Origin: Primula veris | Lineage: Eukaryota; Streptophyta; Magnoliopsida; Ericales; Primulaceae | Assembly: GCA_963682055.1 (NCBI GenBank) | Contig: OY821750.1 | Location: forward strand, 4,404,501-4,468,500 | Direction: 5' to 3' | DNA: 64,000 nt | In this document: piece after piece, positions 1 to 64,000 of the stretch | Position numbering within the stretch: position 1 is the first letter of the stretch | How the letters are laid out: every line of letters begins with the position of its first letter | Notes under the pieces: generated by a model | The model's input: the letters and a program-made list of their open reading frames with translations, nothing else | Databases searched by the model: none | Told to the model about the DNA's origin: nothing | Translations under genes and position numbers: made by a program

Positions 1-2900
1 CCGGTTAACTTCCTCATATCTTGGGAAGGATGACAGACTGACGGCCGACGGCAGCGTCCTTTGCTTGGCAGGTTCGGCCAAAGCAACGTGTTACGACAGG
101 AACACGGTGCCCGACAGGGACGTCTATCCTTGCAAGCATTTTGCAGCAGGTATAAATGATCTCGTGACATCTCATAAAGTCATTAAATGCGTTTGGCATT
201 TAGTTAGACTTGAGGGAGTCTATGCACTTACTTATCACTAAGTGCAGTTTTGGGGATCAAGCTAAGACTGAGTGGGTTATGCCACGTTACTTCACGTTGT
301 TTCTTATCAACGCTAACGTGCAAATCTCCCCCTAACGACGGGGAGAACAGCCTTAGCGATGTCACTTTCGCATATCATGTGGTAAAGAGATCGCTTGCCA
401 AGATTAATTTATCAAATGATAGGCAGGAGATTCATAATCGACTTATGTTCCCTTAAGAGGTCCATATTTTGAACGCTATAGCGGCTCTATCAAAATATTA
501 ATTAATCACTCTAAACACACGTTAATATGAGACTTCTGGCTCATAACCAGTAACCAACTGGTACGCATATGGTGTTTGAGTGTCTATGAGCCTCATGACG
601 GACCAATGCAACAAAATAGCATAACCCCACACGGAAATATAAATCTTGGTGTGCAAGACCAAGAAATGCGTGCAATCATTTGCAGTCGCATCAGCAAACT
701 TTCCGTGAGTCCATTTGGGTCTGAACATAATCGACAGGATGTTCAATTTCAATTTCCAAACTCAAGTAATTCAAATCAAAATTTTGATTTTTTACTCTTC
801 GGAATTATCAAGTCGACTAGACTTTTCAGGATAATCCGGATCATGAGCCATCAACTTAATGATAGGGCTAAAAGTTTAGGAAATGCTGCATTTCTGTGGA
901 CAACAATAATCATGTGACCTTATTGTCGATGCATCAACCATAACCATTTATATTTATGGTCTGTCTTATGGTTGGATAAGTCCACAATAACTCCTTCAAT
1001 TCTTTACAAGAATTCTACGAGTTCATTTCGTGATCTTTACACATACTAGTCTTTCAAAGTGAACATTAGTGGCATGAATTTCGGATTAATCACGAAATAT
1101 ATTCTCAGAGAGAATCCAAATGCGATGCGATTATAAATCAAGCATCGTATTTTGACCCGGGAATATCTCATCTGGTCAATGCCACAATATCAAAATGCTC
1201 TTATCAATCGACGACAGGCGAATGATAGTATAGACAATCATGTCTTAGCATCTAAATCATTTATCATTTCGACGACAGGTGAAATGATAAGGTAACTTTA
1301 AATGATTTAAAGAATGTGGTAGCAAGCACTTAAAAGACATTTCAACTACTCTAAAATACGCTTTTGGTCGTATTGAATGGAGGCTATGTAAAGAAATTTT
1401 ATTTCTTTCATGAGCTATTACCAGATAACACTAGTTTTCTCGAATATTTTATAACTCAACAAGGTACGACAGGATCTACATGAGTATAAGACCTCATATT
1501 TGACAAATCAATTTGGTTTTTACCAAATATTTTGATTTGGAACGACAGGTCCAGAATCATTGTCACAAAGGACTCTTTTAGGCAAGTAGTTGGTGAAATT
1601 ATGTGGTACACGGTTACCCACTATTTCCAAAAAAAATAAACTACCCCACAAGTATTGCCTAAAATTTCATTAAAGTTTGGTCACATTTGACAAAGGAATT
1701 TGCTCAAAACACTTTAAATTATTTCGAGAAATTTCGTAAACAGGCAAACCATAATCCAAAAGTATGTCCAAATGGAAAAATCATAATCCAAATGGAAAAA
1801 CATAATCCAGATGAGCGAAAAAATGGCTCAATGATTTATCAAAATCAATACAGAAAGGTACCAAACTTATTTGAGCCACAAAACCGGGGGTCTCAAGAGT
1901 TTCCTTTCAGTTGTCTTTAACCACATTAGCATCGGTTTTTTCACCTTTATAATAGTTTTGAACTATTTAAGGAGTAACCGTGCATGACCTTTGTCTTTAT
2001 AGCATAGAGTTCGCTCCTTGAGCATTATCTCTTGCTTTGTGACAACGGGCCATATTGTTCATTTCAATTACTGTCTTGGAGCCACAGGTTTTCGATTTTG
2101 ACGATTGTCTAAAATCTCGCTTGGCTAGGCGATTCATCGGGATCGCGACAATTCGAGACAAATAACACTTGTCTCGGTTCTCGATTCATGGAAAAAAATA
2201 TACACGAAGAGCTATAATATCAGGCAAACAATTCGCCATTGTCCCAATAGGATTAAAACTACTCACCGGGGCAATTTTCTTATCCAATAACAGATGGGTG
2301 ATAAAGGAACATGGTGAATATAAATTCACGATACTACTTATGGAATACAATTTTCAAGCTAGTATTTTGGTGAAAGATTGCTCCAACGTGTCAATTTCAG
2401 ACATTTGTTCACCATAGACGTCATCACGTCTCAAATGTGGCGGCGGAATAAAATCAATGCCTTAGCATTCATCCTGAGGGTAACAACAAACTCGTCTTTT
2501 ACTCATCAAAGATGGCATCCAAAAAAATTTTTGGCATCACATTTTCACACATTAGGGTGAGTAACATGTGGTGACGGATTAAAATTAACGTTTAAACAGT
2601 CATTTCGCAAGTATGTTTTACGATTTTTCTCATCATAGATGGCATCCAACATGTGTTAGGAGTTCTGGATTATTTATCATATAAAACGACTGGTTTATAT
2701 GTTTATGGTTTGCACAAGCATAAACTTTATTTCGAAACGACAGGTTCGAAAAATAGTTTTGCTTTTAATGTGAATAGGTTCTCATTGATCGAACGACAGG
2801 TCGATACAGAGACACCAATTCGGCGAAACATACATCACTATATAAACACACTCGGGGAAATTATTATTTAGTCAACCCCTTTCCGTAGCTCTACTTGAAA
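1..2900 (-). mobile_element. Decayed Ty1/copia internal region, minus strand
   Basis: Two stretches read on the minus strand resemble copia polyprotein. About 2300-2450 resembles the gag segment with a 'TLEQSF' core (family form like MLEKTFSTFH). About 300-752 resembles the C-terminal part of integrase. Gag lies at higher coordinates than integrase, as expected for a minus-strand element whose LTR would be at about 4230-4464. The layout recalls the gag type of RIRE1/Opie (Sirevirus-like) elements, but assignment is tentative. Stops and frameshifts occur throughout, so nothing is translatable. RT and RNase H would lie left of the window. The region also carries the hairpin family described in the findings. 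Positions 1-250 hold nothing else I recognise. Confidence 0.6.
300..752 (-). pseudogene. copia integrase C-terminal remnant
   Basis: The 76-residue open stretch 522-752 contains 'ISVWGYAILLH' followed by 'TPYAYQLVTGYEPEVS'. This matches the copia integrase signature of the form SVWGHAILHAA...YSPLQLVxGxEPNISHLR. Past the stop near 522, a further segment resembles the 'YGPL..VDYESP' and 'LGGE' landmarks that follow in this family. Integrase would insert the cDNA copy; here no catalytic core is readable and several stops intervene. The call rests on the order of these landmarks, not on a computed alignment. Confidence 0.55.
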
Positions 2901-3405
2901 AACGACCAGGAAAGACGGTGAGGGTGGAGGGCACGAATGCCACTTAAAACCCGACCTCATTAGGATATCGACTTCCGCCTATATCTTTCCTAGACATCGT
3001 ATCCAAATAGGTGAGCCTATTTAGGGAAGATTCATAATTTTTCCAACTTAAATGTGAATATATATGATTTCGCAAATTATCATATTATACACATGGCAGT
3101 GATTAAATATATTTAGATTGTACCTGCTTGTAGTACATATTATAACAAGATATTCTAAATCACACTTAGCAATATCTAATACAATCAATCAATCTAAATT
3201 TACCAATCAGTATAAAATATATCACAATTATTATTCTAATGCCATATGTGTAAATTTTATTCATGGTAATTACAACATGCAATAGTAATATATCTTTAAT
3301 TACCAATTAATTCTATATATAGTAATTTTTAACATGCAAAGTGGTTAAATATACATGGAAACATATCAATTTATTCGATTAACATGCAATTTTTATTCAC
3401 TTGCT

Positions 3406-3476
<71 letters not shown>

Positions 3477-4229
3477 TGTGGGTGAATATTTAGACCGAAT
3501 ATTGACTTTTATAACACATATATAATGTTTTTATACATGTAATATATTACAGGAACTATCCGTGTAATTTCAGCAAACTATATATCTATTTACAGCATTA
3601 TTACAGCTTCAGTCCATAATTTCAGACAAGTTTCAGTTTAGTTCTTTAGTAATTAACATGCACAGTCAATAGTTTCAGCGAATTACAAAACAGTCATACT
3701 GTTTTCAGTTTTTTTTACAGATTTAATCCCACAGATTAATACATGTTTTACAATTACATGATTTCCGATTTACAACCCGATTATATGTCTTTTACTGATT
3801 TTGTTTGTATAAAAATACAATTTTACAGTACACTATACATATTAAATATAAGTTGGTTTTTATAGACAGTAAAAAAAATCTATCACGCATAGTTTTTTTT
3901 TTTTTCAACAAATACATGCAATTTGAGTTATTTTGTTACGATCATATATAGTTATCCTACAAGTAACAAAAACTAATACACATGGATTATATACTACGGG
4001 ATATTTATCATGTTTTAGTTATCCATAAAATAATACGTGCGATCACATATATGGAATAAATTAAGTTTTGAATTCGGTACCTTACGCACGGTATGTTGGT
4101 GAAGGCCGATATAGCAAAACCCTAAAAACCCGGATAAACCTCAAGGTTTATAAATACCCAATATCCGTGCGTTTATCAAAAATCTCCAATATCCGCGAGC
4201 GTATATCCTATTCTCCGCGAGCAAAGTGC
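2901..4229. other. AT-rich leader or spacer, no gene seen
   Basis: No reading frame is recognisable. If the LTR at about 4230-4464 belongs to the minus-strand copia remnant, this is its untranslated leader plus later insertions. It contains a pure AT microsatellite at 3412-3473 and short T runs. Confidence 0.4.
3412..3473. repeat. (AT)n microsatellite
   Basis: About 60 bases of uninterrupted alternating T and A. Length is likely polymorphic. Confidence 0.95.
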
Positions 4230-4464
4230 CGATAACTTGTTGTGTGACATATTAGCTCGTTATAGATATATATAGAGATATGTATAGATATAGAGATATG
4301 AAAAACAACAGACGAAGTGTTTATTCATTAATATGATTGTAGAGAGAGATATATCAAGAGACCCCTAACCCTATTTATATAATAGAGGCTAGGGTTACAT
4401 ATGCTAGGAAAGCCCAAGATAGGCCCAATAGAGTAAGGCCCAAGATGACCAATAATATCCTACA
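4230..4464 (-). mobile_element. Candidate copia LTR (minus strand)
   Basis: Read on the minus strand, the block begins TGTAGGATATTATTGG at 4464. It has a TATA-like 'TATTATATAAATAG' about 80 bases in and a polyadenylation-like AATAAAC near 4325. It ends near a GTTATCGGCAC stretch that could be the LTR/primer-site boundary. This order fits a short copia 5' LTR for the element occupying 1-2900. No second LTR or target duplication is visible, so a solo LTR is possible. Confidence 0.45.
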
Positions 4465-5160
4465 ACAATACCCTTATTTTTAAACTTTATACCCCAATTT
4501 TAAAGTTCATACCCCGATTTTTAAACTTCATACCCCGATTTTTAAACTTCATACCCCGATTTTTAAACTTCATACCTCGATTTTTAAGTTAATACCCCAA
4601 TTTTTAAAATTCATATCTCAATTTTTAAGTTCATACCCCAATTTTTAAAATTCATATATCAATTTTTAAAGTTCGTACTCATGTTTTTCGTGTTCATACC
4701 CTTATTTTAAGTTCATATTTCAATTTTAAAAGTTCATACCCTTATTTTTAAAGTTCATATCTCAATTTTAAAGTACATACCCCGATTTTTAAACTTCATA
4801 CTCCAATTTTTAAGTTCATACCCCGATTTTTAAAGTTCATATCCCGATTTTTAAGTTCATAACCCAAATTTTACAATTCATATATCAATTTTTAAAGTCA
4901 TATCCCAATTTTTAAAGTCACACCCTAATTTTTAAAGTCATACCCTAATTTTTAAAATTATATCCCGTTTTTTTCGAGTTCATACCATTTTTTCCGATTT
5001 AATACCCTCTTTTTCTTTTCGTTTTCAAACAAATATTTTTTTTATACCCAATTTTTTCCGATTTCATACCTTCTTTTTTTTAGATTTCATACCCTCTTTT
5101 TTTTTTTGAATTCATACATTTTTTTCAATTTCATATACTATTTTTTTTATTAAAGGTATG
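4465..5160. repeat. Degenerate AT-rich minisatellite (TTCATACCCCGATTTTTAAA)
   Basis: About 30 imperfect copies of a roughly 20-base unit built on 'TTCATACCCCGATTTTTAA', decaying rightward into poly-T-rich versions. A related array sits at 63140-63470. No coding content. Confidence 0.85.
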
Positions 5161-5811
5161 TTTTTGTTAATATAATAGGGATAAAATATGTTTTTATTAA
5201 TTGTCGCGTTTTTTTTTCATTTTTTATGAAATATGTGTATAGCGTTTTGGTAAATAAAGTAAATAATTAAAAAATGGTACCTATAGAATATGATATTATG
5301 GAGGTAGTTAGAAGTAATATAAGTTCAAAGTTGGTATGATGTAACGTAATTAACATGTGATATCTCAGCGTGCTTGCGAAGCAAAGTTTCTGTGAGATAC
5401 CATTGTTTAAATTTGCTTATGTCAAGTAAGCTCCAGAGTCCAGAGACCGAAATATTTCGGAATATTATTGAGTGCTGATTGAAGAAAAAACATGTTTAGC
5501 TCACAAAACTCGGGAGCTTCCACTTTTTTTTTGGTATCAAGAAAGCTGGAAAAAATGGATATTTAACCAGGTAAGAATCATTCTGGATATTTACCATTAT
5601 AAATTACATATTTGGTCAACCTATGTTTTTTAACAGTGTAAAATGGCCTTTTGGAATGATCCGATTAAACTGGACAAAGTTTTCTTTTCTTTTTTTTTCT
5701 TCTCCGATGTGGAGGTTTTATCTTTCTCTCTCTATATATATATACGTATGTGTATATCTCTGCGACAAAGTGACGCTACATTTGTTCCACAGATTTGTTT
5801 TTTTGGGTTAA
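5161..5811. other. Mosaic spacer with duplicated fragments, no gene
   Basis: AT-rich sequence. Positions 5565-5660 repeat the segment seen at 7790-7965 and 37195-37375 ('CAGGTAAGAATCATT' to 'ATCCGATTAAACTGG'). At about 5661 it switches abruptly to the block that precedes the SOT pseudogenes. No credible gene. Confidence 0.5.
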
Positions 5812-6356
5812 TTACACCGTGGTCCTCAAAGTTTAAGGAATCTTCAGTATGGTCCTCAAGTTTTGGACGGATTTCAGTTTGATACAACATATGGGAATTT
5901 CAAGTTTTGGTTTAATTACTCCGTAGTCCTTGAGGTTTAGGAGAATTCCAATAGGGTTCTTTTGTTTTGGGCGAATTGCAGCATGATCCAACATATTTTG
6001 TTGTTGTTTCTTTTTAGTCCATAACAGTTTTGGTACTATTACAATACGGTCCGACAGATTTGGGAATGATGACAATTTGGTCCTATAGTTTGGACGTCAT
6101 TTTGTATATAGTCCTCCGAGTGAGTTCGGAGTTGATGCCTTCTATGACTTAGTTTGCCTTTTATGGCGTTTGGGTCCTTTGTGACCATTTATTTTTGGCT
6201 CTTAGTAGCCTTTATGCCCATTGTTGGTTTGTCCTTAGTAAATAATGATGATTGGGGGTTGATCCCGAATCTTTTAAAGAGAGAAACTCTAAATGTAAAA
6301 TAAAATGTATATTGATCAACCAAGTTTTACAATGGATCCAATTGGTTATCTTAACA
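5812..6356. repeat. Pre-pseudogene repeat block, copy 1
   Basis: The block starts GTTAATTACACCGTGGTCC and contains internal degenerate repeats of 'GTGGTCCTCAAAGTTTAAGG'. It ends in a stretch joined directly to the middle of a SOT coding sequence. Near-identical copies lie at 30720-31271, 34505-35057 and, ending early, 50625-51106. Open frames inside it are not conserved as proteins and look accidental. Confidence 0.8.
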
Positions 6357-6965
6357 GTAGATGTCAATAGTATGCCTTCCCCACGCCTCTTCGGGACCCA
6401 CATCCCATTTCCATCATTACCTAGGTCTATTGAAAGCTTCGGTTCTCGGATTGTATACGTCTGTAGAAATCCTTAAGATGTATTAGTGTCGTTCTGGTAC
6501 TTTGCCTCTGAGCTGAATGGTAAGGACACGCCCCCTTTTTCATTGGAAGAGGCGTTTGAGTTATTTTCTGAGGAGAAATCTTGGTATGGACCCTTTTGGG
6601 ACTACGTGAAGGAATACAAGCAAGCAAGCTTGGAAAGTCCCGACATAGTTTTCTTTATAACGTATGAGGAGATGAAAAGAGATTCGCTGGACTGTACCAA
6701 GAAATTAGCGAAGTTCGTAGGATGTCCTTTCTCTAAGGAAGAGGAGAAGGATGGTGCCGTTAAGGACATTATTGAGTTGTGCAGTTTCGACAATTTGAGA
6801 ACTTTAGAAGTAAATAAGTCTGGACCTGATTTTATTGGAAACTTCACAAATGCTATTTAATTTAGGAAAGGCAAAGTTGACGGCGGAAAAAAACATTTAA
6901 CAAAACAGATGATTGCGTATTTGGACAAGATCGCCAATGAGAAGTTAATTGGCATTTTTCTGTAA
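6357..6965 (+). pseudogene. 5'-truncated sulfotransferase pseudogene A
   Basis: This is homologous to codons from about 126 to the end of the intact 326-codon SOTs in this window. It keeps the catalytic-histidine region (GTHIPF) and the 3'-phosphate motif region (VCRNP). The PAPS 5'-loop (PKSGTLW) and everything before it are replaced by an unrelated repeat block that joins at about 6357. Two in-frame stops break it: TAA at 6474-6476 replaces the Lys of RNPKD, and TAA at 6858-6860 replaces Tyr in 'NAIYFRKG'. Both recur in pseudogenes D and E, and the first also in B, so they arose before the copies multiplied. It cannot encode an active enzyme. Confidence 0.9.
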
Positions 6966-9279
6966 CAAATTCTAAAATTCCGCTTTCCTTTGTGGTGCCA
7001 TCTTTTGCTGCGCCCATATTTCGCTTCCTTGAAGATGTGTCTTGGTATTTACAAGTTATCACTTTATTTTTATACGCACAATAACTCTTTACTTTTGAGG
7101 TATCAACGGTTGTACCTATGGTGAGCGGGATTTAACATTTGCGTAACCCCGGGGCAATCCACTTGCTCTACCTCAGAAGTTTACTTTATCTGTTTTCCTT
7201 CTTAATTTGTTCAATGAATGAGTACTATTTTTTGCCCTTAAGTTGCAAAATTTCTTATAGGGGAGTTACTGAACCTTTGAGTAGATATGCATTTTTTTGA
7301 CTTTCATGTCCTTTGATGTAGATTAAATTCGATAAGCATCTTATCCTAACAACAAGGAAGAATATATCATCAAATTTCAACTTTCCAGTTCCTTAGAGAA
7401 CATTTTTTATCGATATAAGAATGCAACCCGCACATGTGAACTTCCCTTAAGAACATATTAACTGTTTTATCTTGAAAATAAATTGTAGGATAAAAGCATC
7501 AACATTGTGTCCTCAGTCCCACAGATTTTATATTTTTACGTTTAGTTACTCGATGTAATTAGCATGTCTGGAGTTATCAAGCGATTGAAAAGAAAAAAAA
7601 ATCAGTCAAGATTACATGACTCAATAATATTATGTTGTGAATAACAGCCTTAAGCTTCTAATGTTTGGGGATAAAAGAAGAGAACAAACCATCCAATTTC
7701 TTCTTTGCAGCTTCTTCTAAATGCTCAGCAATTCATGTTGCTAAATCCTATAAAAAAAACAGTAGTTTAACACTGGGAAACACTTAAAACCAGGTAAGAA
7801 TCATTCTGGATATTTACCAGATCTCTTCTGGAGAAAGATGACGAAGCCGGTGTAAGTCAGTAGAGATTCAGATAAGAGTATTTAGTATTTACCATTATAA
7901 ATTACATATCAACCTATGTTTTTTAACAGTGTAAAATGGCCTTTTGGAATGATCCGATTAAACTGGATGTGTTCGTTAGGACTTCATATTTTGACAAGTC
8001 TGGAACCTTAACCATGAATTCTACTCTATTTTTACTGATGTTTTTTTTTTTTTTGGAATTAGGAGAAAGGCTGCATAAAAGTTGACCAACTTGGAACGGT
8101 AAAGTGCTTTTTATGTTTACTTGAAAGCTGGCTAATCGGAAGATTTAAAGAGGATGTGTTTTCTTATAAATGTAAAATTCTTGAAGAACGATATTTTGTT
8201 TGTAGTATAATGCTAGTAGATGGTTTTTATATATCATATCTCCGTGCTTTAGTCGAACAAATTTTCTGTGGTAGATATCAATGATTATTTAAAATTGCTT
8301 TTTGTCAAAAATCTTCGGAGAGAGAAATGTTTTAGGCACATTTTCCTGTTCGATTGAAGAAATGGGAAAGCTTCCACCTGCATTTAGGCAGTTGATATCA
8401 TTGTTTTAAAATTAAAACAGCGTGCTATATTGCGTTATAATTCGCGAAATAACATTTTTCGGCCGAAAAACGCTATGATAAACCGCTATTTGGATGAAAA
8501 AACACTAAATTCGCGCTATAGGAACACTATTTACGCTATAGCGGTTGCAGTCAATTTTTTTTTTTTTTTGTCAAAATTTTAATAAAATTATTGGAGGATA
8601 AAGAGAATCAAAACCAAAAACTCTTGTAAACAAAGTAAATACTCTGACATCTCAACTACAATCATTTTGTGATTATTAGTTACAACTTTTTATATATATT
8701 TAGTTAATTTGTATTAGATATTCTGAATTTAATGCTATATTTATATGTATTTAGGCAAAAAAAAAGTACACCGTAAAGCGCTATGTAGCAACGCTATTTG
8801 CGCTTTTAACATTTCTCTCGAAAAAACGCTATGCTAGCGATAACGCTATTTAAAACATTAGTTGATATCAAGAAAGGTAGAAAAGATGGAAATTTAGGCG
8901 ATAATTTAGGGGTAAAAATCCATGTCATACAAGCTCTAGTATGAATAGTGTTCTAAAAAACGATAATTTTGATAAAGTTTTTATGCTATAGGTACGCTGA
9001 AAACATTAAAAGCATAACATTTATCAGTATATATAAGAGCTAAAAAGCGAGCTTTTCTGCTCTCTTGAATCTTAAACCGAGCTTTGATTTAACTTTTAAT
9101 CGAGATTTTTTATTTTTGTTTAATATTAATCATTTACATAAGCGATCTATGTCATTGCAAAAAGGTCAAGCAAATTTAATGATTTTTTCAAACCTAATAA
9201 ATTTTATATATTTTAAAAAACCGTTTACATTTAAACAAAATTTCAGCTTATTTATTAATTTACTTATAATAACTCTACG
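6966..9279. repeat. Duplicated intergenic block, copy 1
   Basis: This is SOT 3' flank followed by spacer, matching about 35654-38720 almost base for base apart from insertions. It includes a Mutator-like MITE at 8400-8859. It also holds the unoccupied target site of an hAT element (CTTCTAAT, 7655-7662) that is filled at 36350. The right end (9061-9279) is the distal upstream region that elsewhere precedes an intact SOT, but here it is cut off by the gypsy element. No gene is seen. Confidence 0.8.
8400..8859. mobile_element. Mutator-like MITE, copy 1
   Basis: A 460 bp non-coding element whose ends, ATTGTTTTAAA and TTTAAAACATT, are near-perfect terminal inverted repeats. It is flanked by a 10 bp direct repeat AGTTGATATC (8390-8399 and 8860-8869). 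The interior is dense in CGCTAT/ATAGCG palindromes such as CGCTATAGCG. Target duplication length and the lack of coding capacity suggest a MULE-derived MITE. The same insertion is present at 37809, so it predates the segmental duplication. Confidence 0.7.
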
Positions 9280-9292
9280 GTGGAAAATGAAT

Positions 9293-9800
9293 GAATGGGG
9301 TGACGCGGGATACCTCGACAAATTCATCAACGGCCGGAACAAGGGCAAACAGCCAGCCGTTGAAGGAACAGATAACCGAAGTGGCAAGACAATCAATGTC
9401 GTACACTTGTCACGGCCCACAACCAGCCGAGGAGACCGCTCCCAACAAAGACAACTGGCGCACTTTGTTCAAGTAGCCAAAGCATCGCAGGCGTCCTCCT
9501 CTAAACGACAATGTCTGCCGTAGAGGCACCCACCTATCTCCTTCTCAGACCATGACGAAGAAGGAGTCATATACCCCCACGGCGACGCAATTGACCTCTG
9601 CATCAAGATAGGGATTGACACGGTTAGCAGAGTCCTTGTCGACCAAGGAGCTTCTTGTGACATCATGTACAAAGAGCTCTTCGACAAGATGGAGCTCCGG
9701 CTACAAGACCTACAGCCTACTGACGTAACACTGATATGCTTTATCTCAGAAACGACCAAACCTTTGTGAAAGATAGTCTTAAGTGTTACAACGGGATCCG
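9293..9800 (+). pseudogene. gypsy gag end and aspartic protease remnant
   Basis: The frame from about 9526 reads a retropepsin-like segment with 'VLVDQGASCDIMY', the Tat variant of the active-site D-[ST]-G loop, followed by 'ELFDKM'. A stop near 9769 and a frame change separate it from the downstream frame, which carries the protease C-terminal 'AILGRPWL' at about 9858. The family enzyme would cleave the Gag-Pol precursor. Upstream of about 9300 only a short gag tail remains. Confidence 0.7.
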
Positions 9801-12298
9801 TGTCAGTTCCCATGGAATTCTTAGTGGTCAACGACAATTCAGGCCACAATGCGATCCTAGGCCGACCATGGCTGCACCCCATACGCGCCATACCCTCGAC
9901 ATACCACCAGAAAGTGAAATACCCAAATGATAGAGGGGAGATTGAGACAGCCCGAGGCTGTCAAGAGGACTCGCGACGTTCTGAGGACATAACCGCTGCT
10001 TTAAAAAGACAGCTGGTCGTCGTGGAACAACCAACAAGCACAAAGAAGTTGGTGGCTCAAATTGCCAACAAGGAAAGAGTGGTGGAGGAGCAGGTAGGAG
10101 AAAAGCTCCGGAAAGTATACATCCCGGGAATGGATGAGGAACACTACTTTCTATTAGGCGAAAACCTCCCCGAGGAGGAATCTAAGGAGCTAGAGACTTT
10201 CCTATTTAACAACGTCGATAAATTTGCCTGGAGCCCCATAGAAATGCCCGGCCTAGACCCCAAAACAGCTTGCCACAAACTGAGTGTCAACATCGAGTAT
10301 GAGCCAATTGCTCAAAAGAGCAGAAAAGTATCTGTCCAACACAGAGAGGCTATAATAGCAGAAGTTCGGAAGCTTTTGGAAGCCGGGGCTATAAGGGAGG
10401 TGTTCTACCCGAAATGGTTATCTAATCCTGTCGTCGTCCCCAAGAAGAATGGCAAGGAAAGAGTTTGTATAGACTTTACAAACCTAAACAAAGCCTGCCC
10501 AAGGGACCTATTCCCCCTTCCAAGGATTGACCAATTGGTGGATGCAACAGCAGGAGCAGAACGGATGACCTTCCTAGATGCCTACTCGGGATATCACCAA
10601 ATCCCACTCGCCCAAGAGGATCAAGAAAAGACCTCGTTTATCTCACCTTTGGGAAACTACTGCTACAAAGTCATGCCGTTCGGCCTACGAAATGCAGGAG
10701 CTACCTACAAAAGGATGATCACAACGGTGTGCCAGAAGCACATTGGGAACATAATGGAGGTGTATATCGATGACATGGTTGTCAAAAGCGAACAGGCCAA
10801 CTCCCACCTGCAACACATCCAGGATGTTTTCCAAACCTTGGGCGAGCATAAGCTGAAGCTCAACGCAACAAAATGCGCGTTCGGCATCAGCAAATGTAAT
10901 TTTTTGGGGCACATGGTCAGCCAAAGGGGCATAGAAGCTAATCCCGACCAGATCGCAGTTCTGCGAAACCTAGCAGCACCCAAAAACAAGAAGCAGGTGC
11001 AGAAACTAACGGGAATGATGACCGTATTGAATAGATTTATCAGTCGATCCGCAGATAAAGGACGACCATTTTTTGAAACACTAGAAAAAGATAAGAAATT
11101 CACATGGGACCCGGAGTGCGAAGCTTCCTTCAGCAACCTCAAAGAGTACCTAAGGACGCTGTCACTACTTGTCAAACCGAACAAAGGCGATATCCTAGCA
11201 TGTTACCTCGCAGTCTCTGCAACAGCAGTAAGCGCAATGATCCTCAGAGAGGAAGGTCGGGAACAATTCCCGATATACTTCGTCAGCAAAACTCTGGTTG
11301 AAGCTGAAACACGGTATTTGCCTCTGGAAAAGTTGTGCCTTGCACTGGTAATGGCAACAAGGAAACTGCCACACTATTTTATTGCCCACCAAGTCTGGGT
11401 TTATACCAAATTCCACATTAAAGAGTCCCTCAGGCGAACGGACATTAGCGGACGCGTGGCGGCATGGGGGGTCGAGCTATCCCAATTTCATATCGACTTC
11501 GCACCCCGGCATGTTATCAAAGGACAAGTGTTCGCAAACTTCATTGCGGAGTTTACCGAGGGACACGACGAACCAACAGCCATCTCCCCACAATCACATT
11601 GGCAGATACATATCGATGGGTCCGCCACCAAAGACGGATCGGGAGCAGGAATCGTCCTCAAGTCTAGTGAGGGAGCCATCATTGAAAAAAGCATAAAACT
11701 GGGCTTCCGAGCAACTAACAATGAAGCCGAGTACGAGGCCATGATAAATGGCATGCTCATCGCACGGTCCCTCGGATGCTCCCACTTGATTGCTAGCTTA
11801 GACTCCATGCTCATCGTCAATCAAGCCATCGGCGAATACCAAGCCAAAGACGACCGGATGATACTATCAAGAGAGAGTCAAAGCTTAATGGCAAAATTCG
11901 AAAAGTGCGAGTTAATCCGAATTAACCGCACAGAAAATGCACACGCCGATGCATTGGCAACCCTGGCCTTGACACTAACATTCGTAAACACTCTGTCAAT
12001 CACAGTGGAACTACTGGAGACACCAAGCATCACCAGAAGGGTAGACCGAGTAATGTTGATACAGTACGAGCTAAGGTGGATGGAGGAAATGGTTCAATAT
12101 CTGCGAAACGGGACGTTCCCGGCAGATAAGATAAAAGCACTCAAGTTAACAAGAAAGGCTCCCAAATTTTGGCTATCCGACCAAGACAAACTATACAAGT
12201 CAAGTTACCGAGGACCACACCTGCTATGCGTCCGCACAGAACAGCAACAACAAATTTTGGAAGAAATCCATGCTCATCGTCAATCAAGCCATCGGTGA
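9800..12298 (+). pseudogene. gypsy reverse transcriptase-RNase H-aRNase H segment
   Basis: An 832-codon open frame. It starts inside the protease (AILGRPWLH), then runs a linker and RT ('VPKKNGKERVCIDFTNLNK', 'DAYSGYHQI', 'MPFGLRNAGATYKRM', catalytic 'YIDDMVVKS' at about 10768). The classical RNase H follows ('YFVSKTLVEAETRYLPLEKL'). A second, archaeal-type RNase H ('IHIDGSATKDGSGAGIVL', 'NNEAEYEAMI') occupies about 11600-11890. RT copies element RNA to DNA and the dual RNase H identifies Tat elements. The frame ends artificially where a 463 bp tandem duplication begins (12268), so RT looks intact but is detached from integrase. Confidence 0.9.
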
Positions 12299-12731
12299 AT
12301 ACCAAGCCAAAGACGACGGGATGATACTATCAAGAGAGAGTCCAAAGCTTAATGGCAAAATTCGAAAAGTGCGAGTTAATCCGAATTAACCGCACAGAAA
12401 ATGCACACGCCGATGCATTGGCAACCCTGGCCTTGACACTAACATTCGTAAACACTCGGTCAATCACAGTGGAACTACTGGAGACACCAAGCATCACCAG
12501 AAGGGTAGACCGAGTAATGTTGATACAGTACGAGCTAGGGTGGATGGAGGAAATGGTTCAATATCTGCGAAACGGGACGTTCCCGGTAGATAAGATAAAA
12601 GCACTCAAGTTAACAAGAAAGGTTCCCAAATTTTGGCTATCCGACCAAGACAAACTATACAAGTCAAGTTACCGAGGACCACACCTGCTATGCGTCCGCA
12701 CAGAACAGCAACAACAAATTTTGGAAGAAAT
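11805..12731 (+). repeat. Tandem duplication of about 463 bp inside pol
   Basis: Copy 1 is 11805-12267 and copy 2 is 12268-12731, joined at a CCATG microhomology. Copy 2 has one extra C ('GAGAGTCCAAAG' for 'GAGAGTCAAAG') and a few substitutions. The duplication covers the end of the archaeal-type RNase H and the connector to integrase. It terminates the long pol frame at 12298. Confidence 0.9.
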
Positions 12732-13788
12732 CCATGAAGGATCATGTGGAGCACACACCAAAGGAAGGTCCCTCGCCAACAAGACCATTACACAAGGATA
12801 ATGGTGGCCCTACATCAAAAGAGATGCCAACGTCTATGTCCAACGTTGTGACAAGTGCCAGCGATTTGCAAAAATACCTCGGCTCCCATCATCTATGATG
12901 ACCCCGGTATCGGCACCATGGCCATTCGCACAATGGGCAATTGATTTAGTCGGGAAGCTTCCCAAAGCACTAGGCAGTGTTGAATACTTGATTGTGGCTA
13001 CCGACTACTTCACAAAATGGGCCGAGGCTAAACCACTCGCACAAATCAAGGCCCAAAACGTCAAACAGTTCATCTGGGAACATATCATCACCAGATTCGG
13101 TATACCTTACGCCATCGTCGCAGACAACGGAACCCAGTTCAAAGATGCCAAGCTACAATTATGGTACAAAGAACTCGGTATCAGAAAGTTCTATTCGACT
13201 CCAACCTACCCACAGGGTAACGGCCAGGCCAAGGTATCAAACCGGACAATCCTAGATGGCATCAAGACAAGCTTAGCAAAAGCAAAGGGGAAATGGCCAG
13301 AGTGGCTTCTCAACGTTTTGTGGTCATGCCGAACTACACCCAAAACGGACACGAAGGACCCCGTTCAGCCTAGCATACGGTGTCGAGGCCGTCATACACA
13401 CAGAAGTCGGCCTACCCACACTTCGAACATCCCTAGTCGAACAAGGAAGCAATGAAGACAGAATGAGGGAAGAGCTTGACATGCTAGATGAAAAACGCGA
13501 GATAGCAACCCTTACCCTAGCAAAGTACCAACAAAGTGTGAAAAAAAATATGACAAGAGGGTGAAAGGGGCCAAGGAATTCATGGTAGGAGAATTGGTGC
13601 TAAGACGAGTAACTACCTACACAAGAAACGAGATACATGGCAAACTCAGTCCCAACTGGGAAGGCCTATACGAAATTGTCAAAAGAACAAGCCCGGTTTC
13701 TTACAAGATCAAAAGCGTTCTGTTCGACAATAGCAGATGAGAGAAAAATTCTTGGAACGTTGCTAATCTCAAGAAGCACTATCTGTAA
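12732..13788 (+). pseudogene. gypsy integrase, inactivated
   Basis: A zinc-finger-like N-terminus ('RCDKCQRFA') follows an in-frame TAA at 12799-12801. The catalytic core is next: 'WAIDLVGKLP' (first Asp) and 'VADNGTQF' (second Asp). The third acidic residue is lost: 'NGQAKVSNRTI' has Lys where the family has Glu. A frameshift near 13370 and a stop near 13562 follow. The C-terminal domain is still recognisable ('KLSPNWEGLYEIV') and ends at 'NLKKHYL', stop at about 13787. This integrase would be dead even without the stops. A polyadenylation-like AATAAATAAA lies at about 13845. Confidence 0.85.
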
Positions 13789-13868
13789 ACTAGTTTAACG
13801 CTATAGGTAATACTTTACCTCTTCCTTTGTAATGAAATTTTCCTTTGAATAAATAAAGTGCTTTGTTA

Positions 13869-14400
13869 TCATGTCTAAGAACCAAGTCCTCCAACGAACC
13901 GGAGGCATGTACAAGAAAAAGTCCTCCAACGAACCGGAGGCAATAGGGCTAAAGTCCCGAACAAGTCCTTCGACGAACTGAAGGCATGTCTAAGAAAATG
14001 TCCAAGAAAAGTTACAGACGGCATGTCTAAGAAAATGCCAAAGAAAATTCACAAGTCTTCCAACAAACCGGAGGCAACAGAGTTAAAGTCCCGAACAAGT
14101 CCTTCGACGAACTGAAGGCATGTCTAAGAAAATGTCCAAGAAAAGTTACAAACGGCATGTCTTAAGAAAATGCCAAAGAAAATTCACAAGTCCTCCAACA
14201 AACTGGAGGCAACAGGTTTAAGTCCCTAACAAGTCCTTCGATGAACTGAAGGCATGTCTAAGAAAATGTCCAAGAAAAGTTACAAACGACATGTCTAAGA
14301 AAATGCCAAAGAAAATTCACAAGTCCTCCAGCGAACCGGAGGCAACAGGGTTTAAGTCCCTAACAAGTCCTCCAACAAACCGGAGGGATCTCTAAGAAAC
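13869..14400. repeat. Tandem hairpin repeats after pol
   Basis: Three to four units of about 120-130 bp. Each contains short hairpins of the form CCTCC-AACGAACC-GGAGG (for example 13888-13905 and 13923-13940) and CCTTC-GACGAACT-GAAGG (13967-13984), separated by 'CATGTCTAAGAAAATG' spacers. The loop ACGAAC is constant while the stem varies with compensating changes. The array lies between the 3' end of plus-strand pol and the 3' end of the minus-strand ORFs. Confidence 0.85.
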
Positions 14401-14615
14401 AAAAGAAAAAAAAAACTAAATGCAGGTAAAACGAGATTCTTAAGTGATTCACGCCCGCATTACGGAGGCACAAGGAACGAATAAGAAGAACAAAAATCCA
14501 ACAATGAAATACCGGTACGGAAATAAGACGAAAAAATGCAATGTATACAAATAAAGCAAATGATGAATAGCCCGCATTACGGAGGCAACAATACTCGAAA
14601 AATAAAGAAAATAGC

Positions 14616-15251
14616 CTAAGAAGAGCTACTACATGAGGAGCACGTCGGTACTTGACCTAGCACAATCTCTTCGTCATCCGTCGCCGTGTCCTCATCCGTA
14701 TCCTCATCCTCAAAACGTTCCTGAGAAATAAGGCAATCGAAGTTGGTCGTATTAGCACCGACACGTTGCACTACTTCAAGCCGAGCGGCGAACTCTTTCC
14801 CCTTCGCGTGCTCGTGAGCATCAGAAGGTTCTTTACGACGAGCGTCGTCCAAAGGAAGCTGTCGAACTAGGGCCACGACCACCGAAGCATCATACCTAAG
14901 ACGAGAAGCATGGAAATACTTCATCAAGACGTTGGACCAGGATACCAACGACCTTAATTTACCAAGGTATTTGTCCTTCAAACGACAATATCGATCTAAA
15001 CGGTGCTCCTGAACCTCAACAACATGCTCGGCGCGTCGCACGTAATCACGAAAAGACGCCGCTTGGGTTTTTAACCTTTCCTTAAGTCGAGCACACTGAG
15101 CATGCAGTTTTTCGTTCTTACCCATTAGGTAAATATAAAGCCAATTGGCACGCGCTTCATTAGCCACACCAGATGAGGCCTCATCCCGGGCAGCACCAGT
15201 AGGTTCTTGCCCCGGACTACCAAGGGCCGGAGAACCAGCCTGGTGTGACAT
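14616..15251 (-). CDS. Antisense ORF 7 of gypsy element, coiled-coil protein
   Basis: 211 codons, starting MSHQAGSPALG. I recognise no family. The N-terminal 45 residues are Ala/Gly/Pro/Ser-rich. Residues about 48-140 are rich in Lys, Arg, Glu and Leu with a heptad-like pattern ('ARLKERLKTQAASFRDYVRRAEHV'). The C-terminus is strongly acidic ('EDEDTDEDTATDDEE') and ends in Ser/Cys repeats. A TATA-like TATAAAAGTATT on the minus strand sits at 15352-15363, about 100 bp before the ATG. It is the last member of the array and runs tail-to-tail with pol. Function unknown; related ORFs in Grande-type elements are also undefined. Confidence 0.6.
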   Translation of the reverse strand: MSHQAGSPALGSPGQEPTGAARDEASSGVANEARANWLYIYLMGKNEKLHAQCARLKERLKTQAASFRDYVRRAEHVVEVQEHRLDRYCRLKDKYLGKLRSLVSWSNVLMKYFHASRLRYDASVVVALVRQLPLDDARRKEPSDAHEHAKGKEFAARLEVVQRVGANTTNFDCLISQERFEDEDTDEDTATDDEEIVLGQVPTCSSCSSSS

Positions 15252-15405
15252 AGTAGCAGGTGCCTATAAAAAAAAATAGGGGGAGGAGACATGAATATTC
15301 ATCAAAAAGAGAGAAAAGACAGCAAATCAACAGAATAAATCAGAATAAAGAATACTTTTATACAAGTTGCATGAGAAAAGTCAAAATACAAAGCATTAAT
15401 TGAAG

Positions 15406-16016
15406 TTAGTCAGACAAGCCCTCGATAGAAGCCGAGGTCTCTACGGCATCAGCAAAATGAATATCCCGCAGCGAGATTATTCGCGTGCCCAAACGACTCT
15501 TCACCGAAGAATCCAAGCGGTTCAAGGCAGCCGTGGTCTCAGTTACCCGAGCCATAGCATCTACCATACGCTCCGCTCGGGTAACACCACGAGTGCCTTT
15601 CACATACTCATACACCTCTAGTGCACGAGCACGGGCCCAATACGCTTTCACGAAGGATAGTACAAGTCAGCGTCTTCAAAAATGGCCCCTAACACCAAAT
15701 TCAAGCTCGTCACCCGGCCCCGGGCATCATCCCGCAACCGACGAAGAGCTTCTAAAAGATCTTTAGCCTTTCCCTTATTTACAGTATAACGAGCCGTCTT
15801 CTTACTGAATTTCTCACCCAAAGTACGTAACCGAGTCGACAAGTTAGAAATATGAATATTCAACTCCTCGATTTCACGACGAGCAGAATTCTCTTCACAA
15901 ATAAGAGGTGAGTTAGAACCCTCGGGGTTCAAGACAGGCTGTTCACCTAAACTACAAGACGGCCCAGACCAAATCACCATAGCAAGGGGATTATCAGGTA
16001 CCTGACATGAGTTCAT
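15406..16016 (-). pseudogene. Antisense ORF 6 of gypsy element, frameshifted
   Basis: The reading starts at MNSCQVPDNPLAM (16016). It runs through a charged, coiled-coil-like segment ('ARREIEELNIHISNLSTRLRTLGEKF') to a stop at about 15648. The overlapping frame then continues 'KAYWARARALEVYEYVKG' to a stop at 15406. The overlap looks like one indel in a once-continuous protein of about 200 residues, the size of ORF 7. The minus-strand TATA candidate GTATATAATA lies at 16101-16110. No recognised family. Confidence 0.5.
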
Positions 16017-16195
16017 ATTCTTCAAAAGTACGAAGACAAGCAGCACGCAATGAAAAACAAAATGCAACAGAAAGGAAAACATGATGAAACAGACCAAAAA
16101 TATTATATACTCCCCAGAATATGAACATTGTACCATACAAAAAGCCCCACAACCGCGCACCAAAACAAAAACTACATTTAACTACATGTACTAGA

Positions 16196-18720
16196 TCAGT
16201 GGTCAACCTGCTCGGACGAAGGTCGGGGGGTCGAAGAACGAGGAGTGGCATCACCAGAACAAAGAGTGGCATCACCAGAATGAGGACGAGGGGCGGTGGA
16301 AACCAATTTCCCAGGCAACACCGGCAATTCATCATCCTGAATGTTCGCCCAATCTCGGGGAAGAGCAGGCGAAACACGGGGTGCTGGATAAGCAAATTTC
16401 GACCAGGCCGGGTGAGAGAGAGGAACCCTAGCCACGTTCAGAGCCCGAACATGATAGCTGAATGCGTAGAAATTTGCACTCCTCATGAACTTGCTCCACT
16501 CCTCTTCCTGAGCCGCCCTCAGAGAAGACAATTGGGCGTCCACTGCTTTCTTCTCAGCATCAAGCTTGGCATGATCCTCGGTCAGAGTTACCATTTTATT
16601 ACTCTCCTCGAGCAGACGCACATTCTTAGCCTCCAGCTTCCCATTTTCCTGGTGCAAGCGTATATTCTCGTCCGTCATCCTGTCATAATCCTCGGCCACA
16701 CTCAACGCCTTGGCCTTTTCCTCAGCAACGAGCTTCTCTTCGGCCAACAACTTGGCATTCTGCTCAGCCAAAAGCTTCTTCTCGGCCTCCAGTGCAGTGA
16801 ACTGATCCCTCAGCTTAGCAGTGATGAGGAACATCTGCAAGAGAACCACAAGTTACCAACAAATAGTAGGTAAAGAGGAGGAAACAAGGGGAGTAAAGGG
16901 AAATAAAGGGGAATAAAAGGAAACAAAACATACCCGAAGAGCATCCGCATTGGCCCGCTCAATGGCCGACACGGCAAGACGAGAAACAATGTCCTCTACG
17001 TCCTTATAAGCAAGGGGCCAAAGCGCAGTATAGCCCATCCTCATCGCTCGGGGCTGCTCCAGCAAATGACCACCACACCGAGCAATATAACGGGTCATTG
17101 ACTCCCCATCCACCTCCATTTTCTTTTCACCATCTCCAGCTCCCAAGAGGCTTTCCTCAGCATTTACCACCTCCTTCTTGACAGCCTCCACGACGACTTC
17201 CTCCTCCCCTACCTCCTTTTCAAACCGACCAGTCTCAGAGGCCACTTGCTTGGCCACCTCCTCCTCACCCCGAGGTGGCGAGATGCCAGGAAGAGTCATC
17301 GTCTCCTCTTCCATGTCATCAAAGTTCATGTGCGTGAACAAGTCATCATGACCCCTGAAACACAACAATGCCCATAGACCGGGCAAGGGCAAGCGTAACC
17401 AACAAAGACGTCACAGACTGAAAGACAAAAAACTGATAAAGAAGGGAAAACAAAATTACAACTAACAAAATCATTTAAACGTACCTCGTCTTCAGCCACC
17501 TTGTCCTCGGTGGAGACGGGCAAGCATGGACTCTCCCTTAGGGGAGTTGGCATCACCATCTCCGAGCTCACCTCAAGCACCCCCTCGCTCCTCGAGGTCC
17601 CAGATACCCTCGCCTTTTTTGAACTCTCTTCCTCGGGCTCCAATGACCATCGATGAGAACGAGAGGATTTTTTCCCTCCAAGGGCTGCAACACGAGGCTT
17701 GATGATCTTGAGGAAATCATCCTCTGTCTCACCGGGGATAGCAGGCAGAACGGTGCACCTATTCACCGGCCCCGCCACGTACCCCAACAGTTTAGGAGCA
17801 GCATGGTTAACCGCCTCCCTGGTCGGGCCAGGGCCCCACCACTTCCAAAGCGCTAACAAAACATCGGTATTGGGGGCACCGAGATCAGGCATATCGGGGG
17901 CAGAGGTAGCAGGCCCAGGAATTTGATGACCAGCAGGCACCAATTCCCCGATGCAATCATAATGCCAAGATTGTGTTCCTTATTGGTATCCGGAATATTG
18001 AGAATAATCCAGGTAAAGGAACGCGAAGTCTTCAGATAACAACTTCGGCGGTCAAAGTTAAAGAAATAAACCCCGAACACATCTTTGAGCTCGACACTCA
18101 CACCAGCCAACTCGGACAGTCTCTTAATACCGTTCAGAATACGGTAGCTATTAACAGCCAGTTGGCAAGGGGCAATCTGGAAGGCCTCGAAGAAAGAAGC
18201 CATCCAATCAGAGAAAGGAAGCTTTAACCCGCCGGTCAAGAGGGCCGATGACCGAATAGCCACCTCGCCAGCAGGAACTACCCCCAAGACCTCCTCTTCG
18301 GAGGTAGGAAGCCGTATTCGCACGTTGGCGGGTATCTCTGCACGACGCTTGAACTCCTCCTCGGTAAAGTCACTAACTTGAGCCAAACATTGGGTTAAAA
18401 TATCCTGAACAAAACGGCAAAAACAATTCATCAATACAGCAGCCACAGACAAAGCACACAAAAACGAGTTACATTCCCAATCCAATACAACAAATACAAT
18501 TGCTAATCAGCATAGACAGCCTAGACATAACCACAATCCTCACAACAAAAAATCGCACCAAGATAAAGATCCACAACCAACCCAATACAAGATTTTACAG
18601 AAGAATAAGAATAGATTAACGGAGAACACGATGACAAAGACCAATAAACTAAGAAAACGAAGCAACAACATATACAGTGAATCCCAAATATCAGGGGCAC
18701 TTACAGTCATTATGTTGGTA
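16196..18720 (-). CDS. Antisense spliced gene of gypsy element, PF04195-like
   Basis: Four exons are proposed on the minus strand: 18720-18715 (ATGACT, donor GTAAGT), 18404-17485 (acceptor TTGTTCAG, donor GTACGT), 17354-16934 (acceptor TTTCAG, donor GTATGT) and 16834-16196 (acceptor CTCTTGCAG). Exon lengths are phase-compatible at all three junctions. Exon 2 encodes a domain like the 'putative gypsy-type transposon' family PF04195 ('LLTGGLKLPFSDWMASFFEAF', 'IAPCQLAVNSYRI', 'FNFDRRSCYL'). Exon 3 is Glu/Val-rich, and exon 4 is a long coiled coil ('LEAEKKLLAEQNAKLLAEEK'). Exon 2 changes frame at about 17947, so at least one indel has broken it. The cellular role of this family is not established; domain assignment is from memory of its pattern. 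Confidence 0.6.
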
Positions 18721-19448
18721 GGAAAGAGACTGCAGCAACGAAGAGTTTATTCTTTTAAGAGAAGGTAGCAGCAGATGAAGAGAGAAGAACAAACCCTAGA
18801 GAGAGAATAAGAGAGATACACGTTGAGAAATTATGAGATGATAACAAAGAGAATTACTTCGAGAAGATAAAAGGAGTGGAGCCGCAAAAAAGGGAATAAA
18901 ATATTAACCGTCCTTTCGTGTGACAGAGGTTTCCCTCTTTTCAGCCACAGAAAAGTCAAACACCGTCAGATATTTCAAAATTCAACGCTCCAGATCTTGC
19001 CACGTCAAAAGGCATATCCCAGTAACCCATGCACTTCACATCATTGAACCTATATAAACGGCCAGTGGACACCACCACGAAAAGCTTACCACATACGCTA
19101 ACAATACTACTGCAGGAACCGTCGAGCAATATCTAAGTACCGAGGTGGAACACCGCACAAGAATAATGTAGAACGTTCCTAGCTCGACTGCACTTCAGCC
19201 TAAAGTCTAGCAACACTCTCCGGGGGGATAACCACGGTGTCCCATACCGAAGATACAGAACATAGTCTCAAAATGAAGAAACAGGCAAGCAGAGAAAAAT
19301 AAGCAGTAAACGAATTATAAAAGGAAGGCAGATAATAAAGTACTTTTATTCATCCACAAGGGGGAAAACAACCAGTTACAACGGATTCAATCCAAACAAA
19401 AAGAAAAACATTATTACAAAAACCATCCCCAAAACCTAGAACTACCCC

Positions 19449-19480
<32 letters not shown>

Positions 19481-19600
19481 GGCATCCTTCTTCGACAAGA
19501 GCCCCTTTTCCTTAATCAAGCGGGAAATACCATGGAAGTTCTGCCGTGAATGTAACAACATATTGTATCCAAAGGAAGACAGAAACAATAAGATACTTCT
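18721..19600. other. Promoter-side spacer within gypsy 3' region
   Basis: On the minus strand, 18720-18800 is pyrimidine-rich like a leader for the spliced antisense gene. No recognisable protein is seen. It contains a C-run followed by (CA)n at 19445-19479. Positions 19481-19544 are a partial repeat of the 3' end of antisense ORF 4 (19627-19702, sharing 'TTCCTTAATCAAGCGGGAAA'). Confidence 0.6.
19445..19479. repeat. C-run plus (CA)n microsatellite
   Basis: Twenty-one consecutive C residues followed by about seven CA units. Length is unreliable in any assembly. Confidence 0.9.
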
Positions 19601-19951
19601 CTATGTTTGCCGACTACCACCCTCATCGGCATCCCTCTTCGCCAAAAGCTCTTTGAGGCGCTCTTTTTCCTTAATCAAGCGGGAAATACCAACCTCCGCC
19701 TGTTGCAAAGCATAAGACTGAGATTTGCACTTCTCCTCGGCCTTATAATAAGCAGCCGTCTCTTCGTTCCAGTACTGTTTAAACCTCTTGCATTCAGTCT
19801 CAGAACACTTGAGAGCCACCTTCAGCCACGCAACCTCTCTCTCCTTTAACTCAAGCGGGGTCAAGTCCTCAGAAACAAGAGGAGGAAACCTAAAAAGGGG
19901 CTCATCCTCTATAATTTTCTTCTTGGCAGTGGATCTAGTAACAGGAGCCAT
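19601..19951 (-). CDS. Antisense ORF 4 of gypsy element, coiled-coil protein
   Basis: 116 codons from [12 protein letters not shown]. The longer open frame starting at 20041 would begin upstream of the likely transcription start. A TATA-like CTATAAATG on the minus strand lies at 20039-20046, about 90 bp before this ATG. The N-terminus is basic, then residues about 35-110 are a charged amphipathic coiled coil ('[21 protein letters not shown]'). No family recognised. Similar in size, start context and promoter spacing to the other antisense ORFs. Confidence 0.55.
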
Positions 19952-20038
19952 CTCAGGAAATAGCAGGTTAAAAGAAACCAGAGTTGTAAAATAGGAGAGA
20001 AGGGAAAATATGATAATAAAATGCAAAACAATAGGGAG

Positions 20039-20046
20039 CATTTATA
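20039..20046 (-). promoter_or_regulatory. TATA box candidate for antisense ORF 4
   Basis: Minus-strand TATAAATG, 88-95 bp upstream of the ATG at 19951. Confidence 0.45.
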
Positions 20047-20302
20047 GGAAATCATAAGGCACAAAGTACAAACCGGTGCAATAGACGAAAAGACACAAGA
20101 TACGAGGTGTTACAACAGTTCAAAATATGAAAAGGCACGAAGTACGAAGAGATGCAATAAATGAAAAAAATACAGTACGAGGCTTTGCAGCAGTTCAAAT
20201 TAAATAAGGAAATTATGAATTACAAAAGGGAGCCCTAAAGTTAGCCATAGACAGGATAAGAAACAAGACAATGAAAATACATTAAAAGAAAAGAAATTAA
20301 AT

Positions 20303-20761
20303 TCAAGGACCAACAAGAGGGAAAACCGAACTGCCATACCGAGAAAAAGGCTCCCGAGGAGCAGCATGGTCATAGCGAGCCAACCGAGCTCGAAACGAGG
20401 AATTGATGACAGCCAAAGACTCATTCTCCCTAGTAAGAGCAATGACTTGACCTCTAAGCCGAGCATTTTCACCCACCATGCTAGCAAGGCCGTGAGCACC
20501 GTTGTCAAATTCTTCCTGCGCATGATCCCAAATCTCCTCGGCCTCATACCAAGAGTTGGCCAGATGATTTCTACGCAATAGCAACTGGTCGAGCTGATGA
20601 CTCAGGGCTGAAATCTTGGTCCACTTAACGGTATCCTCGGGATATGAGTCAAACAGACTCAAAGCCAGAATAACGTACTCCTCTTCAAGTTTAGCCATGC
20701 GGTGACAGACCCGAGACACCTCATCGTCTAAGTCCTTCATTTGACCATGATATCTCACCAT
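20303..20761 (-). CDS. Antisense ORF 3 of gypsy element, coiled-coil protein
   Basis: 152 codons from MVRYHGQMKDLDDE. The frame stays open upstream to 20848, but that ATG is only about 35 bp from the TATA box (TATAAATA, 20882-20889) and adds a hydrophobic stretch unlike its relatives, so the inner ATG is preferred. The protein is Leu/Glu/Arg-rich with heptads ('LSHQLDQLLLRRNHLANSWYE', 'LRGQVIALTRENESLA') and ends with an aromatic/Pro tail. No recognised family. Confidence 0.5.
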   Translation of the reverse strand: MVRYHGQMKDLDDEVSRVCHRMAKLEEEYVILALSLFDSYPEDTVKWTKISALSHQLDQLLLRRNHLANSWYEAEEIWDHAQEEFDNGAHGLASMVGENARLRGQVIALTRENESLAVINSSFRARLARYDHAAPREPFSRYGSSVFPLVGP

Positions 20762-20881
20762 GGGCTCATGTATTCTTAAAAGTGGGTATACAACAGAGAA
20801 AAGGAAAAAGAAGGGAAGGCAAGAATTAAGTAAGAGAAACTTATGCAAGATAATGATACCACTTGAAGAAAGATGGAAGGG

Positions 20882-20889
20882 TATTTATA
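20882..20889 (-). promoter_or_regulatory. TATA box candidate for antisense ORF 3
   Basis: Minus-strand TATAAATA within 'GCTCTATAAATACCC', about 120 bp upstream of the preferred ATG. Confidence 0.5.
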
Positions 20890-21150
20890 GAGCAAAAATA
20901 CTACGTCATTGACTGACAATGCTTGGGAACATGCATATCTGATTGACCATGTATGGGAAAACACATCTTTGGCAATCTGACACATGCCTCAGATATCACG
21001 TGGGTACAGTACGGTAAGAGAGAAAATAAACAACATATTCGATGATCTGACATTCCAAAAAACGACAAACGACAAACGCAACATGAAAAGGGGAGCAATA
21101 GAAGATGCAAATATATATTTCATTAATAAAAATAGGGTACACAGGCGTTC

Positions 21151-21262
21151 ATTACATCAGAGGATAACATCAAAAAGAAATCTATCACATCAGAGGATAA
21201 CCTCAAAAGGAAATCTATTACATCAGAGGATAACCTCAAAAGGAAACCTACTACATCAAAGA
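21151..21262. repeat. 33-bp tandem repeat, about 3.5 copies
   Basis: Unit built on 'CATCAGAGGATAACCTCAAA'. It lies downstream of antisense ORF 2 on its strand, so possibly in its 3' untranslated region. Confidence 0.85.
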
Positions 21263-21354
21263 GCAAGCGAACAAGAAACACAACCAAAAAAAAAAAAAAA
21301 AAGTGTGAGAGAAGAAAGTATAAAACAGAGAGTGCAAGAGAATAAAGCATAAAA

Positions 21355-21645
21355 TTAGGGTGAAGTTGGTCGGTATCGATGAGAGGGATCCGCAGGTATT
21401 ACATCTTGTAGCGAAGGATTCCTCCTCAGAACGTTGTTCTCATCGATCAAAGATTGATGAGGACGCCTGCAATAGTCCAACTCGGCCCTCAGCCAAGTCA
21501 ACTCCCTCACCATCTCGGCATGATGAGTACGCATCACTCTCATCTCTGCCTCAGCATCTCTTAACATCTTCAGTACATTACCATAAGAGGCTTCAAAAGC
21601 CTCTACTTTCAAGGCCAAAGCAGACCTAGAAAATGGGGCAGCCAT
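21355..21645 (-). CDS. Antisense ORF 2 of gypsy element, coiled-coil protein
   Basis: 96 codons from MAAPFSRSALALK. Residues about 10-70 form a clear coiled coil ('MLRDAEAEMRVMRTHHAEMV', 'LTWLRAELDYC'). The tail is polar and Pro-rich. TATAAATA on the minus strand at 21726-21733 is about 85 bp upstream of the ATG. No recognised family. Confidence 0.5.
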   Translation of the reverse strand: MAAPFSRSALALKVEAFEASYGNVLKMLRDAEAEMRVMRTHHAEMVRELTWLRAELDYCRRPHQSLIDENNVLRRNPSLQDVIPADPSHRYRPTSP

Positions 21646-21725
21646 TGCAATTTACAGGATAATAATATATATATAGCAGAAGGAATATATGGAGAGATTA
21701 TGAAGAAAGACAAGCTTCAAAGGAG

Positions 21726-21733
21726 TATTTATA
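21726..21733 (-). promoter_or_regulatory. TATA box candidate for antisense ORF 2
   Basis: Minus-strand TATAAATA in 'ATCTATAAATACTCC'. Same core as the ORF 3 box. Confidence 0.5.
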
Positions 21734-22147
21734 GATAAATTAAGAGAGGCAATAAAGTGGGGAATCACAACCGTTCGCCAAACGGTTTAAATAAGCGTAT
21801 GCATTAAAGAGATGCGACTGCTCAAAAGAGACTCTTGGATTCGTGCCATTATTTTGGAAAGGCATTTGCATCCATGACCTTACAGGGAAGTACACCAATC
21901 TTAAGAGTATTAAATAGGATTCTTTGCACAGGGATCGAGAAAACTCAGTGGATAAGATCATGCACAGGGTTCGAAGAAGCCCATTAATGACGCCACACAC
22001 GCGTGATAAAGAGAAATACAGTAAAGATAAATTACGTTGGGAAAATAAAACAGATAAGAACGAGAATTAGAAGATATTTTATTAATTCCAGAGACTCCAT
22101 TACAAAGAGAGGCCACAGTCAAACAAAAAAGAAATTACAAAAGCAAA

Positions 22148-22489
22148 TTATCCCGAGGAGGAGCTGGCTTCAACGTCATCCGATCCAGGTTTGGACCGAG
22201 CATGCAGCTCCTTGAAGGCAAGCTTATAAGCCCTTTTTGCCGCCTTATGCTTATCCCGGGAAGCCTCGAGCTTCTTTATCCGTTCATAGGCCCAATCCCG
22301 ATCAGCCATCATCACGTGATGAGCCGCGTCCATATCTGACAACCTTTTCCTGTAATCTGGTACCCTGAGAAATTCTCTTGCCACAACAGCAAACTTCCTC
22401 TTCACAATACGAGCTTTCTTGACCTCTTTCTCTAAGAAAGCAATGTATTCGGGAGAGTTGTCACCAGAAGAACCATTGGGAGAGGCCAT
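22148..22489 (-). CDS. Antisense ORF 1 of gypsy element, coiled-coil protein
   Basis: 113 codons from MASPNGSSGDNSPEY. A basic amphipathic centre ('LEKEVKKARIVKRKFAVVAR', 'ERIKKLEASRDKHKAAKRAY') is followed by an acidic/Ser tail ('DDVEASSSSG'), echoing the tail of ORF 7. TATA-like TATTATAAAA at 22544-22553 lies about 60 bp upstream. It is the ORF nearest the 3' LTR. No recognised family. Confidence 0.5.
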   Translation of the reverse strand: MASPNGSSGDNSPEYIAFLEKEVKKARIVKRKFAVVAREFLRVPDYRKRLSDMDAAHHVMMADRDWAYERIKKLEASRDKHKAAKRAYKLAFKELHARSKPGSDDVEASSSSG

Positions 22490-22761
22490 GACGTTACTAG
22501 CAAAGTATTAGTAATTGAATGATTATTAAGAGGGTATAATCCCTTTTATAATAGACAAATGTGGGAAGATCAAGAGTCACCTCGAAGCAAGATAACATGC
22601 TTAAAATTCCCAATGACACTGAATGGCCACAAGGAAACAATTATAAATCTATTACGTTTTTCGATGAAACATTGGGAATAGCAAGACCGAAGTAACATCC
22701 TCGTAAGACCGATCATGACTTCCTCGCCGTGGAGACCACACCGAAGAAGTCACGGAGCACT

Positions 22762-23329
22762 AGATAGAACACAAAAAGTAGACCCGAATTTATTTATTCG
22801 GATCCGATTCAACCCACAATTTACTAATGGGTACCCAACGCTTAAATAATAGATATCGGGCTATAACATGCCTTTCCTTAAGAAGGAAGATAAGAATACT
22901 ATAAAATGTCCAAGCCCACTTAACAAGGGCCCCACATTGGAAAAGCCCATGAGATGATGCATGAGATGAAGACATTTGTCAACATCCTATGACATATAAA
23001 TGCCTATAAATAGCCCAGTACCTTTACTAGGAAAAGGACCCGAAAAATCATAGAGAGAAGAAGATAAAAGAAAAAAGACTTGTCAGAGCTTATCTCCCTA
23101 GAAATCATATCGAGAGAAGTGAAGACCGAACATCAAAGCTAAAGACCAAGATCAAGATTTAAGATTAGATTATTTAAACCGAGCACAAGTGTAATAGCTA
23201 AGGATAATCCGAGCAAGAATAATTACCGATCAATAAGAAAGGCTAACGTGTCCAATCATTATCTTCTTTAATTTACTATATTATTTTTGAAAAGCATAAC
23301 CACGACGGATTAAAGTTATTGCTTTATCA
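22762..23329 (+). mobile_element. 3' LTR of Tat gypsy element
   Basis: About 568 bp, from GATAGAACACAAAAAGTAG to GCTTTATCA. It matches the 5' LTR at 51107-51673 nearly base for base, with scattered substitutions. Internal landmarks include 'CCTATAAATAGCCC' (TATA) near 23003. It is followed by GAAAC, the same 5 bases that precede the LTR at 51107. Confidence 0.9.
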
Positions 23330-23400
23330 GAAACTCTTAATGTAAAATAAAATGTATATTGATCAACCAAGTTTTACGATGGATCCAATTGTGTATCTTA

Positions 23401-23775
23401 ACAGTAGATGTCAATAGTATGCCTTCCCCACGCCTCTTCGGGACCCACATTCCATTTCCAAAATTACCTAGGTCTATTGAAAGCTCCGGTTCTCGGATTG
23501 TATACGTCTGTAGAAATCCTTAAGATGTATTGGTGTCGTTCTGGTACTTTGCCTCTCAGCTGAGGGATAAGGACTCTCAGCTGAGGGGTAAGGACGCGCC
23601 CCCTTTTTCATTGGAAGAGGCGTTTGAGTTATTTTCTGAGGAGAAATCTTGGTATGGACCCTTTTGGGACCACGTGAAGGCACGCAAGCTTGGAAAGTCC
23701 CGACATAGTTTTCTTTATAACGTATGAGGAGATGAAAAGAGATTCGGTGGACTGTACCAAGAAATTAGCGGAGTT
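23401..23775 (+). pseudogene. Sulfotransferase pseudogene B, truncated at both ends
   Basis: It has the same 5' breakpoint as pseudogenes A, D and E, and the same TAA (23521-23523) replacing Lys in RNPKD. It also carries a small internal duplication ('CTCAGCTGAGGG...AAGGAC' twice, 23562-23594) and a deletion after 'GACCACGTGAAGG' that shifts frame. Homology stops in 'GCGGAGTT' (23768-23775). There the sequence jumps to the upstream region of the next SOT, deleting the rest of the pseudogene and about 2 kb of spacer. Confidence 0.85.
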
Positions 23776-24303
23776 TAATGAATTTTTCAAACCTAACATA
23801 TTTTATATATTTTAAGAAACTATTTACATTTAAACAAAATTTCAGATTACTTATTAATTTACTTATAATAACCCTACATTATTTATTTTTATTTTTTTAT
23901 TATCATTTAATAATTATAACAATATTCCAACCACAAAAATGTGGAGAAGATGATAGTTTCTTACTATTATATGGAATTTAGGAAATTTATAAGTATTCTG
24001 ATACATGCTAATTTTTATACCATAATTATCAAATTTTAGAAAAAATTATGTTTGAGTTAATATTGAGCGGATGTGGATGCTCTTATAATATTGAACATAT
24101 TATGCGCTTTCATAATCAACTTAATTTTATAGTTTTCTATTATTCTATGATCCGATCTGTTAACAGCTAGTCAAAACTATCAAACATGTGATTTCTGCTC
24201 TAAACATATTTTAATAGCTTTTGATTCCTTAGAAAAGCTATTGTCGGTAGACATAAATCAATATATATACTGAGGAGGTTGCTATACACCTATCATTATT
24301 TTC
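23776..24303 (+). promoter_or_regulatory. Upstream region of SOT gene 1
   Basis: This is conserved with 38625-39145 (before SOT gene 2) and 63735 onward. A TATA box, ATATATATA, lies at 24260-24269 inside the block 'CAATATATATA(C/G)TGAGGAGG' that precedes every full SOT here. The strongly conserved 'TTCCTTAGAAAAGCTATT' at about 24226 could be a promoter element. The ATG at 24407 is about 137 bp downstream of the TATA box. Confidence 0.6.
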
Positions 24304-24342
24304 ATGTGCAATTCGCTTGAACAAATGTCTTACAAAACCTAA
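24304..24342 (+). other. Upstream ORF (12 codons) of SOT gene 1
   Basis: ATG at 24304 opens MCNSLEQMSYKT and stops at 24340-24342, 64 bp before the main ATG and in another frame. It is downstream of the TATA box, so it is probably in the leader. Genes 2 and 3 have a same-length version, MCNVLDKMSYKN. Confidence 0.5.
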
Positions 24343-24406
24343 AGTATTTTCTTCCTTATTCTTAGCTAGAGATATATTGAGCGGTTACCTTGGTAAAAAC
24401 TCAATA

Positions 24407-25387
24407 ATGGCTTCATCTCTCGATCCCAATGACCAAAAAGGCGAAACCGAAATAAGCGTTGAAAGTTACAAAGAGTTGTTCTCGACCCTTCCAAAGGAAA
24501 AGGGATGGTTCTCTGAACATTTGTATCTATACCAAGGCTATTGGTACGAACTCGAACATGGCCTAGGGGCTATGGCAGTTCAAGAACACTTTAAGGCTAG
24601 GCAAACCGATATTTTCTTAGCTTCAAGTCCAAAATCCGGCACGCTTTGGCTTAAGGCCATACTCTTTGCCATCATGAACAGAACAAAATACAAAATTGTC
24701 GACCACCCACTCCTCACTACGAACCCTCACAAATGCGTGCCTTTCCTAGAGTTGGACCTCTTTCAAAAACCTCCTTTTACAGATCTGAATAGTATGCCTT
24801 CCCTACGCCTCTTCGGGACCCACATGCCATTCTCATCATTACCCAGGTCTATTGAAAGCTCCGGTTCTCGGATTGTATACGTCTGTAGAAATCCTAAAGA
24901 TGTATTGGTGTCGTTCTGGTACTTTGCCTCTCAGCTGAGGGATAAAGACTGGCCCTCTTTCTCAATGGACGAGGCGTTTGAGTTGTTTTCTGAGGGCAAA
25001 TCCGAATTTGGACCCTTTTGGGACCACGTGAAGGAATACAAACAAGCAAGCTTGGAAAATCCCGATAGAGTTTTCTTTATTACATATGAGGAGATGAAAA
25101 GAAACTCGCTGGACTGTACAAAGAGATTAGCCGACTTTGTAGGGTGCCCTTTCTCTAAGGAAGAGGAAAAGGATGGTGCGGTAAAGGACATTATTGAGTT
25201 GTGTAGTTTCGACAATCTGAGAAATTTAGAAGTGAACAAGTCCGTTCATACAATTACTGGAGGCTTCACGAACGCTGTCTTCTTTAGGAATGGCAAAGTT
25301 GGCGACGGAAAAAAACATTTAACAAATCAGATGATTGAGTATTTGGACAAGATCACCAATGAGAAGTTAGCTGATATTTTCCCGTAA
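24407..25387 (+). CDS. Cytosolic sulfotransferase gene 1 (intact)
   Basis: 326 residues, single exon, the usual length for plant cytosolic SOTs. They transfer sulfate from PAPS to a hydroxylated small molecule such as a flavonoid, steroid or hormone. Visible motifs: PAPS 5'-phosphosulfate loop PKSGTLWLK (75-83), catalytic His139 in GTHMPF, 3'-phosphate-binding RNPKDVLVS (161-169), and C-terminal RNGKVGDGKKH (294-304). In the last, Gly stands where the family usually has Trp (GDW). No signal peptide. The ATG at 24407 is chosen because it gives the common MASS start; the upstream in-frame extension has no ATG. It differs from genes 2 and 3 by about 30 residues, many before residue 60. Substrate cannot be inferred. 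Confidence 0.95.
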   Translation: MASSLDPNDQKGETEISVESYKELFSTLPKEKGWFSEHLYLYQGYWYELEHGLGAMAVQEHFKARQTDIFLASSPKSGTLWLKAILFAIMNRTKYKIVDHPLLTTNPHKCVPFLELDLFQKPPFTDLNSMPSLRLFGTHMPFSSLPRSIESSGSRIVYVCRNPKDVLVSFWYFASQLRDKDWPSFSMDEAFELFSEGKSEFGPFWDHVKEYKQASLENPDRVFFITYEEMKRNSLDCTKRLADFVGCPFSKEEEKDGAVKDIIELCSFDNLRNLEVNKSVHTITGGFTNAVFFRNGKVGDGKKHLTNQMIEYLDKITNEKLADIFP

Positions 25388-26635
25388 CATATTCCAAAAC
25401 TCCTCTCTCCTTTGTTGTGCCATCTTTTGCTGCTCCCATATTTCGCTTCCTTAAAGGCGTGCCTTGATATCTAGAAGTTACAACATTTTTTTTTTTTTTA
25501 TGTTTAATAACTCTTTACTCTTGAGGTATCAACGGTTGTACCTATGGTGAGCGGGATATTCCAATTGCGTATCCTCGGGGCAACCCACTTGCTGTGCCTC
25601 AGAAGTTTACTTCATGTGTTTTCCTTCTTAAATTGTTCAATGAATGAGTACTGTTTTTTCCCCGTAAGTTGCAAAATTTCTTATAGGGGTGTTACTGAGC
25701 CTTTGAGTAAATGTGCATTTTTTTCACTTTCATGTCCTCCTTATGTAGGTTAAATTCGATAAACATCTTATCTTAATAACAAGGAATAGTGTTTTAAGCA
25801 TTATTACTAGGGCACGGTAAAGCCTAAAAAACGTAAGCTTTATCGGTAAAAAAGAGAGATGGAAAACGAGCTTTCCAAGCTTTGAATCAAGCTTTTCTCA
25901 AGCTTCGAATCAATTTTTTTTTGTTTTTACCACGAAGCATGCTTTTTAAAAGAGTGATTACAATACAACTCTCATTAAATTTTCTTTGCCTATCCTCAAT
26001 ATTACTATTCGTTTACACAAGTGTTTTATGCCATTGCAAAAAAGTCAAGCAAACGTATCAGATCTTATATACGTGCTTATATATATATATTTCCGCTGCG
26101 GTGATCAGTTTTCAGTTCTCCGACAACTTTTCTGGCGAGATTCCGGTCAGTTTTTCGACGAGTCTCCCGACAGTTTTCTGCCACTGTTTGGTGATCAGAT
26201 CTGCTTCGTTTTACATTTTCGACGATCTGGAGATTATTCTCGCAACAGTTATTTTCCGGCGAGTTTTGCCGATCATCCGTTTTGACCTATTTTTCTGATC
26301 CGATTGCGTCTATGACAATATCATAGCGATATGGAGTGATTATTACGTCTCATTTCAGTTTTCCAGCGAGATTTACCGGTGATAGTTTCGTCTCCGGCAA
26401 GATCTGATCACCTTCTCGGGCGACAGTTATAAATCTCGTATTCTTCGTTTTATTTCTCTGACGATTTTAGATCGGATCTGGTTTGTTAACTCTCCGGTGA
26501 TGATATGCTGTTTTCCGATCGTCTTCTCCGACGATAATGTTTTCGGATATGTTTTTTTATTTTTTATTATCATTTTTGTCCCATACACATATACATACAA
26601 ACTCACAGTCACATAAATATATCAAAATCATAAGT
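25388..26635. repeat. SOT 3' flank and 'R' block, copy 1
   Basis: 25388-25790 is the conserved 3' flank shared by all SOT copies ('GGTATCAACGGTTGTACC'). From about 25790 begins a longer duplicated block. Its 26095-26560 portion is rich in short 'CTCCGACGA' and 'CCGGCGA' motifs. Copies: 33360-34260 and 49470-50380. Open frames inside overlap each other and are not conserved as proteins. The R part resembles an untranslated retroelement leader, but I cannot identify it. Confidence 0.6.
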
Positions 26636-26639
26636 GATC

Positions 26640-29600
26640 TTCAAACAATAGAAGGCCTCACTGTACTCACTGTGACAAACCCGGACACTATGTCGACTCT
26701 TGTTATCAACTTCATGGGTTCCCTTCTGGAAATTCGAGAACTAAAATGATAAAATTTAGAGGAGCAGGTAATGTGACTGCAGCAAACCAAGTCAGTGAGG
26801 TAAGGGGAGATGCACCCAACCCCATCTCAGCTCTTTCGGAAACTCAAATGAAACAGATTCTTGCTATATTAAATAGTAAAGGTAGTTTGGGTACATCACC
26901 CCAAGCAAATGTCATCAGTACTCCAGGTTTGTCTAAATTTTTGTGTCGTCGTTGGATTATCGACAGCGGTGCGACAGACCATATAGTCTCTTCGTCAAAA
27001 TTGTTAGTTTGTAACAATGATAAATTACGATCATTATCACCTGTTTTATTGCCAAATGGTGAAAGAGCACCAATTAATTCAGTAGGATCATTGCCATTGA
27101 GTTCTACTCACAAACTGTAAGATGTGTTATGCGTTCCTGATTTTAAAGTTGATTTGATGTCAGTTAGCAAATTGACGTATCAATTGAATTGTTCAGTGAC
27201 CTTTTATCCTTCTTTTTGTGTTTTGCAGGATCTGGATACGAAGAAGATGATTGGTTTGGGTAGAGAACGTGACGGGCTCTACTACTTGGTGGGACTTACA
27301 ACCGAAGCAATTCCAAAGCCTTCTCGTTGTAACACAGTAGCTTCCACCACTGATATTTGGCACCACCGTTTGGGTCATGTTTCTTCATCTCGTTTAGGTT
27401 TCATAGCTAAACATTTTCTTGATATTCCTTTTGTTTTGAATAAGGTTTGCAATGTTTGCCCATTAGCGAAACAAACTCGTCGCCCTTTTGGTTCAAGTAT
27501 TATTTCATCTTAAAAAATATTTGATCTTGTGCATTGTGATATTTGGGGCAGTTATCGCCATCCCTCTACTGTTGGTGCTCATTACTTTCTTACTATTGTT
27601 GATAACTTTTTTCGGTTTACTTGGATATTTTTAATGAGACATAAACATGAGACACAATCTTTATTAAAACAGTTCTTCTCACATGTTTCTAATCAATTCA
27701 ATTCGTCTGTTAAAACTGTGCGTAGTGACAACGGTGGAGAATTTCTTTCTCTTCAAAAGTTTTTCAATGAAAACGGAATTCTTTTTCAAACATCATGCGT
27801 TGACACTCCCCAACAAAACGGGGTAGTAGAACGCAAGTATCGCCATATCCTCAAAGTTGCAAGATCAATTCGTTTCCAATCAAACTTGCATATAAAATTT
27901 TGGGGCGAATGTGTCTTAACAGCGGTACATATCATTAATCGTTTACCTACACCGATAATTTCTTTCAAAACACCGTTTGAACGGTTATATTCAAAAATCC
28001 CAACTTTTCATCATCTCCGTGTGTTTGGTTGCTTAGCATTTGCCAAAAATAATCGTGTTACAAATAAATTTTCTCCTCGTGCCATAAAATGCGTTTTTGT
28101 TGGATACCCGGTTGGCCAAAAAGCATATAAGCTATATGACCTAACCACACATAAAATATTTACAAGTCGCGATGTTACTTTCCATGAAACAATTTTCCCA
28201 TACCACACAACTTTCGACACTAAGCAACCTGCCCCAGGAATTCGTTTGGGCCAATCTGTGCCCACTACCATACCTACTGGACATTCTACATCCTCAATAA
28301 AATCTCATCTTACTTACGACACACCCAATTGTCATCCATCTGTCACAGCCTCAACCGAACCACAAACCAACCCCGTGCCACATGATCAGGAACACGAACA
28401 TTTTATAACTTCAATCGAGACACCAACTCACTTCAACAGTCAATCTGACATACTTTCCGAGCCACAACAAGCGCCATCTCTTACTCCTACAAATCTGCCT
28501 CACATCGATGCTTCTCCAATTCCTCCTCGACGGTCTCAGCGCCAATCTGTCCCACCAATTAAGTTACAAGATTATTCTTGGAAACCCGTCATGAAGCTCT
28601 CTTCTGAACCATCGTCTTTATCATCTCCAGGTTCAAGCACAAGCACCAGGTATCCGTTGAGTAATTATGTCTCTTATCATCGATTTACTCTTTCTAATAA
28701 AAATTTCGTAGCTCATGTGGATTAGGAAATTGAACCACAAACATATGATGAAGCAGTTACACAGCCCAAATGGCAACAAGCCATGAAAATCGAACTTAAA
28801 GCTCTTGAAGAAAATCGAACTTGGTCACTTACCTCTTTACCTGCTGGTAAAAAGCCGATTGGATGTCATTGGGTATATAAAATAAAACACCGGTCCGTTG
28901 GTACTGTTGAACGATATAAGGCAAGATTGGTTGCCAAAGATTTTACACAAGTTGAAGGTGTTGATTATCAGAACACTTCTTCTCCTACGGCTAAAATTGT
29001 CACTGTTCGTTGTTTGCTATCTCTTTCTGCAGCAAAAGAATGGTCTATTCACTAGCTGGACGTCCACAACGCTTTTTTACATGGTGACTTAGATGAAGAA
29101 ATTTATATGTTGTCTCCTCGTGGACTTCGACGACAGGGGGAGAATTTGGTGTGTCGTCTCCATAAATCTTCGTACGGTCTTAAACAAGCATCTTGCCAGT
29201 GGTTCGCTAAGTTCTCTATAGCTATTCAATCTGTGGGATTTATTCAGTCCAAATCATATTATTCGTTATTCACGAGACAACAAGGAAAATCATTCACCGC
29301 TTTATTAATTTAGGTTGATAACATATTAATCACCGGGAATGATCTTCCTGCAATACAATCTCTTAAGAAATTCCTTCATAATTGTTTTCACATAAAAGAG
29401 CTTGGTGATCTAAAATATTTTCTTGGTACAGAGGTCTCTCGGTCAGGCAATGAGATTTTTATTTCCCAACGAAAATATGCACTTGAAATTATCAAAGATG
29501 CTGGACTATTAGGCGCAGCTCCTGTCGACCATCCAATGGAGAATGGCCTCAAATTGTGTGATAAAGGGGATCTACTTAATGATCCTGCACGTTATCGAAG

Positions 29601-30267
29601 ACTAGTCGGGCGACTTATCTATCTGACTATTTCGAGGCCGGATATTATGTATTCTGTTCACATATTAAGTAGGTTTATGCATGAACCACGTAAATCTCAC
29701 ATGGATGCTGCATTACGAGTTGTTCGTTATCTTAAAAATGCCCCTAGAAAGGGTTTGTTTTTTTCTTCATCAAGTGACTTTCAATTACGTGCCTATTACG
29801 ATTCTGATTGGGCTGGTTGTCCAATAACCCAAAAATCTACCACCGGATATTGTGTTTTCCTTGGGTCCTCATTAATTTCTTGGAGATCGAAGCGACAGAA
29901 AACGGTGTCACTTTCTTCGGCCGAAGCAGAGTACAGAGCTATGACTAATGTTTGTTGTGAGCTGACTTGGTTACGAAACCTTCTTATAGATCTTGGTGTG
30001 ATGCACTCCAACCCAGCTATACTTCATTGTGATAACAAGGCGGCATTACACATTGCCGCTAATCCTGTTTTTCATGAGAGAAGAAGACATATCGAGATTG
30101 AATGCCATTTTATACGAGACAAAATTCAAGATGGTTCGATTATCACCAAGCATGTTGTTTCTTCGAATCAACTGGCAGACGTTCTAACTAAGGCATTGAG
30201 CAAAAATATTTTCACTTCCATGATTGGCAAGTTGGGAATTCGAGACGTTCACTCTCCTCCAACTTGA
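26640..30267 (+). pseudogene. copia Gag-Pol polyprotein remnant
   Basis: Order: gag end; protease with 'WIIDSGATDHI' (about 26950); integrase with 'HHRLGHVSSSR' zinc-binding start, 'HCDIWGSY', 'VRSDNGGEF' and 'TPQQNGVVERKY'; RT with '[12 protein letters not shown]' and '[13 protein letters not shown]'; RNase H with 'YDSDWAGC', 'SSAEAEYRAM' and 'HIEIECHFIRDKI'; stop at 30265. Stops interrupt at 27118, 27511, 28723, 29053 and 29311. The RT active site reads VDN where VDD is required, preceded by a stop. Several stops are CAA/CAG to TAA/TAG changes, typical of cytosine deamination. The host-like aspartic protease, integrase and RT roles are all lost. Confidence 0.9.
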
Positions 30268-30274
30268 GGGGGAG

Positions 30275-30453
30275 TGTTAGGAAGTTGTTTGATTTTGTAT
30301 AGATATGTATCAATTAGTTACAAAAAGATTGTGATTGATTATTACCTTATTTTCTCTTCCACTAATTGAGAAATACTCTTGTATTTATATGTGTATCACC
30401 AATGAAATAATTATCTTGTTTGTCTATTCTATTTTCCTTATTCCTATTTTACA
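30275..30453 (+). mobile_element. 3' LTR of copia element
   Basis: 179 bp from TGTTAGGAAGTTG to CTATTTTACA, directly after a purine tract (TTGAGGGGGAG). A TATA-like element and 'AATGAAATAA' polyadenylation-like site are inside. Short LTRs are common in copia. Confidence 0.8.
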
Positions 30454-31271
30454 AATATACTCTTCGATTCGTTTTCTTTCCAGCAATATGCCGTTCTTCG
30501 TTCTCCGACGATACATTGTTTCTTTATCTTCGGCAAACTGATTTTCTTTCTTCTTTGACGCTGATGTATATTCGGGTTATCTTATCCTATTCTCCGGCGA
30601 TTTGCCGTTTTCTTTTCTTCTCCGATGTGGAGGTTTTATCTTTCTCTCTCTATATCTATATACGTATGTGTATATCTCTGCGACAAAGTGACGCTATATC
30701 TGTTCCACAGATTTGTTTTTTTGGGTTAATTACACCGTGGTCCTCAAAGTTTAAGGAATCTTCAGTCTGGTCCTCAAGTTTTGGACGGATTTTAGTTTGA
30801 TACAACATAAGGGAATTTCAAGTTTTGGTTTAATTACTCCGTAGTCCTTGAGGTTTAGGAGAATTCCAATAGGGTTCTTTTGTTTTGGGCGAATTGCAGC
30901 ATGATCCAACATATTTTGGTGTTGTTTCTTTTTAGTCCATAACAGTTTTGGCACTATTACAATACGGTCCGACAGATTTGGGAATGATGACAATTTGGTC
31001 CTATAGTTTGGACGTCATTCTGTATATAGTCCTCCGAGTGAGTTCGGAGTTGATGCCTTCTATGGCTTAGTTTGCCTTTTATGGCGTTTGGGTCCTTTGT
31101 GACCATTTCTTTTTGGCTCTTAGTAGCCTTTATGCCCATTGTTGGCTTGTCCTTAGTAAATAATGATGATCGGGGGTTGATCGCGAATCTTTTAAAGAAA
31201 GAAACTCTAAATGTAAAATAAAATGTATATTGATCAACCAAGTTTTACAATGGAACCAATTGTTTATCTTA
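30454..31271. repeat. R block tail and pre-pseudogene block, copy 2
   Basis: 30454-30700 continues the R block from before the copia insertion. 30720-31271 is the 'GTGGTCCTCAAAG' block that precedes pseudogene D, as at 5812, 34505 and 50625. No gene. Confidence 0.8.
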
Positions 31272-31883
31272 ACAGTAGATGTCAATAGTATGCCTTCCTC
31301 ACGCCTCTTCGGGACCCACATCCCATTTCCATCATTACCTAGGTCTGAAAGCTCCGGTTATCGGATTGTATACGTATGTAGAAATCCTTAAGATGTATTG
31401 GTGTCGTTCTGGTACTTTGCCTCTCAGCTGAGGGGTAAGGACGCGCCCCCTTTTTCATTGGAAGAGGCGTTTGAGTTATTTTCTGAGGAGAAATCTTGGT
31501 ATGGACCCTTTTGGGACCACGTGAAGGAATACAAGCAAGCAAGCTTGGAAAGTCCCGACATAGTTTTCTTTATAACGTATGAGGAGATGAAAAGAGATTC
31601 GCTGGACTATACCAAGAAATTAGCGGAGTTCGTAGGATGTCCTTTCTCTAAGGAAGAGGAGAAGGATGGTGCCGTAAAGGACATTATTGAGTTGTGTAGT
31701 TTCGACAATTTGAGAACTTTAGAAGAAGTGAATAAGTCTGGACCTGATTTTATTGGAAACTTCACGAATGCTATTTAATTTTGGAAAGGCAAAGTTGGCG
31801 GCGGAAAAAATCATTGAACAAAACAGATGATTGCGTATTTGGACAAGATCACCAATGAGAAGTTAATTGGCATTTTTCCGTAA
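31272..31883 (+). pseudogene. 5'-truncated sulfotransferase pseudogene D
   Basis: It has the same 5' breakpoint as A, the same TAA for Lys in RNPKD (31389-31391) and the same TAA for Tyr after 'NFTNAI' (31776-31778). Private changes: loss of the Ile codon in 'PRSIES' and an extra Glu codon in 'LEEVNKSG', shared with pseudogene E. The PAPS 5'-loop half is absent. Between the two stops the frame is clean (126 codons), so it decayed little after duplication. Confidence 0.9.
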
Positions 31884-32580
31884 CAAATTTCAAAATTCCG
31901 CTTTCCTTTGTGGTGCCATCTTTTGCTGCGCCCATATTTCGCTTCCTTAAAGATGTGCCTTGCTATTTACAAGTTATCACTTTATTTTTATACGCACAAA
32001 AACACTTTACTTTTGAGGTATCAACGGTTGTACCTATGGTGAGCGGGATTTAACATTTGCGTAACCCCGGGGCAATCCCCTTGCTCTACCTCAGAAGTTT
32101 ACTTTATCTGTTTTCCTTCTTAATTTGTTCAATGAATGAGTACTATTTTTTGCCCTTAAGTTGCAAAATTTCTTATAGGGGAGTTACTGAACCTTTGAGT
32201 AGATGTGCATTTTTTTTTACTTTCATGTCCTTTGATGTAAGTTAAATTCGATAAGCATCTTATCCTAACAACAAGGAAGAATATATCAACAAATTTCAAC
32301 TTTCTAGTTCCTTAGAGAACATTTTTTATCGATATAAGAATGCAAACCCGCACATCTGAACTTCCCTTAAGAACATATTAACAGTTTACCTTGAAAATAA
32401 ATTGTAGGATAAAAGCATCAACATTTTGTCCTCAGTCCAACAGATTATGTTTTTACGTTTAGTTACCCGATGTAATTAGCATATCTGGAATTATCAAGCG
32501 ATTGAAAAGAAAAAAAAATTCGGTCAAGATTACATGGCTCAATAATATTATGTTGTGAATAGCAGCCTTAACCTTCTAAT
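31884..32580. repeat. SOT 3' flank and spacer
   Basis: Matches 6966-7662 and 35654-36349. No gene seen; the 62-codon frame at 32057 is a decayed counterpart of frames in other flanks and is not conserved. Confidence 0.7.
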
Positions 32581-33207
32581 TAGTACTGTAAATGAGATGA
32601 GTTGTTTGTAAAATCATTCGTGTTCGGTTCGGCTAATGTTCGGTTCATGTTCGTTCATTTATAAATGAACAAGAATATATTGTTCGTCTATTAAGTGAAC
32701 TGAACATGAACATGCCTTTGTTCGGTTCGGTTAAACTCGTGTTCGTGTAATTATATATAAAATTTGATAAAATAAAAAATTAAATCTATTAATGATGTAA
32801 CAAAAACTAATATCACTACACACTTAATAAACTTATTTATGCTATAATAATATAAATGATATGTTTGTATTATTTCGAACTTATTATGGTAATTTATATC
32901 ATCATACTATAAATACAGTCATCGATTTTATCGTTAAGTGTTCAACTCGTTAAAATAATCATACGTATGTAAATATTTTTTTTTATACAATATATAAACT
33001 TAAAGTTATATGTGAACTATTTTATCTTTGTTAACAATATAATATTATATGATAAAATTAAAATATATTTTAAAAACAAAGAAAAAAATATATTTTTTCA
33101 ATTATTGAATGTGTTGGAAGAAATTAGATGTTTACGAACAACTCGTGTTCGACTCGTCAAACGTTCGGTTCATGTTCGTCAAATGTTTGTTCGTATTTAA
33201 ATGAACA
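32581..33207. mobile_element. hAT-type element, 3'-truncated copy
   Basis: It starts TAGTACTGTAAATGAGATGAG after CTTCTAAT, the same insertion point as the complete copy at 36350. The interior has repeated 'GTTCGGTTCGG' and 'GAACATGAAC' motifs. It is cut at about 33207 ('TTTAAATGAACAT'), where the sequence jumps to SOT distal upstream DNA. Confidence 0.75.
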
Positions 33208-34504
33208 TTGTATGTCATTTCAAAAAGGTCAAGCAAATTTAATGATTTTTTCAAACTTAACAAATTATATATATTTTAAGAAACCGTTTACATTTAAACA
33301 AAATTTCAGCTTATTTATTAATTTACTTATAATAACCCTACATTATTTATTTTAATTTGTTTAAATTCGATAAACATCTTATCTTAATAACAAGGAATAG
33401 TGTTTTAAGCATTATTACTAGGGTACGGTAAAGTCTAAAAAAACGTAAGGTTTATCGGTAAAAAAGAGAGATGGAAAACGAGCTTTCCAAGCTTTGAATC
33501 AAGCTTTTCTCAAGCTTCGAATCAATTTTTTTTTGTTTTTACCACGAAGCATGCTTTTTAAAAGAGTGATTACAATACAACTCTCATTAATTTTTCTCTG
33601 TCTATCCTCAATATTACTATTCGTTTACACAAGTGTTTTATGCCATTGCAAAAAAGTCAAGCAAACGTATCAGATCTTATATACGTGCTCATATATATAT
33701 ATATTTCCGCTGCGGTGATCGGTTTTCAGTTCTTCGACAACTTTTCTGGCGAGATTCCGGTCAGTTTTTCGACGAGTCTCCCGACAGTTTTCTGCCGCTG
33801 TTTGGTGATCAGATCTGCTCCGTTTTACATTTTCGACGATCTGGAGATTATTCTCGCAACAGTTATTTTCCGGCGAGTTTTGCCGATCATCCGTTTTGAC
33901 CTATTTTTCTGATCCGATTGCGTCTATGACAATATCAGAGCAATCTGGAGTGATTATTACGTCTCATTTCAGTTTTTCAGCGAGATTTACCGGTGATAGT
34001 TTCGTCTCCGGCAAGATCTGATCACCTTCTCGGGCGACAGTTATAAATCTCGTATTCTTCATTTTATTTCTCTGACGAGTTTACATCGGATCTGGTTTGT
34101 TAACTCTCCGGTGATGATATGCTGTTTTCCGATCGTCTTCTCATAATGTTTCAGATATGTTTTTTTATTTTTTATTATCATTTTTGTCTCATACACATAT
34201 ACATACAAACTCACAGTCACCTAAATATATACAAATTCACATTTATATATACATACATAACAATACTAATACTAATATGCCGTTCTTCGTTCTCCGACGA
34301 TACATCGTTTCTTTATCTTCGGCAAACTGATTTCCTCTCTTCTTTGATGCCGATGTATATTCGGGTTATCTTCTCCTATTCTCCGACGATTTACCCTTTT
34401 CTTTTCTTCTCCGATGTGGAGGTTTTATCTTTCTCTCTCTATATCTATATACATATGTGTATATCGACAAAGTGACGTTGCATCTGTTCGACAGATTTGT
34501 TTTT
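33208..34504. repeat. Fused SOT upstream remnant and R block, copy 2
   Basis: 33208-33357 is the distal upstream DNA that normally leads to an SOT promoter. At about 33357 it switches directly to SOT 3'-flank sequence ('TTAAATTCGATAAACATCTT'), so promoter and coding region are deleted. The R block follows (33398-34260). No gene remains. Confidence 0.75.
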
Positions 34505-35057
34505 TTGGGTTAATTACACCGTGGTCTTCCAAGTTTAAGGAATCTTCAGTATGGTCCTCAAGTTTTGGACGGATTTCAGTTTGATACAACATATGGGAAT
34601 TTCATGTTTTGGTTTAATTACTCCGTAGTCCTTGAGGTTTAGGAGAATTCCAATAGGGTTCTTTTGTTTTGGGCGAATTGCAGCATGATCCAACATATTT
34701 TGGTGTTGTTTCTTTTTAGTCCATAACAGTTTTGGTACTATTACAATACGGTCCGACAGATTTGGGAATGATGACAATTTGGTCCTATAGTTTGGACGTC
34801 ATTTTGTATATAGTCCTCCGAGTGAGTTCGGAGTTGATGCCTTCTATGGCTTAGTTTGCCTTTTATGGCATTTGGTGTCCTTTGTGACCATTTATTTCTG
34901 GCTCATAGTAGCCTTTATGCCCATTGTTGGCTTGTCCTTAGTAAATAATGATGATCGGGGGTTGATCGCGAATCTTTTAAAGAAAGAAACTCTAAATGTA
35001 AAATAAAATGTATATTGATCAACCAAGTTTTACAATGGAACCAATTGGGTATCTTAA
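34505..35057. repeat. Pre-pseudogene block, copy 3
   Basis: Near-identical to 5812-6356 and 30720-31271. It ends at the same junction with SOT coding sequence. Confidence 0.8.
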
Positions 35058-35653
35058 CAGTAGATGTCAATAGTATGCCTTCCCCACGCCTCTTTGGGAC
35101 CCACATCCCATTTCCATCATTACCTAGGTCTATTGAAAGCTCCGGTTATCGGATTGTATACGTCTGTAGAAATCCTTAAGATGTATTGGTGTCGTTCTGG
35201 TACTTTGTCTCTCAGCTGAGGGGTAAGGACACGCCCCCTTTTTCATTGGAAGAGGCGTTTGAGTTATTTTGTGAGGAGAAATCTTGGTATGGACCCTTTT
35301 GGGACCACGTGAAGGAATACAAGCAACCAAGAGTTTTCTTTATAACGTATGAGGAGATGAAAAGAGATTCGCTGGACTGTACCAAGAAATTAGCGGAGTT
35401 CGTAGGATGTCCTTTCTCTAAGGAAGAGGAGAAGGATGGTGCCGTAAAGGACATTATTGAGTTGTGTAGTTTCGACAATTTGAGAACTTTAGAAGAAGTG
35501 AATAAGTCTGGACCTGATTTTATTGGAAACTTCACGAATGCTATTTAATTTAGGAAAGGCAAAGTTGGCGGTGGAAAAAAACATTTAACAAAACAGATGA
35601 TTGCGTATTTGGACAAGATCACCAATGAGAAGTTAATTGGCATTTTTCCGTAA
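35058..35653 (+). pseudogene. 5'-truncated sulfotransferase pseudogene E
   Basis: Shares the 5' breakpoint and both diagnostic stops (35177-35179 and 35546-35548) with A and D, and the extra Glu codon with D. It has its own in-frame deletion removing the 'ASLESPDI' region ('YKQPRVFFITYEE'). The catalytic-His segment and 3'-phosphate motif remain recognisable; the PAPS 5'-loop half is missing. D and E are probably the closest relatives. Confidence 0.9.
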
Positions 35654-36349
35654 CAAATTTCAAAATTCCGCTTTCCTTTGTGGTGCCATCTTTTGCTGCG
35701 CCCATATTTCACTTCCTTAAAGATGTGCCTTGGTATTTACAAGTTATCACTTTATTTTTATACGCACAATAACTCTTTACTTTTGAGGTATCAACGGTTG
35801 TACCTATGGTGAGCGGGATTTAACATTTGCGTAACCCCGGGGCAATCCACTTGCTCTACCTCAGAAGTTTACTTTATCTGTTTTCCTTCTTAATTTGTTC
35901 AATGAATGAGTACTATTTTTTGCCCTTAAGTTGCAAAATTTCTTGTAGGGGAGTTGCTGAACCTTTGAGTAGATGTGCATTTTTTTGACTTTCATGTCCT
36001 CCTTATGTAGGTTAAATTCGATAAGCATCTTATCCTAACAACAAGGAAGAATATATCAACAAATTTCAACTTTCCAGTTCCTTGGAGAACATTTTTTGTC
36101 GATATAAGAATGCAACCCGCACATCTGAACTTCCCTTAAGAACATATTAACAGTTTACCTTGAAAATAAATTGTAGGATAAAAGCATCAACATTGTGTCC
36201 TCAGTCCAACAGATTTATGTTTTTACGTTTAGTTACCCAATGTAATTAGCATGTCTGGAATTATCAAGCGATTGAAAAGAAAAAAAATTCGGTCAAGATT
36301 ACATGGCTCAATAATATTATGTTGTGAATAGCAGCCTTAACCTTCTAAT
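35654..36349. repeat. SOT 3' flank and spacer, copy 3
   Basis: Matches 6966-7662. It ends at the hAT insertion site CTTCTAAT (36342-36349). No gene. Confidence 0.75.
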
Positions 36350-37061
36350 TAGGGCCGTAAATGAGATGAGTTGTTTGTGGAATCATTCGTGTTCGGTTCG
36401 GCTAATATTCGGTTCATGTTCGTTCATTTATAAATGAACAAGAATATATTGTTCGTCTATTAAGTGAACTGAACATGAACATGCCTTTGTTCGGTTCGGT
36501 TAAACTCGTGTTCGTGTAATTATACATAAAATTTGATAAAATAAAAAATTAAATCTATTAACGATGTAACAAAAACTAATATCACTACACACTTAATAAA
36601 CTTATTTATCCTATAATAATATAAATGATATGTTTGTATTATTTCGAACTTATTATGGTAATTTATATCATCATACTATAAATACAGTCATCGATTTTAT
36701 CATTAAGTGTTAAACTCGTTAAAATAATCATACGTATGTAAAAAATTTTTTATATAATATATAAACTTAAAGTTATATGTGAACTATTTTATCTTTGTAA
36801 ACAATATAATATTATATGATAAAATTAAAATATATTTTAAAAACAAAGAAAAAAATATATTTTTTCAATTATTGAATGTTTTGGAAGAAATTAGATATTT
36901 ACGAACAACTCGTGTTCGACTCGTCAAATGTTCGGTTCATGTTCGTCAAATGTTCGTTCGTATTTAAATGAACATGAACTGAACATGAACAAGAGTTTTA
37001 GTTCATGAACTGAATATGAACTGAGACTTGTTCGGTTCGTTTCGTTTCATTTACAGCCCTA
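36350..37061. mobile_element. hAT-type non-autonomous element (complete)
   Basis: 712 bp. Ends TAGGGCCGTAAATGA and TCATTTACAGCCCTA form terminal inverted repeats. It is flanked by an exact 8 bp duplication CTTCTAAT (36342-36349 and 37062-37069), diagnostic of hAT. The empty site survives at 7655-7662. No transposase frame; the interior carries many copies of TTCGGTTC/GAACATGAAC subterminal motifs. Confidence 0.85.
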
Positions 37062-37808
37062 CTTCTAATGTTTGGGGGATAAAAGAAGAGAACAAACCAT
37101 CCAATTTCTTCTTTGCAGCTTCTTCTAAATGCTCAGAAATTCATGTTGCTAAATACTATAAAAAAGAGTAGTTTAACACTGGGAAACCGTTAAAACCAGG
37201 TAAGAATCATTTTGGATATTTACCAGATCTCTTCTGGAGAAAGATGACGAAGCCGGTGTAAGTCAGTAGAGATTCAGATAAGATTATTTAGTATATACCA
37301 TTATAAATTACATATTTGGTCAATCTATGTCTTTTAACAGTGCAAAATGGCCTTTTGGAATGATCCGATTAAACTGGATGTGTTCCTTAGGACTTCATAT
37401 TTTGACAAGTCTGGAACCTTAACCATGAATTCTACTCTACTTTTACTGATGTTCTTTTTTTTTTTGGAATTACGAGAAAGGCTGCACAAAAGTTGACCAA
37501 TTTGGAACCGTAAAGTGCCTTTTATGTTTACTTGAAAGCTGGCTAATTGGAAGATTTAAAGAGGATGAGTTTTCTTATAAATATAAAATTCTTGAAGAAG
37601 GAGATTTTGTTTGTAGTATAATGCTAGTAGATGGTTTTTATATATCATATCTCCGTGCATGAGTCGAACAAATTTTCTGTGGTAGATTTCAATGATTATT
37701 TAAAATTGCTTTTTGTCAAAAAGCTTCAGGGAGAGAAATGTTTTAGGCACATTTTCCTGTTCCATTGAAGAAATGGGGAAGCTTCCACCTGCATAGGCAG
37801 TTGATATC
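37062..37808. repeat. Duplicated spacer, copy 2
   Basis: Continuation of the block equivalent to 7663-8399. No gene. Confidence 0.75.
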
Positions 37809-38283
37809 ATTGTTTTAAAATTAAAACAGGGCGCTATATTGCGTTATAATTCGCGAAATAGTCGTTTTCGGCCGAAAAACGCTATGATAAACCGCTATTT
37901 GGATGAAAAAACGCTAAATTCGCGCTATAGGAACGTTATTTACGCTATAGCGGACGCTATTTACGCTATAGCGGGTGCAGTCCAATAAATTTTTGCAAAA
38001 TTTTAATAAAATTATTAGAGGCTAAAGAGAATCAAATCTCAAAACTCTTGTAAACAAAGTAAATGCTCTGACATGTCAACTACAATCATTTTGTGATTAT
38101 TAGTTAGAACTTTTTATATATATTTAGTTAATTTGTATTAAATGTTCTGAATTTAATGCTATATTTATATGTATTTAGGCAAAAAAAAAGTACACCGCAA
38201 AGCGCTATGTAGCAACGCTATTTGCGCTTTTAGCGTTTCTCTCGAAAAAACACTGTATTAGCGATAACGCTATTTAAAACATT
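37809..38283. mobile_element. Mutator-like MITE, copy 2
   Basis: Same insertion as 8400-8859: flanked by AGTTGATATC (37799-37808 and 38284-38293) with ATTGTTTTAAA ends. It has one extra 'CGCTATTTACGCTATAGCGG' unit near 37940, showing internal slippage after duplication. Confidence 0.7.
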
Positions 38284-38293
38284 AGTTGATATC

Positions 38294-39145
38294 AAGAAAT
38301 GTAGAAAAAATGGAAATTTAGGCGATAATTTAGGGGTAAAAATCCATGTCATACAAGCTCTAGTAGGAATAGTGTTCTAAAAAACGATAATTTTGATAAA
38401 GATTTTTTGCTATAGGTACGCTGAAAACATTAAAAGCATAACATTTATCAGTGAGCTAAAAAGCAAGCTTTTCTGCTCTCTTGAATGTTAAACCGAGCTT
38501 TGATTTAACTTTTAATTGAGATTTTTCATTTTTGTTTAATATTAATCATTTACATAAGCGTTCTATGTCATTGCAAAAAGGTCAAACAAACATAAAGATT
38601 CATACTTAGAGCAACCGTATCAGCAAATTTAACAATTTTTTCAAACCTAACATATTTTGTATCTTTTAACAAACCGTTTACATTTAAACAAAATTTCAGC
38701 TTATTTATTAATTTACTTATAATAACCCTACATTATTTATTTTCATTTTTTTATTATCATTTAATAATCATAACAACATTCCAACCATAAAAATGTGTAG
38801 CAGATGATAGTTTATTACTATTATATGGAATTTAGGGAATACATAAGAATTCTGATACATGCTAATTTTTATACCATAATCATTAAATTTTAGAAAAAAT
38901 TATGTTTTGAGTTAATATTGAGTGGATGTGGATGCTCTTGTAATATTGAGCATATTATGCGCTTTCATAATCAACTTAATTTTATAGTTTTCTATTATTC
39001 TCTGATCCGATCTGTTAACAGCTAGTCAAAACTATCAAACATGTGATTTCTGCTCTAAACATATTATTCCTTAGAAAAGCTATTATCGGTAGACATAAAT
39101 CAATATATATAGTGAGGAGGTTGCTATACACCTATCATTATTTTC
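38294..39145 (+). promoter_or_regulatory. Upstream region of SOT gene 2
   Basis: 38480-38740 is the distal upstream repeat (also at 9061, 33208 and 63610). The TATA box ATATATATA is at 39103-39111, followed by the conserved TGAGGAGG. Compared with gene 1 there is a small deletion just before 'TTCCTTAGAAAAGC'. No other gene. Confidence 0.6.
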
Positions 39146-39184
39146 ATGTGCAATGTGCTAGATAAAATGTCCTACAAAAACTAA
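39146..39184 (+). other. Upstream ORF (12 codons) of SOT gene 2
   Basis: MCNVLDKMSYKN, stop at 39182-39184, 63 bp before the main ATG, out of frame with it. Same length and position as in genes 1 and 3. Confidence 0.5.
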
Positions 39185-39247
39185 ATTATTTCTAACTTAT
39201 TGTTAGCTAGAAATATATTGATCAGTTACCTTGGTGAAAACCAAATA

Positions 39248-40228
39248 ATGTCTTCATCTCCGGATTACAGTGACCAAAAAGGCAAAACCGAAAGAAGCTA
39301 TGAAAGTTACAAAGAGTTGTTCTCGACCCTTCCGAAGGAAAAGGGGTGGGTGGCTGAACATTTGTATCTGTACCAAGGCTATTGGTACCATCTCAAAGCT
39401 GGCCTAGGGACTATGGCAGTTCGAGAACACTTCAAGGCTAGGCAAACCGATATTTTCTTAGCTTCAAGTCCAAAATCCGGCACGCTTTGGCTTAAGGCTA
39501 TTCTCTTTGCGATCATGAACAGAACAAAATACAAAATTATCGATCACCCACTCCTCACTACGAACCCTCACAAATGCATGCCTTTCCTAGAGTTGGACCT
39601 CTTTCAAAAACCTCCTTTTACAGATGTGAATAGTATGCCTTCCCCACGCCTCTTCGGGACCCACATGCCATTCTCATCATTACCCAGGTCTATTGAAAGC
39701 TCCGGTTCTCGGATTATATACGTCTGTAGAAATCCTAAAGATGTATTGGTGTCGTTCTGGTACTTTGCCTCTCAGCTGAGGGATAAAGACTGGCCCTCTT
39801 TCTCATTGGATGAGGCGTTTGAGTTGTTTTCTGAGGGTAAATCCGGGTTTGGACCCATTTGGGACCACGTGAAGGAATACAAACAAGCAAGCTTGGAAAA
39901 TCCCGATAGAGTTTTCTTTATTACATATGAGGAGATGAAAAGAAACTCGCTGGACTGTACAAAGAGATTAGCGGAGTTTGTAGGGTGCCCTTTCTCTAAG
40001 GAAGAGGAAAAGGATGGTGCGGTAAAGGACATTATTGAGTTGTGTAGTTTCGACAATCTGAGAAATTTAGAAGTGAACAAGTCCGGACCTACTATTACGG
40101 GACGCTTCACGAACGCTATCTTCTTTAGGAATGGCAAAGTTGGCGACGGAAAAAAACATTTAACAAATCAGATGATTGAGTATTTGGACAAGATGACCAA
40201 TGAGAAGTTAGCTGATATTTTTCCGTAA
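39248..40228 (+). CDS. Cytosolic sulfotransferase gene 2 (intact)
   Basis: 326 residues, single exon, start MSSSPDYSDQKGK. All SOT landmarks are present: PKSGTLWLK, catalytic His in GTHMPF, RNPKDVLVS and RNGKVGDGKKH. By eye it differs from gene 3 at 13 residues (about 96% identity). Private changes include M111, I157 and I205 (GPIWDH where the others have GPFWDH); the last sits near the substrate side of the fold in this family, so a specificity shift is conceivable. It is followed directly by the LTR-split gene G in the same orientation, with under 1 kb between. Confidence 0.95.
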   Translation: MSSSPDYSDQKGKTERSYESYKELFSTLPKEKGWVAEHLYLYQGYWYHLKAGLGTMAVREHFKARQTDIFLASSPKSGTLWLKAILFAIMNRTKYKIIDHPLLTTNPHKCMPFLELDLFQKPPFTDVNSMPSPRLFGTHMPFSSLPRSIESSGSRIIYVCRNPKDVLVSFWYFASQLRDKDWPSFSLDEAFELFSEGKSGFGPIWDHVKEYKQASLENPDRVFFITYEEMKRNSLDCTKRLAEFVGCPFSKEEEKDGAVKDIIELCSFDNLRNLEVNKSGPTITGRFTNAIFFRNGKVGDGKKHLTNQMIEYLDKMTNEKLADIFP

Positions 40229-41215
40229 CATATTCCAAAATTCCTCTCTCCTTTGTTGTGCCATCTTTTGCTGCGCCCATATTTCGCTTCCTTAAAGGCG
40301 TGCCTTGATATCTAGAAGTTAGAACATTTTTTTTTATGTTTAATAACTCTTCACTCTTGAGGTATCAACGGTTGTACCTATGGTGAGCGGGATATTCCAA
40401 TTGCGTATCCCCGGGGCAACCCACTTGCTGTGCCTCAGAAGTGTACTTCATGTGTTTTCCTTCTTAAATTGTTCAATGAATGAGTACTGTTTTTTGCCCG
40501 TAAGTTGCAAAATTTCTTATAGGGGTGTTACTGAGCCTTTGAGTAAATGTGCATTTTTTTCACTTTCATGTCCTCCTGATGTAGGTTAAATTCGATAAAC
40601 ATCTTATCTTAATAACAAGGAATAGTGTTTTAAGCATTATTACTAGAGGTACGGTAAAGCCTAAAAAAACGTAAGCCTTATCGGTAAAAAAGAGAGATGG
40701 AAAACGAGCTTTCCAAGCTTCTTAAGCTTTTCTCAAGCTTCGAATCAATTTTTTTTTTACTACGAAGGATGCTTTTTAAAAGAGTGATTACAATACAACT
40801 CTCATTAAATTTTCTTTGTCTATCCTCAATATTACTATTCGTTTACACAAGTGTTTTATGCCATTGCAAAAATGTCAAGCAAACGTATATATTCATATAA
40901 TATTGAGCATATTGCGCTTTCATGCTCAACTATATTTTTATAATCCTATTATTCTCTGATTCAATCTGTGAACAGCTAGTTAAACTATCAAACATGTGAT
41001 TCCTGCTCCAAACCTTTTTGTATAGATTTAAATTTCTTAGAAAATCTATTATTGGTAGAGATACAAATCAATATATATAGTGAGGAGGTTGCTATACACC
41101 TATCATTATTTTCATGAGCAATTTGCAAGAAGAAATATCTTTGCTAAAACTAAATTATTTCTACCTTATGGTTAACTATAGATATATTGATCTGTTATCT
41201 TGGTGAAACCCAATA
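40229..41215. promoter_or_regulatory. SOT gene 2 3' flank and SOT gene G promoter
   Basis: 40229-40620 is the shared 3' flank. From 40620 a shortened copy of the downstream block leads straight into the SOT promoter. The TATA box ATATATATA is at 41071-41079. In the leader the 12-codon upstream ORF is replaced by a longer one beginning MSNLQEEISLL (ATG about 41114), because the inner sequence differs. The same gene-2-to-G spacing recurs at 59195-60100. Confidence 0.55.
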
Positions 41216-43298
41216 ATGGCTTCCTCTCCCGATCCCAACAATCAAAAAGATGAAACCGAAAGAAGTTTTGAAAGTTACAAAGAGTTGTTGAAATTCCTAT
41301 CCGCTGTTCTATTTGCTGTTATGCAGTTAGTTTTCAAGTACAGTTGAAACCAAGTATAATGATGGACATAACTTGAAAATTTAAATGTACTTAAACTAAT
41401 TCACACACACATTTAACAACGGAGTTCACTCAACTAGACTATATCTCCGGGACACTCACTCAGATTAATGATATTATAAAACCTTACAATATAGGATTCA
41501 AGTCTTAATGAAAAACTCTCAGACTCACTATATGTTTCTCTGCCTATTTCTATATTGCTTCTAGCTTATAACTATCACTTAAAAGATCAATAACATTCCA
41601 CAATTGTTTTTCGTTTTAAAAACTCAGTGTGTATTCTCTCAAACTTGAGTTATTTATAATTTAGAACGCACGCTTTTTACAGGCAAAATTATTAACTATT
41701 TAAAGAGTAAAACAATATTTTTTGTTCAAGATCTTGTTGATTGATTTGGCCTCTTCTAATTAATCACAATCTTCTCATCTTTGCACGAGATATTGCTGCA
41801 TTTAATTAATCTCAATATTCATGTTAATACCTGTTAATAACTTGCATGACAATAGGAGTTACTACTTTTTTAAACAAGTAACATATAAAATAATATATTT
41901 TAGAGATAAAATCTCAATATATTTTGAAACCATAAATCCATATAACATTCAATCTAATTGGATCATAACAGATTTTGTAAACACATAAATTGAATTTCGT
42001 GATAAAGACTTTGCATAATAATAGAGATTTAGTTGCACAATAAACGGAACAATATCTCCTAAACTAATCTCCATATATCTTTTAAACGTGTTCCATTATT
42101 TATCACCTTAATATTCTTAATATATATAAAGTAAATATTTTTAAACAAATGAGAATATATCCTACACACTTTAATTCACATAAAAGACTTTAAAGATTAA
42201 GTAATACAATTAGACATAATTAGACAGAATCCTGCGTATTGACAGTTTTGAACTGTAGTTGCAACCGAGGTTGCAAACTCACCTGTAAACATAAAACTGT
42301 CTTAATTCTTAACATTCAACTTAAATTATTTTGTTTAAACCAATTGACAACAAAGACTTACTAGGCCAGAAATATGGTCCTAACAGTTGTTCTCGACCCT
42401 TCCAAAACAAAGGGGGTGGTTCAGGGACCATATATGTCTATACCAAGGCTATTCGTACGATCTCACACATGGCCTAGGGACTATGGAAGTTGGAGAACAC
42501 TTCAAGGCTAGGGAAACCGATATTTTCTTAGCTTCAAGTCCAAAATCCGGTACACTTTGGCTTAAGGACATTCTCTTTGCGATCGTGAACAAAACAAGAT
42601 GCAAAATTATTGACCACCCACTCCTCACGACGAACCCTCACAATTGCGTGCCTTTCTTAGAATTGGACCTTTTCCGGGAACCTCCTTTTGTAGATGTCAA
42701 TAGTATGCCTTCCCCACGCCTCTTCGGAACCCACATCCCATTTCCATCATTACCCAGATCTATTGAAAGCTCCGCTTCTCGGATTGTATACGTCTGTAGA
42801 AATCCTAAAGATGTATTAGTGTCGTTCTGGTACTTTGCTTCTCAGCTGAGGGGTAAGGACGTGCCCCCTTTTTCATTGGAAGAGGCGTTTGAGTTATTTT
42901 ATGAGGGGAAATCCTTGTTTGGACCCTTTTGGGACCACGTGAAGGATTACAAGCAAGCAAGCTTGGAAAGTCCTGACAGAGTTTTCTTTATAACGTATGA
43001 GGAGATGAAAAGTGATTCTCTGGACTGTACCAAGAAATTAGCAGAGTTCGTAGGATGTCCTTTCTCTAAGGAAGAGGAGAAGGATGGTGCGGTGAAGGAC
43101 ATTATTGAGTTGTGCAGTTTCGACAATCTGAGAACTTTAGAAGTGAATAAGTCTGGACCTGCTGTTATTGGAAGCTTCACGAACGCTATTTACTTTAGGA
43201 AAGGCAAAGTTGGCGACAGAAAAAAACATTTAACAAAACAGATGATCGAGTATTTGGACAAGATCACCAATGTGAAGTTAATTGGTATTTTTCCGTAA
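41216..43298 (+). pseudogene. Sulfotransferase gene G, split by a solo LTR
   Basis: Codons 1-24 (from MASSPDPNNQKDETERS) occupy 41216-41288; the remaining 302 codons run 42391-43298 with no stop. Between them lies a solo LTR (41289-42385) with a 5 bp target duplication. Without the insert the frame would be 326 codons, exactly the family length, so inactivation is recent. Motifs PKSGTLWLK, GTHIPF and RNPKDVLVS are present; the C-terminal motif reads RKGKVGDRKKH. The first ATG after the LTR (about 42483) would still include the PAPS loop, so a shorter protein is imaginable but unsupported. This lineage, with Tyr in 'NAIYFRKG', is closest to pseudogenes A, B, D and E. Confidence 0.9.
41289..42385 (-). 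mobile_element. Solo LTR, copia-type, in SOT gene G
   Basis: 1097 bp with ends TGAAATTCC and GGTCCTAACA. It is flanked by GTTGT on both sides (41284-41288 and 42386-42390). On the minus strand it starts TGTTAGGACC and is the same family as the LTR at 60725-61788. It lies antisense to the gene. A solo LTR arises by recombination between the two LTRs of a full element. Confidence 0.95.
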
Positions 43299-44274
43299 CA
43301 AATTCCAAAATTCCGCTTTCCTTTGTTGTGCCATCTTTTTTTGCGTCCGTATTTCGATTCCTTAAAGTTGTGCCTTGATATTTACAAGTTATTACTTTCT
43401 TTTTACATACATAATAACTCTTTACTTTTGAGGTATCAATGGTTGTACCTATGGTGAGCCGGATTTAACAATTGCGTAACCCCGGGGAAATCCACTTGTT
43501 CTGCCTCAGAAGTTTACTTCATTTGTTTTCCTTCTTAATTTGTTCAATGAATGAGTACTCTTTATTGCCCTTAAGTCGCAAAATTGCTTATAGGGGTGTT
43601 ACTGAGCCTTTAAGTAGATGTGCATTTTTTTCACTTTCATGTCCTCTTGATGCAGGTATCTCAAAAATCATGTTTCAAAACTGTTTGTTAAAAAAATATG
43701 TAAAATTTCTAATTTTATATATCTTTTTGTATTTTTTGACTGCACTAAACTATAAATTTCCAAATAAACAATTAAACACCAAAAAAATGTATAAAAAATG
43801 AAATTCTACTAATAATATGGAAATAATCACTGTATGATAATATAATATAATGTAACAATATGTAATAACTATCACTATAATTTGTCACATTTCATCTTTC
43901 AAAATTAAACATATTGTGTATATTTGGAATAGGAGATTTTGGTTAATCAAAAGGAATTAATTTTGAAATTGATCTAGGCCCTAAATTAGCAACAAAAGAA
44001 TTGCGTACAAAACAATAAATATAAATTTACAACACAATAAAAACTCAAATAAAATTATAAAATCCTAGTTAAAACTACTCTAAACTTTAATATTAATTAA
44101 AAAATGATTGATTTTAATATATTTTACGTGACAAAACATTTTAAAATAATTGACAAGACAAAAATCAGCCTAAGTAAAATTGAAAATTATTTTCCTCCAA
44201 AATTTTACTTTATAATTGGAAAAAAAAATATGTAATTGATTTGGATTAGCAATACCTAATATTGTATCAAAATA
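43299..44274. other. SOT gene G 3' flank, then AT-rich spacer
   Basis: 43299-43650 is the shared SOT 3' flank. The rest is unique AT-rich sequence with no recognisable gene. Confidence 0.6.
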
Positions 44275-44535
44275 CTGCATCCGTTCATTTTTAAGTGTCC
44301 TCCTTGTATTTCGGTAAATATTAAGAGGTAATATTAATTGCATTAGAAAGTTGTAAATATAGCCCTAATTTAAATTAAATAATTATTATTGTCAATTTTT
44401 GGAATGTATTCATTGCAATATTTGAAGATATTATAATATTTTTATCATTTTTTTATTGATAAATTAGAAAAACGGACACTTATTTTGGGACTGCCAAGTA
44501 TGAAATAGTGGACACTTATTTAGGAACGGATAGAG
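44275..44535. mobile_element. Stowaway-like MITE
   Basis: 261 bp with inverted ends CTGCATCCGTTC...AAGTGTCC and GGACACTT...GAACGGATAGAG, flanked by TA dinucleotides (44273-44274 and 44536-44537). TA target and CATCCGTTC-like ends suit Tc1/mariner-related Stowaway elements. No coding capacity. Confidence 0.7.
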
Positions 44536-45414
44536 TAATAAATTTATATTATAAAAATGGTGATATTCAATGTACTATCCTATTTACTAGATTTAATATA
44601 ATTAATGCCACATTAGATCATTTCCATGTTAGTATAATTGAAAGATACACTCTTACCATATTTAGCTCATCGAATTGCTCTTTTCACATGAACGTAAAAC
44701 TATGGATATGTAACATGCACTATGGTTACAATGTAGGAAGGTATTTTTAGTAAGTAAAAAGATAAGCGAAATATAATTATATCCCATAATTTATGTGAAA
44801 ACCAGATCAATTAATTCGTCCCCAAAATCCTTACATTTATAAAAATATTGATAAACTATCTGATAAGTTGGCTTTTTTGTTTTGTAGTAACTTTCACCAT
44901 TTCACCAAGTCATAACGAATACCTTCTATTAATTATTTATTTGATTGTGCATGCATGTTCATTCTGTCTCACTCTATAATATTCAGATTCGGAACGCATC
45001 GTTCACGAGTCTACGTCTTCTACCAACTATTTTCTATCATCTTCCGTACCCCTTTGCTTATTTTCACTTAAATTTTAAATTTTCACAACTTGTTCCGCAA
45101 ATTTATAAGATTTTATATTATATTGTATTTAAATTTTAAAACATTTGGGCATAATTTTGTTTTAGACAATTTTTCTAAGATTTAATGTTTAATTTACACT
45201 AATTTATACATTTATTCCAAAATAAATTGCGTGTAGATATTTTTTTTAAATTAATTATTGGAATATATTGATACATGTATTATAGTAATTGTACAATTTT
45301 TTTCAAGTTTTTTAGAATTTTTTTTTTAGATAAAATAAGCAAGGAGGCAGGAAAGGGAAAGAGAATAGAGGGTAGAAGATTTGGACTCATTGTTACGCAT
45401 TCAAAATTTTCACA
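44536..45414. other. Spacer upstream of aspartic protease pseudogene
   Basis: AT-rich and unique within the window. No gene or clear promoter element recognised; weak TATA-like strings are too common here to choose one. Confidence 0.4.
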
Positions 45415-47094
45415 ATGGCATACTCTTTAACCCCTATACTTTTGTCATTTTTCTATGTCATGCTCTTTTGTTCTATCCAAATCTCGGTCATTTCTTTCTC
45501 AGTCGATTTAATCCACCGCGACTCGCCCGAATCACCCCCATATAACCCATCATCAACTCACTATGATCGCTTTAACAATGCTTTTCACCGTTCCATTTCC
45601 CGTGCATCTGATTTTCATAAAAACAACGCAAATTCATCCGAAGATATTCAATCTCAAATCCTTCCCTCGGGTGGCTCTTACGTCATGAAACTATCCATTG
45701 GAACCCCGCTTGTTCCTATTTTTTTAATAGCAGATACGGGTAACGATCTTACTTGGACACAATGCAAGCCTTGTCCTAATTGTTTCACTCAAGTTGCTCC
45801 TTTTTTTATCCCAAGAAATCGTCCACTTATGTCAATGTTCCTTGTAAGGACAAGATTTGTACTTCTTTGAAGTATTCGGATTGTTCTTTCAACACTTGTA
45901 AATATACAATCACATATGGTGACCAATCATCTAGCTTTGGTGATCTAGCAAGCGAGACTTTCACCGTTGGAGCAACCTCGGGGAAAACCACTTCTATTCG
46001 GAATATGTTTTTTGGGTGTGGATATGACGATACCGGTAGATTTGACGACACTTCTACCGGGATTGTAGGTCTTGGTGGTGGATCTTTATCTTTTGTAAAA
46101 CAATTGGGTGGCTCTATTGGTGGAAAGTTCTCCTATTGTTTACCTCCCCTGGATTCCGCCGCAAAAGTCACGGGAAAAATAAATTTTGGGGACAGTGTCG
46201 TTGTATCCGGCTCTGGGGTTGTTTCTACTCCTCTAATAAAGAGCCAAGCCGATTCTTTTTATCATCTAACACTCAGAGAGTAGTTCAGTGGGAAGCAAGA
46301 TTTTACCGTATCAAAGTGTAGCAAAATCTCTTGATGGAATTGGAAATAAAGAGGGTTATATAATCATCGATTTGTTAGAAAATCAGTCGAGCACAAAAAA
46401 AGACAGAAATACTAAAACCGAGCACACACACTTTGATAACGGAGTTCATCCAAATTGGCTACGTTTTCGGGCCGCTACACGTGACACTTAATATTATTAA
46501 AGAGTATTACAATCGTAATCTAGCTCAATCACAAGCAATGGTTCTCTCACAAATAGAACTCTCTCTTTACAATATTCTCTCTTGAATATGTGATTGTGAT
46601 GTGTAGAGGTGTAATTAAAATATAAGATATTGTGACATATAAATAGAACCCTTAGTGGGTCATATTACAATTCCAAGTGATGTGGGATAATTAGAAAATA
46701 TGGTCAAAACTCATTTGACTTCACAACTCAACACGATTCAGGTACAACTTTAACTTTTTTACCAAGTAAATTCACCAATACTCTTGAGGCGGAACTGAAG
46801 CGCGTCATTGGAAAAACACCTACCGTGGATCCACATGGTCGATTTAGCCTATGTTACAAGGTTTCCGACTTGATTAAGGTGCCAATAGTGACGGTTAAGT
46901 TCACAGAAGCCAAATTAAAGCTTTCGGGTGAGAGCGTTTTCTTTAAATTAAGGGATGGCTTGGTTTGCTTGACGTTTGTTGATTGGGATGAAATTGATAT
47001 TTATGGAAATTTAGCCCAGATGAACTAATTGATTGGCTATGACCTGGTGAAGAATAATGTTTCTTTCAAGCGAACGGATTGCACAAAGAAATAG
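45415..47094 (+). pseudogene. CDR1-like (A1 family) aspartic protease pseudogene
   Basis: It starts MAYSLTPILLSFF with a hydrophobic signal peptide (about residues 1-28), a prodomain ('DLIHRDSPESPPYNPS'), then the mature domain with first catalytic motif 'ADTGNDLTWTQC'. The nepenthesin-like Cys-rich insert and 'FGCGYDDTGRFDDTSTGIVGLGGG' follow. The second catalytic D-S-G is split by a solo LTR (46373-46733); 'GTTLTFLPSKF' resumes after it. Other lesions: one base lost from a T run near 45808, a frameshift near 46270, and a TAA near 47026 before the C-terminal 'VSFKRTDCTKK'. The family acts in the apoplast, for example in disease-resistance signalling; this copy is dead. Intronless, as usual for the group. 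Confidence 0.9.
46373..46733 (-). mobile_element. Solo LTR in the protease catalytic motif
   Basis: 361 bp with ends TGTTAGAAAA and CTCAACA, flanked by CGATT on both sides (46368-46372 and 46734-46738). Reversed, it starts TGTTGAGTTGTG and is the same family as the copia LTR at 56503-56866. Confidence 0.95.
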
Positions 47095-47560
47095 TTGCTA
47101 TAAATATTATAACGATGTAGGAAATGAAATCTCATTTTTCTTAATATGTCTATGTAATAATATTTGTCAACTCTCTTTCATTCCATGCTTTATTTTCTCC
47201 GAATTTTGCTGCCTATACTTTTTGGAATTTATCTATTAATTGACGAGTTAGTCACTTCACTAATGCAAAATACGATATCTATTTGATTTATATCCATTTG
47301 ATTTCTCCTTAATTCGAGTATTGCAACAAATACTAAGGATGAATCGAGTCTCTTTGAGTTTTTGACAATGGATGCTCTTAATATGTCCTAACAAGTCAAT
47401 TAGATATCACTAATGTGATAAATTGATAATCGACATTGATTCTTAATTTACTTATCACCGATAGCATAGTAGTTTAGAAACCAACTCTTCGATTTTCAAA
47501 CTTCTGCGGTGATATTCATGCTCGAATAAATTTTCTGGTCATGGGTACTAATATTGAACG
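47095..47560. other. Protease 3' flank
   Basis: AT-rich. No gene recognised. Confidence 0.4.
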
Positions 47561-47941
47561 TATTGAAAAATACGTTTGCCTTATGTTCCGATTGCAGTTA
47601 CGCGTTTCAGTTACAACTGAGTTTTGTTTCAGTTACAACTGAATAGTTAAGACATAATAGAAAATAACACGAGACATTTTTAAACGGAGTTCGACATGCT
47701 CACATTGTCTACGTCTCCGGGGCACTCAGCTAGTTTTTATTGATATTGAAAGGAACTATGATAAAACTCGAGCCTTACAATACCACGACTCTCTCACGTA
47801 TATGCCTATCTTAGTATCTCTAACTCACAACTATCAATTTCTAATGGCATCCCGCCACGACCTGTTTAAGTTTGTTTCTCTCTCGTGTATCAGTTTTGTT
47901 TACCGCACTGTTATCAACAACAATATTGTGCCATATATAAT
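47561..47941 (-). mobile_element. Truncated LTR remnant upstream of SOT gene 3
   Basis: It contains 'AACGGAGTTCGACATGCTC...ACGTCTCCGGGGCACTCAG', the motif also found reversed in the LTRs at 41289 and 46373, plus 'GTTTCAGTTACAACTGA' repeats. It ends at about 47941 where conserved SOT proximal promoter begins. No intact ends. Confidence 0.55.
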
Positions 47942-48024
47942 TTGATTCCTTAGAAAAGCTATTGTCGGTAGACATAAATCAATATATATAGTGAGGAGGT
48001 TGCTATACACCTATCATTATTTTC
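47942..48024 (+). promoter_or_regulatory. Minimal promoter of SOT gene 3
   Basis: Only about 185 bp of conserved SOT upstream DNA remains, starting 'TTGATTCCTTAGAAAAGC', with TATA at 47982-47990. Everything farther upstream is retroelement-derived. Confidence 0.55.
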
Positions 48025-48063
48025 ATGTGCAATGTGCTAGATAAAATGTCCTACAAAAACTAA
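48025..48063 (+). other. Upstream ORF (12 codons) of SOT gene 3
   Basis: MCNVLDKMSYKN, identical to gene 2, stop at 48061-48063, 63 bp before the main ATG. Confidence 0.5.
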
Positions 48064-48126
48064 ATTATTTCTAACTTATTGTTAGCTAGAAATATATTGA
48101 TCAGTTACCTTGGTGAAAACCAAATA

Positions 48127-49107
48127 ATGTCTTCATCTCCCGATTACAGTGACCAAAAAGGCAAAACCGAAAGAAGCTTTGAAAGTTACAAAGAGTTGTT
48201 CTCGACCCTTCCGAAGGAAAAGAGGTGGGTGGCTGAACATTTGTATCTGTACCAAGGCTATTGGTACCGTCTCGAATCTGGCCTAGGGACTATGGCAGTT
48301 CGAGAACACTTCAAGGCTAGGCAAACCGATATTTTCTTAGCTTCAAGTCCAAAATCCGGCACGCTTTGGCTTAAGGCCATACTCTTTGCCATCGTGAACA
48401 GAATAAAATACAAAATTACCGACCATCCACTCCTCACCACGAACCCTCACAAATGCGTGCCTTTCCTAGAGTTGGACCTCTTTCAAAAACCTCCTTTTAC
48501 AGATGTGAATAGTATGCCTTCCCCACGCCTCTTCGGGACCCACATCCCATTCTCATCATTACCCAGGTCTATTGAAAGCTCCGGTTCTCGGATTGTATAC
48601 GTCTGCAGAAATCCTAAAGATGTATTGGTGTCGTTCTGGTACTTTGCCTCTCAGCTGAGGGATAAAGACTGGCCTTCTTTCTCATTGGACGAGGCGTTTG
48701 AGTTGTTTTCTGAGGGAAAATCCGGATTTGGACCCTTTTGGGACCACGTGAAGGAATACAAACAAGCAAGCTTGGAAAATCCCGATAGAGTTTTCTTTAT
48801 TACATATGAGGAGATGAAAAGAAACTCGCTTGACTGTACAAAGAGATTAGCGGAGTTTGTAGGGTGCCCTTTCTCTAAGGAAGAGGAAAAGGATGGTGCG
48901 GTAAAGGACATTATTGAGTTGTGTAGTTTCGACAATCTGAGAAATTTAGAAGTGAACAAGTCCGGACCTACTCTTACTGGACGCTTCACGAACGCTATCT
49001 TCTTTAGGAATGGCAAAGTTGGCGACGGAAAAAAACATTTAACAAATCAGATGATTGAGTATTTGGACAAGATGACCAATGAGAAGTTAGCTGATATTTT
49101 CCCGTAA
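48127..49107 (+). CDS. Cytosolic sulfotransferase gene 3 (intact)
   Basis: 326 residues, start MSSSPDYSDQKGK. It has the PAPS loop PKSGTLWLK, catalytic His in GTHIPF, RNPKDVLVS, and RNGKVGDGKKH (Gly for the usual Trp). The 13 differences from gene 2 include R33 (KRW where gene 2 has KGW), R48, E50 and S51, again clustered in the N-terminal loops that contact the acceptor in this family. No stop or frameshift. Its distal promoter has been replaced by LTR-derived DNA, so expression may differ from genes 1 and 2. Confidence 0.95.
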   Translation: MSSSPDYSDQKGKTERSFESYKELFSTLPKEKRWVAEHLYLYQGYWYRLESGLGTMAVREHFKARQTDIFLASSPKSGTLWLKAILFAIVNRIKYKITDHPLLTTNPHKCVPFLELDLFQKPPFTDVNSMPSPRLFGTHIPFSSLPRSIESSGSRIVYVCRNPKDVLVSFWYFASQLRDKDWPSFSLDEAFELFSEGKSGFGPFWDHVKEYKQASLENPDRVFFITYEEMKRNSLDCTKRLAEFVGCPFSKEEEKDGAVKDIIELCSFDNLRNLEVNKSGPTLTGRFTNAIFFRNGKVGDGKKHLTNQMIEYLDKMTNEKLADIFP

Positions 49108-51106
49108 CATATTCCAAAACTCCTCTCTCCTTTGTTGTGCCATCTTTTGCTGCGCCCATATTTCGCTTCCTTAAAGGCGTGCCTTGATATCTAGAAGTTG
49201 TAACATTTTTTTTTTACGTTTAATAACTCTTTACTCTAGAGGTATCAACAGTTGTACCTATGGTGAGCGGGATATTCCAATTGCGTATCCCCGGGGCAAC
49301 CCACTTGCTGCACCTCAGAAGCGTACTTCATGTGTTTTCCTTCTTAAATTGTTCACTGAATGAGTACTGTTTTTTGCCCGTAAGTTGCAAAATTTCTTAT
49401 AGGGGTGTTACTGAGCCTTTGAGTAAATGTGCATTTTTTTCACTTTCATGTCCTCCTGATGTAGGTTAAATTCGATAAGCATCTTATCTTAATAACAAGG
49501 AATAGTGTTTTAAGCATTATTACTAGGGTACGGTAAAGCCTAAAAAAACGTAAGCTTTATCGGTAAAAAAGAGAGATGGAAAACGAGCTTTCCAAGCTTT
49601 GAATCAAGCTTTTCTCAAGCTTCGAATCAATTTTTTTTTGTTTTTACCAAGAAGCATGCTTTTTAAAAGAGTGATTACAATACAATTCTCATTAATTTTC
49701 TTTGCCTATCCTCAATATTACTGTTCGTTTACACAAGTGTTTTATGCCATTGCAAAAAAGTCAAGCAAACGTATCAGATCTTATATACGTGCTTATATAT
49801 ATATATTTCCGCTGCGGTGATCGGTTTTCAGTTCTCCGACAACTTTTCTGGCGAGATTCCGGTCAGTTTTTCGACGAGTCTCCCGACAGTTTTCTGCCGC
49901 TGTTTGGTGATCAGATCTGCTCCGTTTTACATTTTCGACGATCTGGAGATTATTCTCACAACATTTATTTTCCGGCGAGTTTTGCCGATCATCCGTTTTG
50001 ACCTATTTTTCTGATCCGATTGCGTCTATGACAATATCAGAGCGATCTGGAGTGATTATTACGTCTCATTTCAGTTTTCCAGCGAGATTTACCGGTGATA
50101 GTTTCGTCTCCGGCAAGATCTGATCACCTTCTCGGGCGACAGTTATAAATCTCATATTCTTCATTTTATTTCTCCGAAGAGTTTAGATCGGATCTGGTTT
50201 GTTAACTCTCCGGTGATGATATGTTGTTTTCCGATCGTCTTCTCCGACGATAATGTTTCGGATATGTTTTTTTATTTTTTATTATCATTTTTGTCTCATA
50301 CACATATACATACAAACTCACAGTCACATACATATATACAAATTCATATTTATATATACATACATAACAATACTAATATACTCTTCGATTTGTTTTCTTT
50401 TTTCTCCGATTCGTTTTCTGTCCAGCAATATGCCGTTCTTCGTTCTCCGACGATACATCGTTTCTTTATCTTCGGCAAACTGATTTTCTTTCTTCTTTGA
50501 CGCCGATGTATATTCGGGTTATCTTCTCCTATTCTCCGGCGATTTGCCGTTTTCTTTTTAACTCCGATGTGTATATCTCTACGACAAAGTAACGCTGCAT
50601 CTGTTCGACAGCTTTGTTTTTTTGTGTTAATTACACCGTGGTCCTCAAAGTTTAAGGAATCTTCAGTATGGTCCTCAAGTTTTGGACGGATTTCAGTTTG
50701 ATACAACATATGGGAATTTCAAGTTTTGGTTTAATTACTCCGTAGTCCTTGAGGTTTAGGAGAATTCCAATAGGGTTCTTTTGTTTTGGGCCAATGTCAG
50801 CATGATCCAACATATTTTGGTGTTGTTTCTTTTTAGTCCATAACAGTTTTGGTACTATTACAATACGGTTCGACAGATTTGGGAATGATGATAATTTGGT
50901 CCTATAGTTTGGACGTCATTTTGTATATAGTCCTCCGAGTGAGTTCGGAGTTGATGCCTTCTATGGATTAGTTTGCCTTTTATGGCGTCTGGGTCCTTTG
51001 TGACCATTTATTTTTGGCTCTTAGTAGCCTTTATGCCCATTGTTGGCTTGTCCTTAGTAAATAATGATGATCGGGGGTTGATCACGAATCTTTTAAAGAG
51101 AGAAAC
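49108..51106. repeat. SOT 3' flank, R block and pre-pseudogene block, copy 4
   Basis: 49108-49500 is SOT 3' flank, 49500-50380 the R block in uninterrupted form, and 50625-51106 the 'GTGGTCCTCAAAG' block. It stops at 'AAAGAGAGAAAC' where a gypsy LTR begins; in the other copies this point is followed by 'TCTAAATGTAAAATAAAATG' and an SOT pseudogene. No gene. Confidence 0.8.
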
Positions 51107-51673
51107 TGATAGAACACAAAAAGTAGACCCGGATTTATCTATTCGGGTCCGATTCAACCCACACTTTACTAATGGGTACCCAACGCTTAAATAATAGATA
51201 TCGGGCTATAACATGCCTTTCCTTAAGAAGGAAGATAAGAATACTATAAAATGTCTAAGCCCACTTAACAAGGGCCCCACATTGAAAAAGCCCATGCGAT
51301 GATGCATGAGATGAAGACACTTGTCAACATCCTATGACATATAAATGCCTATAAATATCCCAGTACCTTCACTAGGAAAAGGACCTGAAAAATCATAGAG
51401 AGAAGAAGATAAAAGAAAAAGACTTGTCAGAGTTTATCTCCCTAGAAATCATACCGAGAGAAGTGAAGACCGAACATCAAAGTTAAAGACCAAGATCAAG
51501 ATTTAAGATTAGATTATTTAAACCGAGCACAAGTGTAATAGCTAAGGGTAATTCGAGCAAGAATAATTACCGATCAATAAGAAAGGCTAACGTGTCCAAT
51601 CATTATCTTCTTTAATTTACTATATTATTGTTGAAAAGCATAACCATGACGGATTAAAGTTATTGCTTTATCA
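51107..51673 (+). mobile_element. 5' LTR of a Tat gypsy element
   Basis: 567 bp, TGATAGAACAC to CTTTATCA, the same family as 22762-23329. Preceded by GAAAC (51102-51106). TATA-like 'CCTATAAATATCCC' near 51350. Confidence 0.9.
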
Positions 51674-51675
51674 AA

Positions 51676-51688
51676 TGGCGCCGTCTCC
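51676..51688 (+). other. Primer binding site
   Basis: TGGCGCCGTCTCC two bases after the LTR, matching the TGGCGCCG type primer site usual for Tat elements. Confidence 0.65.
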
Positions 51689-51741
51689 ACACTTCATCTA
51701 GTTTCGAAGCCGAACACCCAAACTCTACCAGACAAGCAACA

Positions 51742-52365
51742 ATGGTGACCAGTATAGATGAAACCCATCCCGAAGAAATAGGAACAACAAATAACCAAGA
51801 AGTACAAATAAACCAGAACGACCTAGACGACCTCCTTGCCATCCGAGAGAGATATGAAGCTATCAAGTCCGGGAACCGACCAATCACCTCCAATGTTCAC
51901 GAAGAACCGGCCAACCAACCCTTACAAATCGACGGGCTCATCAACGAGAACCCAACAGACTCTGACGAAGAAAGAGCACTCTCGACGATACGCCAAGCAA
52001 GGAGGCACCTACCCGTAAGCCGCCGCCTCAACAACGCTGCGTTAACAAATAACGCAGGGCCAAGCTCAAGGGCCAACTTTCCAACAACTTCGGCCAACTC
52101 GAGTTCCCAGCACTGACCTTCAAACGTCTCAGCACCCCAATATGGTATGCCGAGAGACACTGCACCAGAACGTACAGTCCGACCAGCAATCCTCCCTCCA
52201 CGGATAATTACACCATCCATGGTGGAATTTCAACCCCTAGCGCCTCAAGAGGGGACCGCGGTCGTATTGACAAGGACCGATGACAGCTACAATGCTCATC
52301 TTCAAGCTCAATTGGCTGCATGCATGACAGCTATGGCAGCAGATGCATCAGCCACTTCTCCTTGA
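51742..52365 (+). pseudogene. gypsy gag N-terminal remnant
   Basis: 125 codons from MVTSIDETHPEEIG to a stop at 52116, then a second open stretch to 52365 ('LAPQEGTAVVLTRTDDSYNA') ending at TGA. It is polar and acidic, like the N-terminus of Tat gag. No zinc knuckle: the element is cut at about 52366, where copia gag begins. Confidence 0.65.
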
Positions 52366-52374
52366 GGAAAGGCC

Positions 52375-55300
52375 GACCACGACCACCGAGAAGGCGTGGA
52401 AACTCTTAGACCGACAAGTGATGGGAGTGATCCGCCTAACACTATCTAGGAGTGTAGCACATAACGTCGCAAGAGAGACGACGACGATGGGGATGATGAA
52501 GGTTCTCACCGACATGTATGAGAAACCATCCGCGAACAACAAGGTACATCTCATGCATAAGTTGTTTAACCTACGCATGGCTGAGGACACACCTGTCGCA
52601 AATCACGTGAACAAGTTCATCAACACCGTAAATCAATTGGATGCGGTGGAGATAACTTTTGAAGATGAAGTGAGAGCCCTTATACTGCTAGCATCTTTAC
52701 CGAATAGTTGAGAATTCATACGAGCTGCTGTTAGAAACTCAATTGGAAAGGAGAAACTGACTTACAGCGGCATCCGAGATCAAATACTCGCTGAGGAACT
52801 CAGGAGATTAGACATGGGTGAATGCTCAAATGATGGAGCAGCCTTGAACGTGGGTTCAAGAGATCGGGGTAAGGCCAGGGTATGGGACGTTAGAGGACAT
52901 TCGCCATCCCGAGATAGAAGAGGGCAAAGCTGAGGCGGCAAAGATAGCGATCGAAGTAAGAAGAATCTTCGATGCTATAACTGTCAGGGTATGGGGCACT
53001 TCAATCATGAGTGCAAGCAGCCGAAGAAGGGTACCGACCGTGATCACGTGGCTAATGTTGCGAACAACGAGGATTTGGGTGACTGTTTATTGCTTGCCGA
53101 ACAGAGAAATATAGAATCGTGGATTCTAGACTCTGGGGCATCATTTCACACAACCCCTCAGAAGGACTTATTCGAAAATTACACTGCAGGTAATTTCGGT
53201 AAAGTGTATCTAGCCGACAGAGAAGCGTTGGATGTTGTTGGAATGGGCGATGTGAAAATTCGCATTCTAAACGGGTCGGTATGGAAGCTAACGAAAGTGA
53301 GGCATGTTCCGAGGTTGACCAAGAATCTGATCTCAGTAGGTCAACTCGATGCAGAAAGACACTCCATTTCGTTCAGCAATGGAGCTTGGAAAGTTTCACG
53401 AGGAGCTATGGTGATAGCCCGAGGGAGCAAGGTCGGTACACTGTACATGACGACCGATGAGGAGTGTACAATTGCGGCAGCTGTGTCGCAAAACTGCTCG
53501 GAACTATGGCATTGACGGTTGGGTCACATAAGTGAGAAGCGGATGAAAGTGTTAGCAAAAGACGGGAAGCTATCGGGCTTGAAGTCTGTCAACCCCGACT
53601 TGTGCAAAGGTTGCATCTTCGGGAAGCAGAAGAAAGTGAGCTTTCGGAAAGGTGGAAAACCTCCCAAGGAGGAGAAGCTATCACTGGTCCACTCAGACGT
53701 ATGGGGACCATCTCCAGTAACCTCATTGGAAGGATCTCAGTACTATGTGACCTTCATCGATGATTCGACGAGGAAAACATGGGTCTATTTCTTGAAACAC
53801 AAGTCTGAGGTGTTTAAGAAATTTCAAGAATAGAAGGCCATGGTCGAACTAGAGACCGGGAATAAACTCAAATGTTTGAGGTTTGATAAGGGCGGAGAGT
53901 ACATTGATGCGAAGTTCATAGGGTTCTGTGCAAAGAGAGGCATTCGAATAGAGAAGATCATCCGAAGAACGCCACATCAGAATGGCGTGGCCGAAAGAAT
54001 GAACCAAACAATCAATGAGCGTGCTAGGAGTATGAGACTGCAAAGTGCGTTGCCCAAAGCCTTGTGGGCACATGCAGTAAGCACTGTGGTTTACCTCATT
54101 AACCGTGGACCCTCAGTGCCATTAGAAAGGAGAATTCCCGAACAAGAGTGAATAGGAAAGCCTATCTCTTATGACCACTTGCGAGTGTTCGGTTGTCTGT
54201 CATATATCCATGTCGATATAAATGATCGTACCAAACTTGACTCGAAATCCAAAGTGTATTACCTTGTGGGGTACGGTGGAGCTGAGTTTGGATATTTCTT
54301 TTGGGATGGTCAAACAAAGAGGATCATTCGCAGTAAGGATGTCATCTTCAATGAAAGCCTTTTGTACAAAGATCGACAAAATGTGGTGGTGGAAGAGCAC
54401 GCCCTCCCGTCCGAGGAAAGTGGTATAGTTGACATGAATGTGTTTCTAAGGTTGGAGTTGGAAAATGACACTGAAGATGAGCCAGTGGTGCTCGACAACC
54501 TACCAGCACATGCTGAAGAGGACGAGGAGCTGCCCCAAACTCCTCGACCTGGATTGGGCCGAGGTCATCACGGGAGGAGACCTCCTGCCCGATACTCTCC
54601 TTCCCTGCATTACATATTACTCAATGATGCCGGAGAGCCCGAAAGTAGAGAGCAAGCTCTGGAGCTGAAAGACTCGATCAAGTGGGAGCTCGCGATGAAG
54701 GATGAGATGAAGTCACTTGAGAAGAATGTGATTTGGCAGTTAGCCGAACTGCCCAAGGGGAAAAGGGCACTGAGCAACAAATGGTTGTTCCGACTAAAGG
54801 AGGAACAAGATGGCTCAAAATGGTATAAGACACGATTAGTAGTCAAAGGGTTCAAGCAAAATGCAGGAATTGACTACACCGAGATTTTTTCACCAGTTGT
54901 AAAATTGACGACTATTCGGCTATTGTTGAGCATTGTTGTAAATACGAATCTTCATCTTCAGCAGTTAGATGTGAAAACTGCCTTTCTCCATGGAGATCTT
55001 GAAGAAGAAATTTACATACTCCAACCTGAAGGGTTTGCCGAAAAAGGAAAAGAGAAACTGGTCTGCAAACTGAGGAAGAGCTTGTACGGGCTAAAACAAG
55101 CACCACGACAGTGGTATAAGAAGTTTGACAGTTTCATGGTGGATACCGGGTTCGAAAGAAGTGATAGTGATCACTGCTGTTTCATGAAGAGATTCGAGAA
55201 CTCTTCGTACGTCATACTACTTTTGTACGTAGATGACATGTTCCTTGCCGGCTCGAGCCTTGTGGAGATTAACAAGGTGAAACAACAGTTGGCGAAACAG

Positions 55301-56336
55301 TTTGAGATGAAAGATTTGGGAGCCACAAATCAGATCCTCGGTATGAGGATTTACCGAGGAAGGGATGGGTCTTTGTTTCTATCACAAGCCGAATATATGA
55401 AGAAAGTGTTGGCACAGTTTAACATGAGTGATGCCAAGGTTGTAGGCTCACCGCTAGCCGCACACTTTAGCTTGGTAAACAAGGATCAGTTTTTTAGCAA
55501 GGTACGGAATGTATCGTCAAATATTCAATATGATTCCACAAAATCTAGTTTAGTTCAATTAAGGGATTCTAACCAATTAAAAGGATCTTCGGATCAATCC
55601 AGAGATCATTTTAGTAATGAGGATTCGGAATATCACACATTGATCAATCAAAGAGAGATTCAACAACTAAAAGAAAGATCCCTACGCTTCAGCAATTGGT
55701 AGCTTGATGTACGCTATGGTGTGTACAAGACCGAACATTGCCCATGCAGTGGGAGTTGTCAGTCGTTACATGAGTAACCCAGGAAAGCACCATTGGGAAG
55801 CTGTGAAGTGGATATTGAGATATCTCTCGGGTACAGTGAATTTGGCATTATGTTTCCGAAAGACCTCAGAAGGCCTGCACGGCTATGTGGATGCTGACAT
55901 GGCCGGTGATCTGGACAGGCGAAATAGCACAACGGGATGTGTTTGTACCTACGGTGGTACTGCTGTGAGTTGGACATCTAAGTTACAAAAGATTGTTGCA
56001 TTGTGGACCACAGAGGCTGAGTACGTCATGGTAACGGAAGCAAGCAAAGAGATGATTTGGTTGCAAGGTTTCTTAAAGGAGCTCGGTCAGAAAACCGACA
56101 AAGGAGTTCTGCACTGTGATAGTCAATGTGCATTTCAGCTAGCAAAGAATCCTGTATTCCATTCACGCACCAAGCACATACAGATTCGTTACCATTTTAT
56201 CCGGGACGTTCTAGAAGATGGAATCTTCGTGCTAGAAAAGATTGAGGGTGCTAAGTACCCCGCCGATATGCTAACGAAGACTGTTACAATCGACAAACTG
56301 AGGCTGTGTGCAACCTCAGTAGGACTCCGAGCTTGA
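52375..56336 (+). pseudogene. copia Gag-Pol polyprotein remnant
   Basis: Gag with 'KAWKLLDRQVMGVIRLTL' and zinc knuckle 'CYNCQGMGHFNHEC' (52974-53015); protease 'WILDSGASFHTT'; integrase with 'HRLGHIS'-type start, 'HSDVWGP' and 'PHQNGVAERMNQTI'. RT has '[16 protein letters not shown]', '[15 protein letters not shown]' and catalytic 'YVDDMFLAG' (about 55227). RNase H has 'YVDADMAGDLDRRNSTTGC' and 'QCAFQLAKNPVFHSRTKHI'; it ends at 56334-56336. Stops include 52709, 52933, 53513, 53831 and 54149, most explicable as TGG to TGA/TAG or CGA to TGA. The second integrase Asp region reads 'RFDKGGEY'. The RT/RNase H link is broken by plastid DNA at 55491-55680. Confidence 0.9.
55491..55680 (+). other. 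Chloroplast ycf2 fragment (NUPT) inside copia pol
   Basis: About 190 bp whose in-frame translation, '[20 protein letters not shown]' then '[20 protein letters not shown]', matches the plastid Ycf2 protein as I know it. It has a few substitutions and one small deletion near 'RDHFSNED'. It replaces the stretch between copia 'LVNKDQ' and '[13 protein letters not shown]'. It happens to leave the frame open to a TAG at 55700. Plastid DNA used as filler at a break is the simplest origin. Confidence 0.85.
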
Positions 56337-56502
56337 GGCTCAGGGTCGCCGCTACATGAAAAATGAGCAACTCTGGAGAGTAATAATTATTATACAAGGA
56401 TACCGATGGGAGCATTCTGCTCGGTGGAGCACAGTGAGTTCGGTGGTCGGGGATAATCAGAATTCTCTTGAAGCACTTGACATTTGACTCCATGTGGGAG
56501 AT

Positions 56503-56866
56503 TGTTGAGTTGTGGAGCCAAATGAGTTTTAGCCATGTTTTCTAATTATCCCACATCGCTTGGAATTGTAATAAAACCCACTTTGGGTTCTATATAATGT
56601 CCTACTATCTTGTATATTTAATTACACCAATTACACATCACAATCACATATTCAAGAGAGAATATTGTAAAGAGAGAGTTCTATTTGTGAGAGAACCATA
56701 GCTTGTGATTGAGCTAGATTACGATTGTAATCCTATTTATAATAATAACAAGTGCCACGTGTAGCGGCCCGGATACGTAGCCAATTTGGGTGAATTCCGT
56801 TATCAAAGAGTGTGTGCTTGGTTTTAGTTTTATGTCTTTCTCATTGTTCGCCTGATCGACCCAACA
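56503..56866 (+). mobile_element. 3' LTR of Tork-like copia
   Basis: 364 bp, TGTTGAGTTGTGG to CGACCCAACA, preceded by a purine-rich 'CATGTGGGAGAT' tract. TATA-like 'TTCTATATAATG' near 56590. Same family as the solo LTR at 46373-46733. Confidence 0.9.
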
Positions 56867-57387
56867 TTGGTGTCGTTCTGGTACTTTGCCTCTCAGCTGA
56901 GGGATAAACACTGGCCCTCTTTCTCATTGGACGAGGCGTTTGAGTTGTTTTCTGAGGGAAAATCCGGATTTGGACCCTTTTGGGATTAATAGAGTTTTCT
57001 TTATTTGTAACATCCCGTATTTTTATAAATGGTTTTATTTATGATTTAATTTATCCAAAAACGTTTTATACAAAATTTTACCAAAAACTGGTCACTCGAC
57101 TAATTTTTAGCCAAAAACCGAAACTCTTCCGAAAAACTTTACTTTAAAAACCTGTTACTAATTTTACTAATAAAAAGGACCCAATAGATTTGTTTCTAAA
57201 GATTTGTTAGTTTTGAGTAGTAAAACAATATTTTTGGATTAAGAGTTAGCTTTTAGAACTTTGGGGACCAAATAGTTCGTTTTCACAAACTATCTAAAAA
57301 CAGTTTTTCTAAACCTAAAAATCAGCCCACTTTCAATTCTTTAAACCTAAAACCAGCCAAATACAAGAGAGAAAAGAGAGAAAAAGG

Positions 57388-57419
57388 AGAAGAAGAAGAA
57401 GAAGAAGAAGAAGAAGAAA
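57388..57419. repeat. (GAA)n microsatellite
   Basis: About ten AGA/GAA units inside the solo LTR. Confidence 0.9.
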
Positions 57420-58009
57420 CCACGTTAGCGGGCTCATACCGGAAGCATCTCCTCTACGCTCTAAGGTAACGGGGGTTATCCATTGCGACTAGACGAGGGT
57501 GTATGTTAGGATTAGGTCTTACGGTTATTTTTAATTGGGGGGGTTTTTGCCTTTTATCTTAAATATGTTCTTAATTTGTTTATTGGGTTTATTTGTTGTA
57601 TGTTTTATTCACTTATTTGAATGGGAGAAATTGATGAGTTAATTATATTAATTTCGGATTAATGAGATTATGGATGGGTTTGCATGTTTTATGCGTTGAT
57701 TATGTGATTATATAATTATTGATGAAATTGGATAAATTTATGTTGAATAATGGTGAATTGTAGTTTATGCATACAAAATGTTTGTTAAAATGCCTGAAAG
57801 TGATTTTATGTTGTTATAGCGTTTGGCTAGTTGTGAATTTAGTACATGTGGTTATGTGTTATGTTGTATTACGTTAAGTGACGTATGAAATGGTGTTATT
57901 TGAATAGTATAATATTATTGGACGAGGCCTTAATATATATACGTATGAGATTGTGTTAATTGGATGATTTTATATTATTGGCCGAGGCCTTGTGATTTAG
58001 ATGTAGTGG

Positions 58010-58380
58010 CAATGGTCTCTGTCTCTCCCTAATTCTGGGGACTGAAGACGGCCGAGGGGATAGTGAATGACTCGTCTTATGGACTGGGGCGAGTGGCGTG
58101 AGAGGTCCTAGTGTGCACTCTATTTACTTTTATGTTAGCAATGGTCTATGTCTCTCCCTAATTCCGGGGGTATAAGACGGCCAAAGTGATAGGGAATGAC
58201 TCGTCTTACGGACTGACACGAGTGGCGTGAGAGGTCCAAGTGCACACTATAAATCCACTTTTATGTTGCAATGGTCTCTGTCTCTCCCTAATTCCGGGGA
58301 CAGAAGACGGCCCAAGGGATAGGGAATGACCTACCTTACGGACTGGGGTAGGTGGCGTGAGAGGTCCATGTATGCTGTTG
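58010..58380. repeat. 130-bp tandem repeat, three copies
   Basis: Units begin CAATGGTCT(C/A)TGTCTCTCCC at 58010, 58139 and 58269 and end near 'GCGTGAGAGGTCC'. They differ by scattered substitutions. Confidence 0.9.
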
Positions 58381-59194
58381 ATGTGTATTTAATTTATTTA
58401 ATTTATCGTAGTTGTAGAATGTCATTATGTTTCTTCTTATACGTCGATTATCGTAGTTGTAGAGGTTATGAGCTATTGCATTTATGGGATGGAGTGACCG
58501 TGTTTGTGATGCCGTCCCGTCTAGTTATGTGCGTGGGACTCACCTTTACAATTTTGTATTTTAGGTACAACTTAGGTTGAGGCGTATGGTTAAGAGGTTT
58601 AACAAGACATCACATGGGTTCGGGCTTTTGCTTTCTTTTTACTTAGATTGTTTTTGAGGTTGTAGCCTACGGGCAAATTCAGTCGTTCGTTATTTTTAGC
58701 TTTTATAAATCCTTTCTTGTAGCCGCTTTTGGCAAACAATTTATTTTATTCATTTAATTATTCCATTAGCTTGCAAATGCTTTCTTTTAAAATTTAAATT
58801 TTGTACCAACAGGTTGTTTTCCTTTTATTTAAAAAGGTCATGTCTCGATATCCATGTTTATGGAATTTGGGGCGTGAAATTATTACATATGAGGAGAGGA
58901 AAAGAAATTCGCTGGACTGTACAAAGAGATTAGCGGAGTTTGTAGGGTGCCCTTTCTCTAAGGAAGAGGAAAAGGATGGTGCGGTAAAGGACATTTAGTG
59001 AGTTGTGTAGTTTCGACAATCTGAGAAATTTAGAAGTGAACAAGTCCGGACCTAGTGTTGTTGATGGAAGGTTCATGAATGCTATCTACTTTAGGAAAGG
59101 CAAAGTTGGCTACGGGGCAAATCATTTAACAAATCAGATGATTGAGTATTTGGACAAGATCACCAATGAGAAGTTAGCTGGTATTTTCCCGTAA

Positions 59195-60102
59195 CATATT
59201 CCAAAATTCCTCTCTCCTTTGTTGTGCCATCTTTTGCTGCGCCCATATTTCTCTTCCTTAAGGCGTGCCTTGATATCTAGAAGTTATAACATTTTCTTTT
59301 ATGTTTAATAGCTCTTTACTCTTGAGGTATCAACGGTTGTACCTATGGTGAGCGGGATATTCCAATTGCGTATCCCCGGGGCAACCCACTTGCTGTGCCT
59401 CAGAAGTGTACTTCATGTGTTTTCCTTCTTAAATTGTTCAATGAATGAGTACTGTTTCTTGCCCGTAAGTTGCAAAATTTCTTAGAGGGGTGTACCGAGC
59501 CTTTGAGTAAATGTGCATTTTGTTCACTTTCATGTCCTCCTGATGTAGGTTAAATTCGATAAGCATCTTATCTTAATAACAAGGAATAGTGTTTTAAGCA
59601 TTATTACTAGAGGTATGGTAAAGCCTAATAAAACGTAAGTTTTATCGGTAAAAAAGAGAGATGAATCAAGCTTTTCTCCAGCTTCGAATCAATTTTTTTT
59701 TTACTACGAAGCATGCTTTTTAAAAGAGTGATTACAATACAACTCTCATTAAATTTTCTTTGCCTATCCTCAATATTACTAGTCTTTTTTATGCCATTGC
59801 AAAAATGTCAAGCAAACGTATATATTCATATAATATTGAGCATATTGCGCTTTCATGCTCAACTATATTTTATAATCCTATTATTCTCTGATTCAATCTG
59901 TGAACAGCTAGTTAAAACTATCAAACATGTGATTCCTGCCCTAAACCTTTTTGTATAGATTTTAATTTCTTAGAAAAGCTATTATTGGTAGAGATAGAAA
60001 TCAATATATATAGTGAGGAGGTTGCTATACACCTATCATTATTTTCATGAGCAATTTGCAAGAAGAAATATCTTGCTAAAACTAAATTATTTCTACCTAA
60101 GG
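59195..60102. promoter_or_regulatory. SOT 3' flank plus orphan SOT promoter J
   Basis: 59195-59590 is the shared 3' flank. 59600-60102 repeats 40620-41165: spacer, TATA ATATATATA at 60004-60011, and a leader with a short upstream ORF MSNLQEEISC (ATG about 60047). The SOT coding region that should follow is absent: at about 60103 the sequence passes into a retroelement. Confidence 0.75.
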
Positions 60103-61788
60103 TATCTGGAACAGCAGCTTGCCATCAATCAAGAGAATAGGGTTGAGCTAGACACTCATGATTATGAGATTAAGAGGTTGCTTGAAAATCTAAAAGAAAG
60201 TGACAATGACAGCAGCAGTGACAGTGGCTACTCTCTCAGTAGTGAGGAAGACGAAGAAATCATCAGAGATCCACCTATATTAGAAAGAGCTCCTTACTCC
60301 AGAAGGCCCCTTTAAATCCTAGTGTGTCTGGGTTCTGCCAAATACGGGGAGAATGAAGTTTATGAGTTTATGTTTATGCTTTCAATTTCAATTTCAATTT
60401 CAATTTCCGTATTTGCAAATTCTGTGTTAAGACTATCTTGTGCCAGTATTTTTGGTCTTATGTTTGTTCTGCATGTTCTGCAATTTATTTCTGAATTCTG
60501 TTTCTTTTTGAAATTTGAATATGTTCTGAAAACTCTGTTGAATGGATAGTTGTATGTGTTTAAATGATTCCTGCAATTCTAACTTGCAGGGGGAGCTTAA
60601 ATGGTTAACACAAAAGCACTGAAAAATGATATACAGTAAAAGACCGTGTTTGCTAACAAATTTGCAGGTGGAGTGTTTTCATAAACTTAGATTATTTGTC
60701 AAAACCAATGACAAAGGGGAAGATTGTTAGGACCAGATTTCTGGCCCATAAACTATTTGTTGTCTATTAGTTTGAACTAAATAATGCTAGTTGATTGTTA
60801 AGAATTGAGACAGGTTTAAGTTTACAAGTGAGGTTGCAACCTCAGTTGCAACCACAGTTCCAACCTGCTGTTCTGCAAGATTCTGTCCAGTTCTGTATTT
60901 CTGCATTACTATTCTTTAATGATGTTTATTTGTTTTAAAGTATGCAGAATATATTCTCATATGTTCTTAAAGATTTAGTTTGTGTATATTGCGAATATTA
61001 AAGTGATAAGGAAAGATGTTGCCTAAATGATATAAGGAGATTAGTTTATAAAGATATGTTTCTTTTAATTAAGCAATCTAGATCTCTATTTTCATACAAG
61101 TCTTTATCACTTAATTCAATCTATGTTTTCTACCAAAATCAGTATGATCTATTTAGATTGAATAATATATGGAGTTAATGTTTCAAAATATATTCAGAAA
61201 GATTTTATCTCCAAAAGATACTATCTTATATGTTCCTTATTTTAGTAAAAGACTAACTCCTATTTCCAACCTAGTTATTAACAGGTATTAACTTATGAAG
61301 ATTGAGGTCAATCTAATACTGAAGTATCTCGTGCAATATGGAAAGAAAGAAGATTGTTTTTACTTCTATAAATAGTTGATAACTATGTTTGTAAAAAGTG
61401 TGTTCTAAATTATAAAGAATTCATTCTTGAGAGAATACACCGTGTGCTTTTAAATGGAAAATAATGGTGGGATGCCATTGATATTTTGAGTGATAATTAT
61501 AAGATATGAGCAATATAGAGATAGGCAGAAAAACCTAGAGGAAGTCTGAAAGTTTTTCATTAAGACTTAAATCGTATATTGTAAGCTTTTATAATCATAA
61601 TCTGGGTGAGTGTCCCGGAGACGTAGCCCAGTTGGGTGAATTCCGTTGTTAAATATGCGTGTGATTTAATTCAAGTACATTTAACTTTACTGTTCTGTCC
61701 ATCATTATACCTAGGTTCCAACTGTGATTGCAACTACACTTGAAACCTAACTGCATAACAGCAACTAGAACAGCGGATAGGAATTTCA
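60103..61788 (+). mobile_element. 3' end of a copia-like retrotransposon with LTR
   Basis: 60103-60315 is an open tail ('LEQQLAINQENRVELDTHDY' followed by an acidic Ser-rich stretch). I do not recognise it, but it is likely element-encoded. An untranslated region ends in a purine tract (AAAGGGGAAGAT), then the LTR 60725-61788 (1064 bp, TGTTAGGACC to GGAATTTCA), the same family as the solo LTR in SOT gene G. The 5' part is missing. Confidence 0.75.
60725..61788 (+). mobile_element. 3' LTR, same family as the LTR in gene G
   Basis: Begins TGTTAGGACCAGATTTCTGG, ends GGATAGGAATTTCA. Contains the cross-family motif 'GACGTAGCCCAGTTGGGTGA' at about 61621. Confidence 0.85.
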
Positions 61789-61964
61789 ATATAAGAAGAA
61801 GTCCTATGTAATTTATTATAAACACAGCAATATCATATAATTATACTTGTGTGTTTCTACATTCTCTCTCTATGGTTTTACATTTTAACATGGTATCAAG
61901 AGCTAGATTAAACCTATAAGCTTCCGCAACTCCGACGGGCGACTAATGGAAATATATGACTAAT
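61789..61964 (+). mobile_element. LTR tail and primer site of another copia
   Basis: A pyrimidine-rich stretch ending 'CATTTTAACA' is followed by TGGTATCAAGAGC (61891-61903), a near match to the initiator-Met primer site TGGTATCAGAGC. The rest of that element is absent. It ends at 61965 where duplicated SOT-locus spacer resumes. Confidence 0.5.
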
Positions 61965-63139
61965 ATTTCCTTTCTAATACTAAATCCTATAAAAACAGTA
62001 GTTTAACACTGTAAAACCATTAAAACCAGGTAAGAATGGGTGTGTACATAGTCTGAATCATTCCGGATTGAGCCAAAACCAGATTCAAGTGAGAACTTGG
62101 ATGTGTTACTTCAACGTGTACCTATTTTAGTATAGGTAGCTGAATCAGAATATTTAAAGAGGATGAGCTTTTTTATGAATGAAAATGTCTTGAAAAAGTA
62201 TATTTTGTTTGTAGTATAATTCTAGTAGATGGTATCTTTTTTTTTTTTGAAAGGCTAGTAGATGGTATCTACTACGGACCACCATGGTTATTACCAGTTA
62301 TAAACATTATTACTGTGTCCGTTCTCGTACTTTGCGAGGTAAGAAGGGTTTATACAAAATATACACCATTCTATTCCGACCAACGGAACTCTTACATGTC
62401 CATTACATATCTTCTCTTTGCATCAGTCTTGTTTAACGCATTGTTATTAAACAATAATGTTGTCATATATAATATATTCAGTTTCTTTCTAGAAATTCAC
62501 AAAACCATTTTATAAAAAGGAACAACAAGTTACAAGACTTCGGACCTCTTTAAAGCATGTTAAACGGTGAGAACAACAAGGAGCGACTGTTGTTTAAAGG
62601 GAGCGACTGATCAAGTTTAATGGTTTGGAGTTCGGGTACGGAGTTCAGTTTTTTAATATATAATATTGAAATATCATAAATAAAATAAATTTATTTTCAT
62701 TAGAATCACATTTATTACTTTAACTATGAAGTTTAGTTAAGAAAATTCTATTTAAAAAACTTTTTATACATTTTTAAATAATAATAAATTATAAATAAAA
62801 GTTATTTTAAAAATTGTTCATATACCAAATTTATGTGTCGCTTAATTCCAGGGACCAGTTTGCATGAAAAACAAATTGCCAGATAATTCGAAGGATCGGT
62901 TTGAAGGATTTAAAGTCCTCCAGGGACCAATTACAAATTAAACAATTTTTTTTTTTGCTTTTTTAATAAAAAAGGCGAGGACGCAATCCATTCTATCTAT
63001 AGAAACTGCGCCTCTCTTCCTCAATCCTTCAAATCCGCCTCCGACGAACGGAGCAAAAGACCGTTAAACATGCTCTTACAATTAAATAAAAGATAAATTA
63101 ACAAAACATACTACTTTTGAAACCAAATTAACAAAAACA
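61965..63139. other. Partial SOT-locus spacer, then unique AT-rich DNA
   Basis: 61965-62240 is a mosaic of segments found at 7745-8235 (for example 'AGTATAATTCTAGTAGATGG'). The remainder is AT-rich with no recognised gene. 62820-62940 ('CCAGGGACCAGTTTGC', 'CCTCCAGGGACCAATTAC') looks like a short degraded repeat. Confidence 0.5.
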
Positions 63140-63470
63140 TAACTAAAAATTTCTAATTAACAAAAACATACCAAAAAATTCATACCATAATTTGTATATT
63201 TCATATACTTATTTCAAAAGTTAATACCATTATTTCTAAAATTTATACACTAATTTGTATATTTTCATATTGTTATTTCAAAAATTTATACATTTATTTT
63301 AAAACTGCATACCCTAATTCATAAAGTTCTCAATTATTTTCAAATTTCATACCCCGATTTAGATAATTCCTATTATTATTTAAATAATTCATATTCATAA
63401 TTTTCGACTTCATACCATTAATTCACGGAGTTCATACACTTAATTTTCAAACTTATACACTAATTAACAA
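63140..63470. repeat. Degenerate AT-rich minisatellite, second array
   Basis: Imperfect units such as 'TTCATACCATAATTTGTATA' related to the array at 4465-5160. No coding content. Confidence 0.65.
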
Positions 63471-63609
63471 ATCAAACCCTTACTCGTTCTCCGATCTCGA
63501 ACTATCACGTCGTCGTTGTGAGCCTCTCATTCGACGACCATATTTTTGTCGTCATCAATATCGAGTTTTCGACCTTGCTCTACACCCTCGCCGCCCACTC
63601 CGATAGATA

Positions 63610-64000
63610 TCTTGAATCTTAAACCGAGCTTTGATTTAACTTTTAATCGAGATTTTTCATTTTTGTTTAATATTAATCATTTACATAAGCGTTCTATGTC
63701 ATTGCAAAAAGGTCAAGCAAACATAAAGATTCATACTTAGAGCAACCGCATCAGCAAATTTAATGATTTTTTCAAACTTAACATATTTAATATATTTTAA
63801 GAAACCGTTTACATTTGAACAAAATTTCAGCTTACTTATTAATTTACTTATAATATCCCTATATTATTTATTTTTATTTGTTTATTATCATTTAATAATC
63901 ATACAAATATTTCAAACATAAAAATGTGGATCAGATGATAATTTTTTACTATTATATTACCAAGGGAATTATATACATTTATCATATATAAGGTGAATTT
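63610..64000 (+). repeat. Distal SOT upstream region, right edge
   Basis: Matches 9061-9279 and 38480-38870 ('CTTAAACCGAGCTTTGATTT' onward). Elsewhere this stretch lies about 0.6-0.8 kb before an SOT start codon, so another SOT copy probably begins just past the window. Confidence 0.7.

What the first reader, a model, noticed from the sequence alone, without database searches (positions are those of the whole stretch)
14616..22553. Array of at least seven antisense ORFs with private TATA boxes in one gypsy element
Between pol and the 3' LTR, every substantial ORF lies on the minus strand: 22148-22489, 21355-21645, 20303-20761, 19601-19951, a spliced gene 16196-18720, 15406-16016 and 14616-15251. 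Most have a TATA-like sequence 60-125 bp upstream of the ATG (22544, 21726, 20882, 20039, 16101, 15352). Products are small, charged, coiled-coil proteins with Ser/acid tails. Grande and Retand elements are known for an antisense ORF, but a tandem series of apparently separate transcription units is unusual and could be a self-contained regulatory or assembly module.
Basis: partly seen in the sequence, partly recalled or inferred. Interest (0 to 1): 0.75.

Follow-up and report, generated by a model that had tools for sequence, protein, structure and literature searches.

The report
Seven selected antisense genes in retrotransposon
A plant retrotransposon carries, backwards between its polymerase gene and its end repeat, a row of seven small genes, most with their own promoter-like sequence, that selection has kept across many copies; such elements were known for only one or a few such genes.

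Summary
The window holds a decayed Retand-type (Ty3/gypsy, Tat clade) element. [quoted passage not shown] That strand has 12 ATG ORFs of 90 aa or more against 1.06 expected (0 of 500 shuffles). All ten coding segments show three-base periodicity; none of seven spacers does.

The host genome, answering late, gave 150 scored matches of unit 7 (a cap). In 15 of 22 fetched copies all seven units keep order and strand. Median dN/dS is 0.16-0.36 in all ten segments; the annotated frame is lowest of six in nine of nine segments. TATA motifs recur upstream: 60 of 62 for units 1-4, 26 of 40 for units 6-7, background 13-14%. Unit 1 is tandemly duplicated in 8 of 22 copies.

Antisense ORFs, TRP28 and one antisense gene with its own promoter (Grande) are published. 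I found no report of such an array in seven paper searches; the two surveys I saw used length cut-offs that hide most of these genes. Transcription is not shown; function is inference.

The parts
9800..12298 (+). pol: reverse transcriptase, RNase H and a second RNase H (RVT_3); a 464-bp tandem duplication covers 11804-12736
   Evidence: Pfam RVT_1, RT_RNaseH, RVT_3; duplication
12895..13455 (+). integrase core; pol end read by eye as the stop at 13786-13788
   Evidence: Pfam rve 5.6e-11; sequence
13883..14399 (.). tandem repeats (134-bp unit) just after pol
14616..15251 (-). antisense unit 7, 211 aa, long helix predicted, acidic/Ser tail
   Evidence: P0001 64% identical over 96%; 150 scored genomic matches, capped; median dN/dS 0.32-0.33
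15357..15362 (-). TATA motif of unit 7 (TATAAA)
   Evidence: TATA motif in 15 of 21 copies
15406..15651 (-). antisense unit 6, second part (other frame in this copy)
   Evidence: median dN/dS 0.23-0.24
15648..16016 (-). antisense unit 6, first part, 122 aa
   Evidence: median dN/dS 0.27-0.28
16104..16109 (-). TATA motif of unit 6 (TATATA)
   Evidence: TATA motif in 11 of 19 copies
16196..16834 (-). last exon of TRP28 gene (unit 5), highly charged
   Evidence: median dN/dS 0.28-0.30; acceptor AG in 15 of 16 copies
16934..17354 (-). internal exon of TRP28 gene
   Evidence: donor and acceptor located; selection not tested on this exon
17485..17979 (-). internal coding segment of TRP28 gene
   Evidence: median dN/dS 0.36 over 17485-17943; donor at 17484
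17980..18404 (-). exon 2 of TRP28 gene; Transposase_28 match at about 18075-18248; 3' boundary uncertain (frame change near 17980)
   Evidence: PF04195 E 1e-4, below gathering cut-off; 11 of 14 members of a set of copies match at E<=0.01; median dN/dS 0.16
18705..18710 (-). six-base exon 1 of TRP28 gene
   Evidence: the exon-donor pattern was found in 9 of 17 copies, not in 8
19601..19951 (-). antisense unit 4, 116 aa
   Evidence: median dN/dS 0.24-0.26; ATG 16 of 16 copies
20041..20046 (-). TATA motif of unit 4
   Evidence: 15 of 16 copies
20303..20761 (-). antisense unit 3, 152 aa, three helices predicted
   Evidence: P0002 65% identical over 100%; median dN/dS 0.24-0.26
20884..20889 (-). 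TATA motif of unit 3
   Evidence: 16 of 16 copies, all CTATAAAT
21355..21645 (-). antisense unit 2, 96 aa
   Evidence: median dN/dS 0.23-0.24; ATG 13 of 14 copies
21728..21733 (-). TATA motif of unit 2
   Evidence: 14 of 14 copies
22148..22489 (-). antisense unit 1, 113 aa; a second copy of this unit exists in 8 of 22 fetched elements
   Evidence: median dN/dS 0.21; ATG 16 of 16 copies; duplication
22545..22550 (-). TATA motif of unit 1
   Evidence: 15 of 16 copies
22761..23329 (+). 3' LTR (start inferred from the 5' LTR; ends TATCA), followed by GAAAC at 23330-23334
   Evidence: 548 of 567 bases match 51108-51673; related LTR in the expected orientation in 18 of 22 fetched copies
51107..51673 (+). 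5' LTR of what appears to be the same insertion; GAAAC at 51102-51106, primer-binding-like TGGCGCCG from 51676, ORF 51742-52116 at the gag position
   Evidence: the ORF has no Pfam match

Best explanation
It is an accessory-gene array of a Retand-type retrotransposon: seven protein-coding genes (eight where unit 1 is doubled), all antisense to gag-pol, between pol and the 3' LTR. Shown from sequence: the units are coding sequences kept by purifying selection through the history of a large family; order and strand are conserved; most have a TATA motif at a similar distance. Inferred: host RNA polymerase II transcribes them from the integrated DNA, independently of the LTR. Since the genomic RNA is the other strand, these genes cannot be read from it and their introns are not introns of it, so the TRP28 introns survive retrotransposition. 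Most likely function (inferred): the small, partly helical proteins and the TRP28 protein act as nuclear accessory factors on the element's own chromatin, RNA or pre-integration complex, as accessory proteins do in complex retroviruses.
For: ORF excess on one strand: 12 against 1.06, 0 of 500 shuffles. Periodicity in 10 of 10 coding segments, 0 of 7 spacers; against 647 shuffled ORFs, 0 to 5 reach each of seven values. Median dN/dS 0.16-0.36 in ten of ten segments (repeated with one alignment piece per copy: 1839 of 1845 pairs below 1, pairs not independent). Annotated frame lowest of six in 9 of 9 segments. On DNA alignments, codon position 3 is 1.8-3.0 times as divergent as position 2 in nine segments; in six spacers the three phases differ by at most 1.26-fold. 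All seven units in order in 15 of 22 fetched copies. 48 of 150 unit-7 hits have a listed unit-1 hit 3-11 kb upstream on the same strand, 0 downstream, 2 on the opposite strand (both lists capped). TATA and ATG conservation. Unit 1 doubled in 8 copies, the second with ATG in 8 and TATA motif in 6.
Against: No RNA, protein or phenotype data. Units 5-7 have short spacers (115-212 nt); behind TRP28 and unit 7 poly(A)-type motifs are not consistently present, and behind unit 6 only one of the two kinds in 14 of 23, so they may share transcripts. TRP28 has no TATA motif within 160 nt. Start codons at the projected site are ATG in only 5 of 16, 4 of 19 and 8 of 21 copies for units 3, 6 and 7. Many copies are broken: stops in 10 of 18 (unit 3) and 8 of 18 (unit 4) rows, 5-8 of 19-20 in TRP28 segments. 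Indels are mostly not multiples of three in TRP28 exon 2 (2 of 7) and unit 6 (15 of 42, 0 of 4). 20 of the 22 fetched copies were picked from rows without a stop in unit 7, so they are biased to less decayed copies. TRP28 is below Pfam's cut-off (22.9 vs 26.2 bits). No domain or fold indicates an activity.
Confidence: 0.85

Rival explanations
1. The ORFs are exons or cistrons of one or two long antisense transcripts started near the 3' LTR, not separate units.
For: The TRP28 gene is spliced. Units 5-7 have short spacers and no consistent poly(A)-type motif. A T-rich stretch ending in AG lies 12 nt before the unit-7 ATG.
Against: Units 1-4 keep TATA motifs in 60 of 62 cases. Poly(A)-type motifs stand at a near-fixed distance behind unit 1 (16 of 17) and, at varying distance, behind unit 4 (17 and 18 of 18). 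Spacers diverge with indels of which only 9-28% are multiples of three. Unit 1 was doubled, mostly with a TATA motif. P0001 begins at the same Met as unit 7.
Confidence: 0.12
2. The region matters only as antisense or double-stranded RNA; the ORFs are incidental.
For: Antisense transcription as such has been proposed to regulate retrotransposons (PMC7264820, part 2).
Against: Codon-position pattern and dN/dS in the ORFs, absent from spacers.
Confidence: 0.02
3. This is the ordinary Retand pol-3'LTR region: similar small antisense genes sit in most Retand elements and were left out of surveys by length cut-offs, so the array is general rather than special. (Not exclusive of the best explanation.)
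For: Vicient 2025 finds antisense coding regions there in all clusters it describes, but shows only ORFs over 600 bp, or shorter ones with TRP28. Neumann 2019 required 250 codons (passages).
Against: Largest pol-3'LTR region in Vicient 2025 is 6,566 bp against about 8,973 bp here. No other species could be tested.
Confidence: 0.4
4. Chance ORFs in a decaying element.
For: This copy is truncated and partly broken; many other copies carry stops.
Confidence: 0.01

Closest known systems
Retand-lineage elements with antisense TRP28 ORFs (Vicient 2025, PMC11963269; parts 1-3 of 5 read)
   Same: Gypsy-type pol, long pol-3'LTR region, tandem repeats next to pol, antisense gene with a Transposase_28 domain
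   Different: Here seven to eight antisense genes, most with TATA motifs, in about 8,973 bp instead of at most 6,566 bp. The paper counts 104 antisense ORFs over 63 clusters with a 600-bp cut-off; the parts read describe no array of separate units and no dN/dS
Grande gene23 (Gomez-Orte 2013, not read; as described in PMC7264820)
   Same: Antisense gene between pol and 3' LTR, transcribed from its own upstream promoter, nuclear product
   Different: One gene, not an array; no sequence comparison was made here
Silene Retand ORF3/ORF4 and Phaseolus PvRetro13 ORF2 (originals not read; as cited in PMC7264820 and PMC11728184)
   Same: Antisense accessory ORFs in the same place, one with TRP28, one with an SMC domain
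   Different: One or two ORFs as cited
Accessory and antisense genes of retroviruses (comparison made in PMC11963269 and PMC7264820)
   Same: Several small accessory genes beyond gag-pol, some antisense
   Different: Analogy only; no sequence relation was tested, and here the accessory genes are all antisense

Membership tests
Retand lineage (Tat clade, Ty3/gypsy) | RT, RNase H and integrase of gypsy type, integrase last | tested here: met
   Pfam RVT_1, RT_RNaseH, rve
Retand lineage (Tat clade, Ty3/gypsy) | Second (archaeal-type) RNase H between RNase H and integrase (Ogre and Retand, PMC6317226 passages) | tested here: met
   RVT_3 at residues 606-722, after RT_RNaseH and before integrase; that RVT_3 marks this domain is recalled
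Retand lineage (Tat clade, Ty3/gypsy) | Antisense gene with Transposase_28 (PF04195) between pol and 3' LTR | tested here: met
   E 1e-4 but 22.9 bits, below the 26.2 cut-off; 11 of 14 set members at E<=0.01, best 6.6e-5
Retand lineage (Tat clade, Ty3/gypsy) | RT falls in the Retand clade of a tree | not tested
   No reference RT set on hand; pol searches of two collections found no relative
Retand lineage (Tat clade, Ty3/gypsy) | LTR pair with 5-bp target-site duplication | tested here: inconclusive
   GAAAC beside both LTRs and three empty paralogous sites, but the two ends lie 28 kb apart in the wrong order, so one insertion is inferred
Antisense accessory gene with own promoter (Grande gene23 type) | Core promoter motif upstream of the antisense gene | tested here: met
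   TATA motif in 6 of 7 units, recurrent among copies
Antisense accessory gene with own promoter (Grande gene23 type) | Antisense transcript observed | not testable with these tools
   No RNA data
Antisense accessory gene with own promoter (Grande gene23 type) | Nuclear product | not testable with these tools
   Needs expression

The most novel reading that the evidence does not exclude
A plant retrotransposon lineage has a complex accessory genome: seven to eight antisense genes, most with private promoters, that grows by doubling of whole transcription units and works as a chromatin-templated programme uncoupled from the LTR. The block may once have been a separate mobile or viral gene cassette that fused with a Tat-clade element, since the units show no detectable relation to each other or to any known family outside TRP28.
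Probability: 0.3. Interest if true: 0.85.

Novelty: new variant of a known kind. Interest (0 to 1): 0.74.

Why it matters
LTR retrotransposons are thought to get by on gag and pol, with at most a few extra ORFs. Here a family with at least 150 matches of one unit in its genome has kept seven antisense genes under constraint. That implies the proteins do something the element needs, and makes the open question of what antisense ORFs of plant retrotransposons are for testable gene by gene. It also points to a blind spot: the two surveys seen here used cut-offs of 600 bp and 250 codons, which pass over genes of 96-152 codons, so accessory genes may be undercounted in plant genomes.

Tried and rejected
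Chance ORFs: rejected. Plus-strand 250-aa ORF as a gene: read as a shadow. One gene duplicated seven times: all-against-all profile comparison of ten segments gave a best probability of 8.7% (units 2 and 3), so not shown; only unit 1 has a tandem paralogue. Simulated neutral change against P0001 and P0002: replacements no more conservative than neutral (759 and 358 of 4000 simulations reach the observed score), no stop in 79 and 380 of 4000; superseded by dN/dS. Clustering of identity in the same pairs: 898 and 351 of 5000, inconclusive. AATAAA behind stops in the window alone: 1 of 7, as chance. One composite query with pieces of units 1, 2, 4 and 6: no hit. Viral contigs with TRP28 exon, pol, unit 7, unit 3 and genome contigs with pol, unit 7: no relatives. 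Fold search with the unit-3 model: nothing at E<=0.001; the unit-7 model was not searched. PDB profiles of units 7, 3, 4: none. Pfam on sets of units 7 and 1: scattered weak hits, THOC7 in 4 of 17 and others in 1-3 members.
Full report
WHAT IS THERE. The window carries the 3' part of a Ty3/gypsy element at about 9279-23329. Pol shows reverse transcriptase, RNase H, a second RNase H (RVT_3) and integrase, in that order, with a 464-bp tandem duplication. [quoted passage not shown] Tandem repeats follow pol. A sulfotransferase gene lies beside it (PF00685), with related repeats across the window. The element is 5' truncated here.

THE ORFS ARE MORE THAN CHANCE. Between pol and the LTR the minus strand has 12 ATG ORFs of 90 aa or more (some overlap, and some are pieces of the TRP28 gene). 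The mean in 500 dinucleotide-preserving shuffles is 1.06, maximum 4. The plus strand has 2, against 1.16 (169 of 500 reach that); its summed ORF length is reached by 14 of 500. Three-base periodicity is significant in ten of ten minus-strand coding segments (z 3.3 to 20.8, largest p 0.008) and in none of seven spacers (z -1.0 to 0.1); GC is 0.46-0.58 in the segments and 0.31-0.42 in the spacers. Of 647 ORFs that arose in shuffles, 0, 5, 0, 0, 0, 1 and 0 reach the periodicity of units 1, 2, 3, 4, TRP28 last exon, unit 6 first part and unit 7.

PROTEIN RELATIVES. Among 5.8 billion predicted proteins unit 7 (14616-15251) has one relative at E<=0.01, P0001, 212 aa, 64% identical over 96%. Unit 3 (20303-20761) has one at E<=0.1, P0002, 159 aa, 65% over 100%. 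Both come from short contigs. Pieces of units 1, 2, 4 and 6 in one composite query gave none.

THE HOST GENOME DECIDES IT. The genome search answered on the fifth attempt (searches were busy). The genome has 436.5 Mb. Unit 7 has 150 scored matches from 1426 candidates, a cap. By my hand count of the rows 105 of 150 have no internal stop; frameshifts were not examined. Unit 1 also reaches the cap (150 of 2677 candidates). Of the 150 unit-7 hits 48 have a listed unit-1 hit 3-11 kb upstream on the same strand, none downstream and 2 on the opposite strand. In 13 of the first 20 (L009, L010, L012, L014, L016, L017, L018, L020, L022, L024-L027) and in both later ones all seven units are found in the same order and strand at E<=1e-5, some of them partial. 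The other seven lack units or are rearranged: L011, L013, L015, L019, L021, L023, L028. A related LTR is found in 19 of 22, in 18 in the expected orientation ahead of the array; in L019 it is turned.

SELECTION. Pairwise NG86 dN/dS among copies, one alignment piece per copy covering at least 60% of the unit, gives medians of 0.21, 0.23, 0.24, 0.24 for units 1-4; 0.16, 0.36 and 0.28 for three TRP28 segments; 0.27 and 0.23 for the two parts of unit 6; 0.32 for unit 7 (18-23 rows each, window included; 1839 of 1845 pairs below 1). An earlier version that could join pieces gave 0.16-0.36 as well. The internal TRP28 exon 16934-17354 was not tested. Since those alignments are protein-guided, I repeated the test on plain DNA alignments of nine segments. 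Divergence at codon position 3 is 1.8-3.0 times that at position 2; in six spacers the phases differ by at most 1.26-fold. Indels that are multiples of three: 6 of 8, 18 of 23, 13 of 22, 22 of 23, 77 of 89 and 2 of 2 for units 1, 2, 3, 4, TRP28 last exon and unit 7; but 2 of 7 in TRP28 exon 2, 15 of 42 and 0 of 4 in the two parts of unit 6; 9-28% in the spacers. Scoring all six frames on the same DNA, the annotated frame is lowest in 9 of 9 segments (0.16-0.33). One complementary frame, explained by sharing third positions, gives 0.25-0.43, and the other four 0.89-2.01. Stops occur in 1, 3, 10, 8 of 18 rows for units 1-4, 5 of 19, 8 of 19 and 8 of 20 in TRP28 segments, 7 of 21 and 1 of 23 in unit 6, 2 of 23 in unit 7. 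Pairs are not independent, and decay after insertion is mixed in, so constraint on active lineages is probably stronger (inference).

PROMOTERS AND ENDS. Six of seven starts have TATA[AT]A 61-128 nt upstream; circular shifts reach six in 20 of 10,000. Among the first 20 copies plus the window: unit 1, 15 of 16, 13 of these 60-63 nt from the ATG; unit 2, 14 of 14; unit 3, 16 of 16, all CTATAAAT; unit 4, 15 of 16; unit 6, 11 of 19; unit 7, 15 of 21; background 13-14%. The start codon is ATG in 16 of 16, 13 of 14, 5 of 16, 16 of 16, 4 of 19 and 8 of 21 for units 1, 2, 3, 4, 6, 7. For unit 3, P0002 and L009 start four codons earlier; the low values for units 6 and 7 may come from projecting starts out of partial alignments and are not resolved. 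The TRP28 gene has no TATA motif within 160 nt. Its intron-end AG is kept in 15 of 17 and 15 of 16 copies; the six-base first exon was recognised in 9 of 17. Plant-type poly(A) motifs (recalled consensus) within 300 nt of the stop, TTGTAA/TGTAAT then AATAAA-like: 16 and 16 of 17 (unit 1), 13 and 15 of 19 (unit 2), 14 and 0 of 17 (unit 3), 17 and 18 of 18 (unit 4), 9 and 2 of 17 (TRP28), 0 and 14 of 23 (unit 6), 6 and 0 of 23 (unit 7); background 23% and 28%. So units 1, 2 and 4 look like complete transcription units, unit 3 nearly so, and units 5-7 remain open.

MODULAR GROWTH. In 8 of 22 fetched copies a second unit-1 gene (46-57% identical to the window's) lies between units 1 and 2, with ATG in all 8, TATA motif in 6 and a stop in 1; spacer lengths are accordingly bimodal. 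Otherwise no homology among units was detectable.

WHAT THE PROTEINS ARE. AlphaFold gives a helix of about 100 residues with a confident core for unit 7 and three helices for unit 3; overall confidence is modest (pLDDT 61 and 72), from two-sequence alignments made before the genome answered. No PDB relative for unit 3 by fold, or for units 7, 3, 4 by profile. TRP28 is weak but recurrent.

WHAT IS KNOWN. [quoted passage not shown] Vicient and Casacuberta 2020 (PMC7264820, parts 1-2 of 3) report that Grande gene23 is transcribed from its own promoter and its product is nuclear. Neumann 2019 (PMC6317226, passages) counts extra ORFs of 250 codons or more. [quoted passage not shown] it could hold precedents. 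Passages of PMC12786077 add none. Seven paper searches listed no report of a multi-gene antisense array with private promoters; most subscription papers are outside that library.

MECHANISM. Shown: coding, selected, syntenic, TATA-linked. Inferred: transcription by host polymerase II from the integrated copy. Being antisense, these genes must be expressed from chromatin, not from the genomic RNA, and their introns are invisible to splicing of that RNA, which fits the kept TRP28 splice sites. Inferred with lower confidence: a nuclear accessory complex acting on silencing or transcription (about 0.4), or on particle assembly and nuclear import (about 0.3).

Noticed in passing
51102-52116 and 22761-23334: A 5' LTR with primer-binding-like site and an ORF at the gag position lies 28 kb downstream of the 3' LTR; both outer flanks show GAAAC, the LTRs are 97% identical, and three paralogous stretches (6282, 31200, 34985) keep the empty site. 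It looks like one insertion whose two ends were separated by rearrangement of the gene cluster.
   Followed up: partly
52343-56336: Ty1/copia-like gag-pol ORFs, judged from their translations only, abut the gag-position ORF of the Retand element near 52.2 kb.
   Followed up: no
6300-59600: Many families of 300-bp repeats around a sulfotransferase gene (one copy tested, 24317-25387) suggest a tandem cluster of that gene and its fragments.
   Followed up: no
9279: Left end of the element is an abrupt junction with local repeats: 9175-9278 matches 23774-23877, 9132-9278 matches 33195-33341 and 9063-9277 matches 63610-63861.
   Followed up: no
19506-19532: A 27-bp exact copy of part of the unit-4 coding end (19665-19691) lies behind its stop, next to a poly-C and CA stretch; a trace of a partial duplication.
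   Followed up: no
L004, L005, L006: Three unit-7 copies with nearly equal scores lie about 24.5 kb apart on contig C1 of the host genome, a possible segmental amplification carrying the element.
   Followed up: no
18700-18870: The 5' leader of the TRP28 gene is CT-rich and holds CTAGGGTTT on the gene strand, a motif of plant promoters (recalled), instead of a TATA motif.
   Followed up: no
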